Shown here: positions 1 through 49,443 of the stretch, piece after piece
How the letters are laid out: every line of letters begins with the position of its first letter
Numbering within the stretch: the first letter of the stretch is position 1
IMG/VR virus record: IMGVR_UViG_3300027872_000010
Span: 1 to 49,443 of that record
DNA from: a virus
DNA: 49,443 nucleotides
Direction: 5' to 3' (one strand)
Notes under the pieces: generated by a model
What the model saw: the letters and a program-made list of their open reading frames with translations, nothing else
The model's database searches: none
Told to the model about the DNA's origin: nothing
Position numbers and translations under genes: made by a program

Positions 1-1
1 C

Positions 2-1975
2 GGGGCTGACACCCTCACGACGACCGTGGCCCCACAACTGACGGCTACGGCTGTAGCGTGGTCAATTTTTGATGCGACGACTCTGCTCTCCTCATCGACC
101 ATGGACTTCCAAACTTACGGTCCCACCTTCATTATGCCCAAGGGGAACTATACGGGAGGGGTGGAGCTGGTGAGTCGCAAGCACAACCTCCGGTCCTACG
201 TTCGATTTCGCACCATCTTTGCCTTGGGGACTGCCAACTCAGGACTACGGTACCACGTAGCTAATCTTCATATACCCACAACGGAGGGGTCATCCGGTCA
301 AACCAACCAGCTCCGCGGTGACAACGTTGACACGACGTGTCTGCTTTATTGGGGAATCCCCCATGTGGACGGCTACCGATTCTGGCGATCCTCAGGAGAC
401 TCAGCCACCTCGTCGGGGAACCAGGATAAGTACACTCTTGTCAAGCCGTTGTACCTGGTGGACCTATACCAGGAGAAGGGGGTCTACCAGCCTACGTCGG
501 CGGTATTCTTCCAGAGATTCGAGCACGCACCGGACGACGCCGAAACCGGAGGCTTTACTGGTACCACTACCTACTTTGAGGATGGGGGGTTGACGTCTCA
601 GACCCCATTCGATGCCCTCGATGAGACCTTCGGGGCCATGCCCCGGGCCAAGTTGATCGCCAACTATGCTGGCCTCCTGGTGGGAGTGACCGACATAGCA
701 GAGCCCTCAGTCTTTGATGGGGTCCAGGGCGAGTGGTCGGATGCAGACCAACGAACCGAGGAGCTGTTCTGGTCTCACGCTAGTAAGCTGGAGCCGGAGA
801 ACTTCCCGCCGGAGAATCGGTACCCGCCGGATGATCCGAGCGAGAAGTTCCTGGAGATTGAGGTAGCGGGGGACCACGCCTTTGCTATCTCTACAGCCTC
901 GGTCTACAAGATGTCCCGCTCGGGGTCCACCGTTGCTATGAACCGCATTCTCTCCCGATTAGGGGGTGTGTCGAGGAATGCCGCGACCGGTGTGGGAAAC
1001 ACCCTATTCATCGTCACGAAGGCAGGTGTAAAGTCCATCGACGGCAACACGGGAGCGGTCAAGTCCATCTCTGCCATGGACCGCATCATCATGGACGACG
1101 GGGAGTGGGCGGGATCCCTGGGCAGCGTTCACTTGCAGTACGATGCCACCATGGGCGTGCTGGTGTTCTTGAACACTACCGAGAAGGAGTGCTTCCTGCT
1201 CTGGGAGGCCACTGGAGCTGTCACTCGCGTGACGGACTGCCCGTGGGTGTTCCTGGCGGGTGGCAACGACGTGTTGACCGACGGGTCCCAGCGAGCCTAC
1301 TTCATCCTCAGTACCGGGGTGGTCCACTGCATCGACGGGGCCCGTACCATGGGCAAGAGGTCCATGTGCGGGACCACGGCCCTTGAGACCGTCAACGGTA
1401 CCTGCACGACTGCCTCTGCTACTCAGATCATCGACACCGCCGCGACGTTCCCGGTCAACTGTGTGGGCCACCAGGTCTACATCCAGAATGGGGACATGAA
1501 GGGGGACAACGTGGTGATTGCCACGCGGAACAGTGCCACAGTGATTACTGTGACCGGTCTCTCTGAGTCCACTGCCACGACGACCCGGTACTCCGTGGCC
1601 CCTGTAGTCACAGAGCTGGTGTTCCAGCAACTAGGGCAGTCGGGCGGGGATGCAGAGAAGGATGGTATTGACCCCTTTGTGCGAAAGATCACGTCTTCCA
1701 TGTCCGTGGCCTTCTCGGACCTGGGCGGTGAGACCAGCTCGGGTGACACCAATGCCTTCGTCCGCATGGGTGCCTGGCGGAACCGTATTCGCCTGCTGGA
1801 GGTGGAGGAGGCGATCGACATCATCCCCGACAAGTGCTTGGCTCGAATCAACGTCCACGATGTGCGTGTGTACCCCAGCTTGAGATTTCTCGGTGGGAAT
1901 TTAGACTTTGAGATCCAGGCTGTACTGATCCACGGTCAGAAGACAGCCTCTGAGGCCCAGAGCAGACAGTCTTGA
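2..1975 (+). CDS. Tail protein, 5' truncated (nozzle/tail tubular B-like?)
   Basis: The reading frame is open from base 2, so the gene starts before the window; the first in-window start codon (GTG at 26) is probably internal. About 657 residues are visible. They are rich in beta-strand-like segments and Gly/Thr, with no signal peptide or catalytic motif that I recognise. The C-terminal part (a segment about an Arg-rich exterior, then a short strand-rich end) resembles the general build of T7 gp12-like tail nozzle proteins. The position just before the internal virion genes supports this. The assignment rests mainly on gene order and is tentative; a tail hub or other large virion protein is equally possible. 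The gene ends at TGA 30 bases before a separate promoter-like site and the next gene. A near copy of the dispersed 13-bp motif lies at about 947-960. Confidence 0.5.
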   Translation, partial: GADTLTTTVAPQLTATAVAWSIFDATTLLSSSTMDFQTYGPTFIMPKGNYTGGVELVSRKHNLRSYVRFRTIFALGTANSGLRYHVANLHIPTTEGSSGQTNQLRGDNVDTTCLLYWGIPHVDGYRFWRSSGDSATSSGNQDKYTLVKPLYLVDLYQEKGVYQPTSAVFFQRFEHAPDDAETGGFTGTTTYFEDGGLTSQTPFDALDETFGAMPRAKLIANYAGLLVGVTDIAEPSVFDGVQGEWSDADQRTEELFWSHASKLEPENFPPENRYPPDDPSEKFLEIEVAGDHAFAISTASVYKMSRSGSTVAMNRILSRLGGVSRNAATGVGNTLFIVTKAGVKSIDGNTGAVKSISAMDRIIMDDGEWAGSLGSVHLQYDATMGVLVFLNTTEKECFLLWEATGAVTRVTDCPWVFLAGGNDVLTDGSQRAYFILSTGVVHCIDGARTMGKRSMCGTTALETVNGTCTTASATQIIDTAATFPVNCVGHQVYIQNGDMKGDNVVIATRNSATVITVTGLSESTATTTRYSVAPVVTELVFQQLGQSGGDAEKDGIDPFVRKITSSMSVAFSDLGGETSSGDTNAFVRMGAWRNRIRLLEVEEAIDIIPDKCLARINVHDVRVYPSLRFLGGNLDFEIQAVLIHGQKTASEAQSRQS

Positions 1976-2000
1976 CTCTGGCTGGATTTTGTGCTACAAT
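1972..2000 (+). promoter_or_regulatory. Sigma70-type promoter for virion operon
   Basis: TTGACT at 1972-1977, 17-bp spacer, TACAAT at 1995-2000. The predicted start near 2006 leaves a leader of under 10 nt before the ATG at 2015, just keeping the GAGGA ribosome site. The -35 overlaps the stop of the preceding gene. Confidence 0.6.
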
Positions 2001-2014
2001 AGGCTGAGGATTCT

Positions 2015-3538
2015 ATGGCTACAACAACCGCAAGTACCCTGACCGCTATCCGCCGGCGGGGCATCAACAAGGCCCAGGCGAGTCAGTCTGGCCTTCAGGA
2101 CATAGAGCAAGCCAAGGCGGAGGCCACGACCGCGGCCGTGCAGGAGGCACCCGGCGGCACCACCCCCTACAAGGGCTCAGCCCAAGAGAAGGCAGCCCAG
2201 GAGCAGCAGACAGGCCCTAGTCCTACCACTGTCCAGCCAGGGACCGACTACGGGGCTCCCGACAAGAGCCAAGCCGGACCCGTTCCTGAGACCACCCCCA
2301 CCCAGGCACCAGAGACCGGTTCTGGTCCCGGAGGCCGGCGGACGTTTTACGACTGGCTGAAGGACCTCGGAAAGGACAGCGGGTCTGGGACCCCAACCGA
2401 CCCTAACTCCCCCACCACAGGGTCAGGTGCTGTCGGGGCATCCGGTGCTCCTACTGGGCAAGGTGCTGCCGGGTCAGTCGGGCAGTTGGGTCCAGGCGGC
2501 ACTCCCGCCGAGAGCGGACCGCTGCTGGATCGAACGGTAGCCGCGGCAGACGATGTTGCATCCACCGGGAAACGGGACGTTGAACGGGGCCAGACGGCGG
2601 CCGATAAGGCCACAGAGGACGCCAAGGCTGAGTCGGATGAGATGAAGCTGGGGCAGGGGGAGAACGTGGACGCCCTCGACACAGCCAGTGCGAATGCTAC
2701 CGCGGGCGATCTCGACAATCAGGCCCTGATTGAGACCACCCGTGACAGAATCGCTACACTCCCTGAGGACGTGCAGACCGCGTTCGACGACAACAAAGGG
2801 GACATGGATGATGCAATTGATGCTGGTCGTGCCGGGATCGACACGCGGGAGTCCGACGCCCTGGGTAAGGTCATGGATGGGAGGGCCGGAGCAATGGACG
2901 CCGCCGTGGCTTCTATCCACGGTGCCCTTCGCAATCAGATGTCCCAGATTGACGCCCAGGTGCAGCAGGGCACCCTAAGCCCGTCGCAAGCCACGGCTAT
3001 GAAGGCCAAGATTCGGATGGGCGGGTCCATGCAGCTCAGTGCTGCCATTGGACAGACAACGCTCGCGTTTAACAAGCTGGAAGCCGACGTGGCGACATCT
3101 TTTGGGAACATGTTCACGACGTTCGAGACAAATGCCACCAACGCCGAGGCACAGTTCGGGGCCGCCGCGGCCGGTGCTGTTGGTCAGGCCAACATAGCTA
3201 AGGGCGAACTTAACAACGCCCTGACTGCCATGTCCGCCCAGTCCAGGGCCACCCGGGACGCCACGATCTCAAACAACCTTGCAACGAGGTCCACATTCGT
3301 CAACAACAACGACGCCCACAACATGGCCATGCTGGACCACACCGACGACGAGGTTATCCTGGCCCAGCCCTCGGCGATCAACTCCTACACATCCTACGCC
3401 GATACGTTTAGCACTCTAACGAAGACGGAGCACGGCCAGGCTATGCTAGAGCTGATGAAGGATAACGCAGATCTGACCGCTATGTTCGGCGGGTTCAACA
3501 TCGCATTCGAGCTAGCGAAAGGTCTAGCAGGGGGTTAA
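2015..3538 (+). CDS. Virion structural protein, Pro/Gly-rich head and helical body
   Basis: 507 residues with two halves. Residues about 40-170 are low in complexity (Pro, Gly, Ser, Thr, Gln) and look disordered, except for a short conserved-looking piece with FYDWLKDLGK. From about residue 180 the protein is Ala-rich and helical with heptad-like spacing. There is no signal peptide or enzyme motif. It starts the run of genes between the tail protein and the 1076-residue protein, the usual place of internal virion/ejection proteins in podoviruses. ATG 2015 follows GAGGA with 6-nt spacing. The next gene begins at the base after its stop. I do not recognise the family; the virion role is inferred from context. 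Confidence 0.6.
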   Translation: MATTTASTLTAIRRRGINKAQASQSGLQDIEQAKAEATTAAVQEAPGGTTPYKGSAQEKAAQEQQTGPSPTTVQPGTDYGAPDKSQAGPVPETTPTQAPETGSGPGGRRTFYDWLKDLGKDSGSGTPTDPNSPTTGSGAVGASGAPTGQGAAGSVGQLGPGGTPAESGPLLDRTVAAADDVASTGKRDVERGQTAADKATEDAKAESDEMKLGQGENVDALDTASANATAGDLDNQALIETTRDRIATLPEDVQTAFDDNKGDMDDAIDAGRAGIDTRESDALGKVMDGRAGAMDAAVASIHGALRNQMSQIDAQVQQGTLSPSQATAMKAKIRMGGSMQLSAAIGQTTLAFNKLEADVATSFGNMFTTFETNATNAEAQFGAAAAGAVGQANIAKGELNNALTAMSAQSRATRDATISNNLATRSTFVNNNDAHNMAMLDHTDDEVILAQPSAINSYTSYADTFSTLTKTEHGQAMLELMKDNADLTAMFGGFNIAFELAKGLAGG

Positions 3539-5719
3539 ATGGCAGGACCACAGCAGATTCCTTTGATGCAAAGTCGTGGCGGGGGTGGTGGAGGAAGTCC
3601 CGACCTCGCACGGGTGGCCATCGCCAACTTCATCACTGACCAGAACACGGCTCAGCAGAAGATGATGAAGAACTTCACGCAGCTCCAAGAGCAGCAGGCC
3701 GCAGCTGCCAGGCAGGACGCTGCCCAGATGACCGGTGCCATGAATCGGGTGGCTTCTCAGGCTGACGAGAAGAAGGTTCGCCAGGAGGCCTTGGGAGAGA
3801 AATACAAAGACCGTGAACACGCCGAGGAGTACGCCGAGTGGACCAAGCGGTTTGATGCACAGGCAAAGCAGGACTTCGCTGTGACCCAGACTCGTATTGG
3901 GGAGCAGATGGCCGCGGGGCGAGACTTCCTCAAGAGGATGGATGTCAACCGGCGAGACTTCGGGGACAAGATCAAAGCACATCGGGCCTACCTGTTTGAC
4001 CCGGGGAACCAAGAGTACTGGCTCAACACTCCCGGTGGCATGGACAGGTTGGAGTCCATGCAACGGCGGCTGCGTGCGGCCGATGCGTTCCACGAGTCCG
4101 ACTTCCAGTCCAAGTACACGTCCCAGGTGTCCCGACTGATGTCCGAAGTGCACGAGCAGATTCAATCGGGAGAGAGTCACACCGACCTCACCGCTCTGTA
4201 CGATGCCAAGCCCTCGTCGCTGTCCCGGGAACTGGACGGCCCAGACCATGATGATGGGGACTGGACGGAGGATGAGTTGCGAGAGCTGCACCACTCCGGT
4301 GGCTACCCGCCCGGGGGGCTGTTCGGGCGTGACCCTGATGACCCTTCCCTCAAAAAGTACAAGAGCTTCAACCCAATCGACTATGCGACCGGAATGCAAC
4401 TGCTCCAGGACGAGCAGGCCTTCGCAACCCTCACTCATGCCAAGTACCAGGATGACTACGTGGTTGCCATGATGCAGGGCATCGCTGACCGGAGTGAGGT
4501 TCACGCGAAGATTCGGAAGAATGACCAGAGTGACTTCAACCTCATAGCCGACACAGCTGAGGCGGCGGTCTATGCCGGCACCGTAGCCGTGGTCCAGGAC
4601 CTGCACTCGGGGAAACTCTCTCCCGATACAATCCATTCTCAGTTGTTGCTCAAGTCAGGGAGTTTTGCCGAGCCCAACATGCGGAGTGCCTTGGCCTTGA
4701 AGGTCGTGGAGTCTACGTTCGAGTCGGTCGCCGGGCCGGGTGGGGATGGCCTCCTGAAGAAGCTGGACCAGATCCTTGACGGCACGGGGGACGAGGGGCT
4801 GTGGGATACCGAGGTGGAGTTGGGGTTGGCGTTTGCGGTACGCAACCGTCTGCTCCATGTGCGGCAACAGCTGAAGAGTGTGGTGACTGTTCCCACGGAT
4901 GCGTCAGGTAAGGCGACGTCCACCTCACTGTCTACGGCTATGGGGGAGTCCATCCTCAAGCGTCCGGACAGTCCGGAACAGCGTAACTTTCTCAGGGCCC
5001 TGGCGATGCAGCCGGGGGACGAGGCTAGGGGTGAGCTGCTGGAGCCCATAAAACGCCCGTTCGGTCGTGATCTGGACGTGGCATCGGGACACAGGATCCA
5101 CAAGGGTGTGGACCGGATGTTCGGTGAGGCGATTCAGAAGGTAAACCACCTACTGGACATTGTGGAAGGCCAGCCCGCGATGAAAGGTTACAACGCCGAG
5201 GTGGGGGACGTGGCTCGCCGACAAGATGCGTACGTGGCGTCATACCTCTCCGACAAACCTGGCGAGTCTCTCAGTCCGAGGGGACCAGACGAGAAGGAGT
5301 CGGAGTTTGAGACACGGGCCTCGGAGTTTCGTATGGAGGCCCTCGGGAACGTCACCGATGAGCAGAAGCGGTCTACGTTTGGGGATGCCCCGAAGGAATT
5401 CGACGTCGAGCGAGACAAGCTGAAGATGGCAGTCAAGCTGTCTCCGCTCCAGGCCTACGTACAACTGGTGGGTGACCATACGGACAAGCCAGAGTTGCTG
5501 GCAGCCCTGATCTCAGGGGACTACGACAATGCCGAGCCTGAGTTCCCCAAGCTGAGGGGTGCGACCAGGCCACAGATGGAGCAGGCCCTGAAGAACTATG
5601 CGGGGTCGGCTGCGAAGAGGCGAGAGCAGATCAAGACCGAGTTGAAGCGTCGTCGTGATGAGCATGGTCGGAAGCAGAAGGCCGAACCAGGGAAGACTAA
5701 GGTCCCAGAGGCGGTGTAA
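3539..5719 (+). CDS. Internal virion protein-like, helical
   Basis: 726 residues, mostly alpha-helical and highly charged. After a Gly-rich segment (residues about 15-22) there is a long coiled-coil-like region with many Gln, Glu, Lys and Ala residues (about 30-140). There is no transmembrane segment or enzyme motif. The Lys/Arg-rich C-terminus could bind DNA. It is directly abutted by the upstream gene (TAA then ATG) and followed by a small gene after 3 nt, so it is co-translated with its neighbours. Size, helicity and position fit an ejection/internal virion protein. Two exact copies of the dispersed 13-bp motif lie inside it in opposite orientations (4164-4177 and 4615-4628). Confidence 0.55.
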   Translation: MAGPQQIPLMQSRGGGGGGSPDLARVAIANFITDQNTAQQKMMKNFTQLQEQQAAAARQDAAQMTGAMNRVASQADEKKVRQEALGEKYKDREHAEEYAEWTKRFDAQAKQDFAVTQTRIGEQMAAGRDFLKRMDVNRRDFGDKIKAHRAYLFDPGNQEYWLNTPGGMDRLESMQRRLRAADAFHESDFQSKYTSQVSRLMSEVHEQIQSGESHTDLTALYDAKPSSLSRELDGPDHDDGDWTEDELRELHHSGGYPPGGLFGRDPDDPSLKKYKSFNPIDYATGMQLLQDEQAFATLTHAKYQDDYVVAMMQGIADRSEVHAKIRKNDQSDFNLIADTAEAAVYAGTVAVVQDLHSGKLSPDTIHSQLLLKSGSFAEPNMRSALALKVVESTFESVAGPGGDGLLKKLDQILDGTGDEGLWDTEVELGLAFAVRNRLLHVRQQLKSVVTVPTDASGKATSTSLSTAMGESILKRPDSPEQRNFLRALAMQPGDEARGELLEPIKRPFGRDLDVASGHRIHKGVDRMFGEAIQKVNHLLDIVEGQPAMKGYNAEVGDVARRQDAYVASYLSDKPGESLSPRGPDEKESEFETRASEFRMEALGNVTDEQKRSTFGDAPKEFDVERDKLKMAVKLSPLQAYVQLVGDHTDKPELLAALISGDYDNAEPEFPKLRGATRPQMEQALKNYAGSAAKRREQIKTELKRRRDEHGRKQKAEPGKTKVPEAV
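4164..4177 (+). repeat. Dispersed motif ATCGGGAGAGAGT, exact copy
   Basis: AATCGGGAGAGAGT inside the 726-residue virion gene, sense to it. One of ten exact copies in the window. Confidence 0.85.
4615..4628 (-). repeat. Dispersed motif, exact copy (reverse)
   Basis: Reads ACTCTCTCCCGATA on the + strand, antisense to the gene, where it encodes Leu-Ser-Pro-Asp. Confidence 0.85.
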
Positions 5720-5722
5720 GAT

Positions 5723-6136
5723 ATGGCAGTAATAGGACTGTTGGCGGGCATAGTGTCAATGTACGGGGCGAGTGCTATCATTGATAAGCTGGGTGGTGAC
5801 CCGGAAGGCGACGAGATGGCGGAGATCCAGAAGGATCAAGGGCTGCAAGCCGCACGAGCCCAGAGACCCCTGCACCGTCTGGAGAAGGGCACCATGGAGG
5901 ACGAGAAGGAGCTGGAGGCCAGTCAGAGGCAGATGTCGTCCGCAAGCATCGGTGCCCAGCAAGCCCGACTCGGTCGCCGCGGTGCAGGACCTAGTGACAT
6001 GCTGGATCAGATTGCTGCCCAGATGGGTACCACGGCTGAGGAGCTGAGTGCGAAACTCTCTCCCGAGCGAGCCGGTGACCTGTCCAACACGAGCCGGATT
6101 GCCTTCGGGCGTTCGGCGAAGAGAGTGAAAGGCTAG
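5723..6136 (+). CDS. Small virion-associated protein with N-terminal hydrophobic segment
   Basis: 137 residues. The N-terminus (residues 2-20, VIGLLAGIVSMYGASAII) is hydrophobic, short for a transmembrane helix, and is followed by a charged, Gln-rich helical region. No family is recognised. It lies between two putative internal virion genes, 3 nt after one and 6 nt before the next, so it is very likely co-expressed with them. A membrane-inserting ejection protein is plausible but unproven. A near copy of the dispersed motif (one core base changed) is at 6055-6068, again encoding Leu-Ser-Pro. Confidence 0.55.
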   Translation: MAVIGLLAGIVSMYGASAIIDKLGGDPEGDEMAEIQKDQGLQAARAQRPLHRLEKGTMEDEKELEASQRQMSSASIGAQQARLGRRGAGPSDMLDQIAAQMGTTAEELSAKLSPERAGDLSNTSRIAFGRSAKRVKG

Positions 6137-6142
6137 GACACC

Positions 6143-7423
6143 ATGCCGCCAGAACTTACCGCTCCTGTGGATTTTGATCTCGCCGGACAGCTCCGAGCCA
6201 GCGGGGCCTTGCCTTTGGCCGGGGTGGAGATGGCAGCCCCTGCGGTGAGTGCAGCGAGCGAGGGGTTCGTGGACTCTATGACCCTGGTACAGAGGACAGG
6301 GGACCAGTGGTTTAGGGGGGCGACGGAGGCCGAGCGTGTGGAGACCTTCCGGGCGTGGGTGAAGCGGAGCGGCGGATCGAAGTCCTTGATGCAAATGCTG
6401 GAGGGGGAATCGGGAGAGAGAATTCTCCGAGCCACACCGAATAAGATCCCCCGAGCGGTCCTTGCCGCAGCGGGCGGTCCCCGGAGTACGGCGACGTTCA
6501 CTCGCTTACACCAGATGATGAGGCAGGTCAAATCAGGAGGGGCTTCTCCGAAGAATGTGGAATGGCTGTTCAACCTTTCTCTCAAGGAAGGCAAGAAGGC
6601 CGGTCTCACGGCCAACACCCTGGACGCTATGCGACGCATGGGTCCTGAGAGACTCTACCGTCGCGGTGCCGTGAACGTCGCCCGCGTATACGACAAGCTC
6701 ACCCAGGACTCTGCTGCGAGGAAGCTCCTGCGGTGGGGGATGGGCGGAGGGGCGGCGGCGAAAGCCGGTGGGTCTGGTTCCTTGGGGGCGGGGCTGAGTC
6801 AGAATCTGACCAAAGATATTCGGTCCCAGTTGGATGCTATGGATGCAGTGGCGAAGGAGGCGGGCATTGGTGAGAGGATCGGTGCAGCTGAGGGGGTGGT
6901 TGGCAAGACCAAAGCCGGGGCCCGGGCCGTGGTTGGCAAGGCCAAAGGTGCCCTCCGCGGTGCGGCTCCCGTCGCCGGCGAGGCAGGCATCGCGTCCGAG
7001 TTAGGGGCCGCCGGGGCCAAGGGTCTGGGGAAGCTGTCCAAGCTGGGTCGAGCTGCTGGTAGTGTCGGGGGAGTCCTTGGAGGAGCGTTCCTTGCGAAAG
7101 ACGTGTACGACTCATTGATCGGCAAGTCCAAGAGGGCCCGTGCTATGAGGGATGCGTCTCGTGAGGGAGCTACGCCTTCGGTATCCCGGGAGTTGATGCT
7201 GGACATCTTGGATAAGAGGGCGGACCTCCAGGCACGACGGGCACAGTTGGCCCAGAACCCGGACATCATGCAGAGTATGGTGCAAGCCATTGGGGGGAAC
7301 CGCCCCAAGACACTGACGGGTAGTGAGGCGGGCTTTGGTGTTGATGCCGGCCCGAGTGCCATGTCTCCGGATGAGATGGAGGAACGGCTCAATCAGGTGC
7401 TCGGTCAGATGCGTGGCCGGTAA
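6143..7423 (+). CDS. Ala/Gly-rich internal virion protein-like
   Basis: 426 residues. The N-terminal 190 residues are globular and helical. Residues about 195-330 are strongly Ala/Gly-rich with repeated KAG/KGA steps and end in a glycine-zipper-like stretch (about 300-320) before a charged helix. That pattern suggests membrane interaction or membrane-pore formation during DNA ejection, as for T7-type internal core proteins. This is an inference from composition and position only. The C-terminal 100 residues are charged and helical. A near copy of the 13-bp motif lies at 6408-6421. The gene is followed after 9 nt by the 1076-residue gene. Confidence 0.5.
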   Translation: MPPELTAPVDFDLAGQLRASGALPLAGVEMAAPAVSAASEGFVDSMTLVQRTGDQWFRGATEAERVETFRAWVKRSGGSKSLMQMLEGESGERILRATPNKIPRAVLAAAGGPRSTATFTRLHQMMRQVKSGGASPKNVEWLFNLSLKEGKKAGLTANTLDAMRRMGPERLYRRGAVNVARVYDKLTQDSAARKLLRWGMGGGAAAKAGGSGSLGAGLSQNLTKDIRSQLDAMDAVAKEAGIGERIGAAEGVVGKTKAGARAVVGKAKGALRGAAPVAGEAGIASELGAAGAKGLGKLSKLGRAAGSVGGVLGGAFLAKDVYDSLIGKSKRARAMRDASREGATPSVSRELMLDILDKRADLQARRAQLAQNPDIMQSMVQAIGGNRPKTLTGSEAGFGVDAGPSAMSPDEMEERLNQVLGQMRGR

Positions 7424-7432
7424 GGGGGGGTA

Positions 7433-10400
7433 GTGCCCGAGCGACGACCCATGACGGGGGAGATCGGTCTTCTGGAGAGGCCTGGCCAGGCCACCCAGAA
7501 TCTGATGTTGGGCGACCTGCCCGCCGGGTTCCAGGCGATGTTCCAGCCCGGGGACCTGCTTCCACAAGAGCGGGATGCCTTCCTCAAGAAGCACGGTCTG
7601 GACAAGAGTGTCTGGGCTCCTGTCTTTCGGTTGATGACCAACCCCCTTCTCATTGTGTCCCTGGCTGCGGGGTTCAAGTTCCCTGTTGCCAGTGCGAAGA
7701 ACATGTTCAAGGTGAAGAATGCCGTTGCCGGGATGACCAAGAGGTTCCCGATCCTGGGACGGCTGTCCTCGATGCAGGGTCTGTACCGTGGAACGAAGGT
7801 TGCCGACGACTACACGGACGTGGTAACGAACATCCACCTGTACCGGACCGAGTTCAATGAGAAGATGTCGGGTCTCCTGCGGACCTTCCGCAGCCAGGCC
7901 GGCAAGACGCCCTCGTCACAGGAGCAGATGATGATCTCCTCTTGGCTGGATGGGCTGCACCGCCCACTCCGCGGCTGGGAGGGTACCAACGGAGTCCTCA
8001 CCATGGGCAAAGGGGCGACCCGGGTGAATGTGCCCTCGGTGGGCACGCTGATGCCCGATCTGGAAGCCCACATGGGTCGCCCCCTCCTCCAGTTGGCCAA
8101 GGGGACACGCGAGGTCTTTGACGACATGTGGACGAAGACCTTCGGCAGTCCCAAGAACCGGGAGTCGATTCGTCGGGCGATGGGACGCATGAAGGGCGGG
8201 CAGGATGAGCTGACCGATGTGTGGAGGGAATATCTGCAAAACCCCCGTAAGATCGAACACTACTACCCCCACCGGTTGATGACCACGGAGGCTGACTTCC
8301 TGGCCATGTTCAAGAACATGACCTCCGAGAAGCAAGCTGTCGGTGCCGCTGCCCGCAAGACTGTACGGTGGGTGGGACCTGAGAGCCACACCCGACGCAG
8401 TGCCTTGATGCCCAGCCTGGTGGAGCTGGACGATCTCTCCCGATTGAAACCCGGTGTAGTGGATAAGGCACAGTTGGAGCGGTTGAAGGAGGTCGCCAAG
8501 TACAGGATCGTAGCGGACGCCGGAGGGCAGGGCAAGCTGACCGTGCGGTCCATGCAGAAGCTGAAAGAATCCTCCTACGAGAACATCGTGAGTGACTGGC
8601 GTGGGCTGATGTCGGAGCAGGAAGCGATCAGTTTCAGGGGTTCTATGGAGGCGGCCCAGCCCAAGCAGTATTCTCTGAAGCTAATGGACACCTTCAACAG
8701 TTACTCCCAGTCGATGGGCAGCACCTTCGGGTGGACTGTCATGGGCGGGGGTGAGAAGTTGCAGCAGCACGTCCGTACCCTCAAGGGGTTGGGTGCGAGT
8801 GGTGTAGAAGGGGCTCCGTACGCGAAGATGCGGGCGGAGATGCTGGAGAACACCTACATCCCCCTGGCCCTGGGTCGGGGCACCTTCAAGAATGCTCTCA
8901 AGTCCCAGGCCTGGGAACAGAACATGTACAAGCTGGCCTCCTGGGTCCGGACTCCTAAGGTGAGGGGGGTGTTGGGTGAGGACCTGGCTAAGACCATGCA
9001 CGGGCACCTGACCAATGCTCGGAGTGCCTTCTCCTATGTCAACCTGAGTCAGAAGGCAGCCGGCTACTTCTACCTATCCACCCTTGGACTGAACCCCGCG
9101 TCTGCCCTGAAGAACGTGCTTCAGTTGGTGTTGACGACTGGGCCGACCCTTGGGTACAAGACCACGGCCATGGGCCTGAGTGCGGCGATGAAGAAGTCCC
9201 ACAAGTACTTCGCCTCCCGCTTTGGTGCCCAGAAGCTGTCGCACGAGGAGGCCATTCGGTCTGCGTACCCTGCCTTCGGGAAGTCGGGTGCGGCGGCTGC
9301 CCCCATCACCGACGAGGTCATGGAGAACTCCCTCAAGAACATCGCGGGGATACAGAGCCTGGCCCCGGGCAAGCTCGTCAGCACACAAAAGAAGATCAGC
9401 TCGGCGATGATGTCCCTGTTCACAGCGACGGAGACCACGAACCGTCTGGCCACCTGGGAGGGGGCCCTGATACATGCCAAGCGATCTAAGATGCCCACGG
9501 AGATGGCCCACAAGTTTGCCACCAAGGTCGTCGCCGAGACCCAGTTCCTCACCGGTCCACAGAACACCCCCTACCTGTTGGCAGGAGTCAACCCGTTGGT
9601 ACGGCAGCTCGGTCAGTTCCCGCTGCGGTTCCTTGAGTTCGCCACACACACCGCCTGGAATCTTGGGTCCGCGGAGTCATCCCTCATCCTGGGCAAGAAC
9701 CCGGGAACCTTCGCCCGCATGATTGCGGGTTCGATCATCGCCCTGGAGGCAGGACGGGAAGTGGGTGTGGATGCGGGTGACGCTCTGCTGACCGGGGCCA
9801 TACCCTCGTTCCAGAAATCCCGGGAAGGCGATCCCTTCGGGGGGTTTCCAATCGTCCCCCCGGCACTCCAGTTGGGAGGGGCCGTAGCAACGGGTCTGGC
9901 CACTCAAGACTTCTCAGCCCTGGTGAGGGCTACCCCCTTGGCGGTGCCGGGTGGGATCGCAGCGATGCGGGTAGCCGGGATCATGCCGGCGGACGTTGTG
10001 GGCGAGACCGTCGCCGAGACGGGGGTGCAGTTGTCCAGGTTTGTCGGGAGAGGGTACGCGGACTACCAGAACCCGTCGCCCGATGGGAGGATTCCTGTGT
10101 ACACTCCGCAGCGAACCCTCAAAGGATTTTATACCCGGTGGGAGATACTAGCCCAGGGCCTGGGCATAAGGCAGGGGGACAAGGTACGAGAGGAAAACCT
10201 TATGCGAACGATCATCAAAGGGAGGGAGCAGATCCAGGAGTCGAGGAAGGACTACCTGGATGCCCGTCTTCGTAACGATGCGACCGATGCCCGCTCAGTA
10301 GCCGAGAGGTTCCAAATCCAGTTTGGATTCCCCCTCCCGGTGACTGAGCAGGACATCGAGGGGATGCAGCTTAGAAGGAGGGTGTCCCGTTTGGAGCGTC

Positions 10401-10663
10401 TTGTCCGAACCCTGCCCCCGGGACCGGCACGAGATCAATACGTACAGCTGATTGCATCGTCTCTTGGAAGTTCTGGCCCAGCTCTCCTAGGAATTGACCC
10501 AGCATTGCTCGGGGAACCAAAGCCTGCACGGGAGGCTGCTCGGGGTAACGTATCCACACAGCGATCTGCCCCTCAGTCGTATCGGACGGGTCCGTTTGAT
10601 TCGGTTGATCCGGCTCGCGTGGGACGCCAGCACCTGCCAGACAACTCCAGCTTCGGTTTCTAG
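7433..10663 (+). CDS. Large internal virion/ejection protein (1076 aa)
   Basis: At 1076 residues this is the largest protein in the window. It starts at GTG 7433 behind a G-rich Shine-Dalgarno; ATG 7451 is an alternative. It is mostly helical, with several weakly hydrophobic segments (for example about residues 75-90 and 760-780). I see no convincing transglycosylase, peptidase or polymerase motif. Large proteins of this kind at the end of the podovirus virion operon are usually internal core proteins ejected with the DNA (compare T7 gp15/gp16), and that is the inferred role. The C-terminal 60 residues are Pro/Ser/Arg-rich and probably disordered. Its TAG shares the sequence CTAG with the stop of the convergent gene on the other strand. 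Confidence 0.55.
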   Translation: MPERRPMTGEIGLLERPGQATQNLMLGDLPAGFQAMFQPGDLLPQERDAFLKKHGLDKSVWAPVFRLMTNPLLIVSLAAGFKFPVASAKNMFKVKNAVAGMTKRFPILGRLSSMQGLYRGTKVADDYTDVVTNIHLYRTEFNEKMSGLLRTFRSQAGKTPSSQEQMMISSWLDGLHRPLRGWEGTNGVLTMGKGATRVNVPSVGTLMPDLEAHMGRPLLQLAKGTREVFDDMWTKTFGSPKNRESIRRAMGRMKGGQDELTDVWREYLQNPRKIEHYYPHRLMTTEADFLAMFKNMTSEKQAVGAAARKTVRWVGPESHTRRSALMPSLVELDDLSRLKPGVVDKAQLERLKEVAKYRIVADAGGQGKLTVRSMQKLKESSYENIVSDWRGLMSEQEAISFRGSMEAAQPKQYSLKLMDTFNSYSQSMGSTFGWTVMGGGEKLQQHVRTLKGLGASGVEGAPYAKMRAEMLENTYIPLALGRGTFKNALKSQAWEQNMYKLASWVRTPKVRGVLGEDLAKTMHGHLTNARSAFSYVNLSQKAAGYFYLSTLGLNPASALKNVLQLVLTTGPTLGYKTTAMGLSAAMKKSHKYFASRFGAQKLSHEEAIRSAYPAFGKSGAAAAPITDEVMENSLKNIAGIQSLAPGKLVSTQKKISSAMMSLFTATETTNRLATWEGALIHAKRSKMPTEMAHKFATKVVAETQFLTGPQNTPYLLAGVNPLVRQLGQFPLRFLEFATHTAWNLGSAESSLILGKNPGTFARMIAGSIIALEAGREVGVDAGDALLTGAIPSFQKSREGDPFGGFPIVPPALQLGGAVATGLATQDFSALVRATPLAVPGGIAAMRVAGIMPADVVGETVAETGVQLSRFVGRGYADYQNPSPDGRIPVYTPQRTLKGFYTRWEILAQGLGIRQGDKVREENLMRTIIKGREQIQESRKDYLDARLRNDATDARSVAERFQIQFGFPLPVTEQDIEGMQLRRRVSRLERLVRTLPPGPARDQYVQLIASSLGSSGPALLGIDPALLGEPKPAREAARGNVSTQRSAPQSYRTGPFDSVDPARVGRQHLPDNSSFGF

Positions 10664-10839
10664 TCACGATTCACTCCCCTCTCAGCTTCAATTGCCAGAC
10701 GCTCTCCTGCCTGGACCAGTTGGTGCAGACGACGAGCTATGCTGACATCATTGTCCTCGGACACTCGATGTAAGCACTCGGCTATGTCACCCAGACGATT
10801 GTGGATTGCCCACAGTACCTCGTGTAAGTGTTCATCCAT
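10660..10839 (-). CDS. Small helical protein (59 aa)
   Basis: ATG at 10839 gives 59 residues beginning MDEHLHEVLWAIHNRLGD and ending in an acidic/basic helix. The whole sequence can form one or two amphipathic helices. A GGAG ribosome site lies 8 nt upstream, and the start overlaps the end of the winged-helix gene by 8 nt. It is the last gene of the leftward operon; its TAG overlaps the stop of the convergent rightward gene. Function unknown; a dimeric helical regulator or partner of the upstream DNA-binding protein is possible. Confidence 0.7.
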   Translation of the reverse strand: MDEHLHEVLWAIHNRLGDIAECLHRVSEDNDVSIARRLHQLVQAGERLAIEAERGVNRD

Positions 10840-11401
10840 GGGTTTTCTCCGTTTCCTTTCGGATGTTGGGTCGTTTGACGTTAGTGTCCAAGGAGTACCT
10901 TGGGGAGTTGGTCATAACTTGTCGCCCACGGGGCGTAAGGTCGTACAGACGACATGTCTGATTGATTTCATTTCTCCTGGTCTGTCGTGTCTTGTGCAGC
11001 CACTGCTGTCGGACCAAGTGAGATACGAGGGATGATGTGCTCATGGGCTTGAGTTCCTTGGCAACTGTCATCATCTCCGACACGCTGAGGGCCCCATGGC
11101 GAGCCAGGAGATCCATGATGATCTTCGCCCGGTTCTTGTACGCATAGCTGGGGTGCCCACTCCCCCACACCGGCACCACCCCACCGTACTGGGCGTCCAC
11201 CCAGACGATCGAACGTCGGTTGTTCTTTGATTTGCGACGTTGCTTGCTGTCCAAGATCTTTTTAGCCTTACACAGCTGGGTGAAGCAGGGGTACACCGTC
11301 TGCGGCAGGAGATCCGGGTACCGCTCTAGGAAGTCTGGTACGGTACGTCCTCGCTCCTTGGCCCACCCCACATACTGGTAGACCCTCTCCTTAATTGTCA
11401 T
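10832..11401 (-). CDS. Winged-helix DNA-binding protein
   Basis: 189 residues from ATG 11401, overlapping the GroES gene by 11 nt; the longer upstream open frame is not needed. Two helix-turn-helix-like regions are visible: residues about 4-60 (followed by a Lys/Arg-rich stretch), and a clearer winged helix at about 90-160 with the pattern of a MarR-like fold (a helix pair, then HLVRQQWLHK as the recognition-helix/wing junction, then YDLTPRGR). The role is probably transcriptional control within the phage. It is the best visible candidate to bind the dispersed 13-bp motif, but nothing in the sequence links the two directly. Confidence 0.65.
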   Translation of the reverse strand: MTIKERVYQYVGWAKERGRTVPDFLERYPDLLPQTVYPCFTQLCKAKKILDSKQRRKSKNNRRSIVWVDAQYGGVVPVWGSGHPSYAYKNRAKIIMDLLARHGALSVSEMMTVAKELKPMSTSSLVSHLVRQQWLHKTRQTRRNEINQTCRLYDLTPRGRQVMTNSPRYSLDTNVKRPNIRKETEKTHG

Positions 11402-11783
11402 TGGGCACCTCATCCCCAGAAGCTTCGACGGCCTGAACCTCGTCGTCATCGGGGGCGATCCTGAGCACGGGCACATCGTCGAGCGGGGGCACGACCTCAC
11501 GCAGGACGATCATAATGTCGTCCGCATCCACCACTATCACCTCCACGCCCTCAATGAGGAACTCCGTCCCGGCGAAGGAGGCGTAGACCACGTCGTCTCC
11601 TACGCAGATTGGCCCGCACGCCTCCACGCTGGCACTGAGGGCCACAACGTGGGCGAGCAAGGGCTTCTCACGGGAATCCTGTGGGAGGTGGATGCCGCCT
11701 GCCGTCTCGGTCGGGGCCTCATCCTTTACCAGGATCACTCGGTTGCCCAGGGGGATAGGTACTATTCGAGTTGTGTCGGTCAT
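11391..11783 (-). CDS. groES: GroES-like co-chaperonin
   Basis: 130 residues. Residues about 8-95 follow the Cpn10 family: PLGNRVILVKDEAPTETAGG (start strand and mobile loop), IHLPQDS, a dome-like turn, then VGDDVVY and a final strand VDADDIMIVL. The family caps GroEL and promotes folding; phage versions (T4 gp31 type) adapt host GroEL to capsid protein. No GroEL gene is in the window, so it would work with host GroEL. The C-terminal ~35 residues are an acidic extension not typical of GroES. The start overlaps the upstream stop (TAATG), so translation is probably coupled. Confidence 0.85.
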   Translation of the reverse strand: MTDTTRIVPIPLGNRVILVKDEAPTETAGGIHLPQDSREKPLLAHVVALSASVEACGPICVGDDVVYASFAGTEFLIEGVEVIVVDADDIMIVLREVVPPLDDVPVLRIAPDDDEVQAVEASGDEVPNDN

Positions 11784-11977
11784 TACTTGTCTCCTCGGTC
11801 AGCTAGGTAGTCTTCATACTCCTGAATGTGGCCCCACTGGTCGTCCCACTCGTCCTCGTCGAGAGGATCGAAGTCGTCGGGGAGGGTGTTACCACATGCA
11901 CACTCATCATTGTCCCGCCCGCACTCCAGGCACAGGTCATCTTGGTCCTCCTCTTTTATGTTAGGTACGATACTCAT
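11783..11977 (-). CDS. Small acidic zinc-ribbon-like protein (64 aa)
   Basis: 64 residues, very acidic (Asp/Glu-rich) with a CLECGRDNDECAC cluster that could bind one zinc ion. AGGAG lies 7 nt before ATG 11977. It is the first gene downstream of the structured leader at 11989-12045 and is coupled to groES (TAATG). Function unknown; acidic DNA mimicry is possible but speculative. Confidence 0.75.
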   Translation of the reverse strand: MSIVPNIKEEDQDDLCLECGRDNDECACGNTLPDDFDPLDEDEWDDQWGHIQEYEDYLADRGDK

Positions 11978-11988
11978 AACTGTCTCCT

Positions 11989-12045
11989 AAAATGAGAGGG
12001 GGACACGAGGACCAGCCTCGGCGGTCCCCCCACTCTCTCCCGATA
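11989..12045 (-). ncRNA. Structured 5' leader element A (motif plus two-part hairpin)
   Basis: Read on the - strand: the 13-bp motif, then outer stem GGGGGAC/GTCCCCC (12030-12024 with 12004-11998), inner stem CGAGG/CCTCG (12020-12016 with 12010-12006), pentaloop CTGGT, then CTCATTTT. The GAG of the motif can pair with the CTC after the stem, leaving a bulged U. Leader B at 21975-22031 shows the same order with different paired bases. It lies 11 nt upstream of ATG 11977, so it could act on translation or transcript stability of that gene and groES. Confidence 0.6.
12032..12045 (-). repeat. Dispersed motif, exact copy (intergenic)
   Basis: TATCGGGAGAGAGT on the - strand, sense to the operon and forming the 5' side of leader A. 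Confidence 0.85.
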
Positions 12046-12046
12046 A

Positions 12047-12095
12047 AGGACTGTGTCGGAGTCGAACCGACATCTGAACCCCATGTCAGCAGTCC
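12047..12095 (-). ncRNA. tRNA-like structure lacking one arm
   Basis: On the - strand a 49-nt sequence folds as: acceptor-like stem GGACTG/CAGTCC (12095-12090 with 12053-12048), a 4-bp arm CTGA/TCAG with 8-nt loop CATGGGGT, and a textbook T-arm GTCGG-TTCGACT-CCGAC (12071-12055), then unpaired T. There is room for only one arm between acceptor and T-arm, so it is not a standard tRNA, and CCA is not encoded. It could be a tRNA remnant, a tRNA-mimic regulatory RNA, or an attachment-site-like tRNA fragment. It sits in the largest internal gap of the replication operon. Confidence 0.4.
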
Positions 12096-12112
12096 TCAGG
12101 CCTTCCTAGGAC
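12092..12112 (-). terminator. Hairpin just after a stop codon
   Basis: GTCCTAGG-AAGG-CCTGAGGAC forms a stem with one bulged G, starting right after the stop of the 12114-12608 gene. No T-run follows, so it is a weak terminator or a processing/stability hairpin. It competes with the acceptor stem of the tRNA-like structure for bases 12092-12095. Confidence 0.35.
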
Positions 12113-12113
12113 C

Positions 12114-12608
12114 TTAGACCGGCACCTCAACCGGTCCGCTCTCCTCGGTCACCAGCTCAAGGAACCGAGTGTTCGTGTAGACCTTCTGGGACTCGGGGTT
12201 CGTCTTTGTGAACACCCGGACGTTGAGGACTGCCCCGATCTGCTCGGAGATTTCGAGGCTCGCCTCTCCCACCTCCGCCAACTTGAACTCTCGGTCACTG
12301 AGACACTTGGCCAGGCGGAGGAAGTTACTCATGCCCGGGGAGAGCTTCGATGCGTTACCGGGCATCCAGAAGAACTCTCCGAACGCTCGACCCTCGTACT
12401 CCCCGGCCACGATCCTGAGGATGGCGTTGCCTCGGGCATTTTCCAGGCCATCCTTGACGGAGACATTCTTCGTGAACTTCTCCAGGACCACGGTGTAGTT
12501 CCCGTCTTTGGGCTTCCACCCATCGTCCGAGTAATCCACCTCACCCTCGCCACCGGCACAACTCTCGACTACCTGCTGAAAGGCATCATCATTCGCACTC
12601 ATGCTCAT
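12114..12608 (-). CDS. ssDNA-binding-like protein (DUF669-like)
   Basis: 164 residues. After an acidic N-terminus the sequence runs through a beta-rich core (WKPKDGNYTVVLEKF, then RGNAILRIVAGEYEGRAF) and ends in an acidic tail (residues about 150-160). This pattern resembles phage DUF669-type proteins, which often sit beside a Sak4-like ATPase and are thought to act as single-strand DNA-binding or recombination-accessory proteins. The gene lies two genes downstream of such an ATPase here. The acidic C-terminus is also typical of SSBs that recruit partners. The family call is from pattern only. Start overlap ATGA with the upstream stop is not seen on its 3' side, where a 137-nt gap follows. 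Confidence 0.55.
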   Translation of the reverse strand: MSMSANDDAFQQVVESCAGGEGEVDYSDDGWKPKDGNYTVVLEKFTKNVSVKDGLENARGNAILRIVAGEYEGRAFGEFFWMPGNASKLSPGMSNFLRLAKCLSDREFKLAEVGEASLEISEQIGAVLNVRVFTKTNPESQKVYTNTRFLELVTEESGPVEVPV

Positions 12609-12820
12609 ACTCCCGTTGGAAAGTCCTCGTTCAACTGGTCAACCAGTTCGCTGATTGCCTTCTTGATCCTCACCGCGATCTTGGCTGAGTCGCACTGGAA
12701 CGGAACGTAGATGCTGATTGGACACTCGATCATGTCCAGATCAAACCTCGTTATCCGCTTCATGTCACGGCGGAAGATTCGGTGTTCCCCCATCACCGTG
12801 GTGAACTCATGGGTAATCAT
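12605..12820 (-). CDS. Hypothetical protein (71 aa)
   Basis: 71 residues, with an N-terminal basic half, a strand-like centre (PISIYVPF) and a helical C-terminus (KIAVRIKKAISELVDQL). No family recognised. It overlaps both neighbours by ATGA (start with the ATPase stop, stop with the next start), so it is co-translated with the recombination genes. Confidence 0.7.
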   Translation of the reverse strand: MITHEFTTVMGEHRIFRRDMKRITRFDLDMIECPISIYVPFQCDSAKIAVRIKKAISELVDQLNEDFPTGV

Positions 12821-13722
12821 ACCTCAGCTCCTCCATTGGTTAGTGTCTTGACTGCCCCGTCATACACATTGGACACGGTACTCCAGCCCGCGAGGCGTGG
12901 GACTTCGGTAGCGTCGGGGAACGGTACCCGAACCTTCACTTCATTGGTAGTCTCTCCCTTCCAAAGCCCTCCGGCCTTAGTCTTGAGGATGCGGCACTCA
13001 ACCTGGGACTGCACACCTGGGATGGAAATCGTCTTGCCAGCGACCTTACGAGTGGTCGAGGGAGCAGTCAGGGTCTTGGTGTGGAACTCCAGGAACATCA
13101 TGTGTTCACACTTGCGGTACAGAGCGTTGCGGAACGAGTCGGACACCGACAGGGACATTACAACGGTCTCCTGTCCGCCATGTCGGATGGTCTTGGGTGT
13201 GACATGGGCCAGCACGGTCCATCCGAAGCCGGCCTTGTACGCCCTGTCGAGGATGCCGAACACGTCCCGGCGGACGATGCTGTAGGCGTTGCCCTCTCCG
13301 CTGCGGTAATCGAGGGGGTCCTCCAGCTTGTGTTCCAGGCAGAAGTCCCGGAGGAAGATGTCGATCAGCTCGTCGATGGTGTCGATCACAATCATCTCGA
13401 TGTCCTTGGATCCCCTCTTACGTCTGGCAATCAGGGTGTCCACCATCGCCATGTAGGCCTTGGCGGTCTGGCCCTCGGGGGTGTCATCCGGACACGGGGC
13501 GAAGCAGAGGGCCTTGGGATCGTCCACTGTATTGCCACCGCCCTCAGGATCCAGGATGAACGCCTTCGGGTTGCTGTGTATCAGAGTGCTCTTGCCGCAC
13601 CCCGGTCGCCCGGTGAACACGAAGCGTCCTCTATTTACCGGGGGAGGCCGAAAGCCGGTGCTGATACCAGGGAGTGCCTGTAGGTCCTGCGGTATAGGAC
13701 TCGAAATTATCTGTGAAGTCAT
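12817..13722 (-). CDS. Sak4-like RecA-fold ATPase
   Basis: 301 residues. Walker A GRPGCGKST at residues 38-46, Walker B-like MIVIDTIDEL at about 110-119, and a following nucleotide-sensor region match the phage AAA_24/Sak4 group. These are compact RecA-like ATPases that promote single-strand annealing or recombination with a phage SSB. Flanking genes for a RecB/Cas4-like nuclease and an SSB-like protein make a complete recombination set. ATG 13722 has a GGAGG site 6 nt upstream, yet lies 92 nt inside the preceding zinc-finger gene. It would act in the cytoplasm on replicating phage DNA. Confidence 0.8.
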   Translation of the reverse strand: MTSQIISSPIPQDLQALPGISTGFRPPPVNRGRFVFTGRPGCGKSTLIHSNPKAFILDPEGGGNTVDDPKALCFAPCPDDTPEGQTAKAYMAMVDTLIARRKRGSKDIEMIVIDTIDELIDIFLRDFCLEHKLEDPLDYRSGEGNAYSIVRRDVFGILDRAYKAGFGWTVLAHVTPKTIRHGGQETVVMSLSVSDSFRNALYRKCEHMMFLEFHTKTLTAPSTTRKVAGKTISIPGVQSQVECRILKTKAGGLWKGETTNEVKVRVPFPDATEVPRLAGWSTVSNVYDGAVKTLTNGGAEV

Positions 13723-13948
13723 TCAGTTCCTCCAGTAGTTGGGTGTCACAACTAGGACACAGAAACGATTGGTCGTCCAGTGGTTCTGGCAAGGGAGTGA
13801 GTTCACAAAGTCCGGTATCACAGTATGAACATCGAATCTTGGAGTCCTCAAGACAGTCTCGACATGTCCACTCCACCTTGGAGAAGAAACTAGGGCTCGG
13901 AACACATTCCTTGGCGGGGACTCCACAGGTGTCACACTTAATCAGCAT
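13631..13948 (-). CDS. Zinc-ribbon protein overlapping the ATPase gene
   Basis: 105 residues from ATG 13948 (GGAGG 7 nt upstream). There are eight Cys in CxxC pairs: CDTC near the start, then CRDC, CSYC and CPSC, enough for two zinc sites. The last ~30 residues are read out of frame through the first 92 nt of the ATPase gene. The start lies within the end of the nuclease gene. The role is unknown; zinc ribbons of this type bind nucleic acid or protein partners. The zinc-binding part lies almost wholly upstream of the overlap, so the tail may be of little importance. Confidence 0.65.
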   Translation of the reverse strand: MLIKCDTCGVPAKECVPSPSFFSKVEWTCRDCLEDSKIRCSYCDTGLCELTPLPEPLDDQSFLCPSCDTQLLEELNDFTDNFESYTAGPTGTPWYQHRLSASPGK

Positions 13949-15158
13949 GGCGTTCCTCCTCTTCATCTTCTCGAAACTGAATGTTGAAACGGGTCTTGAC
14001 GATGTCAGGCCACATGATGGGTGAACTATCACACAGGTCAAGGAACGGGCACACCGAGTTGAACTGGTGACAGGCGTAGTCCCCAGCCCGATAGAATCTA
14101 TCCAGGTCGGGGGCTGCTCGACTCGCTCGGGACATCTGTCGCAGTCGGAGGTACAGCTCCCGGGTCAGGGTGGCCTCGGAGAAGTACGTCTGCGGCTGCA
14201 ACATCGGAGAGTGCTCCGGGTCCTCCTTGTGCTTGTCATTGTACCACGCGAGCACCCGGTCCAGGTAGGCGGGGAAGTCTTTGTCCTTCTTGCAGTATTT
14301 GATCGTGGGCTTTTTCACTATGTTGTGGATGGAACCCCGCACCTTCAGACCTTTGTGCTTCTCGCTCGTCTCCCCCCAGGAGTCCAGGTGGCACTGGAGG
14401 ACGAGTCGGTACAGAGCAATCTGGGGACTGATCTTGACGGACCGGGACCGAGCCAGCGTGTCGGCACTGGTCGTCTTGTGGTCCACAATCCAGACCTCGT
14501 TTGTCCCCTTCTTCACCAAGGCCAGGTCGCAGGGGGCCACGATGGGCGTGGGAATCCCCTGGACCTTGCTCTCCAGCAGCAGCTCCACACAGGGCTCGTC
14601 GTCGGGCGTATGAAGGATCTCCCACTTGTCCCAGTCAAAGGGGTTGTAGGCCATAAAAGCAAACGCCATGGCTCGACCCTTATGATAGTCATCCTCAGCA
14701 GCCTTGACCATCCCCTCCACCGACTTACCGTTCGGTGCGTACCCAGCCTCGTCAGCTGTGGCGAGGAGTGTATTGCAGAACCGGTGGAAGTATTGCTTGG
14801 CGGCATCAAGCGAGTCCTCCCTGGACTTGCCCATGAACATGGCCTGGAGTACGAGGTGAAACACCTGACCGAGGTGGAGGGCCGGCTGGTAGGTCTTAGG
14901 GCTGATCCCCAGCTTGTACCGGTACAGGAACTTGCGGGGACAGTGCTCGAAGTCATGGATCCCCGACGACCTGATAGGACTGACCCTGATGTCCGTGAAG
15001 AAATCGTCCAGGGCCTTGGGTCTCTTGGCCCCGAACTTGCTGTCCTTGTTGGCGTACTGGTCCACGCACTCCTTCACCCCATGACGGAGCGACGAGTCGT
15101 GCTTCGGCGGTTCGTAGTCAGGCTCGGTCTTGTCTTTATCTAACATCTCTGTCCCCAT
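13938..15158 (-). CDS. PD-(D/E)XK nuclease, RecB/Cas4-like with Fe-S cysteines
   Basis: 406 residues from ATG 15158; ATG 15146 is an alternative. Features in order: CPRKFLYRYKLG (first Cys, residues about 73-84), motif II as APCDLALVKKG, motif III as VDHKT, motif IV QIALY, then three Cys near the C-terminus (CHQFNSVCPFLDLC). One Cys before and three after the nuclease core is the layout of Cas4/AddB-type 4Fe-4S nucleases, so a 5'-3' exonuclease that resects DNA ends for the neighbouring Sak4-like ATPase is the likely role. A minus-strand promoter at 15311-15339 may drive it separately from the upstream genes. Confidence 0.8.
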   Translation of the reverse strand: MGTEMLDKDKTEPDYEPPKHDSSLRHGVKECVDQYANKDSKFGAKRPKALDDFFTDIRVSPIRSSGIHDFEHCPRKFLYRYKLGISPKTYQPALHLGQVFHLVLQAMFMGKSREDSLDAAKQYFHRFCNTLLATADEAGYAPNGKSVEGMVKAAEDDYHKGRAMAFAFMAYNPFDWDKWEILHTPDDEPCVELLLESKVQGIPTPIVAPCDLALVKKGTNEVWIVDHKTTSADTLARSRSVKISPQIALYRLVLQCHLDSWGETSEKHKGLKVRGSIHNIVKKPTIKYCKKDKDFPAYLDRVLAWYNDKHKEDPEHSPMLQPQTYFSEATLTRELYLRLRQMSRASRAAPDLDRFYRAGDYACHQFNSVCPFLDLCDSSPIMWPDIVKTRFNIQFREDEEEERHAD

Positions 15159-15726
15159 ACATCTCGTTCCACTCCTTTAGGGCCTCGTCTGTCCACGGCA
15201 TCTCGGGCGGGTCGGAACGTCCTTCTCCACACTTACACTGGAACGTAATCATCGGCTCGTCCAGTTGGATCTGCGGGATCGGTCGGTAGCATTTGTGGCA
15301 GCACGGAACGATACTACCCGGTTTTTTGTCGGAAGTCAAGGTGGCTTCCAGATTTTTTTTGACTAGGTTCTGCTCCCGACACACGTCATCCAGTTTTATC
15401 GGGAGAGAGCCGGTCCGGATCCGGTGAAGAGTGTGCACGTACATCATCAGGTTGAAGGCACACTGGATGGCGTGGTCCTCGTCCTCCTGCCCGTCCAAGG
15501 TCTGGACCAGGTGCCGGAAGGCCGACGCCAGGATGCGGGACAGGGGCATCCCCTTCTCCCAGTTCCGATCCCCGTAGTGCTTGCCCCCCTCGCGTGCCAG
15601 ATCCCCCATGCGGTACAGGAAGACCGGACTGAGGAGGTCGAGTCGGGGCTTGTCATCGGCGGCATCTCTCACAGCCCCCGACGTAAACGCCTCCTTCATG
15701 CTCCCTTGCTTCAGTTCGTAGGACAT
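15136..15726 (-). CDS. dATP/dGTP diphosphohydrolase-like (MazZ family)
   Basis: 196 residues. The N-terminal ~115 residues match the dATP/dGTP diphosphohydrolase domain found in phages: SGAVRDAADDKPRLDLLSP, then HYGDRNWEKGMPLSR, then a helix with HLVQTLDGQEDEDHA and a paired helix. The acidic/His residues of these helices bind metal and nucleotide in the MazG-like fold. A zinc-ribbon-like segment (CCHKC and CKC) forms the C-terminus. The enzyme would cut dNTP to dNMP and shape the nucleotide pool. In Z-genome phages this family accompanies PurZ, but no PurZ is visible here. It overlaps the nuclease gene downstream and ERCC4-like gene upstream. Confidence 0.75.
   Translation of the reverse strand: MSYELKQGSMKEAFTSGAVRDAADDKPRLDLLSPVFLYRMGDLAREGGKHYGDRNWEKGMPLSRILASAFRHLVQTLDGQEDEDHAIQCAFNLMMYVHTLHRIRTGSLPIKLDDVCREQNLVKKNLEATLTSDKKPGSIVPCCHKCYRPIPQIQLDEPMITFQCKCGEGRSDPPEMPWTDEALKEWNEMYGDRDVR
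15311..15339 (-). promoter_or_regulatory. Internal sigma70-type promoter (- strand)
   Basis: On the - strand TTGACT (15339-15334), 17-bp spacer, TAGTAT (15316-15311), inside the MazZ-like gene. It would add transcription of the RecB/Cas4-like nuclease, Sak4-like ATPase and SSB-like genes. A near copy of the 13-bp motif is 58 bp further downstream on the + strand sense (15397-15410). Confidence 0.5.
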
Positions 15727-16310
15727 GATTCATCTCCTTCCGTTATCCAGGTTGGTGCCCACTCCCACATCTTCTCTCGAAACTCGTCCGACCAGAGCCT
15801 GGCATCATAAGGTTTGTTTTGCTCATAGGCCAGGGAGAGACGGATGAGTTGTTCACCCAGTGTACGACGCTGTCTGGGTTGACGTGCCCCCCCTACAATC
15901 ATTAGTCTGAGGTTGAACCGGGCGACCACCTGCATCCAGCGGTCGAACACCAACTCCGGGTCCGGAACGTGGATGCTCTTTTGAAATAGCTCCGAGGGGG
16001 ACAGCTCGAAGACCAGGTGTGGGTAGGCACACGACTCGGACAGACGCTTAAGGGCACGAGCCTCTCGGGTCCAGTCCTTCGTGCATGTGTTGTTGTACAG
16101 CTCCCGGAGGCTACGCTTCGTTTCAAAGACACAGAGGTGGTCGTACTCTTCCAAGCAGTAGTCGCCCGCTGGCATGACCTCCACCTTCTGTTTGATGGCA
16201 ACCTGTTGAGTCCTACCGGTACGGTCGAGCTGGACCTCAATGTACTCAGGGAACAGGAGAGGCGTCTTCTCTCTCTTGTCTACGATTACGGTTACTTCGC
16301 TTGGTATCAT
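15711..16310 (-). CDS. ERCC4-like nuclease
   Basis: 199 residues. VIVDKREKTP at residues 8-17, then PAGDYCLEEYDH and VFETKRSLREL give the D-RE / GD / ExK spacing of the ERCC4 (XPF/Mus81-type) nuclease core, where the Asp and Glu bind metal. The remainder is helical. Phage members are thought to cut branched DNA or to assist recombination; here it sits among recombination and repair genes. The start overlaps the stop of a short upstream gene (TAATG) and another short gene overlaps its first 65 nt out of frame. Confidence 0.8.
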   Translation of the reverse strand: MIPSEVTVIVDKREKTPLLFPEYIEVQLDRTGRTQQVAIKQKVEVMPAGDYCLEEYDHLCVFETKRSLRELYNNTCTKDWTREARALKRLSESCAYPHLVFELSPSELFQKSIHVPDPELVFDRWMQVVARFNLRLMIVGGARQPRQRRTLGEQLIRLSLAYEQNKPYDARLWSDEFREKMWEWAPTWITEGDESCPTN

Positions 16311-16437
16311 TAACCTTTCCCCTCAGAGCCAACACCTTCAACATGAACACCTCTGCTGTCATGTCTGTCATCAGGTACCGCTCCACAAGGGCTTCGATCT
16401 GTTGCTCTAATGGGGTAGCCTCGTCGGTCGAGTTCAC
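16246..16437 (-). CDS. Small helical protein, GTG start (63 aa)
   Basis: 63 residues from GTG 16437, with a strong AGGAGG site 6 nt upstream. Residues about 8-38 form an amphipathic helix (EQQIEALVERYL onwards); the Arg/Asn-rich tail is read out of frame through the ERCC4 gene start. TAGTG couples it to the upstream gene. Part of a four-gene overlap ladder. Function unknown. Confidence 0.55.
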   Translation of the reverse strand: MNSTDEATPLEQQIEALVERYLMTDMTAEVFMLKVLALRGKVNDTKRSNRNRRQEREDASPVP

Positions 16438-16594
16438 TACACACCTCCTGTTTCACATGAGCCCGGAGACTCAGTGCTACCAGCTCGGCCATCTTCGCCG
16501 TCCGGGTCTGAAGGATGTGGGAGTCGATCTTCCTGCGGCCCAGGATCCCCTCCTTGGCTCTCTGTCTCGTCTTGAACGCACTGCGTCTGCTCAT
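16310..16594 (-). CDS. Small basic helical protein (94 aa)
   Basis: 94 residues from ATG 16594 with GGAGG 6 nt upstream. The first ~50 residues are basic and helical; the rest is Arg/Asp/Gly-rich and lies over the 16246-16437 gene in another frame. Its TAA overlaps the ATG of the ERCC4-like gene (TAATG), the arrangement used throughout this operon, which supports real translation. Function unknown. Confidence 0.5.
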   Translation of the reverse strand: MSRRSAFKTRQRAKEGILGRRKIDSHILQTRTAKMAELVALSLRAHVKQEVCSELDRRGYPIRATDRSPCGAVPDDRHDSRGVHVEGVGSEGKG

Positions 16595-16703
16595 CATCTT
16601 CCTCCGGGTTCCATGTCTTGAGTTCTCTCTTACCAAAGATGGCTTCGTAGCCTTCGTCAAACTTGGCCTTGTCCGTCGGCCTCTTCCAGTCGCCTTTCCC
16701 CAT
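16437..16703 (-). CDS. Small phage protein, KGD-RP type (88 aa)
   Basis: 88 residues from ATG 16703, AAGGAG 9 nt upstream. The start MGKGDWKRPTDKAKFDEGY followed by IFGKRE is a pattern I associate with many small uncharacterised phage proteins. The remainder from residue ~38 is low-complexity and overlaps the next gene in another frame. Ends TAG at the GTG of the 63-residue gene. Function unknown. Confidence 0.6.
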   Translation of the reverse strand: MGKGDWKRPTDKAKFDEGYEAIFGKRELKTWNPEEDDEQTQCVQDETESQGGDPGPQEDRLPHPSDPDGEDGRAGSTESPGSCETGGV

Positions 16704-16851
16704 CACTCTCGCTCCTTATGATAGCACACCTCAGTCTCCTCAGTGTTTCTGCACGCCCCAACAGCTCGGCAGCAGCCCCGACTCCAATGCCATGCGGCGA
16801 TCCAGTGAGAGCCTCCCGCACAGTGCCAAACACGAACCGACCGACGTTCAT
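16657..16851 (-). CDS. Hypothetical small protein (64 aa)
   Basis: 64 residues from ATG 16851, which overlaps the upstream stop by one base (TGATG). Ala/Gly/Arg-rich and helical, no motif recognised. Its end overlaps the start of the next gene by 47 nt. Confidence 0.5.
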   Translation of the reverse strand: MNVGRFVFGTVREALTGSPHGIGVGAAAELLGRAETLRRLRCAIIRSESDGERRLEEADGQGQV

Positions 16852-17027
16852 CACTCTTGCTCCTTCAGGGTCTTCTGGTACGCCTCCCACTGCTCCAGTG
16901 TCACCGGTATAAGTGGGTTCTCTCTGGGATTCCAATTCTCATACTTCTTGTAGAAGGCAGCTATGCTCTGGTTGACGTGGTCCTCGCAGCAGAACACGCC
17001 ACCTGTGTGCCCGTTGGGGCAGGTCAT
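16851..17027 (-). CDS. Small Cys-containing protein (58 aa)
   Basis: 58 residues from ATG 17027. The N-terminus has CPNGHTGGVFCC followed by His, a possible zinc site, then a Trp-rich helical part. Start overlaps the metallophosphoesterase stop (ATGA). Function unknown. Confidence 0.65.
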   Translation of the reverse strand: MTCPNGHTGGVFCCEDHVNQSIAAFYKKYENWNPRENPLIPVTLEQWEAYQKTLKEQE

Positions 17028-17761
17028 AGCTTCTCCCCTTTGTATCTCACCTGTCCGTTGCGGACCGTTACGAAGTTGACAAAGTGCCCGCCCGTCGCCG
17101 GGAACTCGACCACTGCCCATCCCTGCTGCCAGTTGGGAGCGGTGCGAACGTAGTCCAGCTTCCGGTAGTCGGCGAGGTACCCACACTCGTAGGCATCCTC
17201 GATCCCTTCCCAGGTGGTGCGGGGCGACCAGCCCTGCCGGTGGGTGTGCCCGATCATTACAGAGCCATGGATCTGATCGGACTTTGCCCGGGCGGACATT
17301 CCCGCTTGCGTCCGCAGAAGGTCCCCGTGTGAGTACCACAGGTCCCGGATCTTGTATGGGTTTTGGGTGGAGTGCCACTTGATTCCCAGTTTTTTCAGGC
17401 CCAGGAGGTCGGGTATGTTCATGCCCCGTAGCTCGGCCAGGGCTGGAGCCTTCCCCCACAGCATCTTCCGCAGACGGTCCTCGTGGTTGCCCTCGGAGTA
17501 CCTCACGTCGCACTCTCTCCCGATAAACCCTCGCACAGTGGTTAAGAAGTCCCGAGCTAAGTCTATCTCGTCCTGCAAGTTCAGCTTACGGGCTGGGTCC
17601 TTGTCAAATCGGGAGAGAGTACAGCAGTCCATCAGGTCCCCGATGATGTCGATGCCGTCTGGCTTGAGCACCTGAATGTGACACAGCCACAGCCGCAGCA
17701 AGTCCACGTCCTGGAAGGGGAAGTGGACATCGGGGAGCACGATTCGGGTGAGTGGTTTCAT
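17024..17761 (-). CDS. Calcineurin-like metallophosphoesterase
   Basis: 245 residues from ATG 17761 (ATGA overlap with the upstream gene, preferred over ATG 17770). All motifs of the dinuclear metallophosphoesterase fold are present in order: PDVHFP, GDLMD, GNHEDR, YSHGD and GHTHRQG. Phage members hydrolyse phosphodiesters or cyclic nucleotides, or remove DNA ends; the substrate here is unknown. The context is nucleotide and DNA metabolism. Two exact copies of the dispersed motif lie inside it in opposite orientation 81 bp apart (17512-17525, 17607-17620). Confidence 0.8.
   Translation of the reverse strand: MKPLTRIVLPDVHFPFQDVDLLRLWLCHIQVLKPDGIDIIGDLMDCCTLSRFDKDPARKLNLQDEIDLARDFLTTVRGFIGRECDVRYSEGNHEDRLRKMLWGKAPALAELRGMNIPDLLGLKKLGIKWHSTQNPYKIRDLWYSHGDLLRTQAGMSARAKSDQIHGSVMIGHTHRQGWSPRTTWEGIEDAYECGYLADYRKLDYVRTAPNWQQGWAVVEFPATGGHFVNFVTVRNGQVRYKGEKL
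17512..17525 (-). repeat. Dispersed motif, exact copy
   Basis: TATCGGGAGAGAGT on the - strand, inside and sense to the metallophosphoesterase gene. Confidence 0.85.
17607..17620 (+). repeat. Dispersed motif, exact copy
   Basis: AATCGGGAGAGAGT on the + strand in the same gene; forms an inverted pair with 17512-17525. Confidence 0.85.
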
Positions 17762-18174
17762 GCTGGGCATCTCCGTGTGTAGCAGTTGGGGTATGTCTCA
17801 AGGAAATAAGACAACCCTGATCGCACATCCACCCCCTTACTACGAGCATACTCACATTCTCGGTTCGCCCCTCTGGAGGCCCCGGGGATCCGCAGAACCA
17901 CGTCCGCATCATCAATGTAGCTCTTGTCCAGTTCCAGCCACTGCTCGTACTCGATGCGATGGGGGTGCATCAACTCACAGAACACAGTGAGGTGCGGGCA
18001 GTGGGGCACGAACCCTTCCTCAATGAGCCGGAAGTACGCCTCGATGGCCTCGTGGATCTTCGGCATGTTGAAGTTGTCCTTCGTGCCGTTCGTCATCGGG
18101 CCCGCAATGTACACCCGTAGTCGTCTCTTCGCAGACGGGTAGTCGGAACAGTCGAGCCGGGAATCGTCGTTCAT
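17758..18174 (-). CDS. DUF4406 / deoxyribosyltransferase-like protein
   Basis: 138 residues from ATG 18174, which overlaps the polymerase stop (TGATG). The pattern VYIAGPMTNGTKDNF near residue 21, DKSYIDDADVVLRIPGAS and the following GANRECEYARSKG match the nucleoside 2-deoxyribosyltransferase-like fold, in which the central Glu would act on the N-glycosidic bond. Many phage members are labelled DUF4406 without a tested substrate. Nucleotide salvage or detoxification is the likely theme. Confidence 0.7.
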   Translation of the reverse strand: MNDDSRLDCSDYPSAKRRLRVYIAGPMTNGTKDNFNMPKIHEAIEAYFRLIEEGFVPHCPHLTVFCELMHPHRIEYEQWLELDKSYIDDADVVLRIPGASRGANRECEYARSKGVDVRSGLSYFLETYPNCYTRRCPA

Positions 18175-20960
18175 CACGTCTTCTCCTTCATAGTTACTTC
18201 GTACTGGAGGGGCAGTGTACGCCCCAAGGTCTGGCACAATGCCTGGTAGTACGGGGGGTTGGGCAGGATCCGTGCCATCTCACGCAGGACTGTTGGCACC
18301 TCATGCTTTGGGCACTCAACAGTGGCCGCATCATACACGTTCAGGGGTAGGCGGGCCTTCATTCCCTTCTGCATGAAGGACCACTGGAGGTGGAACTGGG
18401 CGTCCAGCATGATGTTGGCAGCCTCCGCCTGTACCGGCATGTTGACCAGCTCCTTCATCTGGTCCTTGACATCCTGCCTGGTACCCAGGAAGAGTCGGGA
18501 CTGCCCGGCGAGGGGCAGTTGGAAGTAGCCGTGCTCACAGACGAACTCGTACAACTCCGCCTGCCACTGGGCGAGGCCCGCTGCCTGAGCCCACCAGGCG
18601 TCGATGTCACGTTGGCACTGTCCAACAGTGCGGGCGATCCCGCAATTCTTCATTAGGGTGGCTTGGTACTGGTGGGCCCCGCCGAGGTAGATCACTAGAA
18701 AATTGAGAGTCTTGCCAATCTGCCGGAACTTTTTTGCGTCCTTCTCACCGAACAGCTTGTGTGCGGTGCCCAAGTGGAAGTCGCAGTCTGGTTTACTGTA
18801 CTCCGACATCATCCAGGGGTCGTTGCTGAGAAGGGCGGCCAGTCGCAGCTCGATCTGTGAGTAGTCGAACCAGAGGCGGGCAGTGATACACGCCTTGATG
18901 GCCGGCGGAAACGTCTGGCAGGCGGGGCCTTTGAACACAATCCGACACTGTTTAGTTCCCCCGGACTTCCCGTCCTCAAAGTCTGAGGCGACGGGATAGA
19001 TGCGGGAGTATGCTCGCCCTTTGACGAGCTTTGTCGTGGGGTCGGTGTGATTCTTACCCCGCCCTACCAGAAGCGGATACAGGTACCTATCCAAAGTGCC
19101 GGCCACAGTGTGAACACGTCCAATCGATTTCAATTGCTGATAGGCCACAGTGTGGACAGATAAAGCTTCTAGGAGGGCGTTCCGGTTCGTCTCGCAGTAG
19201 GAGATCTCCTGTTTCACCTTCGTCCGCTCCAACTTGGGCACGAGTGAGTTCATAGTGAGTAAGGTGCGACACGCTTCGTCCATCACGGCTCTCTTGTGTG
19301 CCTCGCTCCCCTTCCCGCGGAGGTTGATGTCCCACCTGTCCTTGATCCCTTTCTCCAGTCGGTGGAGGCGGGAGACCAAGGATCGCATGAGCCCTTTCAA
19401 TGCCGGCTCGTTCATCTCGATCCCACTTTCCTCCATCCACACTGTCAGCCACAGGAGGCGGCTGTACCACTGGCGGTTGAACGTCCCGATTTTGGGCGAT
19501 GTAGGCCCATAGAGGGTCGATATTAAGCTTTCCAGTTTCAGGTGCGACAGTATCGTCGCCGCTGTGTCCTGGCAGTTGTACTGGTGCAGGCTCCCGCAAG
19601 TAGCGGTCGCGTATTGAGTAAAGCCATGCCCGTACCGAGTTATACGGAGAAGCGGGGCCAGGGCCTTCAGACTCCTCTCCGGTCTCCCCTCGTTGTACAG
19701 GTAGTTTGTGATCGTCAGGTCGGCTATGGGCAGAGGGTGGTTCAGCCATGGACGGCACTCCGGGTAAGCGTGTCTCAGGTACATCAGGTCGAACTTCACA
19801 TTCTGGCCAATCAGGTACTCGAAGGGGGCGGTCTCGCTTGAGGCCGTAGACGGTTCCTTGGGGGACGAGGGGGTTGGTGTAGAACTTATGCATTCGGTAT
19901 TTCCATTCCCCGGGGACCCTGGTCCGAGGTCCTTGTTTCCAGACCTCCTCGAAGATGAACACTTCCGTATCCAGGACCAAAGACGCCGCCGGTCCCTCTC
20001 CCGACTCATAACGAATATGGCATGGGCCAACTCTCCGGAGGGTGTCGGCCAGGACAGTCCAGTTGTCACACATAGGTTTTCCTTTCGTATTCCATCGTAC
20101 AGTTCCGACTTGAGCGGGTGGAACTGGGTCTGGTTCTGGCCCTGGAGAATGCCATAGGTTTCGATGTCCAGGGAGAGCCAGGCAAGGGGGTACGCGGGGG
20201 GCATGGGGGCCATGGCGATCTTCAGGTTACCCCCTTTGATGGCGTAAGTCAACTCTCCCTTGATGTAGTCGCGTAGCATGGAGAGGTGAGCGTTGACGTA
20301 GGGGCCTTTGTTCTTGTCACGGAGCAGGGCCGCGGGGTGATACGTGGTGAAGGTCGGGCAGGGACGGGGGAAAGGGGGATGGGTTGGGTCGTCAAGGTGT
20401 GGCCCAACCACATCCCCCACACGGATGATCCATTTCATGTTGGCAGTGGACTTCGTACTACAGGCAGTCAAGGCACGGAAGTCAGTGGTGTCACCCTGTC
20501 GGGAGAACGACTTCTTGAGGGACGTGTTCAGGACGGATTGAACCGCCGGGGCACCAACGCACAGGACGATGACCTCGTCGTAGACCTTCTGGAGGTTGAT
20601 GATGTCAGCCAGGTAGAAGCCTTGGCACGCCTTGAGCTGGGTCTTGGAGGGGTTGACGTTCTGGTAGGGCCGGCAGCGTACCGCGTTGGACAGGTAGACA
20701 TCAACGTGGTCGGTGAACTTGAAGTGGTCAATGTAGGCCTTCTTGAGGAGCTTCCCGGCCTTGCCCACCCACGGGGAGCCCTCCAGGTCCTCATTGTACC
20801 CAGGAGCTTCCCCTATCACGTACAAGGCTCGCTTTTGGTCGGGCTTATCCCAGGGCCACGGTTCCACGTCCGGGTAATGAACAGCCGGGATGCACACAGT
20901 CTTGCACGACAGGTGAAGTGGGCAGGCCTTGCACGATGGGTCATGGACGGCACAGGTCAT
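18174..20960 (-). CDS. polA: Uracil-DNA glycosylase-DNA polymerase A fusion
   Basis: 928 residues from ATG 20960, chosen because it overlaps the upstream stop as ATGA; ATG 21050 would add 30 residues. Residues 1-235 are a family 4/5-type UDG: CKACPLHLSC and CRPYQNV...C ligate Fe-S, GEAPGYNEDLEGSPWVGKAG is motif 1, and YHPAALL is the final motif. Next comes a 3'-5' exonuclease (LDIETYG, QNVKFD, YNCQD). The polymerase domain has motif A DYSQIELRLAA and motif B with K and F (GKTLNF), but motif C reads VYDAATVE, not the usual VHDE. The catalytic Asp is kept; the adjacent Glu is Ala. Between Exo I and Exo II about 47 residues are low-complexity (19825-19970). The protein would replicate phage DNA while sensing uracil. 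Confidence 0.9.
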   Translation of the reverse strand: MTCAVHDPSCKACPLHLSCKTVCIPAVHYPDVEPWPWDKPDQKRALYVIGEAPGYNEDLEGSPWVGKAGKLLKKAYIDHFKFTDHVDVYLSNAVRCRPYQNVNPSKTQLKACQGFYLADIINLQKVYDEVIVLCVGAPAVQSVLNTSLKKSFSRQGDTTDFRALTACSTKSTANMKWIIRVGDVVGPHLDDPTHPPFPRPCPTFTTYHPAALLRDKNKGPYVNAHLSMLRDYIKGELTYAIKGGNLKIAMAPMPPAYPLAWLSLDIETYGILQGQNQTQFHPLKSELYDGIRKENLCVTTGLSWPTPSGELAHAIFVMSRERDRRRLWSWIRKCSSSRRSGNKDLGPGSPGNGNTECISSTPTPSSPKEPSTASSETAPFEYLIGQNVKFDLMYLRHAYPECRPWLNHPLPIADLTITNYLYNEGRPERSLKALAPLLRITRYGHGFTQYATATCGSLHQYNCQDTAATILSHLKLESLISTLYGPTSPKIGTFNRQWYSRLLWLTVWMEESGIEMNEPALKGLMRSLVSRLHRLEKGIKDRWDINLRGKGSEAHKRAVMDEACRTLLTMNSLVPKLERTKVKQEISYCETNRNALLEALSVHTVAYQQLKSIGRVHTVAGTLDRYLYPLLVGRGKNHTDPTTKLVKGRAYSRIYPVASDFEDGKSGGTKQCRIVFKGPACQTFPPAIKACITARLWFDYSQIELRLAALLSNDPWMMSEYSKPDCDFHLGTAHKLFGEKDAKKFRQIGKTLNFLVIYLGGAHQYQATLMKNCGIARTVGQCQRDIDAWWAQAAGLAQWQAELYEFVCEHGYFQLPLAGQSRLFLGTRQDVKDQMKELVNMPVQAEAANIMLDAQFHLQWSFMQKGMKARLPLNVYDAATVECPKHEVPTVLREMARILPNPPYYQALCQTLGRTLPLQYEVTMKEKT

Positions 20961-21316
20961 CCCCCATCCTCCGTCCAGGGAACCATCATACCGTCCACAA
21001 ATGCCACATTCTCGTCTACTCCCATTGTTACCGGATTCCACAGGTTCCATACTCTCTCATACTGGCACAAAATCCAAGGACCCGGCAGACACCGATTGAT
21101 CCGATCCTTTGTCGTCTTAGTCCGATACCCACAAGAGTTAATAGTTACCTTCCCCTCCTTAAATAGTTCTACGATCGTACGACCGTACAGTTGAACCTCG
21201 ACCGTAGTGCCGTTGTCCAATAGTTCCGTATTGTAACAGACTGCCCGACGATGCTTGCCCCTAAGCAATGTCATCGCTTGCTCATACGACCTGCACTCAA
21301 AGTCTCGTACGTTCAT
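20957..21316 (-). CDS. Hypothetical protein upstream of polymerase (119 aa)
   Basis: 119 residues from ATG 21316, which overlaps the preceding stop (ATGA); the longer open frame upstream overlaps that gene and is not needed. Alternating strand and helix, with TTVEVQLYGRTIVELF in the middle and a Trp/Pro-rich C-terminus. No family recognised. Translation is coupled to the polymerase by another ATGA. Confidence 0.65.
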   Translation of the reverse strand: MNVRDFECRSYEQAMTLLRGKHRRAVCYNTELLDNGTTVEVQLYGRTIVELFKEGKVTINSCGYRTKTTKDRINRCLPGPWILCQYERVWNLWNPVTMGVDENVAFVDGMMVPWTEDGG

Positions 21317-21507
21317 ACCGGCTTCTCCACGCCCGCATCGACTACCCACGCATCTATGTGGGGGGCGTAGAAATTCTCCAGTTGACCCCCGACTCGGCGG
21401 TGATTGTGGATATAGTCGGACGCCTTCTGACGAGTGGAGAAGATACCGTGCCACGTAAACGTGGAGCCGTCATCTCCGTCACCGGTTTCTACCACGTAGA
21501 CTATCAT
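21313..21507 (-). CDS. Small DUF7336-like protein (64 aa)
   Basis: 64 residues from ATG 21507 (ATGA overlap). The pattern MIVYVVETGDGDDGS, then HGIFSTRQKASDYI, is shared in outline with the 57-residue protein at 32368 and the 59-residue protein at 33351: a strand, an acidic Gly turn, GxFST/FAT, then a helix. These are probable paralogues of a small alpha/beta domain common in phages. Function unknown. Confidence 0.65.
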   Translation of the reverse strand: MIVYVVETGDGDDGSTFTWHGIFSTRQKASDYIHNHRRVGGQLENFYAPHIDAWVVDAGVEKPV

Positions 21508-21797
21508 ACCGGTGGGTTCCACTCCTCTTCCCCGGGCAGCCCGAGGGCCCCGAAGGACTTGCCGTGGGCGAGGCGGTCAACAGCTGTGATCGTGAGCTTG
21601 AGGTTGTTTGTAAGTAGGAGAAGGGCGTTCTGGTTAGCCAGTACCGCAGACCGGATGATGTGCTGACTGGCCTCCAGGCGGTTCACACGAGAGACCAGGT
21701 CCTGCACGGCCGCGTCGCTGGCTGTCACAGGGTCGATGTCGGACGGTTCCGGGGCGGGCGGAGAGGCGGCTCGTCGATTCTGCGATTTTGAGTCCAT
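21504..21797 (-). CDS. First gene of leftward operon, coiled-coil (97 aa)
   Basis: 97 residues from ATG 21797, with AAGGAAG about 9 nt upstream. An Arg/Pro-rich N-terminus is followed by a helical, heptad-like segment (about residues 25-75) with hydrophobic NALLLLTNNLKL. It is the first gene after the leftward promoter, so it would be expressed early. No family recognised. Confidence 0.65.
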   Translation of the reverse strand: MDSKSQNRRAASPPAPEPSDIDPVTASDAAVQDLVSRVNRLEASQHIIRSAVLANQNALLLLTNNLKLTITAVDRLAHGKSFGALGLPGEEEWNPPV

Positions 21798-21847
21798 AGG
21801 GCAATCTTCCTTTGTGTTTGGCCGCCGCACCGTGCCGCGACGCCTTT

Positions 21848-21875
21848 ATCCTAGCGGCTTTTTTTGCGAAGTCAA
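21848..21875 (-). promoter_or_regulatory. Leftward sigma70-type promoter
   Basis: On the - strand TTGACT (21875-21870), 16-bp spacer, TAGGAT (21853-21848). An A-rich spacer and AT-rich upstream DNA may act as an UP element. Drives the early/replication operon with a ~45-nt leader. Confidence 0.7.
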
Positions 21876-21930
21876 ACGGCAAATAAAGAAAAAATCTGTA
21901 GTTTGTTCGTCCGATAATCCAAAATGCTTC

Positions 21931-21959
21931 TTGACTTCGGCCCGTAACCGGTGTATTAT
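21931..21959 (+). promoter_or_regulatory. Rightward sigma70-type promoter
   Basis: TTGACT (21931-21936), 17-bp spacer, TATTAT (21954-21959). It diverges from the leftward promoter, with 55 bp between the two -35 boxes. An exact copy of the 13-bp motif begins about 9 nt after the predicted start. Confidence 0.75.
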
Positions 21960-21974
21960 CCACTGAGGCTATGA

Positions 21975-21988
21975 AATCGGGAGAGAGT
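21975..21988 (+). repeat. Dispersed motif, exact copy (promoter-proximal)
   Basis: AATCGGGAGAGAGT just downstream of the rightward promoter; position fits an operator or the 5' end of the leader RNA. Confidence 0.85.
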
Positions 21989-22031
21989 GGGGGAGGCAAC
22001 TTCGCAGGTCGAAGTCCTCCCTCCTCATTTT
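21975..22031 (+). ncRNA. Structured 5' leader element B
   Basis: Motif, then outer stem GGGAGG/CCTCCC (21991-21996 with 22016-22021), inner stem ACTTCG/CGAAGT (21999-22004 with 22010-22015), pentaloop CAGGT, then CTCATTTT (22024-22031). Same order as leader A (pentaloop CTGGT, same CTCATTTT) with different paired bases. The motif GAG can pair with the later CTC, giving the same bulged U. The ATG of the first gene follows 30 nt later. Confidence 0.6.
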
Positions 22032-22061
22032 GAGGAACGGAACGAACCAGGAGAAAGACGA

Positions 22062-22655
22062 ATGGGACTGCAAGAAAGTGGACTTACGGGACGCGACGTT
22101 ACACAAACGTGCGAGCGGCAAACAGGCCTCCTAATGCAGCCTCCGGAGTCGCAGGTGCAGGAGCGAGACGGTACGACCCTCACGGTCATTCCTACGACTG
22201 TGGGGGCCATCGCCACCAGCGATATCAACGTGGAATTCGGTACGCCCTTTATGATCCACTGTGGAATCAGTGCCGGCGAGCTTGTCGCAGGTGATGCCAC
22301 CTACAACATGCGGGTGTTCGGGACCGACGGCTCGCCCTTTAAGTTCCGGGTGTTGCTCATCTGGGGCCATGCCCAAGGAACGGACGCCCAGGACGGCACG
22401 CTGACCGCGGTCCATTACACCCTCGACAGTGCGGGAGCCCTCGACACGGCGACCGCGATGACCGACGGCGACAAGATGACCACCAACGTCGCTAATGGGC
22501 TGATGCAGTTTGGCATGACTCCAGACACCAGCACGCTCATCGAAGCGGCTGCCGTTGTGGACTCCGGCGACGAGCTGGTTCTTCGATTCTTGACGAGTGA
22601 CGCCAGCGAAGGCGAAGAGTTCTCGGTCAAGATCCTTTGCATGAGGATTCAATAA
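22062..22655 (+). CDS. Virion-like beta-rich protein 1 (197 aa)
   Basis: 197 residues from ATG 22062 with AGGAGA upstream; the in-frame GTG at 21987 lies in the structured leader and is rejected. Beta-rich and Asp/Thr/Gly-rich. The second half (DSAGALDTATAMTDGD, then DSGDELVLRFLT) resembles receptor-binding or decoration proteins. No family recognised. The next gene starts at its stop (TAATG). Confidence 0.55.
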   Translation: MGLQESGLTGRDVTQTCERQTGLLMQPPESQVQERDGTTLTVIPTTVGAIATSDINVEFGTPFMIHCGISAGELVAGDATYNMRVFGTDGSPFKFRVLLIWGHAQGTDAQDGTLTAVHYTLDSAGALDTATAMTDGDKMTTNVANGLMQFGMTPDTSTLIEAAAVVDSGDELVLRFLTSDASEGEEFSVKILCMRIQ

Positions 22656-23218
22656 TGGCAGGTTCAGACTTTTCAGTTCACTCTTCGCTCCGAGCACGGA
22701 CCAACTCCCAGGCTGTAGCCAACCGAGGCATGTCCGTCCCCTCAAAGGTCGCCATGATCGAGATTGACGGGGACGCGGGGGATCTCCAGACCCTAGCGAA
22801 GTACCATACGCTGATTCATCAGGACGACACCTCGGACACGGGTGTTCTTGTCTTGTGGGCCGGGGCCCTCGTAACCGAGGCGATCGCCCACGATACCATC
22901 GCCGGGATTATCAGCCTGCGGACAAAGGGTGCAACACCGGTGGCCTTCAGTGACCTCACTCTGACCGACAACGATGCGATTGGGGTCTTCCGTCAGTTCC
23001 TTACGACCTCAAGCCTGGCGGCCAAGGGCATCCCCGTCGCCCACGATACGACGACTTCGGAGGCCGAAGACCAAACGATTATGAGCATCCCCGCGAACTA
23101 CGGGCTGGAAGTCGCGTTGACTACGGCAGGGACGGACGCTGGGACAGTGGGCGGGAAAGTCCTCGTCATGGTATGCTACGTGGTTATGCCAAAACGAATT
23201 ACCCAGGTGCAAACATGA
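22655..23218 (+). CDS. Virion-like beta-rich protein 2 (187 aa)
   Basis: 187 residues from ATG 22655 (TAATG). Alternating strands with AHDTIAGIISL and a C-terminal strand pair. Similar length and composition to its upstream neighbour; probably the same class of virion-surface protein. Function unproven. Ends in an ATGA overlap with the next gene. Confidence 0.55.
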   Translation: MAGSDFSVHSSLRARTNSQAVANRGMSVPSKVAMIEIDGDAGDLQTLAKYHTLIHQDDTSDTGVLVLWAGALVTEAIAHDTIAGIISLRTKGATPVAFSDLTLTDNDAIGVFRQFLTTSSLAAKGIPVAHDTTTSEAEDQTIMSIPANYGLEVALTTAGTDAGTVGGKVLVMVCYVVMPKRITQVQT

Positions 23219-23742
23219 GTCTGAATGAAACTGGAAGAACCGGCGTCAAGGTGAACCTCACGGCGGACGGGGTCTTCGGGATCGTTACCCAGGATCCGGA
23301 GAGTATGTTGCACTCCCCCGGGGGAATGGAAGACGCCGCGGGGAACTCAGGCTACGGACAACCATTCACCTTGATGTCGCGTCCGGCCCAGACAGCGAGT
23401 GGAACCTCAACGGCCACCTTCGCCTCCTCGGACGCTCCATTTAAGTTCCGAATCATTGGGGGTGAAATCGAATGCCTCCAGGATGCCCGGGGCAGGACGA
23501 AGGCGGGGGATGGTCGGTGCTCGGTGAACATCATGGCGGGCAGCACAAATACCGTGGCCAGCGTCAACTGCACGGAGATGAAGCAGGGAGACGTGCGGCG
23601 GATCCGACCCAACACCTTGGGGAATGAGGTCATTGCGGCGAATGGCAGCCTCAGTGCGGCGTGTGTCAGTGTGCTTCCGTCGGATGCGACGAGTTCAACC
23701 TGGGAACTTCTGGTGAAACTAGATTGTGTGAGGGTCATTTGA
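23215..23742 (+). CDS. Virion-like beta-rich protein 3 (175 aa)
   Basis: 175 residues from ATG 23215 (ATGA). Ser/Thr/Gly-rich with several short strands and four Cys spread through the chain. It shares with the preceding two the short, strand-rich build ending in a LVKLDCVRV-type strand. A decoration or tail-fibre-associated protein is the best guess. Stop overlaps the next ATG (TGATG). Confidence 0.5.
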   Translation: MSLNETGRTGVKVNLTADGVFGIVTQDPESMLHSPGGMEDAAGNSGYGQPFTLMSRPAQTASGTSTATFASSDAPFKFRIIGGEIECLQDARGRTKAGDGRCSVNIMAGSTNTVASVNCTEMKQGDVRRIRPNTLGNEVIAANGSLSAACVSVLPSDATSSTWELLVKLDCVRVI

Positions 23743-24497
23743 TGAGAAAACAAGAGCCATTGCTCGAATACCCGGCCGCGGCTGGAATCCACCGGGACTG
23801 GCGTCGAGGGCGGCTGGAGCTGGTATGGGCCGCGGGCGAACTGGGGATTCCTTCGGACAACGCCGACATCATCAGTACGACTGAGGCCACGGCTGTTACC
23901 TGCGATCGGGACTTTGAGATTCAAGGTACGAATGCGAGTACGGATGACGTACTCCATAATGCTACAGGTGGAATAACTGCCCAGACGGACGGGGCGGACA
24001 ACGACCAGGTCATCCTGGTTCCACACCAGGACGCCAACCAGAGTCCGTGGAATGTCGTGACCTGGGGCAGTGACCGGGAGACACGGTGGGAGTGCCTGCT
24101 GAAAACCCCTTTATCGGACGTTCTGACGGGAATCCACTTGTTCGCCGGGCTCAAGGCCGACCTGGATGCGGGCGTGGACGACGCTGACCTGATTGTGTTC
24201 AACTTCAACACAGATGACAGCGATCGGACGTGGGGAGTTGTGGCCAATGTTGACGGCGGGACAGCTACAGACACTGATACGAGTGTGGCGGTCGCGGCGG
24301 GCCGTATCTACCATTTCGTTATCGACTTTGATAACGCCGGTTGTGCCCATTGCTTCATCGACGACGTGCTTGTGGCTGAGATCGACTTTGCGGGAGCATC
24401 GGCGGACCTGAATCCAGTTCTGTTGCTTCAATCCCTGTCGGGGACGACCGACGAGGTATTCTGGTATCACCAGAAGATTGGACGAAACTATGGCTAG
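23742..24497 (+). CDS. Lectin-like virion protein, paralogue 1 (251 aa)
   Basis: 251 residues from ATG 23742. The core (about residues 80-245) shares a clear pattern with the next two genes: DNDQVILVPHQDANQSPW, then TWGSDRETRWECLLKT, a GIHLFAGL strand, a DxD turn, and a YHFVIDFDNAG strand. This is the alternating-strand layout of concanavalin A-like jelly-roll domains that bind sugars; that fold is my inference. Three such genes in a row suggest duplicated surface or receptor-binding proteins. It overlaps the next gene by 8 nt. Confidence 0.6.
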   Translation: MRKQEPLLEYPAAAGIHRDWRRGRLELVWAAGELGIPSDNADIISTTEATAVTCDRDFEIQGTNASTDDVLHNATGGITAQTDGADNDQVILVPHQDANQSPWNVVTWGSDRETRWECLLKTPLSDVLTGIHLFAGLKADLDAGVDDADLIVFNFNTDDSDRTWGVVANVDGGTATDTDTSVAVAAGRIYHFVIDFDNAGCAHCFIDDVLVAEIDFAGASADLNPVLLLQSLSGTTDEVFWYHQKIGRNYG

Positions 24498-25281
24498 ACA
24501 TAACCAAACCTGCCCAGCCTTGTGTGGTCCGTTGAACCCCACGTTCCTGCTGGATACTAATCGGATTGAGTGGAACTGGATCGCGGGAGAGAACGGTAAG
24601 CCAGGCCTCCCTGCCGACTTCGACAGTGCCACCGAGGCGACCATGAATATCACAGACCCGTTGGTCACCCTTCTAGGAACCAACGCGGCCTCGGCACTGG
24701 TATCAAACAGTGTGGAGGGTGGTATTGATGTTCTGACTGGAGCCGTGGACAACGACCAGATGATCCTGGTACCCCACGAGGATACCAATGCCAACCAGAT
24801 GCACCCGGACACCTTGACGTGGGGCAGTGACCGGGAGGTGGTATTCGAGTGCAGCATCAAAACGCCCTCAGCCCTAACCACGATGACGATGGTCATGGGC
24901 CTGACACTGGACGCGAGCCCGGCGGTTATGAGTGTGACGTCTCCAGACGACTTCATGCTGTTTGAGTTCGAGTCGGACACCCCAGATACTACGTGGCAAA
25001 TCGTGTCGGACGTGGCCAACGGAGGACCAGTTACCCTAGATAGCGAGGTGCCGGTAGTTGCCAGCACGAACTATCACTTCATGCTCGTGAGTACGCCGGA
25101 TCAGATACTTCATGCTTACATCAACGGGATGGAGTTCACCAGTGTAGCCTATGCCGCCAATGAGGTAGACCTCATTCCCATGATTGGGTATCAGTCACTG
25201 GGTACGAATGGCAGCCCATCTACCCTCCCCCTACGTGTATTTGGGTGGCGAATCGGTCGGCTGCTGAGTGGCGGTTCCTAA
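24490..25281 (+). CDS. Lectin-like virion protein, paralogue 2 (263 aa)
   Basis: 263 residues from ATG 24490. It repeats the pattern of paralogue 1: DNDQMILVPHEDTNANQ, TWGSDREVVFECSIKT, and a YHFMLVSTPDQ strand. The short Cys-containing start (HNQTCPALCGPLN) is unique to it. Same inferred jelly-roll fold and virion role; the two are clearly related but diverged. Confidence 0.6.
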   Translation: MARHNQTCPALCGPLNPTFLLDTNRIEWNWIAGENGKPGLPADFDSATEATMNITDPLVTLLGTNAASALVSNSVEGGIDVLTGAVDNDQMILVPHEDTNANQMHPDTLTWGSDREVVFECSIKTPSALTTMTMVMGLTLDASPAVMSVTSPDDFMLFEFESDTPDTTWQIVSDVANGGPVTLDSEVPVVASTNYHFMLVSTPDQILHAYINGMEFTSVAYAANEVDLIPMIGYQSLGTNGSPSTLPLRVFGWRIGRLLSGGS

Positions 25282-25293
25282 AGGAAAGAAAAC

Positions 25294-26040
25294 ATGAGAG
25301 CATCCAGTAAGTGTTTCATCACTGACGAGCGTCACCTGGGCCGTGGCTGGAGGATGAACCTCGTCTGGCACCACCTCCAAGGTAAGGCGGGAATTGCTGC
25401 CGATACCAGCAGCACTACTCATGCCGTAGCCCGAATTGCGGATCGAGACATGATGTTGAGTGGGCTGAACATCACGTCCGCCACGTCGGCAGCGGAGGTG
25501 GAAGGCGGAAAGACCTACGCGGTTGTCGCCAGCACTGTGAATGCCGTATGTCTGGAGTCGAACACCCTGACAAATGGCAGTCCTTGGACCGAATTCGACT
25601 GGGACACAGACCAAGAGATTGAATGGGAATGTCATCTCCGAGTGGACGACGCCCTTACAGACCGCTTCTTCAAGTGCGGGCTGGGACTGATTCCGTCAAC
25701 GGTCGATCTGACCACGGACGATGACTACGTAGGCTTCTGGGCCCAGGACGATGGGGCCGTAGACTTCGTGTACAATGTTGGTGGAGGCACGGACGTGGCG
25801 GTTGCGAGTCTCTTTACCGCCTTGGCGGGAGACACTATTCACCTGGCCATCAAGTTCGACGCCCAGCAGTATTTTACTGGCTACATCAACGGTGTCCCGG
25901 TTCAGGCAGCTCCTAAGACTTTCCAGGGAAACCGTACAGCCGCCCTGCTTCCGTTTATAGCAACCCTGGAGGATACCTCCGGGGCGGCGGACCCAAAGAT
26001 CAGCGTCTACGGGATGTCCATGAGCAAGCGGATCGAATAA
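25294..26040 (+). CDS. Lectin-like virion protein, paralogue 3 (248 aa)
   Basis: 248 residues, with AAGGAAAG before ATG 25294. It has the same layout in weaker form: FDWDTDQEIEWECHLRV in place of the TWGSDRE block, a DDDYVGFWAQDDG strand pair, and IHLAIKFDAQQYFTGYING. The most diverged of the three. Virion-surface role inferred. Confidence 0.6.
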   Translation: MRASSKCFITDERHLGRGWRMNLVWHHLQGKAGIAADTSSTTHAVARIADRDMMLSGLNITSATSAAEVEGGKTYAVVASTVNAVCLESNTLTNGSPWTEFDWDTDQEIEWECHLRVDDALTDRFFKCGLGLIPSTVDLTTDDDYVGFWAQDDGAVDFVYNVGGGTDVAVASLFTALAGDTIHLAIKFDAQQYFTGYINGVPVQAAPKTFQGNRTAALLPFIATLEDTSGAADPKISVYGMSMSKRIE

Positions 26041-26051
26041 GGAGGAGAATC

Positions 26052-26426
26052 ATGGGTAGAGGTAGCGTACGAGCTGGAGCCCCGACCTCGGGGACAACGG
26101 CTGTAAGTGGCACAGACAACGACCTGACCGCTCCGCGGATCATCATCTTCGACCCACCGGTGCGGCCCTGCTGGATCCGTACGAACGTGGCGATCAATGC
26201 AGCCACGACCCCGATTTTGGTCAAGGTGAATACCGAGGTAGTGGGGGTCACGGCAGTCTCGGACGACTTCTCGACAGGGGCAGCCGCTCACCACACCCTC
26301 AGCGACATCAACGAGACTATCGACCTCAGCGAGGGCGGGATGGTAGCTGTGCACTCTGTCAGCTTCGCCTCCCAGCACGCCAATGACGGCCTCTCAGATG
26401 TGGTGGTCGTCGGGTTTGCTCCGTAA
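26052..26426 (+). CDS. Small beta-rich protein (124 aa)
   Basis: 124 residues behind a strong AAGGAGGAG site. Strand-rich with a PPVRPCWIRTNV segment and a VAVHSVSF strand. Small and compact, like a decoration or tail-accessory domain. No family recognised. Stop overlaps the next ATG (TAATG). Confidence 0.5.
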   Translation: MGRGSVRAGAPTSGTTAVSGTDNDLTAPRIIIFDPPVRPCWIRTNVAINAATTPILVKVNTEVVGVTAVSDDFSTGAAAHHTLSDINETIDLSEGGMVAVHSVSFASQHANDGLSDVVVVGFAP

Positions 26427-26686
26427 TGGCGGACAAGGGTCTACAGCACAACCTCTTCTGCGGTCTCGCTGGTATACTCCTTACCTTGACTGGCTTGTGG
26501 CTGGTCTTCATCCCAGACTCAGTCACTCGGGCAGAGATGGTGTCCTACGTGCGGGAGACCTCGACGGAGCACCTGCGGCTCCTAAGGGTGGACATCAACG
26601 AGATGAGGCATACCCTGGATGACATCAAGACAAAGGTGACAACCATTGAAGTGGGCTTAATCGGGAGAGAGTCGGATGGCCAATGA
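26426..26686 (+). CDS. Small membrane protein with coiled-coil tail (holin-like?)
   Basis: 86 residues. A single transmembrane segment (about residues 11-31, FCGLAGILLTLTGLWLVF) is followed by a charged heptad-like helix to about residue 75. One-span phage proteins of this size can be holins or spanin partners, but there is no adjacent recognisable endolysin. The next gene starts inside its last 11 codons. An exact copy of the dispersed motif at 26659-26672 lies in its end and probably serves as the ribosome site for that next gene. Confidence 0.55.
   Translation: MADKGLQHNLFCGLAGILLTLTGLWLVFIPDSVTRAEMVSYVRETSTEHLRLLRVDINEMRHTLDDIKTKVTTIEVGLIGRESDGQ
26659..26672 (+). repeat. Dispersed motif, exact copy (also ribosome site)
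   Basis: AATCGGGAGAGAGT, 3 nt before ATG 26676; the GGGAGAG portion is well placed as a Shine-Dalgarno. Confidence 0.85.
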
Positions 26687-27038
26687 GATCACCGTCACCA
26701 CGTCGGTAGGGGTCGTCAATGGCTCTGTGAGCGAGACCCTGAGTGACGCCGCGAGTACCTTCGACCAGACAGGCACTAGGATCATCAAGGCGGTACAGGC
26801 CGTGGGGTTTGCGGCCGCCGAAGCCCTGGACATGGGTGACCTGACTGACCCGGGGTGGTGCTACATGAAGAACCTGGACGCGGCAAACTTCGTCTCCGTA
26901 TACGCGGCTACGGGGGAGACCGAGTTCATCCGTCTACTGGCCGGTGAGCACATGGCCTTCCGGATGGTGGCTACTGCCCCGTTCGTGCAGGCAGACACAG
27001 CGGCGGTTGACCTGTACTACCAAATCATCCAGCTCTAG
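26676..27038 (+). CDS. Small virion-like protein (120 aa)
   Basis: 120 residues. Strand-rich with a WCYMKNLDAANFVSVY segment, typical in look of small tail or neck accessory proteins. Function unknown. The dispersed motif supplies its ribosome site. Confidence 0.5.
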   Translation: MANEITVTTSVGVVNGSVSETLSDAASTFDQTGTRIIKAVQAVGFAAAEALDMGDLTDPGWCYMKNLDAANFVSVYAATGETEFIRLLAGEHMAFRMVATAPFVQADTAAVDLYYQIIQL

Positions 27039-27057
27039 CAGGAAGGAGGAGGAGGAG

Positions 27058-27366
27058 ATGATTCCCAAGAGCCTCAGAATCAAGGGCCACATCTATCCCA
27101 TCGAGCATGTTGACGAGGCGGTCTTGAGTGAAGACCACTCGGCCGACGTGAGTATGCGTACCAACCACATTCGGATTCTGAATAGGCTTGCTCCCTCCCG
27201 GGAAGTAGAGACGCTCATCCACGAGGCCCTACACGCCATGTTGTCGGGTTACGATGTGGATGAGGAGGAGACCCTGGTTGTTACTCTGGGGGAGGGTCTC
27301 ACGGCGTTCATCCGGGATAACCCCAAGTTCATCCGCCACGCCCTCAAGGTTCTCGGGCAACCTTAA
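27058..27366 (+). CDS. Small HExxH putative metallopeptidase (102 aa)
   Basis: 102 residues from ATG 27058 behind a run of GGAGGAGGAG. The zinc-peptidase signature HEALH lies at residues about 55-59, followed by a helix and the Glu-containing segment TLGEGLTAFI, which could supply the third ligand. The family resembles short phage/bacterial metallopeptidase domains; substrate unknown. It sits after the holin-like membrane protein at the end of the operon. Confidence 0.65.
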   Translation: MIPKSLRIKGHIYPIEHVDEAVLSEDHSADVSMRTNHIRILNRLAPSREVETLIHEALHAMLSGYDVDEEETLVVTLGEGLTAFIRDNPKFIRHALKVLGQP

Positions 27367-27385
27367 TTTCCGCCACGCCCGGGCA

Positions 27386-27399
27386 ACTCTCTCCCGATG
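27386..27399 (-). repeat. Dispersed motif, exact copy (intergenic)
   Basis: ACTCTCTCCCGATG on the + strand, 20 nt after the stop of the HExxH gene. Confidence 0.85.
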
Positions 27400-27415
27400 A
27401 AGACCTGCCTGGATG

Positions 27416-27450
27416 GTTGAATACTAATCCCTACTTTTTTGGTATTCAAC
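27416..27450. repeat. Inverted repeat upstream of accessory operon
   Basis: GTTGAATAC (27416-27424) and its complement GTATTCAAC (27442-27450) flank a 17-nt centre with a T-run. Could be a terminator for the preceding operon or an operator 27 bp upstream of the next -35. The rest of the gap (27367-27610) holds the motif copy, an A-run and a promoter. Confidence 0.5.
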
Positions 27451-27476
27451 TCCCGCAAAAAAAAATTACAAAAAAC

Positions 27477-27506
27477 TTGACGGCCGGCGAACGGGCCGCA
27501 TAGAAT
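27477..27506 (+). promoter_or_regulatory. Promoter of the ubiquitin-like operon
   Basis: TTGACG (27477-27482), 18-bp spacer, TAGAAT (27501-27506), with A-runs upstream that could act as an UP element. Predicted start about 100 nt before the first gene. Confidence 0.6.
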
Positions 27507-27610
27507 CCGCCGCATCGAGCAAACCGCCTCCGGTAAGGTACTGGGGGATAGACGGGGAGTTAGTTCTGGTCTTGGCCAAAGGGGGATTGCAATGCACGGA
27601 AGGGTAGACC

Positions 27611-27886
27611 ATGTCAGGGACGGCACTGGATCACTGGAGAGGACGAGGAGTGGCGGTGGATTGTTTCCTCGCCCAACGGACAGGAGTCAGCGAGGACAGG
27701 ACAGTGCACAGTTCGGGTATGGACCTCATGGTGGATGGCCAAGAGTTGGCTTTCTGGCACCGTGGTGTGGTATTCGTTCTGCCGCACGGAGCCTTGTCAG
27801 CCGTAGCCGAGAATGTCGTAGACAAGATTCGGCTCGGGTCTCGCATACACAACCTATCGGTTGTAGAAATGAGAAGTGACAGATGA
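27611..27886 (+). CDS. Hypothetical protein leading the Ubl operon (91 aa)
   Basis: 91 residues, strand-rich (TVHSSGMDLMVDGQELAFWH, then VVFVLPHGALSAV) with an AAGGG site upstream. It overlaps the ubiquitin-like gene (ATGA), so it is translated with it. No family recognised; a partner of the Ubl system by context. Confidence 0.6.
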   Translation: MSGTALDHWRGRGVAVDCFLAQRTGVSEDRTVHSSGMDLMVDGQELAFWHRGVVFVLPHGALSAVAENVVDKIRLGSRIHNLSVVEMRSDR

Positions 27887-28101
27887 CGATGATCAGGATC
27901 AGTATTGAGCGTGGTGGTGAGACTGTGGAGACCAATGTCCCTGAGGGATCGAGTGTATCTGCCCTGATTGAGGATGACCACCTGCGAGGCGTCGCTGTGG
28001 CCAGTACCCGGGTCAATGGTCGTCCTGCGACGGGCTCGACTCCGCTCAATGACGGGGACCAAGTGTCGCAGGTTCCGACGTCTGGCAAGCAGGGCAACTA
28101 G
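27883..28101 (+). CDS. Ubiquitin-like (beta-grasp) protein
   Basis: 72 residues. The strand-strand-helix-strand-strand pattern of a ThiS/MoaD/ubiquitin-like fold is visible: MIRISIERGG, SVSALIEDD, ASTRVNGRPA and LNDGDQVSQVPT (the LNDGDxV turn is typical). It ends SGKQGN and not GG, so it either needs trimming or is used without a C-terminal diglycine. Downstream genes encode an E1-like enzyme and a JAMM peptidase, which is the standard set for a ubiquitin-like conjugation or sulfur-carrier pathway; the combination makes the fold call much stronger. Confidence 0.7.
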   Translation: MTMIRISIERGGETVETNVPEGSSVSALIEDDHLRGVAVASTRVNGRPATGSTPLNDGDQVSQVPTSGKQGN

Positions 28102-28257
28102 GCTCCCCTCCTAGCGAGCACTGAGAGACCAGGACGACAGAGCAACTGGATGGGGTGGGGCACCGGTAGCGAGAGTGTGGATAGGCGGCCCTGTGTGGAC
28201 TACCATGTGAGCCCGGCTCGCTCTACCTCATCCTTTTTCCCAGCAAGGAGAACACGA

Positions 28258-28479
28258 GTGACATTTAATGAGGAGACCTTGAACAGCATCTTCGCTCACC
28301 TGGAGAGACAGGATGAGCGACTGGATGCGTTAGAGGAGCAACTGGACCCGGCCGGGATCGCAGTCGGGGCGGGCTCGGATGATCCGTACTCAGGGTACGA
28401 TCAGGATGGGGGCGAGATCGAGGGGCTGATCGCGGCAGATGAGGAGGTGGACTATGACGCTCTCGCTGAGGACGTTTGA
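28258..28479 (+). CDS. Small acidic protein between Ubl and E1 (73 aa)
   Basis: 73 residues from GTG 28258, with AAGGAG 7 nt upstream. The first half is a coiled-coil helix (NSIFAHLERQDERLDALEEQL); the rest is Asp/Glu/Gly-rich. It overlaps the E1-like start by 26 nt. Function unknown; an adaptor for the Ubl system is possible from position. Confidence 0.65.
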   Translation: MTFNEETLNSIFAHLERQDERLDALEEQLDPAGIAVGAGSDDPYSGYDQDGGEIEGLIAADEEVDYDALAEDV

Positions 28480-29170
28480 TGAGTACGTGTGGGTGTTTGT
28501 GGGCTGTGGTGGTACACTCTATGGGGCCAGTGCCTACCTGTCTGTGCTACATAGACGCTACGACCCCAAGAAGACCTTCCTGATCGACCCAGATGCTGTC
28601 GAGAGTGAGAACTTTGACCGGCAGTGGCCTGGCTGGTGCCCGGGTAACTCGAAGGTCAGTGCTGCGGAGGAGGTCCTGGTTGACCGGCGTCGTCCAGGAG
28701 CAGTCGTGGGCATTGTGGATACCTTCCGAGCCGATGACTCTCTGCTTGAGGAGTCCACGGACGGGCGTCCAGTACTGGCAATCGTGAACGTGGACAATGA
28801 CCAGGCTCGCCTGGACGTAGCGGACTGGCTGGAGAGTCGAGTGTCTGACGGCGTGATGATCGTGTCGGGCTGTGAACACGACAAGGGGCAGTGCTACCCT
28901 GGCATCTGGCTGGGTGGTGAGGCGGTATATGATTGGAGAGAACACCACCCTGATGTGGGTCAGCCATCGCCGACTGGCCCAACGTGTAACCTCCAGAACA
29001 TTAGGGCCAATGCTCTCACGGGGGTCTTGGTGGGTATGTGTCTGGAGGACCTGGCTACTAGTCACAGCCGTCCCGGCATGGTGACGGAGTTCTACTGGTC
29101 GTTTGACCGTACGAGGGGAGTCCGTATGTGGACGAATCTGGCTTTTTGTAGAGAGGGGGTGGTAGCATGA
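28454..29170 (+). CDS. E1/ThiF-like adenylating enzyme
   Basis: 238 residues from ATG 28454 (GGAGG 6 nt upstream; ATG 28439 is in frame). E1/ThiF signature: nucleotide loop VGCGGT (residues 16-21), D45/D47 with ENFDRQ at 52-57 (the D-x-D...N-x-x-R-Q pattern), VDND at 113-116, and a late Cys in PTCNLQNIRANALTG (C178). It would adenylate the C-terminus of the Ubl. It overlaps the JAMM gene by ATGA, consistent with one pathway. It is short for an E1, nearer to ThiF-type and PRTRC-associated ThiF enzymes. Confidence 0.75.
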   Translation: MTLSLRTFDEYVWVFVGCGGTLYGASAYLSVLHRRYDPKKTFLIDPDAVESENFDRQWPGWCPGNSKVSAAEEVLVDRRRPGAVVGIVDTFRADDSLLEESTDGRPVLAIVNVDNDQARLDVADWLESRVSDGVMIVSGCEHDKGQCYPGIWLGGEAVYDWREHHPDVGQPSPTGPTCNLQNIRANALTGVLVGMCLEDLATSHSRPGMVTEFYWSFDRTRGVRMWTNLAFCREGVVA

Positions 29171-30252
29171 TTACACCCACATGTGATACATTCTCCGTGG
29201 CCGAGATGATAAAGGCGTGGGCGAAGGAGGACGCACAGTCCGGGATCGTCCTGACGGACAGGGAGGTCCAGTACAAGGGACGGGGTCAAGAACCGAAGAT
29301 GGCGGGGGACCTGGACACTGTGGACCTGCACTCCAATGACCCCTGGCCCATTGTGGGCCTGGACAACCGGGTGTATGAGGAGCGGCATGGGCTCATCGAG
29401 TGTCTTGCCGCAGCCAAGCTCCCCAAGGAGGAGCCCGATGTCTACATCAAGAAGATCGACTGGGCCAAGTTCCCATCTGAGGAAGAACTGGCCTATCTGT
29501 ACAAGTCGTTCTTCAGCCAATACGATCGAGAAGTGCTCATGCTGATTGGCTGGTGCCGGGATGGTGCAGGCTTTCGATTCCACGTTCCCCTGCAAGAGGG
29601 CTCCACCAGCCTGGTCAAGTGGACGGCTGACGATGCGGAGATGGGGGAGTTCCAAGAGGAGTGTTCCTGGGTCGGCACCATCCATGTTCACCCAGGCAAC
29701 AGCTCCTCGCCCAGCCAGACTGACATTGATGATTGGGCCATCCCAGAGAAGTCTGGGCTGCACCTGATCTTCGGCAAGGATGGGACGTACTCGATTCATG
29801 GGGCCATTGCAGGCCGAACCTTCGAGGTTGGGTCCGGAGCTGTTACGGACAACTCAGACCTCTTTGGGTGCTATATCACGACCAGCGGGAACAAACCATG
29901 CCAGGACCTGCTGCTTAGACCCAAGCCGATTGTGGTTAAGTCATGCAAGAGCCGGTATAAGGGTGCCAAGCACGTCAGGGCCATGCGGGCCATGAAGCCC
30001 CAGGTGATGACCGGTACAAAGGACCCCACCAATGAGGCTGCCTTGCGTGCCACCTGGTTGCGGGGTCTAGGAATAGCGGAGGCTCTTGAGGTGAAGTACG
30101 AGGATGCCTGGGACCTCAGCGTCGTGATGGCTGGCGGTGCTATCTACATCCTCACCCCGGAGCAGTATCAGCTTCTCGAAGCCCACTGCCGGGATAACAA
30201 GTGTGCCCTGCCGAAGACACACACTCTCACCTTGAAGGGGGGTGGACTCTAA
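29167..30252 (+). CDS. JAMM/JAB isopeptidase-like protein (361 aa)
   Basis: 361 residues. The JAMM zinc motif is complete: Glu122 in REVLMLIGW, HVH at 173-175, Ser183 and Asp186 (HxHx7SxxD in HVHPGNSSSPSQTD). Members cleave isopeptide or peptide bonds after ubiquitin-like proteins. About 110 N-terminal and 160 C-terminal residues flank the domain without recognised folds. The protein ends KGGGL, a C-terminus that itself looks like an unprocessed Ubl end; this may be chance. Coupled by ATGA to the E1-like gene and by TAATG to the Cys-rich protein. Confidence 0.75.
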   Translation: MITPTCDTFSVAEMIKAWAKEDAQSGIVLTDREVQYKGRGQEPKMAGDLDTVDLHSNDPWPIVGLDNRVYEERHGLIECLAAAKLPKEEPDVYIKKIDWAKFPSEEELAYLYKSFFSQYDREVLMLIGWCRDGAGFRFHVPLQEGSTSLVKWTADDAEMGEFQEECSWVGTIHVHPGNSSSPSQTDIDDWAIPEKSGLHLIFGKDGTYSIHGAIAGRTFEVGSGAVTDNSDLFGCYITTSGNKPCQDLLLRPKPIVVKSCKSRYKGAKHVRAMRAMKPQVMTGTKDPTNEAALRATWLRGLGIAEALEVKYEDAWDLSVVMAGGAIYILTPEQYQLLEAHCRDNKCALPKTHTLTLKGGGL

Positions 30253-31757
30253 TGTCTGAGGGACGTGTACTCTCCAACAGTGTATGGCTGTCTACTGCGG
30301 GAAATAACCCACTGATGCCTGAGGAACCCCTGTCCAAGATCGCCTTGGATGCCCTGGCCTCGGTGAGGGAACCCCAAGAACGGACGTTGGTAGTCAAAGA
30401 TCCCCACTGGCCCCTGCCTGAGGAGGATATGTTGGGTGCCATGTGGCTTGGAGTGATTAGTCCAACCCTCGCCGCTCGGGATGAGGAGGGGTGCTGGGTC
30501 ATCCAAACCAACTCGGGTGTAGATGATGGTCATCCACCTTTAGGGTATCTGAGGCTGGTGCCGGCTGGGGATGGTGAGGCTCAGTTTGGGTTCTGCCCAA
30601 TGAAGCTCAACAGGTCGTCTAGTATGATAGAAGACTTGTTTCCGGGTGGGGAGGTCTACTTCAACTACTGTCCCATACGACCGGAGCCATCCACCTCCAT
30701 CCGACTCGACAAGATGGCCATCACGGCTGCACGATACAGCGAGGCCGAAACGACGAAGGGTAGGCGTTTTAGGGAACTTCTTGGGCGTCTCCAGATACCA
30801 CTCGGTGACCTTATGGAGGATCTGTTTCGGCATGTGTACAATGACAGGGCAGCGAGCATCCTCTGCGATCGCAGCCTCGACTACCGGGACATCGTGTGTC
30901 TACTGGTCGATGGTGCGTATCCAGGTACCATGCTCCCAGCCACGGTACCGGATGTCAAGCGGTTCCTGTCGTGCATCCGTCAAGAGGTCCAATCCGTCTG
31001 GACCCTAGAGACCGCCTTCCCTTTTCTTGGCACTGTGGTGCTCCCTGACCAGGTGATAGACAAGGTGTCTCGGAATCTTGAACGCGGGATACCACCCATC
31101 ATCCCTCAGTGGGCCACGCACGAGATGTACCAGTTCAATGGGCCACTTTCCAGACCCTGCACCGGGAACAGGAGTGAGGGCATGAACTGTAAGATCATAG
31201 GGGGCGTGTGCAACACATTCAACACAGACCTTCCGGGTCCACTCGCCTACTGGCCGACCAACTGGCATCCCCACTCGGGCTGGCTACAGAACTACATGGA
31301 CTTACTGGACTTGGTGCACACTACGGTCATGCCTCTGGATGTCCACCATGTGAGTGACCTGTTGTTGGAGATGTCACGGCGAGTCCCTGTCATCCTGCAA
31401 CAGAGGTCAGACCCAACGTATGCTCGGGTGGTTTCCTACGAGAGGTTGTCACCCTCTAGCATCTCCAAAGTGGTGATCCATCAGACTGATGTCCTGGGGA
31501 ATCGTATTGACGCCCAGGGTGTGCCCCCCGTCAATAATGACTCTGCCGAATTGGCGGATGAGGAGGACGAGGATCCCTCTCCGGTGGAATACGAGTGTGA
31601 GTGTTGTACACGGCGTCAGGCACGCCTTGAACTATGTGGGAACTGCGGGGACTCCATTTGTGATGAGTGCTGGTATGGCTCGTGTGGTTCGTGTGACGCG
31701 GAGGTGTGTGCATCGTGTTGGGAGGATCACGACTGTGAAGGGGAAGATGATGAGTGA
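30252..31757 (+). CDS. Ubl-cassette protein with Cys-rich (RING/treble-clef-like) tail
   Basis: 501 residues from ATG 30252 (TAATG with the JAMM gene). Residues 1-430 are globular and unrecognised; weak points of resemblance to prokaryotic E2-type domains exist (PLSKIALDALASV, HPPLGYLRL, and a Cys in GGVC at 317-320) but I cannot call it. Residues 449-495 hold twelve Cys in repeated CxxC pairs (C462/C465, C470/C473, C478/C481, C486/C489), enough for at least two zinc sites in a RING- or B-box-like arrangement. By context an E2/E3-like factor or substrate adaptor. Confidence 0.55.
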   Translation: MSEGRVLSNSVWLSTAGNNPLMPEEPLSKIALDALASVREPQERTLVVKDPHWPLPEEDMLGAMWLGVISPTLAARDEEGCWVIQTNSGVDDGHPPLGYLRLVPAGDGEAQFGFCPMKLNRSSSMIEDLFPGGEVYFNYCPIRPEPSTSIRLDKMAITAARYSEAETTKGRRFRELLGRLQIPLGDLMEDLFRHVYNDRAASILCDRSLDYRDIVCLLVDGAYPGTMLPATVPDVKRFLSCIRQEVQSVWTLETAFPFLGTVVLPDQVIDKVSRNLERGIPPIIPQWATHEMYQFNGPLSRPCTGNRSEGMNCKIIGGVCNTFNTDLPGPLAYWPTNWHPHSGWLQNYMDLLDLVHTTVMPLDVHHVSDLLLEMSRRVPVILQQRSDPTYARVVSYERLSPSSISKVVIHQTDVLGNRIDAQGVPPVNNDSAELADEEDEDPSPVEYECECCTRRQARLELCGNCGDSICDECWYGSCGSCDAEVCASCWEDHDCEGEDDE

Positions 31758-32166
31758 GAACACTGAGTTAAACTACGCGAGGTGTCCTGAGGATGATGGG
31801 AACCTCATTACATGCGAGATTGGTCAGAGCCGGTCCGGCAAGCCAGTGCTGCTAGGCATCCCAGAGATAGCCACATCACTGTTCCTTGTCGGATCCACGT
31901 ATGGGGTGACCCTGGCTATCAAGACAGGCGTGTCTGATGATTTCATCCCTCGATGTGCTGCTGGTCTTGCCCTGCGGCTGGACAATGATGTCCATGCTCT
32001 GTGTCCAATCCTCAGCATACTAATTGAGACGTCAGCCCTGATGCACGGGGGCAAGATGGCTTTCGACAAGGATGGGCAGGTGGAGATATTCCCCTCCGAC
32101 GACTGCCCCGCGTGGATGAAAGGGTACTTTAACCAACAAATGGAGAGTCCTGATGATGATGTTTGA
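31750..32166 (+). CDS. Hypothetical protein of the Ubl operon (138 aa)
   Basis: 138 residues from ATG 31750 (ATG 31747 also in frame), overlapping the Cys-rich gene by 8 nt. A globular alpha/beta sequence with three dispersed Cys; SKALLDCPAWMKGYF-like Trp region near the C-terminus. No family recognised. Overlapped at its end by a small membrane protein gene. Confidence 0.6.
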   Translation: MSENTELNYARCPEDDGNLITCEIGQSRSGKPVLLGIPEIATSLFLVGSTYGVTLAIKTGVSDDFIPRCAAGLALRLDNDVHALCPILSILIETSALMHGGKMAFDKDGQVEIFPSDDCPAWMKGYFNQQMESPDDDV

Positions 32167-32371
32167 GGTCTCGATAGTAGTGTTACTGGGTGTTATCTTG
32201 TGGGCCACATCAGGCTTCGCGTACCGACACTGGTGGCTTAAGAGACAGGCACGCGAGGCGGGGGAGAGGCTTCGGGCAAGGCTTGCTCGGGAGAGAGTGG
32301 TGCCTCTGCCTCATCGGGAGAGGGTTGACGACTGTGGGTGTCGGAACGATGTGAGGAAGGTGAAGCGATGA
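32153..32371 (+). CDS. Small membrane protein (72 aa)
   Basis: 72 residues. Residues about 3-24 form one transmembrane helix; the rest is Arg/Lys-rich cytoplasmic with a Cys pair near the end. Starts inside the upstream gene (one of three adjacent ATGs) and ends in an ATGA overlap. Near copies of the 13-bp motif lie at 32285-32298 and 32312-32325. A membrane anchor or regulator of the accessory operon is possible. Confidence 0.6.
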   Translation: MMMFEVSIVVLLGVILWATSGFAYRHWWLKRQAREAGERLRARLARERVVPLPHRERVDDCGCRNDVRKVKR

Positions 32372-32541
32372 CAATCTACGTTTGCTACGTTGACTGCGGT
32401 TATGACGGGTACTCACATCCCTGCGGGGTCTTCTCAACCGAGGAGCTGGCCAAGAAGTTTGCGGCTGACAATCCTACCGAGGGCGATGACACGTGGGAGG
32501 TTGAGGAGCTGGTTGTGGATGAGCCGGCAACGCCAATTTGA
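32368..32541 (+). CDS. Small DUF7336-like protein, paralogue (57 aa)
   Basis: 57 residues from ATG 32368 (ATGA). MTIYVCYVDCGYDGY, then GVFSTEELAKKFA, shares its layout with the 64-residue protein at 21313 and the 59-residue protein at 33351. An acidic C-terminus. Function unknown; one of three probable copies in this phage. Confidence 0.65.
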   Translation: MTIYVCYVDCGYDGYSHPCGVFSTEELAKKFAADNPTEGDDTWEVEELVVDEPATPI

Positions 32542-32571
32542 GCTTCCACAGAGGTATTTTCCTCGCTGGGG

Positions 32572-32611
32572 CAGGCCAGGTGTTATCGGATGCCTGGCCT
32601 GTTCTCTTATT
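32572..32611 (+). terminator. Rho-independent terminator of the Ubl operon
   Basis: CAGGCCAGG/CCTGGCCTG 9-bp stem with a 12-nt loop (32572-32601) followed by TTCTCTTATT. The rest of the 227-nt gap (32542-32768) carries the next promoter. Confidence 0.75.
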
Positions 32612-32657
32612 GGTCCAGAGGTGGGTTATCAGGCCGAAAAAAAACTTTGCGAGCGGA

Positions 32658-32686
32658 TTGACCCCGGGCGGATCGGATGATATACT
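32658..32686 (+). promoter_or_regulatory. Sigma70-type promoter of small-gene block
   Basis: TTGACC (32658-32663), 17-bp spacer, TATACT (32681-32686), 82 nt before ATG 32769. Confidence 0.7.
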
Positions 32687-32768
32687 TGAAGCAGACGCAA
32701 TCGGCGGCGTCGAGCGGGCGGATCGGGTGTTCCGGTCAACCGAGTGTAGCCGACCGAGGGAATACGAC

Positions 32769-33008
32769 ATGGCAGACAAGACGAAAGCAAACAAGTACGG
32801 GCCTCAAAACTTTGACGTGAGGTTGGAGGGTGACGATCTGATCATCCGGGTGGACACTAAGAGCATGTCACACAATCCGGACGGTACCGAGTGTCTGCGG
32901 GGAACACCGAATGCTACCGGCAATGCCCGCAAAATGAATTTGGTTGGCACGAGCGGCGGATTCAAAGGTATCGGGTCGGTTCAGGTCAGCCTAAACGTGA
33001 CGAGCTAA
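32769..33008 (+). CDS. Small protein (79 aa)
   Basis: 79 residues from ATG 32769. A charged, strand-rich chain with DLIIRVDTKSM and a Gly-rich end (GTSGGFKGIGSVQVSL). No family recognised; the first gene of its operon. Confidence 0.65.
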   Translation: MADKTKANKYGPQNFDVRLEGDDLIIRVDTKSMSHNPDGTECLRGTPNATGNARKMNLVGTSGGFKGIGSVQVSLNVTS

Positions 33009-33009
33009 G

Positions 33010-33174
33010 ATGGACATGCTAGAGTGTATCGACTGTCATCATGTGTGGACCGACGACCCGGCAGCTCGGTGTTGGATCGGGCTGCTAGGGTTGGTGTTCG
33101 TGCCATGGTGTCCCGCTTGCGGTGGGGTGATGACAGAGGTTGTAGGCGACCCGATGGGTCTGCCGATAGCATGA
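33010..33174 (+). CDS. Small zinc-ribbon protein (54 aa)
   Basis: 54 residues from ATG 33010 (ATG 33016 possible). CIDC near the start and CPAC after a hydrophobic stretch (WIGLLGLVFVPW) form a four-Cys zinc-ribbon-like site. Its end is an ATGA overlap with a 21-codon frame. Function unknown. Confidence 0.65.
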   Translation: MDMLECIDCHHVWTDDPAARCWIGLLGLVFVPWCPACGGVMTEVVGDPMGLPIA

Positions 33175-33185
33175 CAGGATGCACG

Positions 33186-33206
33186 GGGGGGACCAATCGT
33201 CCCCCC
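33186..33206 (+). other. Strong GC hairpin before a ribosome site
   Basis: GGGGGGAC-CAATC-GTCCCCCC, 8-bp stem with a 5-nt loop, no T-run after it, followed directly by GGGGGAGAG and ATG 33223. Resembles the outer stem of leader A (GGGGGAC/GTCCCCC). Probably affects access to the downstream ribosome site or transcript stability. Confidence 0.6.
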
Positions 33207-33222
33207 GGGGGAGAGCGGACCA

Positions 33223-33351
33223 ATGGAGCTATGTGACGTACGAGGAATGACGGCGATGGAGGAAATTCACGCAATGGACCGATGGATAGAGGAGGCTTGT
33301 GAGGCTATGAGGGAAGCCTTGGGGCTGGACGACGGAAAGGACGGCGAGTAG
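33223..33351 (+). CDS. Very small acidic protein (42 aa)
   Basis: 42 residues from ATG 33223 with GGGGGAGAG upstream. Reads as one acidic amphipathic helix (MEEIHAMDRWIEEACEAM). Too short for the family call. Stop overlaps the next start (TAGTG). Confidence 0.55.
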   Translation: MELCDVRGMTAMEEIHAMDRWIEEACEAMREALGLDDGKDGE

Positions 33352-33530
33352 TGCTAGCGTATCAAGTTTGGGTATCAGTTGAGGAGTATGACTCCGAGAC
33401 CGGCAGAGGCAACGACGTGATTTGTGATGTATCCGACGAGCCCTTCGCCACCTTCGCCACCGAACAGGAGGCTATCGACTTTGCTCAAAGTCTACCGGTA
33501 CGGCCCGATGACAGAGAGGACGGTGAGTGA
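33351..33530 (+). CDS. Small DUF7336-like protein, third paralogue (59 aa)
   Basis: 59 residues from GTG 33351 (TAGTG). YQVWVSVEEYDSETGRGN, FATFATEQEAIDFAQSL, then an acidic end: the same strand-turn-FxT-helix layout as the 32368 and 21313 genes. Ends in a TGATG overlap. Confidence 0.65.
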   Translation: MLAYQVWVSVEEYDSETGRGNDVICDVSDEPFATFATEQEAIDFAQSLPVRPDDREDGE

Positions 33531-33637
33531 TGGGAGCGATGATTAGCGGCTTGTTAGGTTGGTTGGTCGTGGGGATCATGGGACTTATGGCGTTCTTCGC
33601 ATGCATGCCCACCGATCGGAGTGGCGACGAGTTCTAG
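33530..33637 (+). CDS. Tiny membrane peptide (35 aa)
   Basis: 35 residues from ATG 33530. Residues 4-24 are a single hydrophobic span (ISGLLGWLVVGIMGLMAFF) followed by a short polar end. Coupled to the preceding gene by TGATG. A small membrane effector is possible. Confidence 0.55.
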   Translation: MGAMISGLLGWLVVGIMGLMAFFACMPTDRSGDEF

Positions 33638-33647
33638 GAGCGATGCT

Positions 33648-33971
33648 ATGATTGACCATGTGTGCCTTGATTGCGGTGCCTGTCAACGATTGTGCCGCGA
33701 ATGGTTGGCTACTAGGCGTAAACACCACTGTAGAGATTGCGGTAGCACATGTCTTGAGGAGGCTAGACAACCTGGCCGGGAAGGAGCAGACGTGCAACTG
33801 AAATGGGCATGTGACGGAAAGTGTGGGAAGGTGTTGGAGGACGGCCGGGACCAATACTTCATCTTTGAGTTGACGGAGGTGCCCGACGACGGTCAACTTA
33901 TCCGCCTCTGCAAAGAATGTGCCGCCTCCAAGATCACTCGGCGTAAAGGAGACCAAGCGGCGACCAAGTGA
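33648..33971 (+). CDS. Zinc-ribbon protein (107 aa)
   Basis: 107 residues from ATG 33648, AGGAG 8 nt upstream. CLDCGACQRLC, HHCRDCGSTC, CDGKCG and CKEC give at least four Cys pairs; two zinc ribbons are likely. Basic N-terminal half. Nucleic-acid or protein binding is likely; role unknown. A terminator follows. Confidence 0.65.
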   Translation: MIDHVCLDCGACQRLCREWLATRRKHHCRDCGSTCLEEARQPGREGADVQLKWACDGKCGKVLEDGRDQYFIFELTEVPDDGQLIRLCKECAASKITRRKGDQAATK

Positions 33972-34003
33972 TCAAGCGGGGGGAGACCGCGAAGGGACGG
34001 GTC

Positions 34004-34028
34004 GGCCATCGGGCTGGCCCCTCTCTTT
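34004..34028 (+). terminator. Terminator 1 of the small-gene block
   Basis: GGCCA-TCGGGC-TGGCC followed by CCTCTCTTT. Nearly the same hairpin recurs at 34479-34494. Confidence 0.6.
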
Positions 34029-34049
34029 AGACACAGGAAGGAAAGAGAT

Positions 34050-34241
34050 ATGGCTGAGACGACCGGTATGGTGATCGTGCTGGAAGTGAGTACAGTAGGT
34101 GGGGCCAACCTCACTACGTCACACGCGACTCAGGTAACACGAATGCTCCAAGCGTGGCTAGACTGCGGAACCGCAATGGAAGCGATAGCAGACGCTCTCG
34201 GGTCGGTGGCTAGAGTACACTCGGCTCGGGTGCTTAGGTAG
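34050..34241 (+). CDS. Small protein (63 aa)
   Basis: 63 residues, GGAAGGAAAGAG upstream. A strand (GMVIVLEVST), Thr-rich turn and Ala-rich helix. No family recognised. Confidence 0.6.
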   Translation: MAETTGMVIVLEVSTVGGANLTTSHATQVTRMLQAWLDCGTAMEAIADALGSVARVHSARVLR

Positions 34242-34250
34242 GAGACGATA

Positions 34251-34457
34251 ATGAGTGAAGGATCAAGTATCGCTAAGGATGTGGGAGAGGGTGTGACGTC
34301 AGCTATTGTGGGCTGGCTAGCGAGAGGGAGGACGGCGAATCCGTTCACGGCCGTCGCGGGTAGCTACCTCATCGAGGTGAGCCTCAAGACAAGTGGCACA
34401 GTGGCCGACGATGAAGTGGTCTTGAGTGTGCGGGTGCCGATCAGTCTGTTGGAGTAG
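34251..34457 (+). CDS. Small protein (68 aa)
   Basis: 68 residues, 9 nt after the preceding gene; the start is preceded by TAGGAGACG. Ser/Gly/Ala/Val-rich with a mid-chain basic stretch and a strand end (VVLSVRVPISLLE). Function unknown. Confidence 0.6.
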   Translation: MSEGSSIAKDVGEGVTSAIVGWLARGRTANPFTAVAGSYLIEVSLKTSGTVADDEVVLSVRVPISLLE

Positions 34458-34478
34458 GCAAGGGGAAGGGGATAGGCC

Positions 34479-34504
34479 GGCCATCGGGTTGGCCCTTCCT
34501 TTTG
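34479..34504 (+). terminator. Terminator 2 of the small-gene block
   Basis: GGCCA-TCGGGT-TGGCC followed by CTTCCTTTT; close to the 34004 terminator. Confidence 0.65.
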
Positions 34505-34528
34505 GCCTGAGCGGTGGGTTATCGGTCC

Positions 34529-34557
34529 TTGACACGAGGTGGAGAACATGGTAGGAT
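34529..34557 (+). promoter_or_regulatory. Sigma70-type promoter (consensus -35)
   Basis: TTGACA (34529-34534), 17-bp spacer, TAGGAT (34552-34557). Leader of about 26 nt before ATG 34590. Confidence 0.7.
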
Positions 34558-34589
34558 GTAGTGGCCGATGGTGGCCGGGAGTCAAAGTT

Positions 34590-34751
34590 ATGACAGTAGC
34601 CGATCTGATTACTCGCCTCATTCGGGTGCCCCAAGATGCTGACGTGTTCGTTGCTGATCCGAATGAGGGGCCGGATCACTGGACGACCGACATGATCCTG
34701 TCCGTGAGCGACACCACCCGATCACTTACACTCCACGCGACCGAAGACTAG
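34590..34751 (+). CDS. Small protein with own promoter (53 aa)
   Basis: 53 residues from ATG 34590, GGGAG 9 nt upstream. A helix-strand chain (MTVADLITRLIRVPQDADVF) then an acidic segment. It is a single-gene unit between a promoter and terminators. No family recognised. Confidence 0.65.
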   Translation: MTVADLITRLIRVPQDADVFVADPNEGPDHWTTDMILSVSDTTRSLTLHATED

Positions 34752-34766
34752 TGATCGGACGGGGAT

Positions 34767-34794
34767 AGACTGCCATTGTGGCAGTCTTCTCTTT
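34767..34794 (+). terminator. Strong terminator
   Basis: AGACTGCCA-TTG-TGGCAGTCT, 9-bp perfect stem, then TCTCTTT. Confidence 0.8.
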
Positions 34795-34835
34795 GGCCTG
34801 GAGGCAGGATTATCGGCCCCTTTGGTGATCATAGG

Positions 34836-34854
34836 CTGCCATATTGGCAGTTTT
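34836..34854 (+). terminator. Second, weaker terminator
   Basis: CTGCCA-TAT-TGGCAG then TTTT. Shares its stem core with the preceding terminator. Confidence 0.6.
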
Positions 34855-35076
34855 GATGCCCAAAGGCTACACTTACCGGACCAAATGATGCCCACACTCC
34901 ACTTAGTCCTATAACGTGGGGCTTTAAGGGGTGGGGTGGACGTCCGATCACATCGCCAGCCGATAACTACCCACGCTCAAGCCCATGTAAGAGGCCCTAT
35001 TACCGGCCCCCCCTCGGCCCCCTGGGAAGTCTGATAACCCCGCGGAATAGAACCTCCCGTATACACCAAATTTTCC
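34855..35076. other. Intergenic stretch without a gene
   Basis: Between the terminators and the next promoter there is no credible start with ribosome site. The + strand is C-rich here and in the following genes. The one long frame on the - strand lacks a ribosome site and looks like chance. Strand composition changes at about this point (see findings). Confidence 0.5.
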
Positions 35077-35105
35077 TCGACTTCTGACCCCCCCCTGGCT
35101 ATAAT
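35077..35105 (+). promoter_or_regulatory. Promoter with perfect -10
   Basis: TCGACT (35077-35082), 17-bp spacer, TATAAT (35100-35105). The start predicted near 35111 leaves a ~12-nt leader that includes AGGAG before ATG 35123. Confidence 0.65.
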
Positions 35106-35122
35106 ACACCAGGAGACCCAAT

Positions 35123-35320
35123 ATGCACCCAACACCGACTGACATCCACCCGACGACGTGCCCCACCTGCGGCCGATGCCCCACCTGCGGCCACACCCCC
35201 GGCCGGAACGACTACCCGCAGCACTATGAGTGGCAACCCTATGAGTGGCAAGCCCCCCACATGACCTTGACCGGTCCTATCCAGAACGTGAACGATGAAA
35301 CGACAAGGGCAGCAGGATGA
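35123..35320 (+). CDS. Small Cys-rich protein (65 aa)
   Basis: 65 residues from ATG 35123 (AGGAG upstream). Two CPTCG blocks in a row near residue 14 give a compact four-Cys zinc site, then a YEWQPYEWQ repeat. Overlaps the next gene by ATGA. Function unknown. Confidence 0.65.
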   Translation: MHPTPTDIHPTTCPTCGRCPTCGHTPGRNDYPQHYEWQPYEWQAPHMTLTGPIQNVNDETTRAAG

Positions 35321-35520
35321 CCTCACGGACGGCAAAGCTAATTTTGGCCTTGCCCTTCGCCCTGGCGGCAACCGGCTGTGCCTACATGCCAATGGTCCTC
35401 GGGATCCTAAGTGCGACCTCGGCCGTAATTCGGGTGGGCCGGCTGGGCTCAGACGAGACCAAGGATGACACGACTCGTCCCCGAGAGAAAAACTCCGATG
35501 AAGAGAGCCTGTTACCGTAG
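35317..35520 (+). CDS. Small lipoprotein (67 aa)
   Basis: 67 residues. Basic start, hydrophobic core and lipobox (LAATGC, Cys at residue 21) predict a lipid-anchored envelope protein; then a charged tail. Small lipoproteins in phage genomes are often outer-membrane spanin subunits, but no paired inner-membrane subunit is obvious. Confidence 0.6.
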   Translation: MTSRTAKLILALPFALAATGCAYMPMVLGILSATSAVIRVGRLGSDETKDDTTRPREKNSDEESLLP

Positions 35521-35953
35521 CCTGAAACGGTACAAATACCAGTTGATGGAGGACTACGAGGTCAAGCTCCCGACCCTCTCCCCCCGCTGGCCCCCGCAAG
35601 GAACCCCTCTCCTCCACCTGGACAACGAGGGCACCCTGTCCATACGTAAAGGCTACTGCTGGGACGGCCCCAGCGGACCCACCTGGGACACCCCAAACAG
35701 CATGAGAGGGGCCCTCGTACACGACGCCCTGTACCAACTCCTCCGAGACCGGATGCACAGTGTGGCAAACCGAAGGCAGGCCGACCAAGTATTCCGGTCG
35801 ATCCTCCTAGAAGACGGGATGAGCCGGATCCGGGCCTGGGTCTGGTACCGATCGGTCCGACGGTATGCCTCCTGGGCCGCCAAAGCAGGAACCCAGGAAC
35901 CCGCGAAGTTGCTCCATGCACCCCCCCACAGAAAGGTCAAGACCCGTGCGTAA
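35498..35953 (+). CDS. DUF1353 protein
   Basis: 151 residues from ATG 35498 (ATG 35465 is also in frame). The signature GYCWDGPSGPTWDT, then RGALVHDALYQLLR, is typical of DUF1353 phage proteins; the HD pair could bind a metal ion. Members often lie near lysis or tail genes; the biochemical role is not established. Arg/Trp-rich C-terminus. Overlaps both neighbours. Confidence 0.75.
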   Translation: MKRACYRSLKRYKYQLMEDYEVKLPTLSPRWPPQGTPLLHLDNEGTLSIRKGYCWDGPSGPTWDTPNSMRGALVHDALYQLLRDRMHSVANRRQADQVFRSILLEDGMSRIRAWVWYRSVRRYASWAAKAGTQEPAKLLHAPPHRKVKTRA

Positions 35954-36191
35954 CCTCATTGCAACCCTACTCATCATCCTCGGCGGCGGTGCCGCCTGCG
36001 GTGGGTGCCAGAGTCCCAACCAACCCCTGGGATCCGGATGGCATCCCGCCTCTGAGAAAGAAATGAGACGAGTGATCGGTGAGACGGTCATACAGGCCAT
36101 GCACCAGTACCAGCAGTGGATGCTCCAACAGACTCGCAAGAAGCCAGTAGACCACATACCCAACCCCTTCCCGAAGAAGCCCATCACATGA
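35946..36191 (+). CDS. Second small lipoprotein (81 aa)
   Basis: 81 residues from GTG 35946. Hydrophobic LIATLLIILGGGAACGGC forms a lipoprotein-type signal; the Cys at about 19 or 22 would be the lipidation site. The following helix and Pro/Lys-rich end would lie in the periplasm. Ends in ATGA with the next gene. Together with the 35317 lipoprotein it suggests an envelope or lysis role. Confidence 0.6.
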   Translation: MRNLIATLLIILGGGAACGGCQSPNQPLGSGWHPASEKEMRRVIGETVIQAMHQYQQWMLQQTRKKPVDHIPNPFPKKPIT

Positions 36192-36388
36192 GACTCAACT
36201 ACGGCGGAAAAACTACCGAGACCCTGGAGACCACCCCGGCCCCGGCAGATAGTGGGCCAGCCGCTCCGAGCGGCCGTGGGTCGGTCCTGGGGATGCTCGC
36301 TGAGAAGCTGATCCAGGGCCGAAACAACCAACGGCTCTTGCAGGCCCAACAGACAGCCTTCAACCAAACAGGCATCATCCCAACCTAG
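36188..36388 (+). CDS. Small protein (66 aa)
   Basis: 66 residues from ATG 36188 (ATGA). Thr/Pro-rich first half, then a helix (LGMLAEKLIQGRNNQRLLQAQ). No family recognised; a virion-accessory protein is plausible. Confidence 0.6.
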   Translation: MRLNYGGKTTETLETTPAPADSGPAAPSGRGSVLGMLAEKLIQGRNNQRLLQAQQTAFNQTGIIPT

Positions 36389-36398
36389 GAGGAACAGA

Positions 36399-36635
36399 AT
36401 GAAGCTAGTTGCAGTACACAGAGACATCCACGACATCTGCCGATCGGTGTCCTTCGGCGTGAGACCTCTCACGTTTCAGGTCTTACCCCTGTACTGGAAA
36501 GTGAGGTTCCGGCATGAGGTAATCAACACCAGCTATAGTACCGTCCACGCACGTGACTACTGGCTAGGCCCGTTTCGGGTAACGTGCCTCACAAGCAAAG
36601 TAAAGGAAGACTCCCCATGCCGTTCGGAACCATGA
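36399..36635 (+). CDS. Small protein (78 aa)
   Basis: 78 residues with AGGAGG before ATG 36399. Alternating aromatic and basic residues, strand-rich. Overlaps the next gene by 19 nt in another frame. Function unknown. Confidence 0.55.
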   Translation: MKLVAVHRDIHDICRSVSFGVRPLTFQVLPLYWKVRFRHEVINTSYSTVHARDYWLGPFRVTCLTSKVKEDSPCRSEP

Positions 36636-36853
36636 TCGGAGCCATCGCAGGCGGTGCCACGTCCGCCATGGCCGACAACGAAGACAAGAAGGCCCGTGAC
36701 CGGGCTGAGACCTCCGCCGAGTTCGGAGGGGTTCGCCCCAAGCGACGCAAACTCCAGCGGGTCAAGAACGCCATCAACCAGTCCATGAACAACAAGCAGC
36801 GAGCCCTGATCGCCATGGCTCAAGCCCACCAAAACTTCGCGGCCATGTACTAG
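36617..36853 (+). CDS. Small protein with hydrophobic N-terminus (78 aa)
   Basis: 78 residues from ATG 36617, AAAGGAAG upstream. FGTMIGAIAGGATSAMA is a short glycine-zipper-like segment, followed by a long Lys/Arg/Gln-rich helix. Resembles small virion or membrane-interacting proteins. Function unknown. Confidence 0.6.
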   Translation: MPFGTMIGAIAGGATSAMADNEDKKARDRAETSAEFGGVRPKRRKLQRVKNAINQSMNNKQRALIAMAQAHQNFAAMY

Positions 36854-36861
36854 GAGATACC

Positions 36862-37044
36862 ATGACCAGAGACACACAAAAATTAGTAGACGCGGCCAAG
36901 TTTGCTGTGGAGAATAGCGGAGATCATGGATGTGAGTGGTGCCGAGGAAACAGCTTGGGATGCAAACAATGTGACGCCTACTTCCAACTAGTTGAGGCCC
37001 TTAAGCCCTTCAACGAACCTAAAGAACCACACCCGCAAGGGTAA
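36862..37044 (+). CDS. Small Cys-containing protein (60 aa)
   Basis: 60 residues from ATG 36862 (AGGAG upstream). CEWCRGNSLGCKQC gives a four-Cys zinc-ribbon-like cluster inside a helical protein. A near copy of the dispersed motif (final base changed) starts at its stop codon. Confidence 0.65.
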   Translation: MTRDTQKLVDAAKFAVENSGDHGCEWCRGNSLGCKQCDAYFQLVEALKPFNEPKEPHPQG

Positions 37045-37061
37045 ATCGGGAGAGAGCGAAT

Positions 37062-37490
37062 ATGCCACACGTACCATCCTACACGCGACGAGCCAAGAAG
37101 AAACGCACCCTCTCCCGATTAAGCGGGAATGTCGATTTTACCGGGAAGCTACCCAAGAAGGCTGCTCCCAAGAAGGGTGACGTTGGTCCACCCCCGCGAG
37201 GGGAGAAGCCGGCCGGCACGTCTGCGAAGGCGGAGTTCAGCTCGGACCTGGCGAAAGGTCTGGCCACGGCGTCTGCCGCGATGACGGGACGGGGGAAGGC
37301 TGGTAGGATCGCCAAGGGGGCCCTGGCGGGAGCGTCGGCCGGAGCCTCGATCGACTCGGCCTACCAGACGTACAAGGACAAGAGGAAGCGGGCACGGGCC
37401 AAGAAGGCCACCACGACGGTGAGTCAGGCAGCCTCTGCCCAGAAGTCCCAGTACCACAAGAAGGAACACGGGAAGACGGAGAAGCACTAA
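37062..37490 (+). CDS. Basic Lys/Ala-rich protein 1 (142 aa)
   Basis: 142 residues from ATG 37062, whose ribosome site is a near copy of the dispersed motif (37044-37057). The chain is Lys/Arg/Ala/Gly-rich with histone-like composition, plus a helical centre (AKGLATASAAMTGRGKAG). DNA binding by charge is likely. It is the first of three consecutive small basic genes; its TAA overlaps the next ATG. Confidence 0.65.
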   Translation: MPHVPSYTRRAKKKRTLSRLSGNVDFTGKLPKKAAPKKGDVGPPPRGEKPAGTSAKAEFSSDLAKGLATASAAMTGRGKAGRIAKGALAGASAGASIDSAYQTYKDKRKRARAKKATTTVSQAASAQKSQYHKKEHGKTEKH

Positions 37491-37885
37491 TGGCAGCCCG
37501 TAAAGAACCCCCATCCCGGGACGCGATGTTGACGAAGAGGGTCGCCTCGCTCAAGTCGGAGCTAGGAGCCCTGAACAAGGCCGGGAAGTCCGGGTCCAAG
37601 ACGTTTCACAGCAAGATGAACCGCCTCCACAAGTATGAGAAGATGCTGAAGCCGAAGAAGGCCTTCAAGCCGGTGGACTACTCGAAGGGTAATAAGGCAC
37701 CTGAGGCGAGTGTAGGTACCAGGTCGGTTGCGGCACTCGTTAAGGCTAAGGGGCCGCTGAGGCAGGTGCTTGCGGCGGCAAAGAAAGGGGGCAGACGGGC
37801 CAAAGAAGCCGCGGCACGAGGGAGTGGTAAGAAGGGCGGCGTCTCCCGTGAAGCCTATGAAGAGCACATCCGACCAAGGAAGTAG
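37490..37885 (+). CDS. Basic Lys-rich protein 2 (131 aa)
   Basis: 131 residues from ATG 37490 (TAATG). Lys/Arg-rich throughout with a helix (RVASLKSELGALNKAG) and a KKGGRRAKEAAARGSGKKGG segment. Nucleoid- or virion-associated DNA binding by composition. No family recognised. Confidence 0.65.
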   Translation: MAARKEPPSRDAMLTKRVASLKSELGALNKAGKSGSKTFHSKMNRLHKYEKMLKPKKAFKPVDYSKGNKAPEASVGTRSVAALVKAKGPLRQVLAAAKKGGRRAKEAAARGSGKKGGVSREAYEEHIRPRK

Positions 37886-37887
37886 CC

Positions 37888-38079
37888 ATGCCGCACAACC
37901 AGTCGATCACGGACAACATAGACTCGACCCTGTCGGACCCGATGGGAGGTCTCTCGACGAGCCCGGAATCCCGGAAGAGGTGGGCGAGGGCGGCAGCGGG
38001 GAGGAAGAGGGCCCGGTCTGCCCACACGCCGAGCCAGGAGGCGATGCGGCGGAAGGCGAAACGGAAATCCCGGGTATAA
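37888..38079 (+). CDS. Basic protein 3 (63 aa)
   Basis: 63 residues, 2 nt after the preceding stop. Polar N-terminal half, then an Arg/Ala-rich helix ending in KRKSRV. Third of the basic set; DNA compaction or packaging is possible. Confidence 0.6.
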   Translation: MPHNQSITDNIDSTLSDPMGGLSTSPESRKRWARAAAGRKRARSAHTPSQEAMRRKAKRKSRV

Positions 38080-38133
38080 CGTCGTGGTACGTTTTTACGC
38101 CGACCGCGTGGGGCGAACATTTCGAGTTTGGGG

Positions 38134-38162
38134 TTGACTTCCGAGACCCGCCCGCCTAGCAT
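38134..38162 (+). promoter_or_regulatory. Promoter upstream of helicase block
   Basis: TTGACT (38134-38139), 17-bp spacer, TAGCAT (38157-38162), giving a ~15-nt leader that still contains AAGGA before ATG 38183. Confidence 0.55.
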
Positions 38163-38182
38163 TTCGCGGAGAAGGATCAAAA

Positions 38183-38377
38183 ATGGACGACTTCAAGAAC
38201 CCCTGGGACACCACCGACATCAACGACTGGCTGAACAATGACGACGACCTGCTACCGATTGCTGAGGACATGCGTAGTGCTCTCATCGTAGCAGCCAAGG
38301 CACTGAGCCTACAAGAAGAGTATCGGAAAGCGGCTCTCACTAAGATCCGCAAGATTCTATGGGGGACGGACGATTGA
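38183..38377 (+). CDS. Small acidic protein (64 aa)
   Basis: 64 residues. Asp/Asn/Trp-rich first half (DWLNNDDDLL) then an Ala/Leu/Lys helix. No family recognised. Overlaps the next start (TTGA). Confidence 0.6.
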   Translation: MDDFKNPWDTTDINDWLNNDDDLLPIAEDMRSALIVAAKALSLQEEYRKAALTKIRKILWGTDD

Positions 38378-38754
38378 CGAACGCCGAACTCGACCAAGCC
38401 GCCTACGACCTCAAGAAGGAAAGAGTTGAGGAGAGGGGTTGTGAGGACTGTGAGCTGGGTTTGGCCAATCCTACCTTTGAAGGTTTCGAGCGGCTGTGGT
38501 ATGATGAAGAGTCATACGAGCCGCGACGTTTCGTGTTCAAGTACACCGACCCGGGAGCATCGGATGTACCTGTCTCAAAAATGAAGTCTCTACATTACGA
38601 TACGTTCAAGTTACGAGAGGCCATGGACCGTTGCGTCATTCTCTGTCGAGCCTGCTTAGCCAGGCGTGAAAGGAATGAGCAATGTCACGAACCAACTACC
38701 TCGGACTCGCCTACCGGTTCAACCGGGATAGGTTTGGAACCCCTTCCCGCCTGA
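38374..38754 (+). CDS. Degenerate HNH-like Cys protein (126 aa)
   Basis: 126 residues from TTG 38374; ATG 38359 is an alternative. CEDCELG near the start, a YDEESYEPRRF segment and CVILCRACLARRER near the C-terminus copy the spacing of phage HNH nucleases (Cys pairs that bind zinc). However, the catalytic His positions read Lys/Tyr and Leu, so it probably has no nuclease activity. Overlaps the helicase gene by 73 nt. Confidence 0.5.
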   Translation: MTNAELDQAAYDLKKERVEERGCEDCELGLANPTFEGFERLWYDEESYEPRRFVFKYTDPGASDVPVSKMKSLHYDTFKLREAMDRCVILCRACLARRERNEQCHEPTTSDSPTGSTGIGLEPLPA

Positions 38755-40031
38755 GGTACCACAAGGAGACCTGGTGGGGGTGGTCCCTGGGCCGCTACTA
38801 CGTGGTGACCGAGTCTGACCTCCGCGGCAACATCAAGCGGTGGCTGAAGGAAGAGAGTGAGCCCTGTCGGAACTGTGACTGCACAGAGATGCTGTCAGCG
38901 GTGGCTGCCTTGCAAGAGGTGAACATCCCTGACTTCGTACCCATGCCATGCTTCATGGAGGCAGGTGAGTACGATGACACCTGCAACTGGCTTGCCTGCA
39001 AGAACACCATCCTCGACCTGGACAACGTGGTCAAGGACAATTGTACGCGGAACCTCACCAATCCTACGCCGAACTGGTTCAGCCCTGTGGTTCTCGACTT
39101 CGACTTCGACCCGGGGGCGGGGTGTCCTCTATTCGAGACGTTCCTTCGTCGTAGTATCCCCGATGTGAAGACCCGGGACCTGACGCAGGAGTGGTTCGGG
39201 TACTGTCTGACCAAGGATACCGACCTACGGTCCATGCTGGTCCTGTATGGGGAGGGCCGCACCGGGAAGTCCACCTTGACCAATGTGCTTGAGGCCCTGG
39301 TGGGGGCTGAGAACAGGAGTGCTGTGGCCCTGGAGGACATGGGGGGCAAGTACGCGGCGTACTTGACCATCGGGAAGCTGGTCAACTTCTGCGGGGACGC
39401 GAAGGGGATCAAGAACCTGGCGGAGGGCGTCATCAAGTCGTTCACCGGTGGGGACTCCATGACCGTGGACGAGAAGTACAAGAGGATCTATGTGGCCAAG
39501 ATGACAGCCAAGATCATGGCCTGTACCAACGTGTTCCCCAAGATCCATGACGTCTCGGACGCCATGTGGACCCGCTTCCTGGTGGTGCCCATGAACGAGG
39601 TGATCCCCAAGGGCGACGTGGATCTCAAGCTCCTCCACTCCGAGCACCTCGACTGGCCCCTGCGGAATGAGCTACCCGGGATCCTCAACTGGGCCCTGGC
39701 CGGCCTGAAGAGGTTGAGGCAGCAGGGTCGGTTCACGGAGGCCGAGTCGATGACCACGGCCAAGGCCACGCTCCGCCACGAGAACTGCTCCCTGACCCAG
39801 TTCGTAGAGGAGAGGTGTACGGCCAACGATGCCTGGGAGGAGCCCTGCAAAAGGTTTATGATGGAGTACCAGGCCTTCTGTGGTCAGCAGTGCATTTACC
39901 CTTTGAGTGGACCCGAGGTGGGGAAGGTCCTTCGCCGGCTGCTCCCGGGGGTCAAGAAAAGGAAGTTGGGGCCCCGCGGCGAGCAGCAAGCGTGCTACAT
40001 CGGCGTCCAAATCCACGTTCCCAGGGATTAA
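38682..40031 (+). CDS. Superfamily 3 helicase (phage/plasmid primase-helicase type)
   Basis: 449 residues from ATG 38682 (AAAGGA upstream). Walker A GEGRTGKSTL (about residue 190), then the Walker B/arm region, motif with DEKYKR and an Asn-containing sensor (KIMACTNVFP), followed by WTRFLVVP: the D5/SF3 helicase C-terminal layout found in P4-type and phage primase-helicases. The N-terminal 150 residues are a D5_N-like domain with Cys residues; a primase domain is not evident. It would unwind DNA at the replication origin, though it lies far from the polymerase operon. Confidence 0.85.
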   Translation: MSRTNYLGLAYRFNRDRFGTPSRLRYHKETWWGWSLGRYYVVTESDLRGNIKRWLKEESEPCRNCDCTEMLSAVAALQEVNIPDFVPMPCFMEAGEYDDTCNWLACKNTILDLDNVVKDNCTRNLTNPTPNWFSPVVLDFDFDPGAGCPLFETFLRRSIPDVKTRDLTQEWFGYCLTKDTDLRSMLVLYGEGRTGKSTLTNVLEALVGAENRSAVALEDMGGKYAAYLTIGKLVNFCGDAKGIKNLAEGVIKSFTGGDSMTVDEKYKRIYVAKMTAKIMACTNVFPKIHDVSDAMWTRFLVVPMNEVIPKGDVDLKLLHSEHLDWPLRNELPGILNWALAGLKRLRQQGRFTEAESMTTAKATLRHENCSLTQFVEERCTANDAWEEPCKRFMMEYQAFCGQQCIYPLSGPEVGKVLRRLLPGVKKRKLGPRGEQQACYIGVQIHVPRD

Positions 40032-40040
40032 ACGCGGTTT

Positions 40041-40135
40041 CGTAGCGTAGCATACGTGGTATCCTAGCGATATGAACTGTTGAGTAAATAAGAGTGTAAA
40101 GGGGGTAAAGGGCCGGAGGCGGATACTACGCTACG
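40041..40135. repeat. Long-arm inverted repeat before packaging genes
   Basis: CGTAGCGTAG (40041-40050) and CTACGCTACG (40126-40135) are perfect complements 75 bp apart, in the gap before the packaging genes (40032-40152). GATAC and ACGGTG words repeat beside the right arm. Candidate origin or terminase recognition (pac) site; unproven. Confidence 0.55.
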
Positions 40136-40152
40136 GTGGGATACGGTGAAAA

Positions 40153-40605
40153 ATGAAAGTGAAACCGGACAGACCGCCGCCGCCGTTCATCAAGCTCGGG
40201 GCGGGTGCTCACTACACCCGTCTCGACATCCTCGGGGAAGCACTGGGTGCCTCTGAGGATGGCATACGCAGCCTGTGTGCGACGTTCGGCCTCCCTTTGT
40301 GCCACTTTCCGGGTATGACCGCCGAGGCCCGCTATGTGCTTACCTACGCCTTCGAGAGTGCCATGTTTGAACTCGGTTTGCCAAAAAAGATCAAAGAGAG
40401 ACCGGAACTGGTCAGAGTGCACCAGGAGTTGAGCGGCGTACTATATGGCTCGTTGACCAAGGAAGCCCTCAGAGAGCGTGTGATCCAGTTGGCAAAGGTA
40501 TTGACTTCAGCCGGTGAGGACGCTACAATATCCCGGAAGAGAACTAGGAAGGGTGCCGGCAAGGGGGCTCACGGGACCTGGCGGGGCCGGAAACCAAATG
40601 GGTAA
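40153..40605 (+). CDS. Small DNA-binding-like protein (150 aa), terminase small-subunit candidate
   Basis: 150 residues from ATG 40153; no clear ribosome site. An N-terminal Pro-rich stretch, a helical core with helix-turn-helix-like spacing (TRLDILGEALGASEDGIRSL) and a strongly basic C-terminus (residues ~128-150). It opens the packaging operon just after the inverted repeat. A terminase small subunit or a DNA-recognition protein is the likely role, but the 40598 gene is an equal candidate. Confidence 0.5.
   Translation: MKVKPDRPPPPFIKLGAGAHYTRLDILGEALGASEDGIRSLCATFGLPLCHFPGMTAEARYVLTYAFESAMFELGLPKKIKERPELVRVHQELSGVLYGSLTKEALRERVIQLAKVLTSAGEDATISRKRTRKGAGKGAHGTWRGRKPNG
40501..40529 (+). promoter_or_regulatory. 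Promoter inside packaging gene
   Basis: TTGACT (40501-40506), 17-bp spacer, TACAAT (40524-40529), the same two boxes as at 1972. Would drive the next gene (ATG 40598) onward. Confidence 0.6.
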
Positions 40606-41593
40606 AGACACCGCCATCCTGAGACAGGACCCTGACGGCGTGGGGCCTCTCTCGGGCATCATCGGGATGTTCGATCCCGTCAACGTCGGTCAGGCCCTGG
40701 CGGAGAACGGGTGGGACAACACCGAAGCGGTCACAATCCTAACCGACATAGCGAGAGACGCCGCGAACAGTTCCGCCCGCGAGAGGATGGCAGCCTGCAA
40801 AATGCTGGAGGACAAGGCGGAGAAAGCACTCACGCTTGCCGGCGTCATCCGCCGCATATCCATGGAGGCCCTGAAGGAGGAAGACGGAACCACGAAGAAG
40901 CTCACCGCGGAGGGATTGCAACTCATCGCAGATGGGTCCGCGAGGACACTAGGAACTTTGGAGCTACTGGAAGCCGGGGCACAAACCACACAACTGATCG
41001 ACGTCGATCCAGAGGAAACCAATGAACCAGGACCAGATGGAAGCCTTTCACCTGCGGGAAGTCCCGGACCCAGCCGGAATGGGGACCACGCAGTACGTGA
41101 ATGCGGGGGGAAACCAGCAGGTGAACGAGATGGATGTGGCGAGTCAGGGGATGACCAACTCGCTCCGGTACATGCAGTCCAACGGCCCGACATACCCCAT
41201 TCAGTTGAAACGGAACCTACGCCAACCGACGACAATGACCCAAGCCCAATTGGAGGAACAGAAGATGAACGAATCGCAAGGACTCCCGTCGAACATCGAC
41301 GAAGCGTCACGAGTAGTGGCCCTGGAGGGCAAGATCGAAACGATGGAGGGGGGGATCAATGCCATTCTCCAACACCTCCAAGGCGGACAACCCCCTACAC
41401 CCCAGGCGAGGCCCGCCGTAGTGCCGCCCGTGCGGACGTCGCTGCTGCCCGTGCCGCCGCCGGTCCCAGTCCCGAGGCTGATCCCAGTACCAGTACCCCC
41501 CGACCCGGAGATGGCCCGACTGACAACCCAGCCCGTCTCCCCCGTATCAACGCCCGATTTCTTCCCGCACCTCTCGACACCGACGGAGACTGA
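40598..41593 (+). CDS. Terminase small-subunit-like helical protein with overlapping tail
   Basis: 331 residues from ATG 40598. Residues 1-145 are Ala/Glu/Asp-rich and helical and look like a genuine domain. After that the sequence is Pro/Gly/Ser/Arg-rich and lies out of frame over the 41022-42113 gene. The first part is a candidate terminase small subunit, from its position before the large subunit. The long tail is probably a frame that simply lacks stops; the true length cannot be decided from the sequence. Confidence 0.5.
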   Translation: MGKDTAILRQDPDGVGPLSGIIGMFDPVNVGQALAENGWDNTEAVTILTDIARDAANSSARERMAACKMLEDKAEKALTLAGVIRRISMEALKEEDGTTKKLTAEGLQLIADGSARTLGTLELLEAGAQTTQLIDVDPEETNEPGPDGSLSPAGSPGPSRNGDHAVRECGGKPAGERDGCGESGDDQLAPVHAVQRPDIPHSVETEPTPTDDNDPSPIGGTEDERIARTPVEHRRSVTSSGPGGQDRNDGGGDQCHSPTPPRRTTPYTPGEARRSAARADVAAARAAAGPSPEADPSTSTPRPGDGPTDNPARLPRINARFLPAPLDTDGD

Positions 41594-42113
41594 GTCGGAC
41601 CGGATTGAGCGGATTGTCCAAGAACGGTTAGCCGAAGCCAGGGCAAAATCTGACGAACAGGACCAGATCCAGCTGACCGAGGAGAGGCCTTATGGGGTTG
41701 ATCGGGACCCAATCCAGCTGACCGAGGAGGCACTCTCTCCCGATGAAATCAGCGTGTCAGTGGTTGAGGAGCCCCTGGTTGTTGACCAGGCGGAGCAGTT
41801 GAAGCTTCAGCGTCAGGAGACCCTGGTGTCCCAAACCACCCAGTGGATTCAGGTCAAGGACCCCCTCAAGTTCTTCAAGCGTTTCGTGGGCACGACGTGT
41901 AACAAAAATCTGTCATTCAACACCTGGCCGGCGACGACACAGGCGGCGTTCACGGAGCGGTTCGATGCTATGGTTAGGGACCCGTCCTTCATCTCTACCT
42001 TGTGTGGTCGGATACTGAACATGGAAAATGGCCATCTTGTCGCTCCACACGTCGCAGGGGCTTTCATCACGGTGATTGCCGGCTTTCTGTCCTTTGCTAT
42101 GACGGAGGTGTAG
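41022..42113 (+). CDS. Helical protein before terminase large subunit (363 aa)
   Basis: 363 residues from ATG 41022 with GAGGAAACCA upstream. Helical start with EGKIETMEGGINAILQHLQG, then a Pro/Val-rich linker (about residues 125-165), a repeated IQLTEE segment (residues ~215-235) and a globular C-terminus with FFKRFVGTT. The protein-like composition of this frame makes it the better-supported one in the overlap. Its stop overlaps the terminase GTG (TAGTG). Role unknown; packaging or head-associated by position. Confidence 0.6.
   Translation: MNQDQMEAFHLREVPDPAGMGTTQYVNAGGNQQVNEMDVASQGMTNSLRYMQSNGPTYPIQLKRNLRQPTTMTQAQLEEQKMNESQGLPSNIDEASRVVALEGKIETMEGGINAILQHLQGGQPPTPQARPAVVPPVRTSLLPVPPPVPVPRLIPVPVPPDPEMARLTTQPVSPVSTPDFFPHLSTPTETESDRIERIVQERLAEARAKSDEQDQIQLTEERPYGVDRDPIQLTEEALSPDEISVSVVEEPLVVDQAEQLKLQRQETLVSQTTQWIQVKDPLKFFKRFVGTTCNKNLSFNTWPATTQAAFTERFDAMVRDPSFISTLCGRILNMENGHLVAPHVAGAFITVIAGFLSFAMTEV
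41667..41729 (+). repeat. Direct 18-bp repeat
   Basis: ATCCAGCTGACCGAGGAG occurs at 41667-41684 and again at 41712-41729, 45 bp apart, encoding the peptide repeat IQLTEE. Short internal duplication. Confidence 0.7.
41732..41745 (-). repeat. Dispersed motif, exact copy (reverse)
   Basis: ACTCTCTCCCGATG on the + strand, encoding Leu-Ser-Pro-Asp in the gene. Confidence 0.85.
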
Positions 42114-44002
42114 TGGCTGTAGTCTTTAAAAAGAAAGGGAACATTTACTGGCCGCTCCCTCACGATTACCCCACCCTCACGGACGAGGGGCGGAGACAGT
42201 CTAGGGTGAACGCTGTATCCCTGGAGGGTAGGGCTGATTTGGAAGTTGCCAGTTGGGCGTACTTTCGTCAGCACTATCTTCACCCCACTGCCTCGGAGGG
42301 GAGAGGGTCGTTCTATAAACATGGAACGGTACGTAGTCCTGATATGCATTATAAATGGATTTTTCACTGGGAGAACAACCAGCTGTCGGTGACTGCTGCT
42401 CCTCGGTCCGCCGCGAAGTCCACGCTCATCAAGGAGAACATCCTCCGGAAGGTCGTCTCTCGTCCCTACTGGGAGAGTGTCTTATTCCTAGCCAAGCAGG
42501 ACTTCCTCACGACCACATTCGATGACTTCATGGTCCAACTTGAGGGCAACGAACGCATCCTCGAAGATTTCGGAGTCCTCAAGCCCGCTCGGAACACCCA
42601 GGGAGTGTGGAATCACAGTCTCCTGAAGCTGAGGAATGGGGCCATGATTACCGGGATGCCCATCATGGGAGCGGTCCTGGGTAAGCGTCCCCACGAGATA
42701 TACTTCGACGATGTGGAGAAGGACGACGCCCGCGTGATCTCCCCCTCGGAGAACATCGGCGGGTTCAAGGACTTCTTCTTCAATGCCATCTACCCGATGG
42801 CCGACTCCTTTGATGTTAAGATACGACTGGTTGGCACACTTCTCTCCCGACGGACCTTCATCTTCTGGATGCACGATACGAAGGACCCGCGGATTTCGGA
42901 CTGGAAGAAGGTCTTCCATGCGGTCACGTTCGTCAACGACGAGGGTGAGACCGTGGACGAGTGGCCTGAGAAGATGGGACGCGAGTGGCAGGTGGTGCAG
43001 AAGCGGAGGATGGGGAACGCCGCGTTCGCCGCCCAGTACGAGAACAACCCGGTCACGGAGTCGGAGCGGATCCTTCGCATTCATCCCGAACTGAACACGT
43101 ATTGGATTGACGACCACGATGCTGCCCTCGACATTGATCCCCTTAACTCTCAGGCTACCATGGTATCCCATCAGCTCTCTGGCTGGGACAACTCCCTGGC
43201 GGAAGCCTCTCCGGTCCCTCACCCTTGTAAGCGGGCCTTCGGTCCAGCCGTCAGTGACATGCGACGATTCATTACAATCGACTGGGCACCTACGATTTCG
43301 GAACACGCGGACTTCTCGTGCATCCACGTAATGGGCATTGAGAACTCGACGGAGTACCGGGACACGCTGTGGTCCCTGGACCTGTGGCTGGACAAGAAAC
43401 CAACGGAGGAGGTGATCCGACGTGCGTATCTTATGGCCATCAAGTGGCAAGTTCCAATCGTCGCAGTAGAAGCATACCCGGTGCAGATGGAGTTGGCTAA
43501 GCGACTGGGCCACGACCTGCCTGCCATGTACGGCAAGGGAGAGGTTCCTCCCCGCGTGCTGGAGGTAAAGTTCCCGTCGGCGTACAAGAAGACCGACAAA
43601 ATAGCTGGGCTCCATTGGCGGTTCAAGCAGTACCGTTTGAAGCTGCCCCTGCACCGGGCCACATCACACCCCTACAACTCACTGTGGTATCAGATCGAGA
43701 ACTTCACGGAAGACTTGAAGCTGCTGCCCCATGATGACGCCCTTGACACGCTGGCTATGTCCAACGCCAAGGGCCTGTACGGGCACGCAGCCCCGGCCGG
43801 TCCCGACTCGCACCTGATTCAGGATCCGATCGAGATGCTGAAGTCGGGTGACTTCCACTACGACTCGGGCATCAGTGTGATGTCTGGGCTCAACGCGAGC
43901 GAGATACCTGACGACGTACTCGAAGAGATGCGTCAGAAACAATGGGAGGATGCAAATGACGAAGAGATTGAAAGAGAGCCCGAGTGGCTCAACTACGCCT
44001 AA
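42113..44002 (+). CDS. terL: Terminase large subunit
   Basis: 629 residues from GTG 42113 (GGAGG 4 nt upstream, TAGTG overlap). Walker A-like APRSAAKST (residues 96-104), Walker B HEIYFDDVE (194-202), and a C-terminal RuvC-like nuclease: FITIDWAPT with its Asp, IVAVEAYPVQ and LPHDDALDTLAM. This is the motor/nuclease that pumps and cuts concatemeric DNA at the portal. Walker A has Ser/Ala where Gly is common. The length fits podovirus large terminases. Confidence 0.9.
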   Translation: MAVVFKKKGNIYWPLPHDYPTLTDEGRRQSRVNAVSLEGRADLEVASWAYFRQHYLHPTASEGRGSFYKHGTVRSPDMHYKWIFHWENNQLSVTAAPRSAAKSTLIKENILRKVVSRPYWESVLFLAKQDFLTTTFDDFMVQLEGNERILEDFGVLKPARNTQGVWNHSLLKLRNGAMITGMPIMGAVLGKRPHEIYFDDVEKDDARVISPSENIGGFKDFFFNAIYPMADSFDVKIRLVGTLLSRRTFIFWMHDTKDPRISDWKKVFHAVTFVNDEGETVDEWPEKMGREWQVVQKRRMGNAAFAAQYENNPVTESERILRIHPELNTYWIDDHDAALDIDPLNSQATMVSHQLSGWDNSLAEASPVPHPCKRAFGPAVSDMRRFITIDWAPTISEHADFSCIHVMGIENSTEYRDTLWSLDLWLDKKPTEEVIRRAYLMAIKWQVPIVAVEAYPVQMELAKRLGHDLPAMYGKGEVPPRVLEVKFPSAYKKTDKIAGLHWRFKQYRLKLPLHRATSHPYNSLWYQIENFTEDLKLLPHDDALDTLAMSNAKGLYGHAAPAGPDSHLIQDPIEMLKSGDFHYDSGISVMSGLNASEIPDDVLEEMRQKQWEDANDEEIEREPEWLNYA

Positions 44003-44429
44003 TCGGGCTGTTACCGATGTGGGAGCTATGAAAGACATCTACACCGAACTCACCGAGGGCATCCAGTCAGCCGACAAGAGGTGCGAGGAAATCGGTGTCT
44101 GTATGTCCTTGGTACACGATCGGCTGGACGCTATGTCCAACGTCATCAGGGACCTGATCGAGACATACGGTGGCTTCTCGCACCGCTTGCAGCAGGTACA
44201 GGAGTCGTCGAAACGTATCGACACGAAGCTCGACAACCAGGTGCAGAAGCTGTTGGACCGGGTGGTCGAGATGGCGATGGTGAATCAGGATAAGCCTGTC
44301 GAGGCCGCTGCTCACCGAACCAGGTCGGACAACAGCTTCTCCAATCCGGATGCCTGGGCGGTGGGGTCAGAGCAGGCAGACGACAAGTGGCCTCCCGAGG
44401 GCTGCGATACAATGGAATTGCGAGGCTAG
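43956..44429 (+). CDS. Coiled-coil protein between terminase and portal (157 aa)
   Basis: 157 residues from ATG 43956; GGGAGG at 43944-43949 sits 6 nt from it, better than ATG 43950. Starts inside the terminase gene. Residues about 25-110 are heptad-rich helix; the C-terminal part is acidic. No family recognised; a head or packaging accessory protein by position. Confidence 0.6.
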   Translation: MTKRLKESPSGSTTPNRAVTDVGAMKDIYTELTEGIQSADKRCEEIGVCMSLVHDRLDAMSNVIRDLIETYGGFSHRLQQVQESSKRIDTKLDNQVQKLLDRVVEMAMVNQDKPVEAAAHRTRSDNSFSNPDAWAVGSEQADDKWPPEGCDTMELRG

Positions 44430-44433
44430 GTAG

Positions 44434-46491
44434 ATGAGACTCGAACTGCCCACCAAAGAGCATGAACTTGTAGATGCACTGGAGAGAGAACTACAGCCGG
44501 GTGAGACCGAGATGAACACCCACCTCGTGACCTGGCGGATAATAGATGCGTACATGGGCGGCATCCGCAAGTTCAAGGTGATGGATCGGTGGTCGGGACA
44601 TGTGAGCATCGCCTGGGAGAACGCCAAGGGCGAGATCGAGATGCGGTTCGAGGAGATCGTCCGACAGTACCTGACTGAGTGCGGTCGGTACATGAAGATG
44701 GACATCACCCCCACCGCCCAGAAGATGGGCGAGTCCCTGGACTCCCTGAGGAAGGCCTCCGTGGCCAATGCCGCCCTCGCGTCCCTCTCAGCTCGTCTGC
44801 CCAAGGAGAAGTTCAAACGCAAGATCATAATCCCGTTCCTCAAGTACGGCACCGTCGGCATCAGCCATTACGAAACCGGCGATCCCGACATGCCGGACAT
44901 CATCGAGGCGGTGCCGGCACGACAGCTCCGCGGCTTCCCGGCCTACGTGGACGGCCTCGACAACCTCATGGGCATCGCCCGGGTTCGCTGGGTCCCCATG
45001 GACTGGGTCATTGCCAAGATGATGTCCGTGTACAAGATCAAGATCAAGGAGGACCCGTGGACGCGGCTGCGAGCCGTGGACATCCCCTGGGGGGCGACCC
45101 CGCCGGGACAGCAGAGCTACGACCAGACCACGTCCCAGGGCTTCGACTCCGGCAGTCACCTCGGTGTCCGCCGGGAGGACCTGCTGGGTACCCAGTACGA
45201 CAATCGCAAGGGCATGTCCAAGAAGGATGGCCGTGCCTACGTCAAATTCGAGGAGGTCTATGTCTATGACGACTCACAAGAGTTCGTTGCTCGCTACCTT
45301 ATCAAGGTGGGCGACGTCATCGTGTTCGATGAGAACTTCGAGAAGAAGGGCGTTAAGGTGGTGTGTCCTCTCCATGTTGCAAGACATACCGACATTGGTC
45401 GGATGTTTGCAAGGGGTTTTGTCCATCCTCTGATCCCGTTCAACGACCAGTGCGAAAAGATGTTCCAGTCCCTGTTCAAGAATATCAGGGAACTGGACAC
45501 ATTCGGAACTCTGTTCATTCCGGGAGCCTCCGGTATCGACCTCAAGCGATGGCGAACCGGCAAACGCCCCAAAGTCGAGAAGTTTGATCCCGACCCCCTG
45601 AACCCCGGCGGGAAGCCCTTCACGCTCGGCCCTCACAACACCGGTACTATGCCCGCCAAGATTGCGGAGATCGCTCTCGCACAGATGCAGCGTCTGGCCA
45701 ACCAAGGCCCCTACTACCAAGGAGAGACTAGTGGTAGAGTTGACAGTGCGGCTGGGCTCGGCTTTCTGTTCAATACAGGCAACATCGCGTTGGGTCTTCC
45801 GACTCACGGAATGGCTGATGCCTTATCTGGTACGTATGCCAGGCTACTTCAAGTGGCGAAGGACCGCCTGGGCCCCGGGGACACTATTGAGCTGGCCACG
45901 ATCGACGACGCCATTGCTGGTGTCGTTATTGATCCTAAAACAGGGCTCATGGAGTTGTCGAACAACCCCATACCTCACCCCTGGGAAGTTGACGTCAACA
46001 TCAAAGACCGCACCCCCCGAGACCGAGACGTCCGGAAGGCAGAGCTGAAGGAGCTGTATGACAAGCAGCTCATCGACCCTACTCGGTTCTGGATCGCTGC
46101 TCTGGAGGAGAACCTAGACTTCCCGGGTGCGGACAAGGAAATCTGGGAGACGTGGCGTAAGGTCACCTGGCAGATCATCGTTACGTTCCGAGACGGCAAG
46201 ACCCCTGGCCCACTGGTGGTCGGTGAGCACACACAGAACGCGGACATCCAGCTGATGGCAGTCCAACGCTTTATGAACAAGATCGAGTTCGCCTTGTCCA
46301 GCCAGGAGGTACGGGCACGGTTCGAGGAATGGAAGGTCATGCTAGAGATCCTGGCAGGACGCAACTTCCCGGTTGGGCTCGGCCCACCAGACGAAATAGC
46401 AGCACAAGCCCAGGCCGCAATGGAGCGGCCGGCCATCCCACAGATGGGCATACCGCCGGGCGTTGCCCCGGGCGTAGGAGGACTACAGTAA
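44434..46491 (+). CDS. Portal protein
   Basis: 685 residues. The identity rests on order (terminase, portal, scaffold, capsid) and on portal-type features: a long helical N-terminus, basic/aromatic beta-rich centre (IRVRW-like strand region) and a helix-rich C-terminal third ending in a Pro/Gly-rich tail. The dodecameric ring would form the DNA entry vertex. No motif alone identifies it. The next gene overlaps by TAATG. Confidence 0.75.
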   Translation: MRLELPTKEHELVDALERELQPGETEMNTHLVTWRIIDAYMGGIRKFKVMDRWSGHVSIAWENAKGEIEMRFEEIVRQYLTECGRYMKMDITPTAQKMGESLDSLRKASVANAALASLSARLPKEKFKRKIIIPFLKYGTVGISHYETGDPDMPDIIEAVPARQLRGFPAYVDGLDNLMGIARVRWVPMDWVIAKMMSVYKIKIKEDPWTRLRAVDIPWGATPPGQQSYDQTTSQGFDSGSHLGVRREDLLGTQYDNRKGMSKKDGRAYVKFEEVYVYDDSQEFVARYLIKVGDVIVFDENFEKKGVKVVCPLHVARHTDIGRMFARGFVHPLIPFNDQCEKMFQSLFKNIRELDTFGTLFIPGASGIDLKRWRTGKRPKVEKFDPDPLNPGGKPFTLGPHNTGTMPAKIAEIALAQMQRLANQGPYYQGETSGRVDSAAGLGFLFNTGNIALGLPTHGMADALSGTYARLLQVAKDRLGPGDTIELATIDDAIAGVVIDPKTGLMELSNNPIPHPWEVDVNIKDRTPRDRDVRKAELKELYDKQLIDPTRFWIAALEENLDFPGADKEIWETWRKVTWQIIVTFRDGKTPGPLVVGEHTQNADIQLMAVQRFMNKIEFALSSQEVRARFEEWKVMLEILAGRNFPVGLGPPDEIAAQAQAAMERPAIPQMGIPPGVAPGVGGLQ

Positions 46492-46985
46492 TGAAGTACC
46501 CGACCCTGCGACAGATACGACGAAAGTCCGCGTCGATTCATGTACAGAGGATAGTCGGTCCGGTTCGCAAGTTGTGTCGGAGGGTGATAAGGAGGCTGGA
46601 TTACCTGGTGTGCATCGCCCTCCACCGCAAGCATCACACATGCTGGGATGACATGTTCGAGGCCGGGGGGGTCCCTTTGCCTGGGGACCGGTGTTGGTGT
46701 TGTATCCTGTGTGGCCGACACTGGCGACGACCTAATCATCATCCGTACGCAATCCACCTTGCCAACGAGCAGGGTTTCCTTCCTGACAAGTACAACAGAT
46801 CGTGGACCATCGAGAAGGTGGCCCCAATGGTCCTCAAGGAGAAAGAGAAATGCCGAACGACCCAGCGACGACGTCCCAGTACCCCATCCAAAACGACTCG
46901 GAAGGTCCGCCCGTCATCAACATCCCGGCGTCCGCGGTCCCGCCCCAGATCAACACCGCCCCGCACCCCTACGAGCAGCAGGTGA
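46491..46985 (+). CDS. Cys-rich basic protein overlapping scaffold (164 aa)
   Basis: 164 residues from ATG 46491 (TAATG). CWDDMFEAGGVPLPGDRCWC and CILCGRHW form a zinc-binding-looking cluster (residues about 44-66) in a basic protein. From residue ~120 the frame runs over the scaffold gene start and becomes Arg/Ser/Thr/Pro-rich, suggesting a non-essential tail. Function unknown. Confidence 0.55.
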   Translation: MKYPTLRQIRRKSASIHVQRIVGPVRKLCRRVIRRLDYLVCIALHRKHHTCWDDMFEAGGVPLPGDRCWCCILCGRHWRRPNHHPYAIHLANEQGFLPDKYNRSWTIEKVAPMVLKEKEKCRTTQRRRPSTPSKTTRKVRPSSTSRRPRSRPRSTPPRTPTSSR

Positions 46986-47857
46986 CGAGGCTCGTCGTAG
47001 ACGGTGAGGAGAAGCTGGTATCTCACCAGGACCTGGTCAACATGGCTCAGCGGGGGGCGTCCTCCGACAGCCGCTTCCAAGACGCGGCCGCCAAGTCCAA
47101 GGAAGCCGACCAGGCCATCTCGTTCAAGGCCGACATGGACCTCCTTGCCGAGACCGGCGACATCTCCGCCTTCCGACGTGCGGGGGCGGCCATGGGCATG
47201 TCCGGTGACGAGGTCGAGGAAGCCGCGGCCCTGGTGTTCGAGGCCGACGGCGACCAACTCTCTCCCGATGAAACGGGTGCGGGTGTGGTTTCCCAGTACG
47301 CCAATCCCCCCAACCCGGCCCAAGGAGGCACCCCCATGGAGCAACGGATCGCAGCTCTTGAAGCGGCACTGACCAGAACTACAGCTCTACTGGAAGGACG
47401 GGGTCGGACGAAGTTTGGCGACCTCGACGAGACACTCCAGACGGTGGTGGTGGACGTGGAGCAGGCACGGGTTGACAAAATTATCCAGAAAGGACTTGAC
47501 TCCGACGATGTTTTGTCCTACTATATGAAGGCCATGGATACGAATGGCCAAGAGGCAATTCGTAGCATGATAGACGAGAAAGTCAGAGGGCGACTCGATG
47601 CTTCAGATGGCAAGTTTGGTGACGGGGCCCGAATCCTTCGGGAGGTACTTCCAGAAGTGAGAAGTACCGTCGAAGCTCTTGGTACCTCCAACCGAACCAC
47701 TCCACAGCTCGGCCTAGGGCCAGCTCCGGGTGGCCAGGGTGAAGCAGACATCTACCCTCGCAAACGACCTGCCCACGTACCATCTACCGAGCCGGGCTTT
47801 GAAGAGAGTATCAGCCAGGAGCTGGCGTACAACATGTTCAAAGGGTCGGCAGGGTAA
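46850..47857 (+). CDS. Scaffolding protein
   Basis: 335 residues from ATG 46850 (AAGGAG upstream). Acidic, helical, low in aromatic residues, Pro-rich N-terminus and a charged C-terminal region (residues ~310-335) of the kind that binds capsid protein. Position immediately before the capsid gene is the standard place. It would direct procapsid assembly and leave before packaging. Contains an exact copy of the dispersed motif and, near 47496-47524, a promoter for the capsid gene. Confidence 0.8.
   Translation: MPNDPATTSQYPIQNDSEGPPVINIPASAVPPQINTAPHPYEQQVTRLVVDGEEKLVSHQDLVNMAQRGASSDSRFQDAAAKSKEADQAISFKADMDLLAETGDISAFRRAGAAMGMSGDEVEEAAALVFEADGDQLSPDETGAGVVSQYANPPNPAQGGTPMEQRIAALEAALTRTTALLEGRGRTKFGDLDETLQTVVVDVEQARVDKIIQKGLDSDDVLSYYMKAMDTNGQEAIRSMIDEKVRGRLDASDGKFGDGARILREVLPEVRSTVEALGTSNRTTPQLGLGPAPGGQGEADIYPRKRPAHVPSTEPGFEESISQELAYNMFKGSAG
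47257..47270 (-). repeat. Dispersed motif, exact copy (reverse)
   Basis: ACTCTCTCCCGATG on the + strand; encodes Leu-Ser-Pro-Asp in the scaffold gene. Confidence 0.85.
47496..47524 (+). promoter_or_regulatory. Internal promoter for the capsid gene
   Basis: TTGACT (47496-47501), 17-bp spacer, TACTAT (47519-47524) inside the scaffold gene. It would give extra capsid mRNA with a ~460-nt leader. The 131-nt gap before the capsid gene (47858-47988) holds a short GGTGTG/CACACC hairpin. Confidence 0.6.
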
Positions 47858-47988
47858 ATGATCGAGGAGAGGTTCTCGCGGGATAGGTAGGTGTGGCCTG
47901 TCAACGTCACACCACATGACATGGAGGAGGAATGTATCGGCCGCTCTACCCGGGTGGGTAGTCGGCACCTTCTTTGTGGAGTGACGCA

Positions 47989-49443
47989 GTGGCAACTATT
48001 TCTGATAGCATTCAGCTCACCCTCGAAGCCAAGATTCAACCTGTCATCTCTGAGTCCTTGTGGGCTCTCGATCCCATCTATCCGATGTTCGCCCGGTCCT
48101 CGACCAACGTGGTCCGGAACCGTGGCATCGGTAAGGGATGGAATGTCCTGAAGACGTGGGTTGCTGGCCTGGCTGGTGGTGCGAAGTTTACGTCCCCGGT
48201 CGGCGGTAACGTCGTTGCTGGGACGAACAACTTCACCATGTACGACACGCCTCAGTCCTTCCAGGCTGTGGACGAGGTGACGGCTCCGGCCTTCATCCAG
48301 ACCACGATTCAGCTTGTGGAGCACCGCGGCAACTTCTACCTTCCTCACCAGATCCTCCGAGCTGACCGCCTGACGGCGAGCATCGGCTCTGTGGTCGCTC
48401 AGAACCTCAAGGGCGTCGGCGATCTCCTGGCCCAGCAAGAGGCGGCTGTCTTCTACAGCACGGATACCACCAACTTCGCCCTGGGCGACCTTGGCGACAC
48501 GTCGGCGAACTGTGCGAACAAGAGTGGCGACACAGCCGCGATCGACGTAGACCTGTCTGGGACCAATGCAAGTGGTCGAGTCCACAGGTTCCGGGGGGGA
48601 ATGCTCCTGGACATCTACAACTCGGCTGGCACAACGAAACGAAACACCAACTTCTATGTGGCTGTGGACAACGTGGACCCCCTGACGGACACGATCACGC
48701 TCCGTCGGGTGGACGGGGGGGTCTTCCAGGTCGCTACGGTCCTCGGTGGGGGCATCACCTTCTCCGGAGCCGGCGGCGACAATGACATCCTCGTCATCAA
48801 GGACTCCGTCGGTGTGGCTCCCAACTCCCTGGAGTCGTGGATTGCGGAAGCCGGTGGAAACTTCTTCGGCATCACGATCAACGACAACTCGCAGTTCAAG
48901 AGCTACGTCCCGTCGGCGATCAGTGCGGCCCTGACCGAGAGCACTCTGAACCGGCACTTCGCCAAGTTCTACGAGTCGTTCCCGGGCAAGAAGCTGGACT
49001 GTGGAATCACGACTACCGGTGTTCTCATCGGTTTCATCGACAACCTCGACACGTACAACGCTGCTGTCGCGGACCAGCCCGGACGCTTCCGGTACGACCG
49101 GCAGGGCCGAGCCTTGGAAGTGGACGCGGGTTGGGAGTCGTTCCGGTATCGGTTTGCCTCCCGGCCGTGTGAAATCTACACGTCCACGTACTGCAACAGC
49201 GGGACCTTCTACGCGGGCAAGCTCAAGAACGGCGGGATCACCCGGTACGTTCCCCCGTCCATCCCGGGTGCGAAGGTGGACTCGCGGTTCGGCACGGAAG
49301 TTGAGTTCATTGCGTCCCTCGGCGGGTCGGGTGGCTACCAAGGCATCTTCAAACATGCTCACGGTGGATCCGGTGCGACGACGGACTTCCTTGAGGCCCC
49401 CTTCGTGAGGCAGTGGAACTGCATACCGGAACAACCTAATTTA
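47989..49443 (+). CDS. Major capsid protein, 3' truncated
   Basis: 485 codons from GTG 47989 (GGAG 7 nt upstream), open to the window edge, so the C-terminus is missing. The first residues are ATISDSIQLTLEAKIQPVI; then Gly/Thr/Asn/Asp-rich beta sequence with VWNVLKTWVAG-like and TPQSFQAVDEVTAPAFIQTT segments. The HK97-type capsid fold is inferred from size, composition and place after the scaffold gene, as no single motif proves it. A long open frame on the opposite strand here is a codon-bias shadow. Confidence 0.75.
   Translation, partial: MATISDSIQLTLEAKIQPVISESLWALDPIYPMFARSSTNVVRNRGIGKGWNVLKTWVAGLAGGAKFTSPVGGNVVAGTNNFTMYDTPQSFQAVDEVTAPAFIQTTIQLVEHRGNFYLPHQILRADRLTASIGSVVAQNLKGVGDLLAQQEAAVFYSTDTTNFALGDLGDTSANCANKSGDTAAIDVDLSGTNASGRVHRFRGGMLLDIYNSAGTTKRNTNFYVAVDNVDPLTDTITLRRVDGGVFQVATVLGGGITFSGAGGDNDILVIKDSVGVAPNSLESWIAEAGGNFFGITINDNSQFKSYVPSAISAALTESTLNRHFAKFYESFPGKKLDCGITTTGVLIGFIDNLDTYNAAVADQPGRFRYDRQGRALEVDAGWESFRYRFASRPCEIYTSTYCNSGTFYAGKLKNGGITRYVPPSIPGAKVDSRFGTEVEFIASLGGSGGYQGIFKHAHGGSGATTDFLEAPFVRQWNCIPEQPNL

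Follow-up and report, generated by a model that had tools for sequence, protein, structure and literature searches.

Two structured elements in the genome of an uncultured phage, one on each strand, are on comparative evidence copies of one conserved structured cis RNA. The window, by which we mean the whole stretch of DNA analysed, is a complete IMG/VR virus record of 49,443 bases. Each element is a two-part hairpin next to a copy of a short motif that is dispersed along the genome, and the motif itself behaves as a separate DNA feature, putatively an operator, distinct from the hairpin. Comparison of the sequences points to a so far undescribed RNA element that would control late genes of the phage, and we infer a regulatory function for the hairpin. 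Its coupling to the motif offers a well-defined example, open to testing, of an operator in DNA and an element in RNA that evolve together as a single switch, and the RNA could give a handle on late-gene timing in uncultured phages of 50–56 kb; sixteen genomes or fragments of this group each have a dispersed-site set of their own.

Structure and covariation of the hairpin

A DNA-level search with the window found no similar DNA in named phages, no cultured near-clade relative was found in the phage collection, and scans of genome contigs gave no near relatives; the close relatives recovered by protein searches come from IMG/VR only. The near-clade records are G001 (3300005663_000054), G004 (3300037247_000370), G006 (3300024429_000008), G007 (3300037560_000072) and a fragment, G005, and their DNA polymerase and terminase are mostly 59–75% identical to those of the window. 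A distant clade adds about 12 records, which are genomes of approximately 50–56 kb or pieces of such genomes, with DNA polymerase identities of 27–32%. The region of the right hairpin is present in five near-clade genomes (the window, G001, G004, G006 and G007).

In the window, both hairpins lie exactly where the sequence-only reading had placed them, with the paired bases and C(T/A)GGT pentaloops that it had described. The right hairpin (21987..22027, plus strand), which has orthologues in G001, G004, G006 and G007, consists of an 8-bp outer stem (21989–21996/22016–22023), a 5-bp inner stem (22000–22004/22010–22014) and the pentaloop CAGGT (22005–22009); at its foot is a lower GAG/CTC pairing with a bulged T, and TTTT follows straight after it (22028..22031). 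The left hairpin (11993..12033, minus strand; full element 12033–11989) has its outer stem at 12031–12024/12004–11997, its inner stem at 12020–12016/12010–12006, the pentaloop CTGGT at 12015–12011 and TTTT at 11989..11992. The near clade holds seven clear copies, five right and two left (window and G007). They share a common geometry: an outer stem of 8–9 bp, an internal loop with two or three bases 5′ and none or one 3′, an inner stem of 5–6 bp, a five-base loop and a short U-run, with a bulged U at the foot in most copies. The inner stem is almost wholly rewritten across the five genomes (CGAGG/CCUCG, CUUCG/CGAAG, CGGGA/UUCCG, UGGUG/CACCA, UCUGG/CCAGA and, in G006, GUAAUG/CGUUGC), with the geometry kept. 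In all seven copies UUUU comes no more than a few bases after the stem, in runs of 4–7 T (four in the window), and four copies retain the pentaloop C(T/A)GGT.

Compensatory change had been put forward as the mark of a conserved cis RNA structure, and the alignment bears this out. In the six alignable copies, 78 of 78 cells are paired, against a shuffled mean of 78%, changes are two-sided in nine of the 13 pairs, and the covariation score of 0.83 (0.33 shuffled) was reached by none of 500 shuffles; these figures are not strict probabilities, given the small number of copies, among which two pairs each come from a single genome. Structures slid along the alignment are only 58–72% paired, and RNAalifold recovers the same structure unaided. 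A search of phage genomes with a covariance model had been named as a check, and the model, built before the left copy of G007 was known, recovered that unseen copy (L323 8247–8291, plus strand; E = 3.8e-16). The stability of the single hairpins against dinucleotide shuffles is moderate (z of –1.5 and –2.4 for the 57-mers). The two sites nevertheless give the most stable 50-nt downstream folds among 19 motif sites of the window, and rank first of 500 random stretches. Rfam release 15 finds no family in the window, and both hairpin sites score at chance level, below the gathering threshold; among the matches listed, structure-pattern scans of IMG/VR returned only these near relatives besides chance matches. 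One exact hit, L001, was set aside: it lies in an unrelated contig, and the match is a coincidence of coding sequence (IGREW).

The dispersed motif and its tie to the hairpin

The 13-bp motif is over-represented in the window, with 20 sites (two or fewer mismatches) for 3.0 expected, and a full-length genome of the group (window; G001, G003, G004, G006–G013 and G015–G018) has 17–57 copies. Its sequence differs between clades. Each near genome over-represents its own version, ATCGGGAGAGAG in the window, AAGCCGGGAGAG in G001, ACCGGGAGAG in G004 and G007, and GCAGAGACAGG in G006; the distant relatives have mostly CTGCGGAGG, with others in some. The 467 sites counted in the 16 genomes or fragments, using gene calls from a simple script, divide into 174 same-strand and 181 opposite-strand sites within genes, and 112 that fall outside genes, where 58 would be expected. 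There is thus a twofold enrichment outside genes and no preferred orientation relative to them. Several copies in the distant clade fall within sigma-70 spacers in one register (for example, of the TTGACT-tcctCCGCAGaagtgg-TATAAT type), and across all genomes 17 of 230 promoters overlap a motif copy (9.4 expected). Owing to its enrichment outside genes and its presence inside promoter spacers, the motif would act like a DNA operator site; group-wide, it resembles a stoperator system that lacks an orientation rule. Three other identities were rejected: the 5′ seed of a small RNA, since the copies show no orientation bias towards genes; the promoter of a single-subunit RNA polymerase, since both orientations are equal and host-type promoters exist; and a classical stoperator, since the orientation rule fails (174 versus 181). 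Convergent motif pairs were also observed, at 37047 (plus) and 37105 (minus) in the window and at 3765 (plus) and 3808 (minus) in G006, where the pair makes up a long inverted repeat between two genes and resembles a bidirectional hairpin.

The hairpin adjoins the local version of the motif in every near relative, despite drift among ATCGGGAGAGAG, AAGCCGGGAGAG, ACCGGGAGAG and GCAGAGACAGG, and motif and hairpin can therefore be taken to form a unit. The converse, that the motif exists for the RNA, does not stand, as such a hairpin is lacking at about 140 near-clade copies, which lie on either strand and for the most part within genes, and in the distant clade motifs are present and the leader hairpin was not found. 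Folds downstream of the other motif sites in the near genomes are ordinary, save for a few unrelated stable stretches inside genes.

The proposal that the motif supplies the 5′ strand of the hairpin holds for its last two or three bases, which pair firmly below the bulged U in most copies. The U-run and the bases following it offer pairing partners for the rest of the motif in G001, G006, the left copy of G007 and the right copy of the window (GCC/GGC, UGCA/UGCA, CC/GG and UC/GA). When 3′ arms are swapped from copy to copy, the fold becomes weaker in 94–99.5% of permutations, depending on arm length, the cognate value being reached in approximately 0.5–6%; as a post hoc test on seven arms, this makes the additional pairing suggestive.

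Genomic setting and possible action

A sigma-70-type promoter, TTGACT-17-TATTAT (21931..21959, plus strand; 10 of 12 matches), lies upstream of the right hairpin, and the right motif copy ATCGGGAGAGAG (21976..21987, plus) is just downstream of the predicted transcription start. The first gene of the virion-side operon (22062..22655, plus; 197 aa, with a beta-rich model of low confidence) would be transcribed through the hairpin. The start of this operon has the same order in all five near genomes: a promoter TTGACT-17-TAxxxT, the genome's own motif, the hairpin, the U-run, a Shine–Dalgarno sequence (SD) and ATG. Every right copy accordingly has a sigma-70-type promoter upstream, and the motif is at or after the predicted start in 5/5 genomes. 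The hairpin begins no more than about 15 nt from that start in G006, G007 and G000, and about 45 nt from it in G001. A second promoter-like sequence, TTGACT-16-TAGGAT (21848..21875, minus strand), diverges towards the replication operon; it has no adjoining motif copy, and a divergent counterpart containing TTGACT is visible in relatives. A leader peptide or N-terminal extension running from GTG 21987 through the hairpin is ruled out by the relatives: the hairpin is non-coding, since the same frame stops in G007 (ACATTTTTTGA) and is out of frame with the ATG in G001. Further into the virion side, three adjacent genes (23742–26040, plus; 251, 263 and 248 aa) match one stretch of G001 and look like a tandem duplication.

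The two copies had been assigned to the 5′ UTRs of opposite-strand operons, which fits the right copy, whose promoter is recognisable. The left copy is internal to an operon, and in the window no promoter could be made out directly upstream of it. It follows the stop codon of gene 12114–12602 and precedes gene 11783–11977, both of one minus-strand operon, and is thus an intercistronic element, for which '5′ leader' is at best a tentative label. Its motif lies at 12033..12042 (minus). Directly downstream come a 64-aa acidic CxxC protein (11783..11977, minus), GroES (11391–11783, minus) and a basic protein with tandem winged-helix-like segments (10832–11401, minus). The left hairpin is clear in the window and G007. 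At the same locus, G006 has a motif and a G-rich bipartite hairpin without a U-run, likely a variant of the left copy; G004 has the motif only and G001 neither motif nor hairpin, and the GroES operons persist in both. A tRNA-like fold with an acceptor stem and T arm and without a D arm occurs directly after gene 12114–12602 (12047–12096, minus), in G001 (approximately 37255–37310, plus) and in G004 (13356–13410, plus); its stems differ yet pair in all three genomes, and against Rfam it gives only tRNA-Sec scores below threshold. G004 also has a tRNA-His at 13460–13533.

The explanation ranked first, which we hold tentatively and at somewhat under an even chance, is that the hairpin is an attenuator or pause signal gating late genes beside an operator-like site. 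RNA polymerase from the virion-operon promoter would make the right hairpin, and polymerase coming from the replication genes the left one. Once the hairpin had formed after transcription start, polymerase would pause or partly terminate, and a protein on the adjacent motif, or another phage factor, would set the level of read-through into the virion genes; the same control at the left copy would govern passage into the GroES and winged-helix genes. This reading draws on the stem and U-run between promoter and first gene, and on the adjacent site, which could regulate; it is supported by the genes downstream of the two copies, the virion operon and GroES, which are expected to be late. The attenuation, the motif-binding protein and the timing we likewise infer. 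As motif binder, the winged-helix-like protein is a candidate: it is very basic and conserved, with two winged-helix-like segments, and is found in the near clade only, being missing from the distant clade, where dispersed motifs persist. Structure models of this protein and of the first virion protein are poor and of low confidence. Against attenuation count the U-run of only four in the window, the absence of the left hairpin from G001 and G004, the G006 left variant without a U-run, and the d'Aubenton-Carafa score, negative in all seven clear copies (–2.2 to –29.1, worst in the window). A strong terminator was rejected on this score, and efficient termination is thus unlikely, at least in the window.

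The simplest rival, a less probable one, is that the hairpin protects the mRNA or boosts translation as a 5′ element of strongly expressed structural genes, in the manner of the T7 gene 10 leader. The motif would then be a promoter-proximal operator only, and the U-run would serve ribosomes as a stand-by site or be a single-stranded spacer. The stem is stable, the terminator scores are negative, SD and ATG are no more than about 35 nt further on, and the short distance to the predicted start in G006, G007 and G000 fits; at the left copy, the tRNA-like fold of the window, just upstream of the motif, could be cut to leave a new 5′ end. This account sits poorly with the ~45 nt in G001, with left copies that are internal to operons (in G007 without a preceding tRNA-like fold), and with the constant internal loop, pentaloop and U-run, features that mere stabilisation should not require. 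Rather unlikely is a more ambitious proposal, that hairpin and fast-drifting operator make up a new class of phage regulatory RNA, one unit switching polymerase between stopping and processive late transcription. A protein on the operator DNA, or on the matching sequence of the nascent RNA, would then work with the hairpin, and operator and stem would have to co-evolve as a joint switch.

We consider it unlikely that the hairpin is an antitermination element, either a nascent RNA like HK022 put or one bound by a protein as in lambda nut, permitting read-through of the virion operon. Two related elements serve oppositely directed operons, one of them directly downstream of a promoter, as with putL and putR (PMC9378689), and the fixed geometry, the bulged U at the foot and the pentaloop on a 5–6 bp stem fit recognition of shape. 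Since geometry is constant and sequence free, a protein or RNA polymerase may read that shape, which keeps the idea alive. It is weakened by the single bipartite stem in place of the two stem-loops of put, the distance of the left copy from its presumed operon start (~10 kb) and the varying loop sequence; inspection found no boxA-like element common to the right copies, and no N-like peptide rich in arginine was seen next to it. Least probable is that a double-strand-specific ribonuclease cuts at the hairpin and so parts early from late segments of the transcript. In favour are the intercistronic left copy and a total helix that reaches ~20 bp in G001 and G006 when lower stem and U-run pairing are included; against it, typical substrates of RNase III are longer than the firm pairing here (13–16 bp with an internal loop), and a position right after a promoter leaves little to separate.

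Comparison with known systems

The stoperators of Cluster A mycobacteriophages (L5 and TipsytheTRex) are 13-bp asymmetric, clade-specific sites numbering approximately 20–30 per genome (PMC9283540, PMC6550527). The phage motif is like them in being asymmetric, clade-specific and dispersed at many sites, in promoters and elsewhere; stoperators are oriented with transcription, whereas the motif is not (174 same versus 181 opposite). An immunity repressor binds stoperators; no recognisable L5-like repressor was found here, where the winged-helix-like protein with its low-confidence model is a candidate binder, and the available portions of PMC9283540 and PMC6550527 do not mention an RNA hairpin joined to a stoperator site.

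Like HK022 putL and putR, the two copies are related structured RNAs in transcribed leaders of opposite operons, with a bulged U near the base of the stem. The put RNAs are, however, ~70 nt long with two stem-loops, whereas the phage element measures ~45–57 nt, has a single bipartite stem and ends in a U-run; its left copy is far from its promoter, and factor-independent antitermination of the put kind is putative for it. In lambda nut, boxA is followed by boxB, a 5-bp stem with a pentaloop that is read by N; the inner stem here has 5–6 bp and a pentaloop, but inspection showed no boxA shared by the right copies.

The lambda late promoter, with Q and tR′, offers a parallel in layout: a sigma-70 promoter, a phage DNA site, a hairpin shortly downstream and virion genes beyond. 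The Q binding element lies between –35 and –10, whereas the motif at the virion promoter is at or downstream of the start; the terminator score here is poor, and no Q was found. The T7 gene 10 leader likewise places a stem-loop close to the 5′ end of the mRNA for a structural gene. The phage hairpin differs from it in being coupled to a dispersed operator-like motif, in the U-run after its stem and in having a second, intercistronic copy. With intrinsic terminators it shares a G+C-rich stem followed by a U-run, but that run is short, the d'Aubenton-Carafa score is negative and the internal architecture is strictly kept.
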